Part shown: one piece after another, positions 1 through 32,788 of the stretch
How positions within the stretch are numbered: the stretch's first letter is position 1
How the letters are laid out: each line of letters begins with the position of its first letter
Source: Celeribacter ethanolicus
Lineage (GTDB): Bacteria > Pseudomonadota > Alphaproteobacteria > Rhodobacterales > Rhodobacteraceae
Direction: 5' to 3'
Assembly (NCBI RefSeq): GCF_001550095.1
Contig: NZ_LRUC01000025.1
Location: 1-32,788, forward strand
DNA: 32,788 bases
Notes under the pieces: model-generated
Database searches by the model: none
What the model saw: the letters and a program-made list of their open reading frames with translations, nothing else
What the model was told of the DNA's origin: nothing
Translations under genes and position numbers: made by a program

Positions 1-28
1 TGGACGTGTCACGGTTTGATGCCGCTCC
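1..28 (+). repeat. Left terminal inverted repeat of the IS3 element
   Basis: This pairs with 1204-1231 read on the opposite strand. Identity is highest over the outer 13 bases and over an inner TGCCGC block at 20-25, with about six mismatches over 28 positions. Confidence 0.75.
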
Positions 29-63
29 TTTGATAGCCTTTACTGGAACAAAGGAGACTGACT

Positions 64-339
64 ATGGGACTGAAACGGACGGACGAATTTCGCCAAGATG
101 CAGTGCGTATTGCGCTGACCAGCGGGTTGACGCGCAAGCAGGTGGCTGATGATCTGGGCGTTGGCATGTCGACGCTGAACAAATGGATCACAGCACACCG
201 AGACACGAAGGTGGTTTCACAAGAGGATTTAGACCTCGCCAAAGAGAATGAGCGGCTTCGACGAGAGATCCGGCTTCTCAAGGAGGAGAGGGAAATCCTA
301 AAAAAGGCCACCCAGTTCTTCGCGGGCCTAAAGCAATGA
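64..339 (+). CDS. IS3-family transposase OrfA (helix-turn-helix subunit)
   Basis: The 91-residue protein belongs to the OrfA/HTH_Tnp_1 family that binds the IS ends. Residues 5-50 form the helix-turn-helix (LTRKQVADDLGVGMSTLNKW), followed by a leucine-zipper-like coiled coil at about 57-85 with leucine and isoleucine heptads, used in this family for multimerisation. The start has an upstream AAGGAG at 51-56. The 3' end overlaps orfB by 4 bases. A slippery A AAA AAG lies in the zero frame at 300-306, so this product is also the N-terminal part of the OrfAB fusion transposase. Confidence 0.9.
   Translation: MGLKRTDEFRQDAVRIALTSGLTRKQVADDLGVGMSTLNKWITAHRDTKVVSQEDLDLAKENERLRREIRLLKEEREILKKATQFFAGLKQ
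300..306 (+). promoter_or_regulatory. Programmed -1 frameshift heptamer (A AAA AAG)
   Basis: The codon phase of orfA reads CTA AAA AAG here, so the heptamer is exactly in the canonical slippery register. The -1 frame is open from this point into the orfB frame, so slippage yields a continuous OrfAB protein. This is the standard expression mechanism of IS3-family elements. Confidence 0.8.
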
Positions 340-1193
340 GATTTAGGTTTGTCGAGGAACACAGGAACCATTTTCCAGCCAACCGTTTATGCAGTGTCGT
401 TGGCGTCAGCACACGTGGCTTGCGGGCCTTCCGTAGTCGCCCTGCCAGTCGCAGACAACGATCTGATATGGTCACGCTTGCACACATCAAAGAACAGTCC
501 CGCCTGAGCCTTGGTAGCTACGGCAGGCCGCGAATGACCGAAGAGTTGAAGGAGATCGGTCTGGACGTCGGTCATCGCCGTGTGGGCCGCTTGATGCGCG
601 AGAACGGCATCCGGGTCGAAAGATCGAAGAAATACAAGGTCACGACGGACAGCAACCATGCGTTCAACATCGGGCCAAACCTGCTGAACCGGGACTTCCA
701 CGCCGATCAACCGAACCAGAAGTGGGCGGGCGACATCAGCTATGTCTGGACGCGAGAAGGATGGCTCTACCTGGCTGTTATTCTTGACCTGCATTCTCGG
801 CGGGTGATCGGCTGGGCAGTCAGCAATCGCATGAAACGCGACTTAGCGATCCGAGCATTGAACATGGCCATAGCTTTCCGGGCGCCGCCCAAAGGCTGCA
901 TTCATCATACGGATCGCGGGTCGCAATATTGTTCACATGACTATCAGAAGCTTCTGCGCCAGCATGGCTTCAAGGTGTCGATGAGCGGCAAGGGCAATTG
1001 CTACGACAATGCTGCTGTCGAAACGTTCTTCAAAACCATCAAAGCCGAACTGATCTGGCGCAAGTCATGGGAAACGCGGCGGCAAGCTGAAGTGGCGATC
1101 TTTGAATACATCAACGGGTTTTACAATCCGCGACGACGCCACTCAGCACTAGGCTGGAAAAGCCCCGTCGCATTCGAACGGAAAGTGGCTTAA
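336..1193 (+). CDS. IS3-family transposase OrfB (DDE integrase catalytic subunit)
   Basis: The 285-residue protein has the rve integrase core. An N-terminal HTH_21 region (about 45-100, with YGRPRMTEEL and VGRLMRENGI) precedes the catalytic domain. The DDE triad is visible: Asp in AGDISYVWT, Asp in IHHTDRGSQY, and Glu in NAAVETFFKTIK, with the IS3 C-terminal signature FYNPRRRHSALG. Length is typical and no internal stop is seen. It is expressed mainly as OrfAB after -1 frameshifting at 300-306. The ATG at 336 overlaps the orfA stop and may allow separate OrfB synthesis. Confidence 0.93.
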   Translation: MRFRFVEEHRNHFPANRLCSVVGVSTRGLRAFRSRPASRRQRSDMVTLAHIKEQSRLSLGSYGRPRMTEELKEIGLDVGHRRVGRLMRENGIRVERSKKYKVTTDSNHAFNIGPNLLNRDFHADQPNQKWAGDISYVWTREGWLYLAVILDLHSRRVIGWAVSNRMKRDLAIRALNMAIAFRAPPKGCIHHTDRGSQYCSHDYQKLLRQHGFKVSMSGKGNCYDNAAVETFFKTIKAELIWRKSWETRRQAEVAIFEYINGFYNPRRRHSALGWKSPVAFERKVA

Positions 1194-1203
1194 ACGAGCA
1201 CAT

Positions 1204-1231
1204 GGGGCGGCACGAAAACGGGACAGGTCCA
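1204..1231 (-). repeat. Right terminal inverted repeat of the IS3 element
   Basis: The reverse complement begins TGGACCTGTCCCG and contains the same inner TGCCGC block as the left end. It lies 10 bp downstream of the orfB stop codon. Host sequence resumes with ATT at 1232, which would be one copy of a 3-bp target duplication if one was made. Confidence 0.75.
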
Positions 1232-1273
1232 ATTTGCATCAACCCGAAACTCTAGACAGTTACTACAGATTCG

Positions 1274-1300
1274 AAAAAAAGGGCGGCAGTTTTGCCGCCC
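1274..1300 (-). terminator. Rho-independent terminator reading leftwards
   Basis: A perfect 8-bp stem (GGGCGGCA at 1281-1288 and TGCCGCCC at 1293-1300) with a GTTT loop is followed, on the minus strand, by seven T residues (A tract 1274-1280). It lies just after the stop codon of the IS66 transposase fragment. Confidence 0.8.
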
Positions 1301-1309
1301 TCAAAAGAT

Positions 1310-1900
1310 TTAGCGCTTGATCCGAGACTCAGGTGGAGCGTTCCATGGCAGTAGTTTCTCATATTCAGAGCGAGGAAGTTTCATCGCGATCTGGTCGAAG
1401 ACCCATTTCAAATAGGGCTCTGCATTCACCGCATTGAGTTTACAAGTTTCGATGATCGAACTGTGAATTCCCCATGCTTCTGCCCCCTCATCACTGCCGA
1501 GAAACAAGGCATTTTTCCGCAGCAGAATGGTCGGCTTGAACATGCGTTCGACCGCATTGGTGTCGAGGTCGATCCGCCCATCATCGACAAAACGTGTCAG
1601 ATCACACCACTGTCTCAGCACATAGCGGATCGCTTGCCCCATCTTGTTCTTAGAAAGATGGCGGTCAGCATGCGCAATCAAGAATGCTTTTAAGCGATCC
1701 AGAATGGGAACCGAGAATTGTCGCCGATGCGTCGCGCGGATCAGGGGCGGCTTGCCCCGGATTTTCGCTTCCTCTTCATAGAGCTCGGCAATAATTTGAA
1801 TGACCGTTTTTGCGTCTGGCGTTTTGTTGAACTCGTATTCGTCTGTGAAATTTCGTCGGGCATACGTCGCCGACGCGTTTGGCGTTTGGCGGCGGTAATC
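1310..1900 (-). pseudogene. IS66-family transposase (TnpC), 5'-truncated fragment
   Basis: Reading leftwards, the frame encodes the C-terminal third of an IS66 DDE transposase, including LDTNAVERMFKP, RKNALFLGSDEGAEAWG and IETCKLNAVNAEPYLKW (the IS66 C-terminal element). Recognisable similarity continues upstream of any good start codon: YARRNF near 1847-1864 and ELYEEEAKIRG near 1751-1786 are also IS66 motifs. The frame is closed by TGA at 1901-1903. The N-terminal zinc-finger/HTH region and most of the catalytic domain are missing. No tnpA or tnpB partner is present, so this is a dead remnant. A TTG at 1679-1681 could only start a 123-residue piece. Confidence 0.8.
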
Positions 1901-1950
1901 TCATCAAAGACATCCGTCGCGTTGACGGCCAGCAGCGGGATCGAGCGCAT
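1741..1950 (-). pseudogene. Possible truncated small ORF fused to IS66 remnant
   Basis: An ATG at 1948-1950 lies 4 bases after the stop of the next ORF to the right (translational-coupling distance) and opens a frame beginning MRSIPLLAVNATDVFDEIT. After about 25 residues the frame enters DNA that encodes the IS66 fragment in another frame, and composition turns Arg/Ser rich. I read this as the 5' end of a gene cut off by the IS66 insertion or a deletion. I do not recognise the family. It could also be chance. Confidence 0.3.
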
Positions 1951-1954
1951 CCCG

Positions 1955-2155
1955 CTACTCCTCCATCTCATCGCGAATGCTCAAAACATAAGAGCGCGCC
2001 GCGAAGCCAAGCTTGCGGCCGAAGGCTTCCTCAATCTCTTCAAGGGTGTTCCGGCACGCCAACGCTCTAAGGGTCTCGTGCCAATCAGTCGAGCCGTCGC
2101 CCAGATTGAAAACCTCCTGCGTTATGACGCCGATGCTTTCTGCAAACGTCTCCAT
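1955..2155 (-). CDS. Small hypothetical protein (66 aa)
   Basis: The 66-residue acidic, soluble protein begins METFAESIGV and ends RDEMEE. It has no signal peptide, membrane segment or motif I can name. No strong ribosome binding site is visible upstream of 2155. It sits immediately upstream (minus strand) of a truncated ORF and the IS66 remnant, so it may be a passenger or remnant gene of the mobile region. It is a weak call, supported mainly by its non-repetitive, protein-like composition and by the possible coupling with the next ORF. Confidence 0.35.
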   Translation of the reverse strand: METFAESIGVITQEVFNLGDGSTDWHETLRALACRNTLEEIEEAFGRKLGFAARSYVLSIRDEMEE

Positions 2156-2302
2156 CTACTCTGATTTTCGTTCTTGTCGTCGTGATGCGATCCATCGGGA
2201 ACGGACACCGGAGGCGGCCTCAAATATAGACCTTTCGGCAATGTCAGGGCGGGCGCGTCTCTGCTAGGCTGGATAGGAAACAACTGGAAAAAAGGGTTTC
2301 AG

Positions 2303-2998
2303 ATGAACAACAAGCCCTCTATTCGCGTCGAAGGTGCCCTGCAGAACGCTCTGGTCATCGATGATCACCCGCTGTTTTGCGATGCCTTGTCGATGACGTT
2401 GAAAGTCGGGCTTGGGATCGAGGCGGTGCAAACTGCCGGGACGCTGGAAGATGCACTTGCGGCGCTGGACGCCGGGGGGAAACCGGATGTGATCCTCCTG
2501 GATCTGAACCTGCCCGACGTCAACGGCCTCGATGGCCTGGTGCGGTTGATCAAGCTGTGCCCGAAAACTCCGGTGGTGATCGTCTCTTCCATGGCCGAAC
2601 CCAGGGTGGTGCGCTCCGCCATCCGGGTGGGGGCTGCCGGATTTGTCCCGAAACACTCGCCACGGGATGTCTTTCGCAAGGCTTTCGAACATATCGCCAA
2701 CGGCGAGATCTATACACCGGAAGGGGCCTTTGCGGACAGCGAGGCCAACATGCCACTGAGTGCGGGCGAGGATGCGCTGATCCGGCTGTCGCATCTGACC
2801 CGGCAACAGGCCCGGATCCTGCAACTGATCTGCGAGGGTCAGATGAACAAGCAGATCGCCTATGAGCTGTCCATCGCCGAAACCACGGTCAAGGCGCATG
2901 TGACCGCGATCATGCGCAAGCTGGGCGTGCAGAGCCGCACCCAGGCCGTGCTCATCGCGCAGGAAGCGAATTTCAACAGCCTCTTGCCTGACACCTGA
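2303..2998 (+). CDS. LuxR/NarL-type response regulator (ErbR/AgmR-like)
   Basis: The 231-residue regulator has an N-terminal receiver domain (about 15-130) with acidic pocket D20-D21, phosphoacceptor D67 (LLDLNLPD), and conserved K117 (VPKHS). The C-terminal GerE/LuxR helix-turn-helix is at about 163-225 (LTRQQARILQLICEG, IAETTVKAHV, IMRKLGVQSRTQAV). The RBS AAGGG is upstream. It is followed after 36 bp by a FIST sensor and a NahK/ErcS-type kinase, the partners found beside ErbR (AgmR) in Pseudomonas, where this family controls PQQ-dependent ethanol oxidation. It is therefore a candidate to control the quinoprotein cluster to the right. Cognate kinase and targets are inferred from context. 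Confidence 0.85.
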   Translation: MNNKPSIRVEGALQNALVIDDHPLFCDALSMTLKVGLGIEAVQTAGTLEDALAALDAGGKPDVILLDLNLPDVNGLDGLVRLIKLCPKTPVVIVSSMAEPRVVRSAIRVGAAGFVPKHSPRDVFRKAFEHIANGEIYTPEGAFADSEANMPLSAGEDALIRLSHLTRQQARILQLICEGQMNKQIAYELSIAETTVKAHVTAIMRKLGVQSRTQAVLIAQEANFNSLLPDT

Positions 2999-3034
2999 CT
3001 TTCCGCCACCCTTGGGACAGGGATGGAGGACAGG

Positions 3035-4267
3035 ATGATACGACCGGGCGCAGCTTTCGGTGCGGGATTTGGTGCAGGTACACCTGTGGTGCGCTCCGCC
3101 GAGGTGGAGGCGCAAGACCCCGATGCCATTCGCAAACTCGTCAAGGGCTTGGGACAGGGACCGTTTTCCATCGTCCTGATGTTCATCGCGCCAAGTGTGG
3201 ACCGCGTGGCTCTGGCACGCCAGATCAAGGCCGAGGTGCCTTGGGGACGGGTGATGGGCTGTTCGACCGCGGGCGAATTGACCTCATGCGGCTATGACGA
3301 GGACAAGATCGTTGCGGTCGGCTTTCCGGTCGAACATTTCGGGGTGGAAACCATCCTCGTGCCCGATCTCAAGTCCTGCCTGTCGCAGGACCTGATGAGT
3401 GGCTTGATCCGGACGCGGCAACTCCTGTCGCAGCGCTATCCGCATTTCGAACATGAATTCGCGATGCTGCTGGTCGACGGGCTGTCCGAGCGCGAAGATG
3501 CCTTGACGGCCGCACTGTCCTCGGGGCTGGGGCCGGTGCCTCTGTTCGGTGGCTCAGCCGGCGACGGGGTGCGGTTCAAGGAAACCTTCTTGCTCAATGG
3601 TCGCCAGATCACCGAAAACGCGGCGATGCTGACGTTTTTCCGCACCCATTGTCCGGTGCGGGTGTTTTCTTGCGATCATCTTCAGGTCACCGAAAAGCGT
3701 ATGGTCGTGACCGAGGCGGAGCCGGACTCGCGTGTCGTCAAGGAGATCAACGCCGAACCCGCCGCGATGGAATATGCGCGGCTGATCGGTCAGGACCCGG
3801 CGCTTTTGAACGACCGGGTGTTCGCGGCGAACCCCCTGGTGGTGCAGGTCGGCGGCAAACACCATGTGCGGGCGATCAAAGCGGTGGAACCCAATGGCGA
3901 TATGTCCTTTTTTGCCGCAATTGATCAGGGGCTGGTGCTGACCTTGGCCGAACCCAAGGACATCGTGGGCCATCTCACCAACACGCTCGACACCCTGTCA
4001 CGCCCCGCGGCGCCTGAGATGGTTCTGGCCTTCGATTGCATCTTTCGCCGGGTCGAGGCGGAGCAAACCCAGAGGAAGGCCGAGGTTTCCGCCCTTTTGC
4101 AGAAATACAAGGTGCGCGGGTTCTCCACCTATGGCGAACAGATCGGTGCAATTCATGTCAACCAGACCTTCACCGGCGTGGCGATCTATCCGCCGGGCAC
4201 GGAGATGGTGGAGAGCGAATTGACAGCCTGTTCGGGCTCCACGCCCGCAGAGGGGACGCCAAGATGA
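3035..4267 (+). CDS. nosP: FIST-domain sensor protein (NosP-like)
   Basis: The 410-residue cytosolic protein has FIST_N (about 40-230: MGCSTAGELTSCGYDEDKIV, LLVDGLSEREDALTAAL, PLFGGSAGDG) and FIST_C (about 240-395: AFDCIFRR, GFSTYGEQIGAIHVNQTFTG). FIST proteins are signal-input modules. In Pseudomonas and relatives, NosP binds heme and nitric oxide and modulates the adjacent kinase NahK. Here the gene overlaps the kinase start by 4 bases (ATGA), indicating translational coupling and stoichiometric expression. I chose the ATG at 3035 because GGAGG at 3025-3029 is well spaced; an ATG at 3023 is an alternative. Heme binding and NO sensing are inferred from family and gene order. Confidence 0.85.
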   Translation: MIRPGAAFGAGFGAGTPVVRSAEVEAQDPDAIRKLVKGLGQGPFSIVLMFIAPSVDRVALARQIKAEVPWGRVMGCSTAGELTSCGYDEDKIVAVGFPVEHFGVETILVPDLKSCLSQDLMSGLIRTRQLLSQRYPHFEHEFAMLLVDGLSEREDALTAALSSGLGPVPLFGGSAGDGVRFKETFLLNGRQITENAAMLTFFRTHCPVRVFSCDHLQVTEKRMVVTEAEPDSRVVKEINAEPAAMEYARLIGQDPALLNDRVFAANPLVVQVGGKHHVRAIKAVEPNGDMSFFAAIDQGLVLTLAEPKDIVGHLTNTLDTLSRPAAPEMVLAFDCIFRRVEAEQTQRKAEVSALLQKYKVRGFSTYGEQIGAIHVNQTFTGVAIYPPGTEMVESELTACSGSTPAEGTPR

Positions 4268-6486
4268 CACGCCCGTCCGATTTCGTCCTGAACCCGGAGG
4301 ACAGCCCGGAGCGGTCTCGTGAGAAGCTGTTGAAAATCGTCGATGTGTTGATGAGCCAGACCGAGCAGCGCTCGAATGAACACAGCGCCGCCTACGCTCA
4401 GTTTCAGCGCGCCGCCATGTTCGAGGAGCAGGTTCGGCAACGCACTGTCGATCTGGAATATGCGCTCGATCTGCTCAATGTCTCGAACGCGCGTCTGGCC
4501 GAGGCCAACCGCGATCTCGATACCGCGCGGCGCAACCTCGCCAATGCGATCGAGACGGTGCAGGACGGCTTTGCCCTGTTCGATTCGGACGATGTGCTGG
4601 TCATGTATAATTCGCGCTTCGCGAGCTTTCTGCCGGATGTGCGCGCCGCGCTTCATGAGGGGATCAGCTTTTCAAATTATGCCGAATTGGTCGGCAGGTC
4701 CAAGCATCTCGATCTGACCGAAACGGACACCGCCTATGCCTGGGCCGAGCGTCGGGTCGAGCGGCACAAGGACCGGCATGTGGTGTTCAACATCCATGTC
4801 GAGGGCGACCGTTGGGTCCAGATTTCCGAACATCGCACGCCTGACGATGGCACGGTGATCTTGCAGACCGATGTCTCCGATCTGGTGCATGCCGAACGCG
4901 AAACGCGCGGGCGGATGCTGGACGATCAGGCCCAGATGATCCACGCCACTTTGGAGCACGTTTCCTTGGGCGTGTGCATCTTTGACAAGGACGCGCGGCT
5001 GGCGGGGTTCAATCAACGCTTGGGCTATCTGATGGGCCTGCAGATGTCGCTCATGCGGATCGGCGCGCGGTTCGACACGATGTATCAGCGCACCGAGACG
5101 GCCTTGACCCTGAGCGACGGGATGACGGCTGAGGCGCTGATGGCTTGGGTCTATGGTCAGGCGCCGCGTGTGCCGATCACTTTTGAGCTCAAACATGTCG
5201 ATCATCGGGTTTTGGTGGTCTCTGCCGAGGATCTGCCGGATGGCGGTTTCGTGATGTCCGTCACCGATGTGACCGCCGAACGGCGGGCGATGGAGGAACT
5301 GACTCGCACCAACGAGACGCTGGAGGCGCGGGTGATGAGCCGGACGCTGGATCTCGAGGACGCGCTGGGCCGGGCGGAACGCGCCAATGCCGCGCGCTCG
5401 CGCTTTGTCGCCGCCGCCAGTCACGACCTGTTGCAACCCCTGTCCGCCGCCAAGCTGTTTGTCGCCTCCGCCGAGGACGATGTGACCAGCCCGCTGGCGC
5501 AGGAGACGCTGGCCAAGGCGCAAAACGCGCTGGCCAGTGTGGAAAACATTCTCTCCGCGCTGCTCGATATTTCCAAACTCGAAGCCGGGCGCAAGGCGCT
5601 CGACATCATGCCTGTGCCTTTGGCGCCGATGCTGATGCAGTTGCGTGAGGAATATCTGCCTGCCGCGCGCGCCAAGGGGATCGACTTGCGCGTGGTGCGC
5701 ACCGATAAGATCGTCGAAAGCGACCCGACTTATTTGCGGCGGATTTTGCAGAACCTGATGTCCAACGCGATTCGCTACACCGAGGAGGGCCGGGTTTTGG
5801 TGGGCGCACGGCACAAGCCGAACGGGCGTGTGCGTCTTGAGGTGCGCGACACCGGACCCGGTATTCCCGAAGCCTCGCAACAGGCGATTTTTCAGGAATT
5901 TCATCGACTTGGCACCTCGGCCTCGGCCTCTGTCGGCATGGGGCTTGGGCTCGCCATCGTCGACCGGGCCTGTGCGCAATTGGGGCATCCGATCCATCTG
6001 CACAGTGAGCTGGGCAAGGGCACAGTGTTCGGCATCGACCTTGCCGTGACCCGGCATCTGGCGGCGCAAAATATCACGAGCTTTCAAGCGACCCCGTCAG
6101 CGCCGGATCAGGCCTTTGGGCTGATCGCGCTTTTGGTGGAAAACGACGCCGATGTACGCCGCGCCATGACGCTCTTGCTCGAAAAATGGGGGCTTGCGGT
6201 GGTGGCGGTGGAAAACGGCGAGGAGGCGCTGTCTCTGGTGGCCGAGCTGGATGTGGTGCCCGATCTCATGCTGGTCGATTACCAGCTCGGCGAGGGCATG
6301 GACGGCATAGAGGTGATCCGCCAGATGCGCGATCTCTACGGCGCCATTCCGGCGCGTCTGGTGACGGCAAACCGTTCGCTCGAGGTGGTGCAGCACAGCG
6401 CGGGGGCGGGCGTCAAAATCCTTTACAAACCCATCGCGCCACAGGACCTTGAGCGCTTTGTCATGGCACCGCAGGACGAGGGGTGA
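4264..6486 (+). CDS. nahK: NahK/ErcS-family hybrid sensor histidine kinase/response regulator
   Basis: The 740-residue soluble hybrid kinase has no membrane segment. In order it shows an N-terminal coiled coil (about 50-95), two PAS domains (about 97-215 and 225-345, each with a GFALFDSDD/GVCIFDKDA type core), a second coiled coil, HisKA with H387 (ASHDLLQPL), HATPase_c (N box NLMSNAIRYTEEG, G boxes DTGPGIP and GMGLGLAI), and a C-terminal receiver with phosphoacceptor D672 (MLVDYQ). This architecture is that of NahK/ErcS kinases. The ATG overlaps the nosP-like stop. The gene end overlaps by 26 bp the convergent permease gene. It probably phosphorylates the LuxR-type regulator at 2303 directly or through a phosphotransfer protein not seen here. 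Confidence 0.88.
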   Translation: MTRPSDFVLNPEDSPERSREKLLKIVDVLMSQTEQRSNEHSAAYAQFQRAAMFEEQVRQRTVDLEYALDLLNVSNARLAEANRDLDTARRNLANAIETVQDGFALFDSDDVLVMYNSRFASFLPDVRAALHEGISFSNYAELVGRSKHLDLTETDTAYAWAERRVERHKDRHVVFNIHVEGDRWVQISEHRTPDDGTVILQTDVSDLVHAERETRGRMLDDQAQMIHATLEHVSLGVCIFDKDARLAGFNQRLGYLMGLQMSLMRIGARFDTMYQRTETALTLSDGMTAEALMAWVYGQAPRVPITFELKHVDHRVLVVSAEDLPDGGFVMSVTDVTAERRAMEELTRTNETLEARVMSRTLDLEDALGRAERANAARSRFVAAASHDLLQPLSAAKLFVASAEDDVTSPLAQETLAKAQNALASVENILSALLDISKLEAGRKALDIMPVPLAPMLMQLREEYLPAARAKGIDLRVVRTDKIVESDPTYLRRILQNLMSNAIRYTEEGRVLVGARHKPNGRVRLEVRDTGPGIPEASQQAIFQEFHRLGTSASASVGMGLGLAIVDRACAQLGHPIHLHSELGKGTVFGIDLAVTRHLAAQNITSFQATPSAPDQAFGLIALLVENDADVRRAMTLLLEKWGLAVVAVENGEEALSLVAELDVVPDLMLVDYQLGEGMDGIEVIRQMRDLYGAIPARLVTANRSLEVVQHSAGAGVKILYKPIAPQDLERFVMAPQDEG

Positions 6487-7267
6487 GGCCGTCGGCATCG
6501 CCCTCCGCAGTGCCCCGCCACCGACCCGCGGCACGTTCCCACGGCTGGATCACCGCAATCTCGATCACCAGCATCACGGCCACGAAACTAAGCGCATAGG
6601 CCAGCACATAGGCGGTTTGAAAGTTTTGAAAATGCAGATGAATTTTGAAGCCTATCCCATTGGAACGGCCTAGAAATTCCACCACGAGCACGATCTTCCA
6701 GATCATCGCCAAACCGTTGCGTCCCGCGATGGCCAGATAGGGCGCAAGCTGCGGCAGAACGACATGGCGCAGATAGGTCGCCCGAGGCATCTGAAAGCTC
6801 TGCGCCATCTCGTCGAGCCGCCAGTCCCGCGCCCCCGTGCCATCTCTGAGCGTCACCGTCACCTGCGCCAGCTTGTTGAGCGTGACGGCAGTGATCGCGG
6901 CCACCTCATTAAGACCGATCCAGAGATAACAGAGCACGATCACCACCAGCGCCGGAAGGTTCAGAAATACCGTCACCCAAGGGTCGAACAAGCGATTGAG
7001 ACGCGGCGACAGGCCGAGCAAAATCCCAAGTGCGGTGCCCAGCACCATGGCGGCGGAAAAGGACAGGATCACGCGGGTGAGCGTCGCCTGCATCTGCGGC
7101 CAGAGCGTGCCTTTGGCGATCAGATCGAGCAACACCGTCATGACCGCCAAGGGCGAGGGCAGGATATCCGGGTCGGCTGTGAGCCAGGCCGCAAAGGCCC
7201 AGAGCGCGACCAGCCCGCCCAAGGACAGCACCGTATATCTTACTGACGTGATCCGCGTTTTTTGCAT
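6461..7267 (-). CDS. NitT/TauT-type ABC transporter permease
   Basis: The 268-residue inner-membrane permease of the SsuC/TauC/NrtB family has an N-terminal membrane anchor at about 10-30 and further segments around 65-90, 100-125, 185-205 and 225-250. A cytoplasmic EAA-type loop (about 155-175, MAQSFQMPRATYLRHVVLPQ) is the contact for the ATPase. A strong GGGAGGA ribosome site precedes the ATG. The gene stands alone. The matching ATPase and binding protein are 10 kb away at 17412-19051, and both loci have the same operator motif upstream, so I infer they form one transporter. The substrate is unknown. Confidence 0.85.
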   Translation of the reverse strand: MQKTRITSVRYTVLSLGGLVALWAFAAWLTADPDILPSPLAVMTVLLDLIAKGTLWPQMQATLTRVILSFSAAMVLGTALGILLGLSPRLNRLFDPWVTVFLNLPALVVIVLCYLWIGLNEVAAITAVTLNKLAQVTVTLRDGTGARDWRLDEMAQSFQMPRATYLRHVVLPQLAPYLAIAGRNGLAMIWKIVLVVEFLGRSNGIGFKIHLHFQNFQTAYVLAYALSFVAVMLVIEIAVIQPWERAAGRWRGTAEGDADGLTPRPAVP

Positions 7268-7291
7268 TAAGTCCTCCCGAATTGACTGTAG

Positions 7292-7330
7292 CGCGGGGCG
7301 GGTCGCAGGGCGTGCTGGACTTTGGTCGTA
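7292..7330. promoter_or_regulatory. Tandem 16-bp inverted-repeat operator, site A
   Basis: 7315-7330 reads CTGGAC-TTTG-GTCGTA, with the right half perfect. A second copy 23 bp upstream (7292-7307) has a perfect right half GTCGCA. The pair lies between the divergent NitT/TauT permease and NosR-like genes and could control both. Confidence 0.6.
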
Positions 7331-7365
7331 TTCGTCGCGCGCGCGGGCATTGTTAGCGTGATCAG

Positions 7366-9462
7366 ATGCGCAGGCTCATTGTCTCACTTCGGGCGCTGAT
7401 TTGGATCGTGCTCAACTTTTTTCCCCTGTCGGTCGCCGCCGCCGGGCCGGAGCCTTTGCCACGCGACGAGATCGCGAAATTGATTGTCCCGCCTTACGCC
7501 TTGGGCGAAGGCATCGACGAGCGGGGCGTCTATCAGCTTTTGAATTCCGGCGGCGCCGAAGTGGGCTATGTCTTCGAAACCGGCCCTCTCGCGCCTTTGC
7601 CCGGCTTCTCAGGTAAGCCGATCAACGCCCTGGTTCTGTTGGATAAATCTGGAATCTTTATCGACGTGCGCTTGCTGTCGCAATATGAGCCGGTCTTTGT
7701 GTCGGGTCTTGGCGAGGCGCCGTTTCGCGAGTTTCTGGCGCAATATCCTGGTCTCTCGATCACCCAAAGCCTGGTCGTCGGCGTGCCTTATGGCGCTGGC
7801 GGCGGCGGGTCCGATCTTGTCTATCTCGACGGCGTCACGAAGGCCACGGCCAGCGTGCGAATCGCGCATGAAAGTATCCTTGCTGCCACGCTGATCGTGG
7901 TCCGCGACAAGATGCAGGGGCTGGCGACATCCACGCCCGCGCGCCCCGATGCGGACGTCAATGAGGCGCTGAGTTGGGCCGATCTCGTGGACCAAGGCAT
8001 CGCGCGGCGCCTCTTCGTCACCAACGCTGAGCTGGATGCTGGTTTTGCCGGTACGATTTGGGCCAGTGACGATCCCGAGGCAAAGGCCGACCCGGAGGGC
8101 CGCTATCTCGATCTCTGGCTGATTGACATCGGCGCGCCCTCGGTGGCGCGGGCGGTCCTGTCCCCCGGCACCTTCGAGGAGGTGCAGCGCTTTCTCGAGG
8201 TCTCGCCCGAGGCCGAGCCTTTTTTGGTCATGGACTATGGGCGACACGGGTTGGTGTCTGATGACTTCGTGCGCAACACCGCGCCGGATCGGCTGTCGGC
8301 GGAGCAGGGCGGCTTTCCCGTGGCGCTGCGCGATGCTGACATCTGGGTCGAACTTGCGCCCGATGTGCCCGAACCCGAGACTGCGATGATCCTGCGCGCC
8401 GACCGGCGGCTGGGGTTCGATCCGATTTCGGAGTGGGGTCTGAAAGTGCAAGCCGTGCGTGAACACGGCATGTTCCAGCCGCAGATCGGCGACACGCATT
8501 TCGAACTGGCTTACAAAGCGCCGGAGCGGTTTTATAGCGTGCCCGAGGTCCACAAACCGCTGCCCGGCTGGCTTGAGGCGGCGTTCAATCGCAAGGCCGA
8601 CCTGATCGCTCTGGCGCTGTTCCTGACCACGCTTTTGGTGCTCGTCGGCCCCTTGATGCATCGCTTTGCGGCACAACGTCATTTCACCGCGCTGCGGCTT
8701 GGCATCCTTTGCGTGGTGATCGGGTTCATCGGTTGGTGGGGACAGGGGCAATTGTCCATCGTGACGGTGCTCGCCGTGCTGCGCGCCGCCGTGGGGGATG
8801 GCAGTCTGTCGGTGTTGTTGTATGACCCGTTTTCGCTGATGATCTGGGCGGTGAGTCTCCTTGGCTTCGTGCTTTGGGGGCGGGGGCTGTTTTGCGGTTG
8901 GCTTTGTCCGTTCGGCGCGATGCAGGAGGTGTTGCATCATGTCGGAAAGGCATTGGGGCTGCGCCAACGCGAGGCGACGCCGCTCTGGGATCGTCGGCTC
9001 AAGAAAGGGAAATACGTCGCGCTGGCGGGGTTGATCGCGATGGCTTTCGTGGCCCCGGACCACGCCGAAAAAGCCGCCGAGATCGAGCCGTTCAAAACCG
9101 CTGTCACGGTCTATTTCCAGCGTGAATGGTATTATGTGGCCTATGCGCTGTTCCTCTTGGCCACGAGTGTGATCTTTTTCAAAGGCTTCTGCCGCTATGT
9201 CTGCCCCTTGGGCGCTGTCATGGCGATTGGAGGCCTGCTCAGAGGCCGCGACTGGATCGCGCGCCGCAAAGAGTGCGGCAGCCCGTGTCAGCTCTGCCGT
9301 GTCAAATGCCGCTACGGGGCAATCAAGAAGACCGGAGAAATCCAATATGATGAATGTTTCCAATGTCTTGACTGCGTTAAAATCCATGACGATCCGACCC
9401 AATGCGTGCCTCTGATCTTGGCGGCGAAACGTCAGGGCAAACCTCAGGAGCGTGCCGCATGA
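7366..9462 (+). CDS. NosR/NirI-family flavin and Fe-S membrane protein
   Basis: The 698-residue protein has a signal or anchor segment (about 5-25) and a periplasmic FMN-binding domain whose motif DGVTKATAS contains the likely covalently flavinylated T161. A large periplasmic region is followed by five or so membrane segments (from about 408 on) with two CXXXCP motifs (CGWLCPFGA and CRYVCPLGA), and a C-terminal pair of [4Fe-4S] motifs (CGSPCQLCRVKC and CFQCLDC) in the last 65 residues. This is the NosR/NirI architecture and length. NosR normally supports nitrous oxide reductase, but no nos gene is seen here. The gene overlaps by 4 bases an ApbE flavinyltransferase and is preceded by the operator shared with the alcohol genes. 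I infer a trans-membrane electron transfer role serving this cluster. Confidence 0.85.
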   Translation: MRRLIVSLRALIWIVLNFFPLSVAAAGPEPLPRDEIAKLIVPPYALGEGIDERGVYQLLNSGGAEVGYVFETGPLAPLPGFSGKPINALVLLDKSGIFIDVRLLSQYEPVFVSGLGEAPFREFLAQYPGLSITQSLVVGVPYGAGGGGSDLVYLDGVTKATASVRIAHESILAATLIVVRDKMQGLATSTPARPDADVNEALSWADLVDQGIARRLFVTNAELDAGFAGTIWASDDPEAKADPEGRYLDLWLIDIGAPSVARAVLSPGTFEEVQRFLEVSPEAEPFLVMDYGRHGLVSDDFVRNTAPDRLSAEQGGFPVALRDADIWVELAPDVPEPETAMILRADRRLGFDPISEWGLKVQAVREHGMFQPQIGDTHFELAYKAPERFYSVPEVHKPLPGWLEAAFNRKADLIALALFLTTLLVLVGPLMHRFAAQRHFTALRLGILCVVIGFIGWWGQGQLSIVTVLAVLRAAVGDGSLSVLLYDPFSLMIWAVSLLGFVLWGRGLFCGWLCPFGAMQEVLHHVGKALGLRQREATPLWDRRLKKGKYVALAGLIAMAFVAPDHAEKAAEIEPFKTAVTVYFQREWYYVAYALFLLATSVIFFKGFCRYVCPLGAVMAIGGLLRGRDWIARRKECGSPCQLCRVKCRYGAIKKTGEIQYDECFQCLDCVKIHDDPTQCVPLILAAKRQGKPQERAA

Positions 9463-10343
9463 GACTTTCTCGACGTCGGTTTATCACGCTTTCAGCCTGT
9501 GCTTTGGCGACACCCGCATGGGCCGCGACGGGGCGTTGGCGGGGCTATGCCTTCGGCGCGGAGGTTTCGCTCGATCTGCGTGGAGCGCACGGGCTTGTCG
9601 AGGCGGATTTGCAAGCGGTGATTGCGGAAATCCGTGCCTTGGAGCGGCGCTTTTCGCTTTATGATCCGGCCTCCGATTTGTCGCGCCTCAATGCGCGTGG
9701 GAAGGGGACTCTGTCACCGGAGATGCGCGAGATTTTGCAGCTGTCACACCGGGTTCATGCCGTGACGGGCGGTCTGTTCGATCCAACAATCCAGCCGCTC
9801 TGGGAGGCTTTGGCACAGGGTGAAGATGTCCTGGCAGCGCACGATCTGATCGGTCTGGATCGGGTCATGCTTGAGGCCGATCATGTCAAACTGGGTGCAG
9901 GTCAAAAACTCAGTTTCAACGGCATCGCGCAAGGTTATGCCACGGATCGGATCGCCGCTCTTCTGGCGGCCCGTGGCTATGGCGAAGCGCTGATCAATAT
10001 GGGGGAATTTGCCGCTTTGGGTGGGCCGTTTCGGTTGGGGCTTGTCGACCCCGAAGCCGGGCGTCTGGGCGCGCTACATCTGAGCGCGGGCGCGATGGCG
10101 AGTTCCAGCCCAAGCGCGATGAGGGTGGGCGGCGAGACGCATATTCTGCACCCCAAAGGTGGAAAAGCGCTGTGGTCGACCGTGACCGTACTCGCAAAAG
10201 GCGCGGGCCAAGCGGCGCTGGCGGATGCAGCCTCGACCGCCTTTTGCCTGATGTCGCGCTCAGACATAGAGACGGCCAAGCGAAAGCTCGGCCTGTCTCG
10301 GGTGTACCTTGTGGATGGCGCGGGCAATCTGAGCTCTCTGTGA
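9459..10343 (+). CDS. apbE: FAD:protein FMN transferase (ApbE/NosX-like), Tat-exported
   Basis: The 294-residue periplasmic enzyme transfers FMN from FAD onto a Thr of a target protein. The N-terminus has a twin-arginine signal (SRRRFITL followed by a hydrophobic stretch and cleavage near PAWA). ApbE motifs are visible: ERRFSLYDPASDLSRLN, GGLFDPTI, NGIAQGYATDRIA, ALINMGEF and a C-terminal ADAASTAF. The ATG at 9459 overlaps the stop of the NosR-like gene, with CAGGAG upstream. The obvious substrate is the DGVTKAT site of that neighbour. An in-frame ATG at 9402 would remove the signal peptide from the N-terminus and is less likely. Confidence 0.9.
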   Translation: MRLSRRRFITLSACALATPAWAATGRWRGYAFGAEVSLDLRGAHGLVEADLQAVIAEIRALERRFSLYDPASDLSRLNARGKGTLSPEMREILQLSHRVHAVTGGLFDPTIQPLWEALAQGEDVLAAHDLIGLDRVMLEADHVKLGAGQKLSFNGIAQGYATDRIAALLAARGYGEALINMGEFAALGGPFRLGLVDPEAGRLGALHLSAGAMASSSPSAMRVGGETHILHPKGGKALWSTVTVLAKGAGQAALADAASTAFCLMSRSDIETAKRKLGLSRVYLVDGAGNLSSL

Positions 10344-10346
10344 CGC

Positions 10347-11249
10347 TCAGCGCTCGGGCGGCAGAAAGCTCAGGCCATGTTCGACAAAAATGGCTTCGAT
10401 CCGCCCATCCGCCAGCGCTTTTTCAATCGCGTAATCGACGGCATAGCCCAGATCGCGGTGCTGTTGGTTGACGGCGACGCCCACGGTCCAGCTGTTGCGC
10501 ACCAGACCGGGCAGGGGAGGTTGATGCACGCCGAACCCCTCTTCCAGCCCTGCCTCGATCACCGCCAAAGGCGCCATGACGGCCATGGTTTCGCCCGAAG
10601 TCATGCCCGCGACGGCGGCGTCCGAAGAGCGGTAGCGATGGATCGCGTCCCCGATGGCGCCGCGTCCGACAGAGGTCAGGTAGAAATCCGACAGGCTGTC
10701 GTTTTCCACTGCTACCGTGTCGAATCGAAAGTAGGCAGGCGTCGGTTTGGCATCGGGATAGTCGGCCTCGCTGTAGCCGATGGCCAAGGCCTCTCCCGCA
10801 TATTGTCCCGTGAAAACAACCTGTTCGATGCGACAGGTCAACTCGCTGTCATAGGGCACATGCAGCATGACGTCAGAGACGCGCCCGCCTACTGTGGCGC
10901 CTTTCCAGACGTAGTTGCGCAGATCCGCGTCGAGGGTTTCGTCGGCCTGCACGAGGCGAAAGCGGGGCGTGACCCCAAGATCTTCGGCGATGATCCGGCC
11001 GATTTCGACGTCGATGCCTTTGGCCTTGCCGCCCTCTTCATAGGACCAGGGCGGGAAGTCTTCGTAGAGGGCGAACTCGATCCAGCCCTCGTCTATGATG
11101 CGGTCGAACGCGCGGCCGACATCCTGCGCGAAGGTGTTTTGCGGTTTCGGGCCGGGAACATAGTCCTCACAGCGCGCGAAAGCCGGTCCCGCGAAAGCGA
11201 GACCGGCGAGCAGGGCCACGAGAGGGCCCGATGTGATGTGACGGCGCAT
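10347..11249 (-). CDS. Quinoprotein dehydrogenase-associated binding protein (MoxJ/XoxJ-like)
   Basis: The 300-residue periplasmic protein is of the type II solute-binding fold, with a signal peptide ending AFA near residue 25. Characteristic stretches include YEDFPPWSYEE, KGIDVEIGRIIAEDLG, MLHVPYDSEL and RNSWTVGVAVN. This family sits beside PQQ alcohol dehydrogenases (MxaJ, XoxJ) and is thought to assist maturation of the quinoprotein or its partner cytochrome rather than transport. The ATG follows the stop of the PedF-like cytochrome by three bases, with GGAG upstream, so the two are co-transcribed. The 3' end converges on apbE with only 3 bp between stops. Confidence 0.85.
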   Translation of the reverse strand: MRRHITSGPLVALLAGLAFAGPAFARCEDYVPGPKPQNTFAQDVGRAFDRIIDEGWIEFALYEDFPPWSYEEGGKAKGIDVEIGRIIAEDLGVTPRFRLVQADETLDADLRNYVWKGATVGGRVSDVMLHVPYDSELTCRIEQVVFTGQYAGEALAIGYSEADYPDAKPTPAYFRFDTVAVENDSLSDFYLTSVGRGAIGDAIHRYRSSDAAVAGMTSGETMAVMAPLAVIEAGLEEGFGVHQPPLPGLVRNSWTVGVAVNQQHRDLGYAVDYAIEKALADGRIEAIFVEHGLSFLPPER

Positions 11250-11252
11250 GGT

Positions 11253-11951
11253 TCACTCCGCCGCAGAGAGGCCCACCGTCAGAAGATCGGCGGTGTGTTT
11301 CCACGTCGCAGGATCGTCGGTCATATTGCGCGCGGCCTCAAACGCCACGCTGTCGGCGACCGGCGCGCCGGAGCCAGTTTCGACCTCGGCGGCGATGCTG
11401 GCAAGCTCTTCCTGTACTCCGGTCGGGTTGTCGACGTCACCGGCCAGAAGGTGGTCGCGAATTTCGATGAGACGCGTCATGTGATCGTCGAGCGCGCCAT
11501 CGTCGGGGCGGGTTTCGATATAGGTGCGGATCGCCCAGGCGGCTTTCTGGCCCAGAAGCTCCCCGAAAGCAGGCATCTTGGTGATGCCGTTTTGGGTCAT
11601 GCCGAGCTGGAACCGCTCGACAAACCATTCGTCGCCGTATTCCTCGGCTTCGAGATAGCGCAGATCGGGGGCCAGACCGCCCGACACCGCGCCAAGCCCG
11701 TGGCAGCGGGCACAGTTCTGGTTGAACCCCGAGGAGCCGATCTCGATGGCCTTGAGCCAGACCTCTTCGCCCGCTTCCTCCGCACGGTAGGGGTTTTCGG
11801 TCAACCATTCTTCGCCCACATCGGGCAAGGCGTCGGTGTTCACCGGCTGCGGGGTCACATCGCCATGGGCGAAGGCGGCGGTGGCAACTGCGGCGGCCAG
11901 CGTTGTGGTTAGTGCGGTGAGCAAGGCGGTGCGTTTTACAGCGTTTTTCAT
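11253..11951 (-). CDS. pedF: Cytochrome c550, PedF-like
   Basis: The 232-residue periplasmic monoheme cytochrome has a signal peptide ending near AFA-HGDVTPQ. The heme motif is C80-A-R-C83-H84 (QNCARCHGL) and M126 (ITKMPAFG) is the likely axial ligand. The HGDVTPQ start, WLTENPYR and SGFNQNCARCHGL are typical of PedF, the electron acceptor of PQQ ethanol dehydrogenases. An approximately 80-residue acidic C-terminal tail without Cys follows the heme domain and seems longer than usual. The start at 11951 is set by GGGAGGA five bases upstream; an in-frame ATG at 12005 lies further out. First gene of a leftward operon with the MoxJ-like protein. Confidence 0.87.
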   Translation of the reverse strand: MKNAVKRTALLTALTTTLAAAVATAAFAHGDVTPQPVNTDALPDVGEEWLTENPYRAEEAGEEVWLKAIEIGSSGFNQNCARCHGLGAVSGGLAPDLRYLEAEEYGDEWFVERFQLGMTQNGITKMPAFGELLGQKAAWAIRTYIETRPDDGALDDHMTRLIEIRDHLLAGDVDNPTGVQEELASIAAEVETGSGAPVADSVAFEAARNMTDDPATWKHTADLLTVGLSAAE

Positions 11952-12012
11952 TGGGTCCTCCCATCGTTTTCCCATGAATATCTCTGCCGCGAAGGCGCGC
12001 GCCATTAGACCT

Positions 12013-12051
12013 TGGTGCCACTGTCCGAATGGGCATGCGACTTTGGTCGTG
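12013..12051. promoter_or_regulatory. Tandem 16-bp inverted-repeat operator, site B
   Basis: 12036-12051 reads TGCGAC-TTTG-GTCGTG, one base from a full inverted repeat. A weak copy lies exactly 23 bp upstream (12013-12028, with GTC at the same phase). The site is between the divergent pedF-like and pedA1-like operons. Confidence 0.65.
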
Positions 12052-12098
12052 GTTCGCCTCCAACGGTGCGCGGCATAGGGTTTCTTGGAGGGAGGACG

Positions 12099-13280
12099 AT
12101 GATGACAAGGACGTGGTGTGTCATAGGGCTTATGGCCTTCGTCTCTGCGATGCCAGCCTCGGTTCGGGCGGAGGAGATCGACATTTCAATCGGCTATCTG
12201 CGGTTGGAGACCCCGTCGCGCCCGGTCTTGTCGGGGCTCGATCCGATCCCGCCCGCGCGTGGCATCGAAGGCGCGGAACTGGCGCTCAAAGACAATCAGA
12301 CGACGGGCGGGTTTCTGGGGCATCATTATACGATGGATGTTGTGTCCGTGCCGCCAGAAGGGGATGTGACCGCAGCGGCGCAGGCAATGCTCGCGGGCCA
12401 TGATCTTGTGCTGCTCGACATGGACGACGAGGCCCTGTTGCAAGTGGCGGATCTGCCTGTCGCGCAGGCGGCTTTGGTCTTCAATGTCTCGGAAAAGACC
12501 CCGGCGCTGCGCAGTGCGGATTGCCGGGCCAACCTGTTTCACACCGTGCCGGAGCTGGGCATGGAGGCGGATGCCTTGATGCAGGTTTTGATGGGAAAAC
12601 GCTGGACCAAACTGGCGCTGATCGAGGGGCCAAGCGCGGAGGACGCGGCGCTGGCGCAAAGCTATCGCGATGCGGCGTGGAAATTTGGGCTCAAGATTGT
12701 CTCCGAAGCGAGCTGGACCTTTGACACCGATCTGCGGCGCGCCGCCGCCCGCGAGGTGCCGTTGTTCACGCAAGATTTCAAAGCGCATGACGTGGTGCTG
12801 GTCGCCGACGCACATGACGATTTCGCCCGCTACATCGAACACAACACATGGGAGCCGCGCCCGGTCGCGGGTGCCGTGGGGCTGGTGGCGGAGGCCTGGG
12901 CGCCCGTCGTCGAACAATGGGGCGCGGCGCAGTTGCAGAGCCGGTTCGAGGACCTGACACAGCGCGACATGACGGCGGAGGATTACGCCGCCTGGGCCGC
13001 CGTGCGGGTGATTGGCGAGGCGGTGACGCGGACCGGATCGGCGGAGCCCGACGTGCTGCGCGACTATATTTTGTCCGACGGATTTGAACTGGCGGCCTTT
13101 CAGGGCAGGCCTTTGAGTTTTCGCACCTGGAACGGCCAGATGCGCCAACCGATCCCGGTGGTGAACGCCCATGCGCAGGTGGCCTCGGCCCCGCCGGACG
13201 GGTTCGAACATGCGCGAAATCCGCTCGACACTTTGGGGTTGGATCAGATGGAAAGTGACTGCCATGCTTTTGAAAACTAA
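12099..13280 (+). CDS. ABC transporter substrate-binding protein of PQQ alcohol dehydrogenase system (PedA1-like)
   Basis: The 393-residue periplasmic type I binding protein (LivJ-like fold) has a signal peptide ending SVRA-EEIDISIGYL. Characteristic parts are RGIEGAELALKDNQTTGGFLGHHY and the middle domain KRWTKLALIEGPSAED. It belongs to the binding-protein group that accompanies PQQ alcohol dehydrogenases. The ATG at 12099 follows GGAGGGAGGA; 12102 is an equally possible start. It overlaps the next gene by 17 bases. In Pseudomonas putida the homologous PedA1A2BC transporter is linked to lanthanide response, so metal or chelator uptake is a reasonable guess, not shown by sequence. Confidence 0.85.
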   Translation: MMTRTWCVIGLMAFVSAMPASVRAEEIDISIGYLRLETPSRPVLSGLDPIPPARGIEGAELALKDNQTTGGFLGHHYTMDVVSVPPEGDVTAAAQAMLAGHDLVLLDMDDEALLQVADLPVAQAALVFNVSEKTPALRSADCRANLFHTVPELGMEADALMQVLMGKRWTKLALIEGPSAEDAALAQSYRDAAWKFGLKIVSEASWTFDTDLRRAAAREVPLFTQDFKAHDVVLVADAHDDFARYIEHNTWEPRPVAGAVGLVAEAWAPVVEQWGAAQLQSRFEDLTQRDMTAEDYAAWAAVRVIGEAVTRTGSAEPDVLRDYILSDGFELAAFQGRPLSFRTWNGQMRQPIPVVNAHAQVASAPPDGFEHARNPLDTLGLDQMESDCHAFEN

Positions 13281-14232
13281 GATCTCTGCCAGTCTTTTGG
13301 CGCTCGCGTTCGCTTTGCCCGCGACCGCCTCCGAGATTTGGGTCAGCAATGAAAAAGACGACACGCTCTCGGTGATCGACATCGACACTTTGGAGGTCGT
13401 GCGCACGATCGAGGTCGGCGAACGCCCGCGCGGCATCACCTTTAATTCGGATCACACGCGGCTCTATATCTGCGCCTCCGACAGCGATGCGGTGCAGGTG
13501 ATGGACCCGGAGACGGGCGAAATTCTACACGATTTGCCCTCGGGCGAGGATCCGGAGCAATTCGTGCTGCACCCGGATGACCGGCATCTGTGGATCGCCA
13601 ATGAGGACGACGCGGTGACCACGGTTGTCGATGTCGAGACGCGCAAAGTGGTGGCCCAGATCAACGTCGGCATCGAGCCCGAAGGCATGGCGGTCTCGCC
13701 CGATGGCAAGACGGTGATCACCACGTCGGAGACGACGAATATGGCGCATTGGATCGACACGGGCACGCATAAGATTTACGCCAACACGCTGGTCGATGCG
13801 CGGCCCCGTCATGCGGAATTTGTCAAGGAGGGGACCGAGCTTTGGGTCTCGTCCGAGATTGGCGGCACGATCACGGTGTTCGACACGGCGGACCAAAGCG
13901 AGACGGGCAAGATTCACTTTGAAATTCAGGGCGTGCACCCCGATCTTATCCAACCCGTGGGCTTCGAACTGACACCGGATCACAAGACCGCTTTTGTCGC
14001 CCTTGGCCCCGCGAACCATGTCGCCGTTGTGAACACCGAGACGCTTGAGGTCGAGGCTTACATCCTCGTCGGGCGCCGGGTCTGGCACATGGCCTTTTCG
14101 CCGGATCACAGCCAGCTCTTCACCACCAATGGGGTGAGCGGGGACGTGACGGTGATTGATGTTGCCTCCCGCAAGCCGGTCAAGACCATCAAGGTGGGGC
14201 GGTTTCCCTGGGGCGCAGCCGTGCGCCCATGA
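13264..14232 (+). CDS. PQQ catabolism-associated YVTN beta-propeller protein (PedA2-like)
   Basis: The 322-residue periplasmic protein has a signal peptide ending TAS-EIWVSNEKDD. The rest is a run of approximately 42-residue YVTN-type propeller repeats, e.g. DDTLSVIDIDTLEVVRTIEVG, GITFNSDHTRLYICASDSD, AVQVMDPETGEI, ending DVTVIDVASRKPVKTIKVG. Seven blades fit the length. The ATG at 13264 overlaps the preceding gene by 17 bases, giving tight coupling. It is known as a constant companion of the PQQ-linked ABC transporter and may act as a periplasmic binding accessory. The 3' end of the coding region carries one of two tandem hairpins. Confidence 0.88.
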   Translation: MLLKTKISASLLALAFALPATASEIWVSNEKDDTLSVIDIDTLEVVRTIEVGERPRGITFNSDHTRLYICASDSDAVQVMDPETGEILHDLPSGEDPEQFVLHPDDRHLWIANEDDAVTTVVDVETRKVVAQINVGIEPEGMAVSPDGKTVITTSETTNMAHWIDTGTHKIYANTLVDARPRHAEFVKEGTELWVSSEIGGTITVFDTADQSETGKIHFEIQGVHPDLIQPVGFELTPDHKTAFVALGPANHVAVVNTETLEVEAYILVGRRVWHMAFSPDHSQLFTTNGVSGDVTVIDVASRKPVKTIKVGRFPWGAAVRP

Positions 14233-14257
14233 ACATAGTGGGCGCAGCCATGCGCCC
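14211..14257 (+). repeat. Tandem hairpin repeat at end of propeller gene
   Basis: Two near-identical 18-bp hairpins (GGGCGCA-GCCG-TGCGCCC at 14211-14228 and GGGCGCA-GCCA-TGCGCCC at 14240-14257) lie 29 bp apart. The first is within the last codons of the propeller gene; the second is in the gap before the acidic protein gene. No T tract follows, so they are more likely mRNA-processing or stability elements, or a local duplication, than a terminator. Confidence 0.65.
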
Positions 14258-14285
14258 TTAAGTATCTAATATAGAGGAATATTAC

Positions 14286-14726
14286 ATGCGTTACGCACTC
14301 ATTGCCGCTGCGCTTCTCGCCGCCACATCCGCTTTTGCTGATGACGATGATGCCCCCGAATTCGGCCTCGCAGGCATCCTGTCGGCAACCAATTCCGAAG
14401 ACCTACCGCCGATTACACTCTCCGCCGGGCAGCCCTTGGCCGAAGCACCGCTCAAGCTCAAATCCGGCACCTATTACGAGATCGAGATCGAGGCCGATGG
14501 CTCGCAGGAACTGGCGCTCGAAGGGGCGGGGTTCTTTCGCGCGATCTGGATCGATGAGATCGTGATCGAAGGGCTGGAAATTCGGCCTTTGGGCATCGAC
14601 AGCGTCGAATTCGACGAGGCGGGCACGATGGAAATCGGTTTCGTCGCGATCAAACCGGGGCGCTACGAGCTGCGCGTGCCGCAATCTTCGGGCGATCTGC
14701 AACGGTTGGAGATCACGATTGAATAA
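14286..14726 (+). CDS. Acidic secreted protein of unknown function in transporter operon
   Basis: The 146-residue protein has a clear signal peptide (MRYALIAAALLAATSAFA) cleaved before DDDDAPEFG. The mature chain is strongly acidic (about 27 Asp/Glu against about 8 Lys/Arg by eye), has no Cys or His, and looks like a beta-sandwich: alternating hydrophobic strands (YYEIEIEADG, AIWIDEIVIEGLEIRPLGI, MEIGFVAIKPGRYELRV). I do not recognise the family. It lies between the propeller gene and the ATPase gene (10 bp before the latter), with GAGGA upstream, so it should be part of this transporter operon. A role in periplasmic cation handling is speculation based on charge and context. Confidence 0.85.
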   Translation: MRYALIAAALLAATSAFADDDDAPEFGLAGILSATNSEDLPPITLSAGQPLAEAPLKLKSGTYYEIEIEADGSQELALEGAGFFRAIWIDEIVIEGLEIRPLGIDSVEFDEAGTMEIGFVAIKPGRYELRVPQSSGDLQRLEITIE

Positions 14727-14735
14727 GGCAGGCGA

Positions 14736-15452
14736 ATGACCGGGTTAAACGTCGAAAATATCACCCACGACTGGGGCGCGAAACGCGCGCTGGATGGCGT
14801 GAGCTTTTCGGTTGCACCGGGTCAGTTTTGCGCGCTTTTGGGCCCAAACGGGGCGGGGAAATCGACGCTTTTCGGGCTTTTAACGCGGTTGTTCACGCCT
14901 CGCACCGGGCGGATTGAGATGGCGGGGCATGACGTGTCCCGCGATCCGCTCCGGGCGCTTTCGAAAACCGGTGTGGTGTTTCAACAGCCGACGCTCGATC
15001 TCGATCTCTCCGTGTGGCGCAATATGCTCTATTTTGCGGGGCTTCATGGCATCACAGGTCGCGTGGCACGGAGTGCAGCCTCCGAGGCTTTGAACCGTTT
15101 GGGCATGGAGGAACGCGCGCGCGAACGGGTGCGGGACCTCAATGGCGGGCACCGGCGGCGGCTGGAGATCGCCCGCGCGCTGATGCATCGCCCTGAGGTG
15201 TTGCTATTGGACGAGCCGACCGTGGGGCTCGACGCGCAGACCCGCAGCGATCTGGTTGCGCATGTGCACGGGCTGGCGCGAGATACCGGTCTGGCGGTGC
15301 TTTGGGCGACGCATTTGACCGATGAGATTTGGTCGGGTGATCAACTTGTGGTCTTGCATCAAGGCCGTGTGTTGGAGCAGGGCGAGGTGCCCGTCACAGG
15401 CGTGGCTTTGACGGAACATTTCCTGAGACTGACCGAGAGCGAGGGCGCATGA
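14736..15452 (+). CDS. pedB: ABC transporter ATPase, PQQ alcohol dehydrogenase system (PedB-like)
   Basis: The 238-residue cytoplasmic ATPase has Walker A GPNGAGKST (36-44), Q-loop VFQQPTLD (about 81-88), a signature sequence that reads LNGGH (135-139) instead of LSGGQ, Walker B LLLDEP (156-161) and the switch His in WATHL. The LNGGHRRR signature is typical of the ATPases accompanying PQQ alcohol dehydrogenases. It overlaps the permease gene by 4 bases. It is closest to ABC-2-type drug/lipid/metal exporters and uptake systems such as LutE of the methylotroph lanthanide cluster. Direction and substrate are not determined by the sequence. Confidence 0.9.
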   Translation: MTGLNVENITHDWGAKRALDGVSFSVAPGQFCALLGPNGAGKSTLFGLLTRLFTPRTGRIEMAGHDVSRDPLRALSKTGVVFQQPTLDLDLSVWRNMLYFAGLHGITGRVARSAASEALNRLGMEERARERVRDLNGGHRRRLEIARALMHRPEVLLLDEPTVGLDAQTRSDLVAHVHGLARDTGLAVLWATHLTDEIWSGDQLVVLHQGRVLEQGEVPVTGVALTEHFLRLTESEGA

Positions 15453-16240
15453 GACATGCCTTGGCCGCACTCTGGGTGATCTGCCTCCGCGAGGCGCTGC
15501 GCTTTCTGGGCCAGCGCGCGCGGATGCTGGCGGCGCTGGTGCGGCCGCTGGTGTGGCTCTTTGTCTTCGCGGCAGGCTTTCGTGCCGCTCTGGGCCTCTC
15601 GATCACGCCGCCGTATCAGACCTATATCTCCTATGAGACCTACATCGTGCCGGGGCTCTGCGGCATGATTTTGCTGTTCAATGGCATGCAATCCTCGCTC
15701 TCTCTGGTGATGGACCGCGAGATGGGGACGATGCGGCTGTTGCTCACGGCCCCTCTGCCGCGCTGGTGGTTGTTGAGTTGCAAGCTGATCGCAGGGGCGC
15801 TGATTTCGGTGCTTCAGGCCTATGCCTTCCTCGCCATTTGCGCGCTCTACGGCATCACATTTGCGCCTCTGGGCTATGTCACGATCCTGCCGGCGCTGTT
15901 TCTCACCGCCCTCATGGTCGGCGCCCTTGGCATCGCTTTGTCGTCCACAATCAAACAGTTGGAGAATTTCGCAGGCGTGATGAATTTCGTCATCTTTCCG
16001 ATGTTCTTCCTCTCCACCGCGCTCTATCCGCTCTGGAAAATGGCGGAGGCTTCTGCACTTTTGGAATGGATATGTCGCCTCAATCCCTTCTCTTACGGGG
16101 TAGAGAGCATAAGGTTTGCGCTCTATCTGACGCCCAATCCGCTGGCTTGGGGCGTTTGTGTGGGGGCGTCGATTGCTTTTATGGCGCTGGCGCTTTGGGG
16201 CTATGACCCAGCGAAACGGATGATCGGGCGCAAGTTCTGA
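15449..16240 (+). CDS. pedC: ABC-2-type permease, PQQ alcohol dehydrogenase system (PedC-like)
   Basis: The 263-residue inner-membrane protein has six predicted hydrophobic segments (about 28-45, 66-84, 110-132, 138-165, 175-192, 230-250). Typical ABC-2 features are SLVMDREMGTMRLLLTAPLPRWWLLSCKLIAG in part and ALYPLWKMAE near the fifth segment. It starts inside the ATPase stop codon region (ATGA overlap). Together with the upstream ATPase, propeller and binding protein it completes a PedA1A2BC-like transporter. The operon probably ends here; the next gene has its own operator. Confidence 0.88.
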   Translation: MRHALAALWVICLREALRFLGQRARMLAALVRPLVWLFVFAAGFRAALGLSITPPYQTYISYETYIVPGLCGMILLFNGMQSSLSLVMDREMGTMRLLLTAPLPRWWLLSCKLIAGALISVLQAYAFLAICALYGITFAPLGYVTILPALFLTALMVGALGIALSSTIKQLENFAGVMNFVIFPMFFLSTALYPLWKMAEASALLEWICRLNPFSYGVESIRFALYLTPNPLAWGVCVGASIAFMALALWGYDPAKRMIGRKF

Positions 16241-16243
16241 ACT

Positions 16244-16282
16244 TGCGACTTTGGTCGCAGGGGGGCTTGGACCTTTGTCTCA
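16244..16282. promoter_or_regulatory. Tandem 16-bp inverted-repeat operator, site C
   Basis: 16244-16259 is a perfect inverted repeat TGCGAC-TTTG-GTCGCA, only 3 bp after the permease stop codon. A degenerate copy 23 bp downstream (16267-16282) reads TTGGAC-CTTT-GTCTCA. The pair precedes the Sel1-repeat protein gene. Confidence 0.7.
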
Positions 16283-16332
16283 TTCGGCATCGAGGCCGTC
16301 TCTGGCATGATCGCCTTCGGGAGGACTGTCAT

Positions 16333-16896
16333 ATGAAGCGTATTTGGTTCGCGATGGCCTTCGCCGCACCGCTCTTCGCGGAAGACCTACCGATGGAGCT
16401 TGGCCCCGACACCCATGTCGACGAGCAGGGCACGCTCAACCCGCATGAGATGTCGATGGCGCAGGTGATGGAGAACATCCGCGAGGGCGACACGGGGATG
16501 GTGATCTGTTCTCAGGGCTATCTGATCACGAAATCCGGACGCCACGAATTGGCGCGCGAGCTGTTTTCCAACTGTGCGGACGCGGGCTGGACCGGGGCGA
16601 TGACCTGGATGAGCCAGCTCGATGACAACGGGCTGGGCGGGCCACAGGATCTGGAGGCCGCAGCCGAGTGGAACCGCAAGGCGGCAGAGGCGGGCGATCC
16701 GGTGGGCAAGTTCAACCACGGACTGGACCTGATGCGCGGCTGGGGCGTGCCGCGGGACGAGGCGGCGGGCCGCGCGCTTGTGGATGAGGCGGCGGACGAA
16801 GGCCTGGCCGTGGCGCAGCGGTTGCAGCGCGCGGAGTACGACCTCGACGAGGTGACGCCCGACGCCGATGAATGGCGCTATCTCAACCTGTTTTGA
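16333..16896 (+). CDS. Secreted Sel1-repeat protein
   Basis: The 187-residue protein has a short signal peptide (MKRIWFAMAFAAPLFA) and at least two Sel1/TPR-like repeats: ELARELFSNCADAGWTGAMTWMSQ, then DLEAAAEWNRKAAEAGDPVGKFNHG, then DEAAGRALVDEAADEGLAVAQRL. Such repeats serve as protein-protein scaffolds. Two cysteines (in MVICSQ and FSNCAD) might form a disulfide. The start is set by GGGAGGAC nine bases upstream of the ATG at 16333. It has its own operator (site C) and a terminator-like hairpin after it, so it is a single-gene unit of the alcohol cluster. Partner unknown; a quinoprotein or cytochrome assembly role is possible. Confidence 0.85.
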   Translation: MKRIWFAMAFAAPLFAEDLPMELGPDTHVDEQGTLNPHEMSMAQVMENIREGDTGMVICSQGYLITKSGRHELARELFSNCADAGWTGAMTWMSQLDDNGLGGPQDLEAAAEWNRKAAEAGDPVGKFNHGLDLMRGWGVPRDEAAGRALVDEAADEGLAVAQRLQRAEYDLDEVTPDADEWRYLNLF

Positions 16897-16904
16897 CGCG
16901 AAAT

Positions 16905-16943
16905 TACGACCAAAGTCGTAGAGAGCCCTCGACCAATGTCGGG
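16905..16943. promoter_or_regulatory. Tandem 16-bp inverted-repeat operator, site D (best copy)
   Basis: 16905-16920 is the perfect palindrome TACGAC-CAAA-GTCGTA. A second copy 23 bp downstream (16928-16943) reads CTCGAC-CAAT-GTCGGG and is embedded in a terminator-like hairpin. The pair lies about 100 bp upstream of the cytochrome c gene. Confidence 0.7.
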
Positions 16944-16951
16944 GGCTTTTC
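16924..16951 (+). terminator. Terminator-like hairpin after Sel1 gene
   Basis: A 10-bp stem with one G-T pair (AGCCCTCGAC at 16924-16933 and GTCGGGGGCT at 16938-16947) and a CAAT loop is followed by TTT. It fits a rho-independent terminator for the Sel1 gene, but its core is also the second operator copy. Confidence 0.6.
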
Positions 16952-17023
16952 TTGAGGCAGGTCAACCCTTTGGAGGAGGCTCTCGCGCAATGATACTTCA
17001 AACAGTCGCTTAGGAGAGACTCG

Positions 17024-17410
17024 ATGAAACCCAAATATTTCGCCGCCGCTTTGATCCCGGCACTCTTTGCAACTGTCGCCTTTGCGGGCGAATACGATGC
17101 CATCAAAACCGCCGCAGGGGCCGAGTTCTTCGACAAGGAATGCCACCGCTGCCACGCCGTCGATGCCGACCGCGCGAGCTATGGCCCGCTTTTGACCGGC
17201 GTCGTGGGGCGCCAGGCGGGGACGTTCGAGGGCTACCCCTATTCCGAGGCATTGGCCAATGCTGGTTTCGTCTGGACCAAAGGCGCGATCCGGGCCTGGA
17301 TGGAGGATAATGACGCGCTCGTTCCGGGGACGAAAATGCGCCACGTGGGCGTGAGTGATCCGACGGTGCAGGATTTCATCGTCACCTATCTGGCCTCGAT
17401 TTCCGAGTGA
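17024..17410 (+). CDS. Small class I c-type cytochrome
   Basis: The 128-residue periplasmic monoheme cytochrome has a signal peptide ending AFA-GEYD. Heme attachment is C40-H-R-C43-H44 (KECHRCHAVD), with M105 (PGTKMRHVG) as probable sixth ligand and the C-terminal helix VQDFIVTYLASIS. The fold resembles cytochrome c2/c552. It could carry electrons between the quinoprotein/PedF cytochrome and a terminal oxidase. AGGAG is upstream of the ATG. It is preceded by the best operator copy and ends 1 bp from the stop of the convergent ATPase gene. Confidence 0.92.
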   Translation: MKPKYFAAALIPALFATVAFAGEYDAIKTAAGAEFFDKECHRCHAVDADRASYGPLLTGVVGRQAGTFEGYPYSEALANAGFVWTKGAIRAWMEDNDALVPGTKMRHVGVSDPTVQDFIVTYLASISE

Positions 17411-17411
17411 T

Positions 17412-18071
17412 TTAAGCGGTGGCGCGGAGCGTGGCAGGGCAGCCGTCGAGGCACAACACCCGATCCGCCAGCCGCGCGGCCTCCGTACGGTCGTGAGTGA
17501 CTAAGAGCGTCGTCGTGCCGTGCTGCGCGCGCAGAGTCTCGAACAGCTGCATCATCTCATCGGCCAAAGTGGCGTCGAGCGACACAAAGGCCTCGTCCAT
17601 CAGCAACAGATCGGGCATGGCCGCAAAAGCGCGGGCCAGCGCGAGGCGACGTTGTTGGCCTAAAGACATCTGTTCGGGGAATTGATCGGCATGATCAGAG
17701 AGGCCGACGGCGGCGAGCCAGTCGAGCGCCTCTGCCTTGGAAATCCCGGTGGTCAGGGTGAGGTTCTGCCACGCCTTGCGCCAGGGCAAAAGCGTCGGAC
17801 TTTGAAACACAGCCGACAGCCGGGGCGGGCGGGTGATCTCGCCCTCATAGTCGCGGTGCAGCCCGGAGATGACCCGAAGTAACGTGGTTTTGCCAACCCC
17901 TGACGGGCCGGTCAGCGCAACGGTTTCGCCCGCACGGATGTCGAGCTTTACGGGGCCTAAAATCTGCGCGCCGCCGGCGGAAACAGAGCGCAGATCGAGG
18001 TGCAGCAAGGCGGCCTTCACAGGGAAAGCCGCCTCAGACCCGTCCGAGAGGATCGACAGGTCATGTCTCAT
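17412..18071 (-). CDS. NitT/TauT-type ABC transporter ATPase
   Basis: The 219-residue cytoplasmic ATPase of the SsuB/TauB/NrtD group has Walker A GPSGVGKTT (55-63), Q-loop VFQSPTLLPW, a signature that reads MSLGQQRR, Walker B LLLMDE and switch His in LVTHDRTEA. The start codon overlaps the stop of the binding-protein gene by 4 bases, so the two are translated together. No permease gene adjoins; the only candidate partner in the window is the permease at 6461-7267. Confidence 0.88.
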   Translation of the reverse strand: MRHDLSILSDGSEAAFPVKAALLHLDLRSVSAGGAQILGPVKLDIRAGETVALTGPSGVGKTTLLRVISGLHRDYEGEITRPPRLSAVFQSPTLLPWRKAWQNLTLTTGISKAEALDWLAAVGLSDHADQFPEQMSLGQQRRLALARAFAAMPDLLLMDEAFVSLDATLADEMMQLFETLRAQHGTTTLLVTHDRTEAARLADRVLCLDGCPATLRATA

Positions 18072-19051
18072 GAGGCCGGATCATAGAAGGTGCCTGCGGG
18101 CAGGGTGGTCGCTTGGCCGACCAGTTCCTCGCCGCCGAGTTTGGCCATGAGAGCAAGCATCTTGGATGCATCTTCTTCGGAGACCGGACCTTCGGCGGGA
18201 ATGCCCGCGATCCAACCGGCTTTCATGGCCTCGAATTGCGCGTCGTTTTTGACATTCATCCGCTCGCGCAACCGCTCCCAGGCCGCGTCATCTGTGGCCA
18301 AAAGCACCTTGGCTTGCCGCGAGGCGGCGGCCAGACCTTTGACCAGTTCGGGATGTTCGGCCAACACCTCGCCCCGCACCACATAGCCCAAAAGCGGCGT
18401 GTCTGGGTTGAGGCCCAGAGCCAGAGCGGCCTCAGAGGTGGAGGCCAGAAGCCGCATGCCGGAGGCTTCCATCTTGGCGCCGAAATGCCAGAAATTGATC
18501 GCGCCCTCCAGCTCACCCGAGAGCGCGGATTTGAAGATCAGCGGCGGCGCGCCGAACACCTGCTCGGTCTCAGCGGCGAGGTCCTGACCCGTCATCTGTT
18601 CGGCATAGGCGCGCAGGATCAGCCAGCTTTTGTCATTGGGTCCGCCCGCGATACCGATCTTGCCGCCTTTTAGGTCCGCAAGGGTTTGCGCAGGGCTGTC
18701 TTTCGGCACGTAGAGCCCGCCGACGGCCTTGGAATAGGGGAGGAACACATAGTCCTTGCCCTCGGCGCGTTGGGCGGCGACCCAGAGCCAATCGGCCACG
18801 ATCATATCGACTTCGCCCGCGGCAAGGGCTACGCGCGAGGCGGCGGCGCCTGCGACATCCATCGGCTCCAAGGTAAAACCCTGTGCGGTGTCAAAGCCGT
18901 TGTGGCGGATGGTGTCGACCTCCCAGGCCACGGTGCCGGACATGTAAAGCGCGGCCTTGAGCGTCGGCAGATCTTCGGCCTTGGCGGCCAGAGCGCCCGT
19001 GAGTGACATCGCCGCCGCCAGAGCGGCCAGCCCTTTGGTGAATTTCATCAT
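18068..19051 (-). CDS. NitT/TauT-type ABC transporter substrate-binding protein
   Basis: The 327-residue periplasmic binding protein (SsuA/TauA/ThiY-like) has a signal peptide ending LAAKA-EDLPTLKAALY. Typical parts are VAGAAASRVALAAGEVDMIVADW, DLKGGKIGIAGGPNDKSWLIL and AEHPELVKGLAAASRQ. It reads divergently from the PQQ dehydrogenase gene, with GGGAGGAC before the ATG and operator copies in the shared upstream region. Substrates of this family include nitrate, sulfonates and thiamine precursors; this sequence does not decide. Context suggests a need linked to quinoprotein function. Confidence 0.87.
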   Translation of the reverse strand: MMKFTKGLAALAAAMSLTGALAAKAEDLPTLKAALYMSGTVAWEVDTIRHNGFDTAQGFTLEPMDVAGAAASRVALAAGEVDMIVADWLWVAAQRAEGKDYVFLPYSKAVGGLYVPKDSPAQTLADLKGGKIGIAGGPNDKSWLILRAYAEQMTGQDLAAETEQVFGAPPLIFKSALSGELEGAINFWHFGAKMEASGMRLLASTSEAALALGLNPDTPLLGYVVRGEVLAEHPELVKGLAAASRQAKVLLATDDAAWERLRERMNVKNDAQFEAMKAGWIAGIPAEGPVSEEDASKMLALMAKLGGEELVGQATTLPAGTFYDPAS

Positions 19052-19101
19052 GTGCAGTCCTCCCTGATTTTGAGTCTAGGCCCGGCCGGGAGACCGCGAA
19101 A

Positions 19102-19177
19102 TACGACCAAAGCACAGGAGCGGTTTGAAAACCTGTTGAAAAGGACAGGTCGCAGGGGGCCTACGACCAATGGCCAA
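19102..19177. promoter_or_regulatory. Operator copies between binding-protein and PQQ dehydrogenase genes, site E
   Basis: Three partial copies: TACGAC-CAAA at 19102-19111 (left half perfect), a right half GTCGCA at 19149-19154, and TACGAC-CAAT at 19162-19171 (left half perfect). The last two are in the same 23-bp register as at the other loci. The rest of the 230-bp intergenic region shows no other clear element besides GGGAGGAA before the dehydrogenase start. Confidence 0.55.
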
Positions 19178-19281
19178 TATGCGTGATGCCTCCGCATGCC
19201 GATCATTGCGGGGTATGAGCCCTGTCCTTCGCGCCTGTCCAGCTCGGAGGATCGTGCCTTGATTTCTATGGGAGGAACAAA

Positions 19282-21048
19282 ATGAACAGGTTTGTAACGG
19301 CTGCGACGGCGGCCATCATGAGCTTTGGGCTTGCGGGCGGGGCCGTTGCCGGGGTCACCGAGGAAGACCTTTTGAACGACGCCACCACGCCGGGCGATGT
19401 GTTGACCAACGGCATGGGGCGCGATCTTCAGCGTTATTCGCCGCTCGATACGCTCAATAAGGACAACATCGAAAATCTTTTCCCGGCCTGGGCGTTCAGC
19501 TTTGGCGGTGAAAAACAGCGCGGTCAGGAAACCCAACCGCTGATCTATGACGGGGTCATGTATGTCACCGGGTCCTATTCGCGGATGTATGCGATTGATC
19601 TGAAAACCGGCGAGGAGCTTTGGCAGTATGACGCACGTCTGCCCGAAGGCATTCTGCCGTGTTGTGATGTGATCAACCGCGGTGGGGCGATTTACGGCGA
19701 CAACATCTATTTCGGCACGCTGGACGCGCGCATCGTGGCGCTCGATCTGAAGACCGGCGATGTGAAATGGAACAAGAAAATCGCCGATTATAAAGAGGGA
19801 TATTCCTACACGGCGGCGCCGCTGATCGTGAACGGGCTGGTGATCACCGGCAACTCCGGCGGCGAATTCGGCATCGTCGGCGAGGTGCAGGCCCGTGACG
19901 CGGAGACCGGCGATCTCGTGTGGACCCGTCCGGTGATCGAGGGCCATATGGGCACGCTCAATGGCGAAGAAAGCACCATGACCGGCACGCTCAATGCCAC
20001 CTGGCCGGGCGATATGTGGAAAACCGGCGGCGGCGCCACATGGCTTGGCGGCTCTTATGATGCCGATACCGACACTTTGGTCTTTGGCACCGGCAACCCG
20101 GCGCCGTGGAACTCGCATCTGCGCAATGCCGGCACGCCGACCGAAGGCAACAAAGGCGACAACCTCTATGCCGCCTCGCGTCTGGGCATCGACCCGGCCA
20201 CCGGCGAGATCAAATGGCATTTCCAGACCACGCCGCGCGAGGGCTGGGACTTTGACGGGGTGAACGAGGTCGTGGCTTTCACCGACAAGGACGGCAACAA
20301 ACGGTTCGCGACCGCCGACCGCAACGGGTTCTTCTACGTGCTGAACCGTGAAGATGGCGCTTTCGTCAATGCGACGCCGTTTGTGTCCAACATCACCTGG
20401 GCCGAGGGCATCGACGAGACGGGCCGGCCGATCTATGTCGAAGACGCGCGTCCAGGCAATCCTTTGGAGGCCGAAAAGGGCCAGATGGTGTTTTCCGTGC
20501 CGTCCTTCCTGGGGGGCAAAAACTGGATGCCGATGGCGCACAGCCAGAAGACCGGGATGTTCTACGTGCCGTCGAACGAATGGGGTATGGACATCTGGAA
20601 CGAGCCGATTTCCTACAAGAAAGGCGCGGCTTATCTTGGTGCGGGCTTTACCATCAAGCCCATCTTTGAAAGCCATATCGGCTCTTTGAAAGCCATTGAG
20701 CCGGAAACCGGCGACATCAAATGGGACTTCCAGAACGACGCACCGCTCTGGGGCGGTGTGATGACCACGGCGGGCGGCCTCGTGTTCTTCGGCACCCCTG
20801 AAGGCGAGTTCATCGCGCTGGATGACGAGACCGGTGAAAAGCTTTGGTCCTTCCAGACCGGCTCCGGCATCGTTGGCCAGCCGGTGACCTATGAGTTCGA
20901 AGGCGAGCAATATGTCACCATCGTCTCCGGCTGGGGCGGCGCGGTTCCGCTTTGGGGCGGGGAAGTGGCCAAAAAGGTCAACTACCTGAACCAGGGCGGC
21001 ACGGTCTGGACCTTTAAACTGCCGAAACAACTGGCCATGGCGAACTGA
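19282..21048 (+). CDS. exaF: PQQ-dependent alcohol dehydrogenase, probably lanthanide-dependent (ExaF/PedH type)
   Basis: The 588-residue periplasmic eight-bladed quinoprotein of the methanol/ethanol family oxidises alcohols to aldehydes (some members go on to acids) and passes electrons to cytochrome c. The signal peptide ends near [10 protein letters not shown]. Visible are the vicinal disulfide C127-C128 under PQQ ([11 protein letters not shown]), metal ligands E195 (GGEFG) and N272 (GTGNPAPW), catalytic D323 and, two residues on, D325 (GWDFDGVNE). D325 is the extra Asp that marks lanthanide-using enzymes. Sequence around CCDVINRG fits the ExaA/ExaF/PedH alcohol clade better than XoxF; the symbol is tentative. 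GGGAGGAA precedes the ATG. PQQ synthesis genes are not in the window. Confidence 0.92.
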
Positions 21049-21072
21049 GCGCCATCAGCCTTTCACATGACA

Positions 21073-21101
21073 GATGCGCCCTGTTTCGGACAGGGCGCAT
21101 C
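21073..21101. terminator. Strong hairpin between convergent genes, probable bidirectional terminator
   Basis: A perfect 12-bp stem (GATGCGCCCTGT at 21073-21084 and ACAGGGCGCATC at 21090-21101) with loop TTCGG lies between the stops of the PQQ dehydrogenase and the convergent response regulator. It lacks a proper T tract on either side. Confidence 0.65.
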
Positions 21102-21111
21102 GCCGTTTGGT

Positions 21112-21822
21112 TCAGCCCTTGGGAGAGGGGGCGGAGAATACATATCCCGCCCCATAGACCGTGCGGATGATCTTCGGGGAGCGCGGATCGTCGCGCAATT
21201 TGCGGCGCAACCGGCTGATCCGGGCATCCATGCTGCGGTCGAACGGGTCGGCGGAACGGCCCGTGGTCGCATCCAGAAGCTGGTTGCGGCTCAGGACACG
21301 TCCGGGGGCTTTGACGAAGACCTGGAGAAGTTCCGCTTCCGCAGAACTCAGCTCCACCAGATCGCCACTCTTGTGATGCAGCACGCAGGCATCGAAATCG
21401 ACCGTCCAGTCGCCGAAAGCAACGGTCTGGGCCGGGGGCTCGCCGCTGTCCCGCATCGTGCCTTCGCTGCGGCGCAACACGGCGCGGATGCGGGCGATCA
21501 TCTCGCGCGGTTCGAAAGGTTTGACGATGTAATCGTCCGCGCCGATCTCCAGCCCCAGTATCCGGTCGGAAATGCTGCTGCGCCCGCTGACGATGATCCG
21601 CGGCAGGTCGTCGGGCAGGGTGCCGTGGCGCAACAGGTTGAGACCGTCGCCATCGGGCAGGCTCAGGTCGATCAGGCACAGATCGGGGGCGTTGCGTTCC
21701 ACGGCGCGCAGGAACTCCGCCTGAAGCTGGAAACATTCGACGGTGACGCTGTAGCTTTCCAGGGACCGCGAAATGAGGCGGCAGATGTCGACATCGTCTT
21801 CGAGAAGGAAAATGCGGGTCAT
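21112..21822 (-). CDS. OmpR/PhoB-type response regulator
   Basis: The 236-residue DNA-binding regulator has a receiver domain at 1-118 with acidic residues E8-D9-D10, phosphoacceptor D52 (LIDLSLPDGDG) and K101 (IVKPFEP), and a C-terminal winged helix at about 135-230 (LSSAEAELLQVFV, VLSRNQLLD, SRLRRKLRDD, RTVYGAGYVF). It starts 7 bp after the hybrid kinase gene and is surely co-transcribed with it. Location next to the PQQ dehydrogenase makes it a second candidate regulator of the alcohol island. Its target is not known. Confidence 0.9.
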   Translation of the reverse strand: MTRIFLLEDDVDICRLISRSLESYSVTVECFQLQAEFLRAVERNAPDLCLIDLSLPDGDGLNLLRHGTLPDDLPRIIVSGRSSISDRILGLEIGADDYIVKPFEPREMIARIRAVLRRSEGTMRDSGEPPAQTVAFGDWTVDFDACVLHHKSGDLVELSSAEAELLQVFVKAPGRVLSRNQLLDATTGRSADPFDRSMDARISRLRRKLRDDPRSPKIIRTVYGAGYVFSAPSPKG

Positions 21823-21829
21823 TTGGTTT

Positions 21830-23782
21830 TCAATTCCTCTGAGACTGGCGGGGCCGGTGGTCGAAACAGGCGAGCAGTTCTTGCTGTGTGAAGGGTTTCT
21901 TCAGAAAGGGCACGTCCGTGGGCCAGATGTCGTGTTCGAGATGTTCGGGCTTGCCGCTCATCAGAACGACATCGAGATCCGGGTGTCGTTCCGCCAGATG
22001 GTGGGCCAGCTCGACACCGTTCATTGCCCCGGGCATGTCGATGTCGGAAATGACCGCCGTGATGCCCTGGATCAGCTCGAGCACCTCGAGCGCCTCTTCG
22101 GCATCGCCTGCCTCGAGCACCGTGAAGCCGGTGGTCGAGAGCTTGCGACACAACGCGCGGCGCACGTCGGCGTCATCCTCGACCAGCAAGGCGATGCCAC
22201 GATCCGGCGCGCTGCCGGGCAGGGCCTGCGGCGCGGTGGTCGGAATGTCCGGCAAAAGCGGGGCGCCGTATTCTTCGGGTGCCAGATCGACGCTGGGCAG
22301 GAGAATGGTGAACTCGCTGCCCTGACCCGGGGCGCTGGTGACATAGATCGCGCCGTTCGACTGTTCGACGAAGCCGTAGACCATGGACAGGCCGAGCCCC
22401 GAACCGCCCCCGGTTTTCGAGGTGAAGAAGGGTTCGAAAATCTTTTCCGTCAGATCCTCCGACATGCCGCAGCCGTCGTCCCGGATCGACAGGCTGACGT
22501 AATTGCCGGCCGGAAGGCGAGAGACTTCCGCCTCTGTCGCGGGCAGGACATAGGGGGCCAGCGTGATGTCGATCCGGCCCCGGCCGCCGGTGGCATCGCG
22601 GGCATTCAGCACGAGGTTCAGGAGCGCCATTTCGAATTGCGCCCGGTCGATAACCGCGCTGGGCAGGGAGGCGGTCTGGTGCAGTTCGATGGCAAGCGTG
22701 CTGGGGATCGAGGATTGCAGCAGGCTGTAGATTTCCCGGATCGCCTCGCCGATGTCCGTGGGTCTGGCGTCGAATTGTTCGCGCCGGGCCAGCGAGACGA
22801 GCCGCCTGGTGAGCGCCGAGCCGCGCCGCGCGGCGGCGATCGCGGGCATGATGAATTCCTCTGTGATATCCGCGCTGTCCGGGCGTTCGCTCAGCGGCAG
22901 GAGATTGCCGAGAATGACCGTCAGGAGATTGTTGAAATCGTGGGAAATGCCGCTGGCCATGCGCCCGAGCGCATCCATTTTCTGCGATTGCATGAGCGCG
23001 CGCATGGTGGCCTTGCGCCGGGTCACGTCGATCGAGACGAGATAGAAGCCGATGACCTCGCCGCTTGAGGGTTTTTCCGGGCGCAACAGGGTGCGCACAT
23101 CCTTGAACTTCTGCTTGGGCAGTTCGACGCGCATTTCGAAATCGACCAGCATGCCGCGCCGCGCCTGTTCGAAGAACCGTGAGGATTGCTCCATGGTGTG
23201 TGGATGCAGGACGTCATAGGCGTTCTTCCCGATCATCTGCGCCGGGGTGATGCCGTAAGCGCGGGCAAAGCGTTTGTTGGCGTAGAGGATCGTGAAATCC
23301 CGGTCGATATGGGCGATGCCGGCGGGCACCTCGTTGGCGATCAGGCTCAGGCGTTCTTCGCTGGCGATGAGCTGTTGCGTGCGTGTGGCGATCAGATCGC
23401 GCAGCCGGTCGCGGTCGGCGGCCTCTTCTGAGGCGTCGCTCACGGTGACGAAACTGTCGCCTTGCCCGGTGGTCCTGATCTGGAGGTCGATGTTCGGCCC
23501 GTTCGGCGGGGAGACCAGATAAGAGCAGGTGGCGGAACCGGGACCGCAGCCGCCCAGAAGCAGAACCGGCGCATTCCAGAAATCCGGCGAGACGAAATCC
23601 GACAATGTCATTCCGGGTCTGAGCGTCACGGTGCGGTTTTTCAGGAAGACGCTCAGCGCGGCATTGGTTTCCAGCAAATGCGCCTCTGCGTCAAAAATGG
23701 CCATTGCCTGCGGGCTTGCCGTGAAAATATCTCTGTAGACAGTCGTCGGTTTCTGCATGGTCCCACACCCGTTCCGGGGCAT
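21830..23782 (-). CDS. PAS-containing hybrid histidine kinase/receiver
   Basis: The 650-residue soluble kinase has two PAS-like regions (about 15-115 and 145-255, the second with AGIAHIDRDFTILYANKRFARAYG), HisKA with H281 (SGISHDFNNLL), HATPase_c with N393 (LNLVLNARDA) and G boxes DDGCGM and GGSGLGLSMV, and a C-terminal receiver with D580 (VISDIDMPG). No membrane segment, so it senses a cytoplasmic cue. The listed start is the first ATG; an ATG at 23758, preceded by GGGA, is equally plausible and removes eight residues. The ligand is unknown. It reads divergently from the CoA ligase operon. Confidence 0.88.
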   Translation of the reverse strand: MPRNGCGTMQKPTTVYRDIFTASPQAMAIFDAEAHLLETNAALSVFLKNRTVTLRPGMTLSDFVSPDFWNAPVLLLGGCGPGSATCSYLVSPPNGPNIDLQIRTTGQGDSFVTVSDASEEAADRDRLRDLIATRTQQLIASEERLSLIANEVPAGIAHIDRDFTILYANKRFARAYGITPAQMIGKNAYDVLHPHTMEQSSRFFEQARRGMLVDFEMRVELPKQKFKDVRTLLRPEKPSSGEVIGFYLVSIDVTRRKATMRALMQSQKMDALGRMASGISHDFNNLLTVILGNLLPLSERPDSADITEEFIMPAIAAARRGSALTRRLVSLARREQFDARPTDIGEAIREIYSLLQSSIPSTLAIELHQTASLPSAVIDRAQFEMALLNLVLNARDATGGRGRIDITLAPYVLPATEAEVSRLPAGNYVSLSIRDDGCGMSEDLTEKIFEPFFTSKTGGGSGLGLSMVYGFVEQSNGAIYVTSAPGQGSEFTILLPSVDLAPEEYGAPLLPDIPTTAPQALPGSAPDRGIALLVEDDADVRRALCRKLSTTGFTVLEAGDAEEALEVLELIQGITAVISDIDMPGAMNGVELAHHLAERHPDLDVVLMSGKPEHLEHDIWPTDVPFLKKPFTQQELLACFDHRPRQSQRN

Positions 23783-23835
23783 GCCCGGCTCAGGTCGCGA
23801 TCATCGACCCGATGCGACCGCTTTCCAAGTGCTGA

Positions 23836-23857
23836 ATCGAAACTGTTACAATTCGAT
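23836..23857. promoter_or_regulatory. Inverted repeat in divergent intergenic region
   Basis: ATCGAA (23836-23841) and TTCGAT (23852-23857) form a 6-bp inverted repeat with a 10-bp spacer, within the 170-bp region between the divergent hybrid kinase and CoA ligase genes. It might be an operator for either side. It does not resemble the motif of the alcohol island. Confidence 0.35.
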
Positions 23858-23952
23858 ACATTTCAGGCAAATTTAGGAAACACTGTTGTGTGCAGGTACT
23901 CCTGTCTCATGTGCGCCAGAGGAGGTGGCGTGGATGAGATATGGAGGAAAAC

Positions 23953-25596
23953 ATGTCAATTCAAAGTATCTACACCATCGGGCTTGACCCGAATGCGGCC
24001 AATTACGACGCCCTGACGCCGCTGTCTTTCGTCGAACGCAGTGCACAGATCTATCCGGAATTTCCGGCCGTGATCTATGGCGATATCCGCCGGGGCTGGG
24101 GCGAAACCTATGATCGGATCCGCCGTGCGGCCTCGGCCTTGCAGGGCCGTGGCGTGAAAAAGGGCGACACCGTCTCTATTGTTGCCGCCAATATCCCGGA
24201 GATGTTCGAGGCGCATTTCGCCGTGCCGATGTCGGGCGGAGTGCTCAACACGATCAACACCCGGCTCGATGCGGAGGCGATGGCCTTCATCCTGGCCCAT
24301 GCCGAGGCCAAGGTGGTGCTCGTCGATCCCGAATTTTCCGACGTGGTGGACCGTGCCCTTCACATGAGCGGGATGAGCGACGTTCTGGTCGTCGATATCG
24401 AGGACGCGAGTTTCGACGGCGGACGCCGGATCGGGGCGCTGAGCTATGAGGCGCTGCTGGCCGAAGGCGACCCGGAGTTCCAGTGGCAGCCGCCGGAAAA
24501 CGAGTGGGACGCGATTTCGCTCAACTACACCTCGGGCACGACGGGCAACCCGAAAGGCGTCGTCTACCATCACCGCGGCGCGCATCTCAACGCGATGTCG
24601 AACATCGTCACCTGGGGCATGGCGCATCATTCGCGCTATCTCTGGACCCTGCCGATGTTCCATTGCAACGGCTGGTGTTTCCCGTGGACGATTGCGGCCA
24701 ATGCTGGTGTCTGCGTCTGTCTGCGCGCGGTGCGGGCGGAGCCGATTTTCGAGCTGATCCGCGAGGAAAAGGTCACGCATTTCTGCGGCGCGCCGATCGT
24801 GTTGAATATGCTCGCCAACGCGCCCGATGCGCTCAAGGACTTCTCGCACGAGGTCAAGGTGATGACCGCAGGCGCTTCGCCGCCCGCTGCCGTGATCGCC
24901 AAGATGGAAGCCATGGGCATCGAGGTCACCCATGTCTACGGCCTGACCGAGACCTACGGGCCGTCGGTGGTCTGTGCTTGGAAAGCCGACTGGGATGGGC
25001 TCGGGGTCGAAGACAAGGCCGTCAAGAAAGCCCGTCAGGGGGTCCGCAATGTGGCGCTGAGCGGGCTGATGGTCGCCGACCCAGAGACGCTTGAGCCTGT
25101 GCCGTCGGATGGCACGACCATGGGCGAGATCTTCATGCGCGGCAACAACGTGATGAAGGGTTATCTCAAGAACCCCTCGGCGACGCAGAAATCCTTCACC
25201 GGCGGCTGGTTCGCCTCGGGCGATCTCGGCGTGATGCACCCCGACGGTTATGTCGAACTCAAGGATCGCTCCAAGGACATCATCATCTCCGGCGGGGAAA
25301 ACATTTCCTCCATTGAGGTGGAGGATGTGCTCTACAAACACCCTGCCGTGATGGAGGCGGCTGTCGTTGCCAAGCCGGACGAGAAATGGGGCGAGACGCC
25401 CTGTGCCTTTGTCGATCTGAAACCCGGCGAAAGCGTCACCCAGGCCGAGATCATCGCGTTTTGCCGCCAGAACATGGCGCATTTCAAGACGCCGAAAACG
25501 GTCATCTTCGGCCGGCTGCCGAAAACCTCGACCGGCAAGATCCAGAAATTCCTCCTGCGCGATCAGGCCCGGAACCTGAGGGAGGGGGAAGCATGA
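23953..25596 (+). CDS. AMP-forming acyl-CoA synthetase
   Basis: The 547-residue cytosolic ANL-superfamily ligase activates a carboxylic acid to its CoA thioester using ATP. Motifs: P-loop YTSGTTGNPKGV (about 194-205), GLTETYGP (adenine binding), WFASGDLGVMHPDGY, hinge and core DRSKDIIISGGENISS, and C-terminal catalytic Lys near 528 (STGKIQK). The start at 23953 is chosen because GGAGGAAAAC precedes it; 23941 is an in-frame alternative. It overlaps the livG-like gene by 4 bases. Similar to AlkK/DmdB-type medium-chain or methylmercaptopropionate ligases; substrate not determined. Co-transcription with an uptake system suggests the imported acid is its substrate. Confidence 0.9.
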   Translation: MSIQSIYTIGLDPNAANYDALTPLSFVERSAQIYPEFPAVIYGDIRRGWGETYDRIRRAASALQGRGVKKGDTVSIVAANIPEMFEAHFAVPMSGGVLNTINTRLDAEAMAFILAHAEAKVVLVDPEFSDVVDRALHMSGMSDVLVVDIEDASFDGGRRIGALSYEALLAEGDPEFQWQPPENEWDAISLNYTSGTTGNPKGVVYHHRGAHLNAMSNIVTWGMAHHSRYLWTLPMFHCNGWCFPWTIAANAGVCVCLRAVRAEPIFELIREEKVTHFCGAPIVLNMLANAPDALKDFSHEVKVMTAGASPPAAVIAKMEAMGIEVTHVYGLTETYGPSVVCAWKADWDGLGVEDKAVKKARQGVRNVALSGLMVADPETLEPVPSDGTTMGEIFMRGNNVMKGYLKNPSATQKSFTGGWFASGDLGVMHPDGYVELKDRSKDIIISGGENISSIEVEDVLYKHPAVMEAAVVAKPDEKWGETPCAFVDLKPGESVTQAEIIAFCRQNMAHFKTPKTVIFGRLPKTSTGKIQKFLLRDQARNLREGEA

Positions 25597-26348
25597 ACCA
25601 GTCCCCCTACATCCTCGAAACCGAAGGTTTGACCAAGGGGTTTCGTGGCTTCACCGCCGTCGATCATGTCGATCTCAAGGTGAAACGTCATGAGATTCAC
25701 GCGCTGATCGGCCCGAATGGCGCGGGCAAGACCACGGTGTTCAACCTCTTGACCAAATTCCTGACGCCCACCAGCGGCTCGATCCGGTTCAACGGGCGCG
25801 ACATCACTGCCGCCAAACCCGCCGAGATCGCCCGCATGGGCGTGATCCGGTCGTTCCAGATTTCGGCGGTGTTTCCGCATATGACGGCGCGTGAAAACGT
25901 GCGGGTGGCGCTGCAACGCAAGCTGGGGACGTCGTTCCAGTTCTGGCGCTCGGTCAAGACGCTCAACCGGCTCAACGAGCGCGCCGATGAGTTGCTCGAT
26001 ATGGTTGGCCTGTCACGCTTTGCCGATGCGATGGTGGCGGACATGTCATACGGGCGCAAACGCGCGCTCGAGATCGCGACAACGCTGGCGACCGAGCCGG
26101 AGATGATGCTTCTGGACGAGCCGACCCAGGGCATGGGGCGCGAGGATGTGGAACTGGTCACAGAGCTGATCCGCAAGGTTTCCGCCGGGCGCACGATCCT
26201 CATGGTCGAACACAATCTCGGCGTGGTCTCGACGCTCTGCGACACGATCACGGTGCTGCAACGTGGGTCGATCCTGACCGAGGGCAACTATGCCGAAGTC
26301 TCCGCCGACCCGCGGGTCAAGGAAGCCTATATGGGGAAAGCGGCATGA
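25593..26348 (+). CDS. livG: Branched-chain amino acid-type ABC transporter ATPase (LivG-like)
   Basis: The 251-residue ATPase has Walker A GPNGAGKTT (40-48), Q-loop RSFQISAVFPHMTARENV, a signature MSYGRKRALEIA, Walker B MMLLDEPTQGM and switch His in MVEHNLGVV. The MSYG signature and the T-Q-G-M turn are typical of LivG-like proteins. It overlaps both neighbours by 4 bases (ATGA junctions), so ligase, LivG and LivF are translationally coupled. A strong GGGAGGGGGAA lies upstream. HAAT-family transporters of this type import branched-chain amino acids, short amides, aromatic or other carboxylates. Confidence 0.92.
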   Translation: MNQSPYILETEGLTKGFRGFTAVDHVDLKVKRHEIHALIGPNGAGKTTVFNLLTKFLTPTSGSIRFNGRDITAAKPAEIARMGVIRSFQISAVFPHMTARENVRVALQRKLGTSFQFWRSVKTLNRLNERADELLDMVGLSRFADAMVADMSYGRKRALEIATTLATEPEMMLLDEPTQGMGREDVELVTELIRKVSAGRTILMVEHNLGVVSTLCDTITVLQRGSILTEGNYAEVSADPRVKEAYMGKAA

Positions 26349-27100
26349 GCATGGCAGTCATGGACAATCACGAGCTTGGCGGCCAGCACCTCTCCGAGCA
26401 TATTGAAGAGCTGCGCCTGACGGATGTGCACGCCTATTACGGCGAGAGCCACGCGCTCCATGGCATCGACATGACGGTGTATCGGGGTGAACTGGTGACG
26501 CTTCTGGGCCGCAACGGGTCGGGGCGGACCACGACGCTGCGCGCCATCATGGGGCTGATCGGGCATCGCACCGGGTCGATCCACATCAAGGGCGAAGAGG
26601 TCATCGGCATGGCCTCGCACAAGATCGCGCATTTGGGCGTCGGCTATTGCCCCGAAGAGCGCGGCATCTTCGCAAGTCTCAGCGTCGAGGAAAACCTCAT
26701 GCTGCCGCCGCAGGTCTGCGTGGGCGGCATGTCGGTCGCAGAGATTTACGAGATGTTCCCCAATCTTGCGGAACGTCGCAAGAGCCAGGGCACGCTGCTG
26801 TCCGGCGGCGAACAACAGATGCTCGCCATGGCGCGGATCCTGCGCACCGGGGCGAACATCCTTTTGCTCGACGAAATCACCGAAGGCCTTGCCCCGGTGA
26901 TCGTCGACACCTTGGGCGAGGTTCTCATCACGCTCAAGCAACGTGGCTACACGGTGGTTCTGGTGGAGCAGAATTTCCGGTTCGCGGCCCCTTTGGCGGA
27001 TCGTCACCTGATCATGGATCACGGTCACATCGCCACAACCGTTCTCAAGGACGAGCTGGAGGAGAAAGCGCACGTCTTTGAGGAATATCTTAGTGTTTAA
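26345..27100 (+). CDS. livF: Branched-chain amino acid-type ABC transporter ATPase (LivF-like)
   Basis: The 251-residue second ATPase of the transporter has a canonical signature LSGGEQQMLAMARIL, Walker B ILLLDEITEGLAP and switch motif VLVEQNFRFA (Gln-Asn as usual for LivF). The Walker A reads GRNGSGRTT (55-63): the normally invariant Lys is Arg61, codon CGG at 26525. Such Lys-to-Arg forms occur in alphaproteobacterial LivF proteins as far as I recall, so it may be natural and functional. An N-terminal extension of about 20 residues precedes the usual start of similarity. Confidence 0.92.
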   Translation: MSMAVMDNHELGGQHLSEHIEELRLTDVHAYYGESHALHGIDMTVYRGELVTLLGRNGSGRTTTLRAIMGLIGHRTGSIHIKGEEVIGMASHKIAHLGVGYCPEERGIFASLSVEENLMLPPQVCVGGMSVAEIYEMFPNLAERRKSQGTLLSGGEQQMLAMARILRTGANILLLDEITEGLAPVIVDTLGEVLITLKQRGYTVVLVEQNFRFAAPLADRHLIMDHGHIATTVLKDELEEKAHVFEEYLSV

Positions 27101-27119
27101 CGATAAATGGGAGGAAACC

Positions 27120-28325
27120 ATGACACTTAAGAAGACCTTGATCGCGGGTGTCTCCGCGGCTTCTCTGCTCTGCGGGGCGGCATCGGCGGAGATCAGCGAC
27201 GGCGTCGTCAAGATCGGCCTGATGAGCGATATGTCCGGCACCTATTCCGATGTGGCGGGCGAGGGCGCGGCGGTGGCCGCGCAGATGGCGATCGAAGAAT
27301 TCGGCGGCACGGTCGCCGGTGCGCCGATCGAGATCGTCACCGCCGATCACCAGAACAAGGCCGACATCGCCGCCAACAAGGCGCGCGAATGGGCCGACAC
27401 CGGGCAGGTCGATGCCTTTGCCGAGCTGGTGACCACCTCGGTCGCGCTGGCGGTGTTCGAAGTCGCCAAGCAGCAGAACAAGATCGCGCTGGTCTCCGGC
27501 TCTGCCTCGTCTCCGCTGACCAATGAGGCCTGTATCCCCACGGGTCTGCACTGGACCTACAACACCCGCGCTCTGGCGGTCGGCACCGGCTCGGCCATCG
27601 TGAAGGAAGGCGGCGATAGCTGGTATTTCCTGACTGCCGACTATGCCTTTGGTGAGGCGCTGGAACGCGATGTGTCGGCGGTGGTCGAGGCCTCGGGCGG
27701 CACGGTTCTGGGATCGGCGAAACATCCGTTCCCGGCCTCTGACTTCTCGTCCTTCATTTTGCAAGCCCAGGCCTCCGGCGCGAAGGTGATCGGTTTGGCC
27801 AACGCTGGCGCCGACACGGTGAATGCGATCAAGGCCGCCAATGAATTCGGCGTTGTCGCCGCTGGCCAGAAGATCGCGGGGCTTCTGGTCTTCATGCCGA
27901 ACGTCAAATCCATCGGTCAGGACGTGGCGCAGGGGCTTCAGATGACGGTGTCCTTCTATTGGGACATGGACGACGAGACCCGCGCCTGGTCGCAGAAATT
28001 CTATGAGAAGACCGGCAAGATGCCGACGGGCATTCAGGCGGGGACCTATTCTTCCGTCCTGCATTACCTGAAAGCCATCGAAGCGACCGGCACGGACGAT
28101 ACCGACACGGTGCTCGCGAAGATGCGCGAAATGCCGGTCGAGGACATGTTCGCCAAAGGCGGCACGCTGCGCACCGACGGGCGCATGGTGCATGACATGT
28201 ATCTGGCCGAGGTCAAGAAACCCTCCGAGTCCGAGGGCGAATGGGACCTGTTGAAAATCGTGCGCACCATTCCCGGCGAAGAGGCCTATGGCCCGCTGTC
28301 CGAGAGCACCTGTCCGACGAAATAA
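27120..28325 (+). CDS. livK: HAAT-type ABC transporter substrate-binding protein (LivK-like)
   Basis: The 401-residue periplasmic type I binding protein has a signal peptide ending ASA-EISDGVVKIGLMSDMSGTYSDVAG. Ligand-pocket-type elements are visible in SGSASSPLTNEACIPTGLHWTYN and DYAFGEALERDV. The ATG at 27120 follows GGGAGGAAACC; an upstream in-frame start at 27078 would mask the signal peptide. It lies 19 bp after livF. The sequence resembles binding proteins for aromatic or organic acids more than LivJ itself, in keeping with the linked CoA ligase, but ligand cannot be assigned. Confidence 0.9.
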   Translation: MTLKKTLIAGVSAASLLCGAASAEISDGVVKIGLMSDMSGTYSDVAGEGAAVAAQMAIEEFGGTVAGAPIEIVTADHQNKADIAANKAREWADTGQVDAFAELVTTSVALAVFEVAKQQNKIALVSGSASSPLTNEACIPTGLHWTYNTRALAVGTGSAIVKEGGDSWYFLTADYAFGEALERDVSAVVEASGGTVLGSAKHPFPASDFSSFILQAQASGAKVIGLANAGADTVNAIKAANEFGVVAAGQKIAGLLVFMPNVKSIGQDVAQGLQMTVSFYWDMDDETRAWSQKFYEKTGKMPTGIQAGTYSSVLHYLKAIEATGTDDTDTVLAKMREMPVEDMFAKGGTLRTDGRMVHDMYLAEVKKPSESEGEWDLLKIVRTIPGEEAYGPLSESTCPTK

Positions 28326-28335
28326 CCCGAGACCG

Positions 28336-28359
28336 TCCCACCGGGGTCACCCGGTGGGA
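28336..28359 (+). terminator. Intercistronic hairpin livK-livH
   Basis: A perfect 10-bp stem TCCCACCGGG / CCCGGTGGGA with a GTCA loop lies in the 51-bp gap after livK. No T tract follows. It probably stabilises the livK message or attenuates the membrane genes so the binding protein is made in excess. Confidence 0.6.
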
Positions 28360-28376
28360 TCAACCACGCAGGAAAC

Positions 28377-29273
28377 ATGACCATGCTGACAGATCTCCTA
28401 GGCTTTCCGCCACAGGTCCTCTTTGGCCAATTGCTCCTCGGTTTGATCAACGGGGCATTCTATGCAGTGCTCTCGCTCGGTCTCGCGGTGATTTTCGGCC
28501 TTTTGAATATCGTGAACTTCGCCCATGGGGCGCTTTACATGCTCGGCGCGTTTGCCACCGCCGGGCTGACCACCTATTTCGGCATCGGCTATTGGGGGGC
28601 GCTGATCCTCGCGCCGCTGATCGTCGGTGCAATCGGCATGCTGATCGAACGCTTCCTCCTGCGCCGTCTGAGCGGGGTGGACCATCTCTATGGCCTGTTG
28701 CTGACCTTCGGTCTGGCGCTGGTGATCGAGGGCAGTTTCGTCAAGCTCTTCGGCTCTTCCGGCTTGCCCTATGCGCCACCGCCCCAGCTCATGGGGGGCG
28801 TGAATCTCGGGTTCATGTTCCTGCCCTGGTATCGTGGCTGGGTCGTTCTGGCCGCCGTCGTGATGTGCCTCGTGACCTGGTATATTTTCGAGAAAACCAA
28901 GATTGGCGCCTATCTGCGTGCCGGTACGGAGAACCCGAAACTTTTGCAGGCCTTCGGGGTGAACGTGCCGCTTCTGACCACGCTGGCCTATGGCTACGGG
29001 GTCGCGCTTGCCGCCTTCGCAGGCGTTCTGGCCGCACCGATCACCCAGGTCAGCCCGCTGATGGGATCGAACCTGATCATCGTGGTCTTCGCCGTTGTCG
29101 TGATCGGCGGTATGGGCTCGATCATGGGCGCCATCGTCACCGGCCTGTCCATGGGCGTGATCGAGGGGCTGACCAAAGTGTTCTGGCCCGAGGCCTCCGC
29201 CACCGTGATCTTTGCCGTCATGGCCATCGTGCTCGTGCTGCGCCCGGCGGGCCTGTTCGGCAACGCGACGTAA
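28377..29273 (+). CDS. livH: HAAT-type ABC transporter permease (LivH-like)
   Basis: The 298-residue inner-membrane permease has about eight hydrophobic segments. Family features: NGAFYAVLSLGLAVIFGLLNIVNFAHG in part at the N-terminus, FLLRRLSGVDHLYGLLLTFG, and the cytoplasmic coupling loop ENPKLLQAFGVNV. CAGGAAAC is upstream of the ATG; a second Met two codons later is an alternative. It precedes livM by 12 bp. Confidence 0.92.
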   Translation: MTMLTDLLGFPPQVLFGQLLLGLINGAFYAVLSLGLAVIFGLLNIVNFAHGALYMLGAFATAGLTTYFGIGYWGALILAPLIVGAIGMLIERFLLRRLSGVDHLYGLLLTFGLALVIEGSFVKLFGSSGLPYAPPPQLMGGVNLGFMFLPWYRGWVVLAAVVMCLVTWYIFEKTKIGAYLRAGTENPKLLQAFGVNVPLLTTLAYGYGVALAAFAGVLAAPITQVSPLMGSNLIIVVFAVVVIGGMGSIMGAIVTGLSMGVIEGLTKVFWPEASATVIFAVMAIVLVLRPAGLFGNAT

Positions 29274-29285
29274 GGGGGCAGACAG

Positions 29286-30209
29286 ATGAACACCAAACTT
29301 GCTTATCTCATCGCCTTCGCCCTGTTGCTGGTGGCGCCACTCGTGCTCTATCCCGTCTTCCTGATGAAGCTGCTGTGCTTTGCGCTCTTCGCTTCGGCCT
29401 TCAATCTCATCCTGGGCTTCGGCGGGTTGCTGAGCTTTGGCCACGCCGCCTTTTTCGGGGGCGCGGCCTATATCACCGGGCATGCGCTCAAGGTCTGGGG
29501 CCTTCCGACCGAACTTGGCATCCTCATTGGCGCTTTGTCCGCCGGTGTCCTGGGCCTCGCGATCGGCCTGCTCGCCATCCGGCGGCAGGGCATCTATTTC
29601 GCGATGATCACCCTCGCCATGGCGCAGATGGTCTACTTCTTCTTCATCAGCGCAGATTTCAGCGGCGGTGAGAACGGCCTTCAGGGCGTGCCGCGCGGCA
29701 GCTTCCTCGGCCTTGTGGACCTCCAGAACAACACGGCGATGTATTACTTTGTCTTGGGCGTCTTTGTGCTGGGCTATTTCCTCATCGCGCGCGCCGTGCA
29801 TTCGCCCTTCGGGCAGGTGCTGTCGGCCATTCGCGACAATGAGGCGCGGGCGAAATCTCTGGGCTACGATGTGGAGCGCTACAAGCTTCTGGCCTTCGTC
29901 CTTTCCGCGACCATCGCGGGGCTGGCGGGCGCGACGAAAACCGTGGTGTTTCAGCTCGCCTCCCTCACCGATGCGCATTGGCACATGTCGGGCGAGGTGG
30001 TGCTCATGACGCTTCTGGGCGGGCTTGGCACCATCGCGGGTCCGGCCATCGGCGCGGGCATCATCGTCACGCTGCAAAACACGCTGGCCTCCGGCCCCCT
30101 GTCATCCTGGGTGCCTGTCGTCTTGGGCCTGATCTTCGTCCTCTGCGTCCTCGCCTTCCGGCGCGGTGTGGTGGGCGAAATCCAGGCCCTCATCCGTAAA
30201 TCGTTTTGA
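29286..30209 (+). CDS. livM: HAAT-type ABC transporter permease (LivM-like)
   Basis: The 307-residue inner-membrane permease has about nine hydrophobic segments. Motifs include ASAFNLILGFGGLLSFGHAAFFG in part, AIRRQGIYFAMITLAMAQM, and the coupling loop IRDNEARAKSLGYDVERYK, all typical of LivM. It pairs with LivH to form the channel. The next gene starts 10 bp downstream, so the operon continues into the dehydrogenase. Confidence 0.92.
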   Translation: MNTKLAYLIAFALLLVAPLVLYPVFLMKLLCFALFASAFNLILGFGGLLSFGHAAFFGGAAYITGHALKVWGLPTELGILIGALSAGVLGLAIGLLAIRRQGIYFAMITLAMAQMVYFFFISADFSGGENGLQGVPRGSFLGLVDLQNNTAMYYFVLGVFVLGYFLIARAVHSPFGQVLSAIRDNEARAKSLGYDVERYKLLAFVLSATIAGLAGATKTVVFQLASLTDAHWHMSGEVVLMTLLGGLGTIAGPAIGAGIIVTLQNTLASGPLSSWVPVVLGLIFVLCVLAFRRGVVGEIQALIRKSF

Positions 30210-30219
30210 AAGGAACACC

Positions 30220-31104
30220 ATGACCGTCATCCAAACCGTAGGTGTCATTGGCGCGGGTCAGATGGGACGGGGCATTGCCCAGGTCTTTGCGCAATCCGGC
30301 TATGACGTGATGCTTCAGGACGTCTCCTCCGACGCCCTGGGCATTGCCGAAGGGTTCATCAGGGACCGTCTCGACCGCAATGTCTCCTCGGGCAAGATGA
30401 CGGTCGGTGAGCGGGCGGAAACACTCGGGCGGCTCTCTTATGGCTCCTCCATCGAGCCGCTCGGGGCCCGCGATCTTATCGTCGAAAGCGCGACGGAAAA
30501 GGAGGCGGTCAAAGTGGCGATTTTCGAGAGTCTCCTGCCGCATCTGTCCGATCATACGCTCCTGACTACGAACACCTCGTCGCTGTCGATCACCCGGCTG
30601 GCGGCGCATACCGACCGGCCCGAACGCTTTATGGGGCTGCATTTCATGAACCCGGTTCCGGTGATGAAACTCGTGGAACTGATCCGCGGCATCGCCACCG
30701 ATGAGACGACATTCAAGACCATGCAAGAGGTCGTCGCCCGCCTCGGCAAGACCGGCACCGTCTCGGAGGATTACCCGGCCTTCATCGTCAACCGTATCCT
30801 CGTGCCGATGATCAACGAGGCGGTCTACACCCTGTTTGAAGGCGTCGGGAATGTCGCCTCCATAGACGCCTCGATGAAGCTCGGCGCGAACCAGCCGATG
30901 GGGCCTTTGGAATTGGCCGATTTCATCGGGCTCGACACCTGCCTGTCGATCATGGGCGTGCTCAACGACGGGCTCGCCGACAGCAAATACCGGCCCTGTC
31001 CGCTTCTGGTGAAATATGTCGAGGCCGGTTGGCTCGGTCGCAAGACCGGGCGTGGATTTTACGATTATCGCGGCGCGGACGGCATCCCCGTCCCGACGCG
31101 CTGA
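30220..31104 (+). CDS. 3-hydroxyacyl-CoA (3-hydroxybutyryl-CoA) dehydrogenase
   Basis: The 294-residue cytosolic NAD-dependent enzyme catalyses the third step of beta-oxidation or the reduction in butanoyl metabolism. The Rossmann motif GAGQMGRGIAQ is at 11-21. Catalytic H141 (GLHFMNPVPVMKLVE), the Asn in NRILVPMINEAV and the C-terminal domain signature GPLELADFIGLDTCLSIM match single-domain HbdA/PaaH proteins. AAGGA lies before the ATG at 30220. Located between the transporter and etfBA, it fits breakdown of the acyl-CoA made by the ligase; no thiolase, hydratase or acyl-CoA dehydrogenase is in view. Confidence 0.92.
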   Translation: MTVIQTVGVIGAGQMGRGIAQVFAQSGYDVMLQDVSSDALGIAEGFIRDRLDRNVSSGKMTVGERAETLGRLSYGSSIEPLGARDLIVESATEKEAVKVAIFESLLPHLSDHTLLTTNTSSLSITRLAAHTDRPERFMGLHFMNPVPVMKLVELIRGIATDETTFKTMQEVVARLGKTGTVSEDYPAFIVNRILVPMINEAVYTLFEGVGNVASIDASMKLGANQPMGPLELADFIGLDTCLSIMGVLNDGLADSKYRPCPLLVKYVEAGWLGRKTGRGFYDYRGADGIPVPTR

Positions 31105-31128
31105 ACATGGAAGAAAAGGAGTTTACGC

Positions 31129-31881
31129 ATGAAGGTATTGGTACCTGTTAAACGCGTGATCGACTACAACGTGAAGGTCAAGGTTAAGACCGACGGCACG
31201 GGTGTCGATCTTGCGAACGTGAAGATGTCGATGAACCCGTTCGACGAGATCGCGGTCGAAGAGGCCATTCGTCTCAAGGAGGCCGGCGTGGCTTCCGAGG
31301 TGGTCGTGGTGTCGATCGGCGAGAAGAAATCCGTGGATACGATCCGCAACGCGCTCGCCATGGGCGCGGATCGCGGCATTCTGGTCGAAGAGGATCAGGG
31401 CGTCGAGATCGAGCCGCTGGCGGTGGCAAAGATCCTCGCCAAGATCGTCGCGGAGGAGGCGCCCGAACTGGTGATCCTCGGCAAGCAGGCGATCGACAAC
31501 GACATGAACGCCACCGGTCAGATGCTCGCGGCGCTTCTCGGCTGGGGGCAGGCGACCTTTGCCTCCGAGGTGCTGATCTCCGAGGGCAAGGCGGTGGTGA
31601 CCCGCGAGGTGGACGGCGGGTTGCAGACGATTTCCGTCACTCTTCCGGCCATCGTGACGACCGACCTGCGTCTCAACGAGCCGCGCTATGCCTCTTTGCC
31701 AAACATCATGAAGGCGAAGAAGAAGCCGCTCGACGAGAAGACCGCCGCCGATTACGGCGTCGACACCACGCCGCGCCTGACGGTCGTGAAAACCGAAGAA
31801 CCCGCGGCGCGCGAAGCCGGGATCAAGGTCGGCTCGGTCGATGAACTCATTGCGAAACTCAAAGAGGGAGGTCTCGTCTGA
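31129..31881 (+). CDS. etfB: Electron transfer flavoprotein beta subunit
   Basis: The 250-residue EtfB is the AMP-binding small subunit of ETF, which takes electrons from acyl-CoA dehydrogenases to ETF:ubiquinone oxidoreductase. It shows the family start [33 protein letters not shown], the recognition-loop region [27 protein letters not shown] (in parts) and the terminal LKEGGLV. Standard length. AAGGAG is upstream. It overlaps etfA by one base (TGATG). Confidence 0.96.
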
Positions 31882-32788
31882 TGGCTGTTCTCTGTCTTGC
31901 GGATGTGGCGGGCGGCGCGGTCGCGCTCGACGCCACCGCGAAAGCCGTCTCGGCTTCGGCGAAACTGGGCGATGTGACGCTTCTCGTGTGCGGTGCGCCG
32001 GGCTACGAGGCCGCGAAGATCGACGGCGTGGCCAAGGTTCTGGTCGCCGATGACGCGGCCTATGCCCACGGGCTGGCGGAAAACCTTGCCGATCTGATCG
32101 TGTCTCTGGCGGGTGGCTACAGCCACATCACCGCCGCCGCGACGACGACGGGCAAGAACGTCCTGCCGCGGGTTGCGGCGCTTCTGGATGTGATGGTTCT
32201 GACCGATGTGACCTCCGTGGTGGATGCGGATACGTTCCAGCGCCCGGTCTATGCCGGCAACGCGATTCAGACGGTACGCTCGAAAGATGAAAAGAAGGTT
32301 ATCACCTTCCGCACTTCGACCTTCGAGGCGGCGGGCAGCGGCGGTTCCGCGGCGGTCGAGGCGGCCTCGGGCGCGGGGGACACCGGCCTGTCGGCCTTTG
32401 TCGAGGACAAGGTGGCGGAAAGCGACCGCCCGGAACTGACCAGCGCGAAGATCGTCGTCTCGGGCGGGCGCGGTGTCGGTTCGGAAGAGAGCTTTGCGAT
32501 CATCGAGGCGCTCGCCGACAAGCTCGGCGCGGCCGTGGGCGCGTCGCGTGCGGCGGTCGACAGCGGGTTTGCGCCGAACGACTGGCAGGTCGGCCAGACC
32601 GGCAAGGTGGTGGCGCCTGAGCTTTACATCGCCTGCGGCATCTCGGGTGCGATCCAGCACCTCGCGGGGATGAAGGATTCGAAGGTGATCGTCGCGATCA
32701 ACAAGGACGAAGAAGCCCCGATCTTCCAGGTCGCAGACTTCGGCCTCGTCGCTGATCTCTTCGACGCCGTGCCAGAAATGACCGAGAA
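31881..32788 (+). CDS. etfA: Electron transfer flavoprotein alpha subunit (3' end outside window)
   Basis: The frame is open from ATG 31881 to the window edge: 302 residues, so only a few C-terminal residues (the family is about 308) are missing. The FAD-binding region is clear: [33 protein letters not shown] in part, [23 protein letters not shown] and [22 protein letters not shown]. The N-terminal domain begins [14 protein letters not shown]. It shares the TGATG junction with etfB. Confidence 0.95.

Follow-up and report, generated by a model that had tools for sequence, protein, structure and literature searches.

The window analysed here, a stretch of 32,788 nucleotides on contig NZ_LRUC01000025.1 of Celeribacter ethanolicus, carries a PQQ-dependent alcohol dehydrogenase gene together with ped genes, a cytochrome c gene, and genes for a REC and LuxR-HTH regulator, a FIST/NosP-like protein and a PAS hybrid kinase, the composition expected of an AgmR-NosP-NahK module in a ped cluster (Table 1). 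The best NCBIfam model for the regulator encoded at 2303 is ErdR (NF041830), at 176 bits against a cut-off of 390, so that it is not classed as an ErdR equivalog; since the NosP- and NahK-like proteins also score below the cut-offs of their models, we regard them as relatives of these proteins and not as equivalogs. A short pattern for the metal-type motif of PQQ dehydrogenases had no match.

Table 1. Genes and candidate regulatory elements of the window, with the -10-like hexamer found beyond each site.
Feature	Position	Strand	Score or basis	-10-like hexamer
LuxR/NarL-type response regulator (REC + GerE), AgmR/FlhR-like, proposed binder	2303..2998	+	Pfam	
FIST-domain NosP-like protein	3023..4267	+	Pfam FIST N and C; NosP model 374 bits, cut-off 450	
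PAS hybrid histidine kinase, NahK/ErcS'-like	4036..6486 (open frame)	+	NahK/ErcS family model 355 bits, cut-off 400	
Candidate operator between NosR-like gene (+) and SsuC-like permease gene (-)	7315..7330	+	16.5 bits	TAGCGT at +24 rightwards (7354-7359); TACAGT at +25 leftwards (7290-7285)
Candidate operator for pedF	12005..12020	-	12.2 bits	weak
Candidate operator for PQQ-ABC substrate-binding gene (TIGR03863) and following ped ABC genes	12036..12051	+	16.6 bits	TAGGGT at +25 (12076-12081)
Candidate upstream operator, Sel1-like gene (perfect palindrome)	16244..16259	+	17.7 bits	absent at the usual distance
Candidate promoter-proximal operator, Sel1-like gene	16267..16282	+	14.6 bits; 23 bp from 16244	CATGAT at +24 (16306-16311)
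Candidate operator, cytochrome c gene	16905..16920	+	21.4 bits, top site in window	
Second operator-like site, cytochrome c promoter	16928..16943	+	11.6 bits; within terminator-like hairpin	
FNR/CRP-type box TTGAGGCAGGTCAA, cytochrome c promoter	16952..16965	+	TTGAN6TCA pattern	AATGAT (16989-16994)
Cytochrome c gene with composite promoter	17024..17410	+	Pfam Cytochrom_C; c-550 CycA model 71.5 bits, cut-off 240	
Candidate operator for leftward NMT1-like/ABC genes	19102..19117	-	11.5 bits	TAGACT at +24 (19078-19073)
Candidate operator for PQQ alcohol dehydrogenase gene	19162..19177	+	16.4 bits	GATCAT at +24 (19201-19206)
PQQ-dependent alcohol dehydrogenase, methanol/ethanol family	19282..21048	+	TIGR03075, 768 bits, cut-off 480	

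A sequence-only reading of the window had proposed a 16-bp inverted repeat as a shared operator, and the sequence that it claimed is present at every position it gave. As it had said, TRCGAC-N4-GTCGYA is matched without error at 16244 and 16905; the copy at 12036 has one mismatch and those at 7315 and 19162 have three each. With up to three mismatches, this loose consensus matches the window 41 times against 44.3 expected from shuffles; it thus proves nothing alone, and we rejected it as evidence. Addition of the central CCAAA/CCAAT brings out the signal. The pattern YRCGACCAAWG has 37 matches in the genome against 10 for the control, six of the 37 in the window; TRCGACYAWWGTCGYA with up to two mismatches gives 30 genome rows, no real excess over the 26 of the reversed-pattern control, and the three rows in the genome with no more than one mismatch all lie inside the window. 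Strong palindromes beyond the window were rejected, as the pattern search there is at background, and half-site targets may still occur. The sequence-only reading had overlooked the pedF site, which lies 31 bp away from that at 12036, and had described the copy at 19102 as a half-site; the sequence is there, and forms a site in its own right that is best placed for the divergent NMT1-like gene. The site at 16928 lies within a hairpin of 13 pairs whose end is U-rich, immediately past the Sel1-like gene (-21.3 kcal/mol, z -4.8), at which a pattern-based terminator scan listed nothing. None of the 20 best matches in the window precedes the 2303, OmpR-type or liv operons, in agreement with that reading.

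The element was also compared across orthologous upstream regions in related genomes. With the window and its closest relative left out, an unsupervised search returned a 16-bp inverted repeat resembling TACGACCAwwGTCGTA from 79 PQQ dehydrogenase upstream regions. The NMT1-like, cytochrome c, NosR-like and PQQ-ABC sets yielded it too; different motifs came out of the pedF, Sel1-like and regulator sets. Seven upstream groups supplied the 91 core matches used to seed a matrix, which was smoothed for the final site scores; the regulator-gene upstream sets and the loci that lack the dehydrogenase were left aside in the seeding. At a threshold of 10 bits, the matrix places a site before the PQQ dehydrogenase gene in 77/79 relatives, before pedF in 60/63, the PQQ-ABC binding gene in 61/64, the NMT1-like gene in 38/41, the NosR-like gene in 16/18 and the cytochrome c gene in 23/27, counts that are partly by construction, because these groups seeded the matrix, and that are not independent events, because the loci are related and divergent intergenic regions count for both genes. 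The corresponding figure for intra-operon control genes is 0-6%, and permuted matrices give 7-15%. The regulator gene itself is preceded by a site in 22 of 59 relatives, and the matrix scan found none before it in the window. Matrix matches inside the NahK gene (37/58) were taken as conserved coding sequence. The exact pattern TACGACCAWWGNNCAATW was written after viewing the alignment, and the genomes that carry it may equal or neighbour species among the 80 loci; it occurs in 10 of 149 order-level genomes, our own included (reversed control, 0), with its near end 94-116 bp before the PQQ dehydrogenase match in all 10, and it is found in only 10 of the 37 dehydrogenase-positive genomes. Conservation upstream of orthologous genes, whose absence the sequence-only reading had said would refute it, is present in relatives. 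By these sequence comparisons the motif in front of the alcohol-oxidation genes is real and conserved across many relatives, and this supports it as a candidate operator tying the NosR-like, Sel1, NitT/TauT-like and cytochrome genes to the PQQ dehydrogenase.

The position of the element relative to the -10 region is also constrained. Of 305 gene-locus rows, 158 show a -10-like hexamer ([TG]A...T) starting at +23 to +25 beyond the site, and each other offset has 0-11 rows. This spacing puts the candidate operator near -51 to -36 relative to the predicted starts. In the window, the -10 of the NosR-like gene would let transcription begin on or close to the annotated ATG (7366). In Pseudomonas-like loci the site takes a variant form resembling TACTACCwwGGTAgTA, which was found at the stringency used in all but one (L182) of the five; the expected -10 position is filled there in only 2 of 18 site/orientation rows, which is partial support for the spacing.

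The cytochrome c promoter is arranged differently. TTGAN6TCA occurs in 24 of 29 cytochrome c upstream regions (window and closest relative included) against a background of 0.02 per 310 bp, and a -10-like hexamer starts 29.5 or 30.5 bp from the centre of the box in 10 and 8 of the 24, respectively. The TTGA-N6-TCAA box would thus sit at about -41.5, as expected for an FNR/CRP-type factor, with the start position predicted from the -10. In the window, the centre of the 16905 operator lies 46 bp, and that of the 16928 site 23 bp, upstream of the centre of this box. Operators in relatives lie 23, 33-35 or 46-48 bp upstream, exactly 23 bp in the case of 10 of the 24 boxes, and the distances are phased at 10.5 bp (R 0.80, n=29 distances from related species).

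Several observations point to the regulator encoded at 2303 as the protein that binds these sites. The sequence-only reading had named it as first candidate, and gene linkage and co-occurrence make it the best-supported predicted binder: it is present in 37/37 dehydrogenase-positive genomes (our own included) and in 22/112 dehydrogenase-negative ones. We fetched 12 of these 22 loci; a site precedes the regulator gene in 5/12 (permuted mean 0.4) and follows the kinase gene in 4/11 (permuted mean 0.3), and three loci (L226, L227 and L231) have no site at either of the two places. Its recognition helix, TTVKAHVTAIMRKL, resembles those of AgmR-like and ErdR proteins in our alignment and is nearly shared with them. 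In the tree, the branch that joins it to the AgmR-like group is weakly supported (83/12) and a wider group without ErdR has 82/81, the AgmR identity of L179-L183 being taken from their gene neighbours. The binder could in principle be some other LuxR/NarL-type protein of this genome, with a gene away from 2303 and of ErdR/CrbR-like or NarL-like kind, as the motif and most of the recognition helix are common to ErdR/CrbR-type proteins. We consider this unlikely: 2303 is by far the top match to the ErdR model in its own genome, the next two places reaching 96 bits each, the one of these that was aligned (L137) has a different recognition helix, and 9 of the 12 dehydrogenase-negative loci keep the sites in linkage with the 2303 orthologue.

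The conservation, the -10 spacing, the phasing with the FNR-type box and the gene linkage can all be read directly from the genomes, and they are consistent with an element that is probably the operator for the 2303 product, a response regulator of the AgmR/FlhR type that would act as a class II activator at most promoters. An active NahK-like kinase, probably modulated by the NosP-like FIST protein, would lead to binding of a regulator dimer to the inverted repeat; the identity of the binder, the activation and the signal, which may be an alcohol, an aldehyde or NO, are all inferred. The repeat would take the place of the -35 box at most promoters, with the -10 starting 23-25 bp beyond, which is what makes the regulator a putative class II activator. 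Activation by it is predicted for the PQQ dehydrogenase gene, pedF, the ABC genes associated with PQQ, and the operons of the NosR-like and NMT1-like genes; in some relatives the regulator would also activate its own gene. The cytochrome c promoter would differ, an FNR/CRP-type factor taking the class II place and the regulator binding about 23, 34 or 46 bp further up, on the same face of the helix.

The regulator might instead repress these promoters. A review describes RfdRS as a presumed repressor of adhI in Rhodobacter sphaeroides (PMC4776306), and most tested ErdR targets rose in a P. aeruginosa erdR mutant (PMC9927353). However, a site at the -35 place with a -10 at fixed distance is the geometry of an activator, and CrbR and AgmR are reported to be activators (PMC5715377, PMC12997753). 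Repression thus appears improbable.

The sequence-only reading had each of five sites accompanied by a second copy at exactly 23 bp; two regulators, the second of them the OmpR-type protein at 21112, would bind each pair at a distance of some two helical turns. Both members score for the pairs 16244/16267 and 16905/16928, but the copy at 12013 is weak (4.5 bits) and those at 7292 (-6.9) and 19139 (-3.9) are background. Among relatives, 257 strong sites have five partners scoring 8 bits or more at a spacing of 23 bp, against a mean over spacings of 2.8 (sd 4.6); the spacings that peak include 24 bp (14 partners), which stems from the pedF/PQQ-ABC intergenic region. With a first matrix of near-zero pseudocounts, the 23-bp offset accounted for 1.9 and 2.4% of sites; background was 1%, and other offsets went as high as 10%. 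In relatives a distance of 23 bp recurs only at the cytochrome c promoter, and there it separates the operator from the FNR/CRP-type box. We therefore rejected 23-bp pairing as a general rule. The OmpR-type co-regulator was rejected as well, as the fetched flanks of 80 loci hold no orthologue and only three loci have any match (median identity 31.6%), and the site is nonetheless conserved. Joint binding of LuxR-type and OmpR-type proteins at each site is accordingly a very remote prospect. It is harder still to credit that the sites are chance palindromes and terminator stems, a view that could draw on the chance-level loose consensus and on the hairpin at 16928, since conservation and the fixed -10 spacing count against it for the main sites, 16928 standing outside that argument.

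Taken together, the data lead us to favor, with some reserve, a view of the AgmR/FlhR-type regulator and its ACTU-like site as a portable pair placed on different oxidation modules: the PQQ dehydrogenase in some genomes and a CoxG-led operon in some genomes without this dehydrogenase, with an FNR-type factor added in the helically phased cytochrome c promoter. The gene after the kinase-adjacent site is CoxG-like in L222 and L224, the two of the four such loci that were read, and the operon in L222 includes molybdenum hydroxylase genes. The arrangement predicts joint control of cytochrome c by an AgmR/FlhR-type regulator and an FNR-type factor, through which the supply of the electron carrier would answer to alcohol/NO signalling together with oxygen or NO. 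It would also make regulons of PQQ-dependent alcohol oxidation readable from genome sequence in Rhodobacterales.

Class I and class II promoters with FNR/CRP-family factors are a known arrangement. The cytochrome c promoter shares with them the box at about -41.5 and its distance to the -10, and differs in that the partner upstream would be a LuxR-type response regulator. The FlhRS system of Paracoccus denitrificans and the AfdRTS/RfdRTS systems of Rhodobacter sphaeroides have the same order of regulator, open frame and kinase and serve methanol/formaldehyde regulation in Alphaproteobacteria; their known targets are glutathione-dependent formaldehyde dehydrogenase and methanol dehydrogenase (PMC8879981, PMC4776306). 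Operators at formaldehyde dehydrogenase genes were rejected here, since among 20 loci from 17 chosen genomes (including two of the five copies of our own genome) only two carry a site that reaches 9 bits or more in the 300 bp before the gene, the best at 11.9 bits, and none is convincing.

The Pseudomonas AgmR (PedR1/ErbR) gene likewise has ped genes and homologues of nosP and nahK close by; AgmR controls the ped genes and also activates the pqq operon (PMC12997753). Proteins that satisfy the PedF, PQQ_ABC_bind, PQQ_ABC_ATP and PedC models are encoded here. A model search of our genome found no PqqD and no PqqE over the cut-off; the regulator, nosP-like and nahK-like genes form one co-directional row here, and the half-site is TACGACC as against TACTACC in Pseudomonas. 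A close likeness in sequence is the ACTU motif, the site of CrbR (ErdR) in Gammaproteobacteria including Pseudomonas fluorescens. It is an imperfect inverted repeat of 16-17 bp resembling TAC[G/T]ACCAwwGTCGAAT at -52 to -36, whose listed matches include TACGACTAAAGTCTAAA and TACTACCAAAGTCTAAT (PMC5715377). Our element has this form and, by its -10 spacing, this location beside the promoter, the cytochrome c promoter excepted. CrbR is likewise a LuxR-type response regulator, and the ErdR recognition helix is nearly identical to that of 2303. In the case of CrbR the targets are acetate genes (acs, actP) and the kinase is of SLC5 type (PMC5715377); here the setting is an alcohol cluster of ped/PQQ genes, and the kinase is NahK-like, with a NosP-like partner and a composite FNR-type promoter. 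Other LuxR-type regulators use other sites, EmaR a different site type (PMC9603970) and RpuR a direct repeat (PMC9100948). The sequence-only reading called the regulon undescribed, which holds only in part: Pseudomonas and Paracoccus have known regulons of AgmR and FlhRS, and the ACTU motif is nearly identical in sequence and position. A literature search covering part of the papers available without subscription found no published operator for the AgmR/FlhR/AfdR group. The element would thereby give this group an operator at the level of sequence, its regulons being described elsewhere, in the sources accessible to us, from mutants and expression only.

A sequence check confirmed that the elements claimed by the sequence-only reading stand at their given positions in the window. 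Its loose consensus does not serve as evidence, because the window holds 41 matches against 44.3 expected, no excess over chance. With the middle CCAAA/CCAAT added to the consensus, the window operators stand out. The form TRCGACYAWWGTCGYA at zero or one mismatch occurs three times genome-wide, each time inside the window; at up to two mismatches the genome count is 30 against 26 for the control, which is control level. The pattern YRCGACCAAWG has 37 genome matches, six of them in the window, and 10 for the control.

Relatives were sampled as the best 80 of 575 loci from a PQQ-ADH scan, among which Celeribacter sp. HF31 is nearest (98%); all counts of loci, sites and spacings in relatives below refer to this sample unless other loci or genomes are named. 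The CGACCAWWG core lies upstream of PQQ-ADH in 40/80 loci (reversed control 3), of the NMT1-like gene in 28/42 (control 1) and of the cytochrome c gene in 20/28 (control 1). An unsupervised search, with the window and its closest relative (L056) left out, recovered the operator motif from the upstream sets of PQQ-ADH, cytochrome c, the NMT1-like and NosR-like genes and PQQ-ABC; another motif ranked first in the sets of pedF, the Sel1-like gene and the regulator gene. A matrix was built from 91 seed sites and counted at 10 bits, omitting L056, matches below 35% identity and loci with an incomplete upstream region. The regulon claim had been staked on conservation of the motif upstream of orthologous genes, and this was found: sites precede PQQ-ADH in 77/79 loci, pedF in 60/63, PQQ-ABC in 61/64, the NMT1-like gene in 38/41, the NosR-like gene in 16/18 and cytochrome c in 23/27, with lower counts for the SsuC-like permease (4/11), the regulator gene (22/59) and the Sel1-like gene (19/60). 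Controls at 10 bits gave 0-6% for intra-operon genes and 7-15% for permuted matrices.

A promoter geometry recurs at the sites. Across seven gene groups, where a site between divergent genes may count for both, the pattern [TG]A...T begins 23-25 bp beyond the site end in 158/305 gene-locus rows, other offsets receiving 0-11 each; pedF is the weakest group. If this hexamer is taken as the -10, the operator spans about -51 to -36. In the window, the hexamer stands at +24 or +25 in the NosR-like, NMT1-like, PQQ-ADH, PQQ-ABC and Sel1-like promoters, the last with CATGAT, in which A and T alone fit; the pedF promoter has a weak -10, and the cytochrome c promoter has no -10 hexamer at the operator-based spacing. 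With the NosR-like -10, transcription would begin on or close to the ATG at 7366, so either this start or the codon may be misassigned.

The proposal that each copy has a second one 23 bp away held in part: 16244/16267 and 16905/16928 score as pairs with the matrix, and no other window pair at this spacing does. Pair spacings in relatives peak at 14, 24, 28-29, 33 and 43 bp. Most of the 24 and 28-29 bp pairs come from the intergenic region between pedF and PQQ-ABC, in which a pair of sites suits the two divergent promoters.

The most unusual feature of the operator system is a composite FNR-type promoter before cytochrome c. TTGAN6TCA occurs in 24/29 cytochrome c upstream regions, window and L056 included, and is rarer before the NMT1-like (7/42), NosR-like (5/29), PQQ-ADH (3/80), Sel1-like (2/61), pedF (1/65) and PQQ-ABC (1/68) genes. 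Operators of at least 8 bits lie upstream of the box at centre-to-centre distances of 23 bp (10), 33-35 bp (11) and 46-48 bp (5), with six distances outside these classes. When the cut-off is 9 bits, 29 distances of up to 90 bp remain and show phasing with R 0.80 at 10.5 bp; the p of ~1e-8 overstates the effect because the species are related. Measured from the box centre, a -10-like hexamer begins at 29.5 bp in 10/24 and at 30.5 bp in 8/24, which places the FNR-type box near -41.5. In the cytochrome c promoter of the window, one operator lies 46 bp from the box and a second one 23 bp from it; the second overlaps a terminator-like hairpin.

Features of the window discussed in the text
Feature	Position	Basis or remark
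LuxR-type response regulator, FIST/NosP-like protein and NahK/ErcS'-like PAS hybrid kinase	2303-6486	domain/family models
NosR-like ferredoxin-type membrane protein gene and ApbE-family gene	7366-10343	within the alcohol regulon
FNR/CRP-type box TTGAN6TCA	16952-16965	cytochrome c promoter; conserved in relatives

Protein family models mark the window as a ped-type cluster for alcohol oxidation, with matches above cut-off to PedF, PQQ-associated ABC binding and ATP-binding proteins, PedC permease, a beta-propeller protein and a PQQ-dependent methanol/ethanol family dehydrogenase. No nitrous oxide reductase was found among the window proteins scanned. The genome encodes this PQQ-dependent dehydrogenase, although a search for PqqD and PqqE gave no match to the former and none above cut-off to the latter (one 45-bit match); an external supply of PQQ may be needed. 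Formaldehyde dehydrogenase has four genome matches of near-equal score on different contigs (C26, C34, C50 and C52), two regulator genes (C10:5850-6458 and C48:117567-118175) score identically, and the listed contamination of the assembly is 4.18%.

The OmpR-type protein, put forward as a co-regulator, has matches in the flanks of only 3/80 loci, at a median identity of 31.6%. The LuxR-type regulator, the first candidate, is present in at least 59/80 loci, a count limited by the flanks. Its candidacy gained support from an evenly drawn sample of 149 genomes from the order (thresholds 1e-55 and 1e-200), in which it occurs in 37/37 PQQ-ADH-positive genomes, the genome of the window included, versus 22/112 negative ones. 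The exact promoter pattern TACGACCAWWGNNCAATW is found in 10/149 of these genomes, always upstream of the PQQ-ADH match and with 94-116 bp between that match and the near end of the pattern; 27 ADH-positive genomes lack the exact form. Twelve of the 22 regulator-positive, ADH-negative genomes were fetched for a site scan: a site precedes the regulator gene in 5/12 loci, follows the kinase gene in 4/11 and is in neither place in three. Loci L221-L224 have the operator 3' of the kinase gene that belongs to the regulator row. Two of the four, L222 and L224, were annotated, and in both a CoxG-like gene comes next, followed in L222 by molybdenum hydroxylase (CO dehydrogenase-like) genes.

On the sequence evidence, the element is a predicted operator of the ACTU type, a new case of a known kind, for a response regulator related to AgmR and FlhR, which would act there as an activator. 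A literature search of partial coverage found no published operator for the AgmR/FlhR-type group; one may exist. The recognition helix of the regulator nearly matches the helices of ErdR and the AgmR-like proteins and differs from the one in its paralogue L137, and a tree places the regulator closer to the AgmR-like group than to ErdR, with weak support. Five Pseudomonas-like loci (L179-L183) have a regulator homologue (42-44%), related sites in 4/5 at the stringency applied, often of the form TACTACCwwGGTAgTA, and the -10 spacing in only 2/18 rows. The ACTU motif of CrbR spans -52 to -36, a promoter position like that of the Celeribacter operator (PMC5715377). The regulator row resembles the neighbourhood of the Pseudomonas agmR, nosP and nahK homologues, as described in PMC12997753, and its gene order is the same as that of flhR-orf2-flhS and afdR-afdT-afdS of Alphaproteobacteria (PMC4776306).
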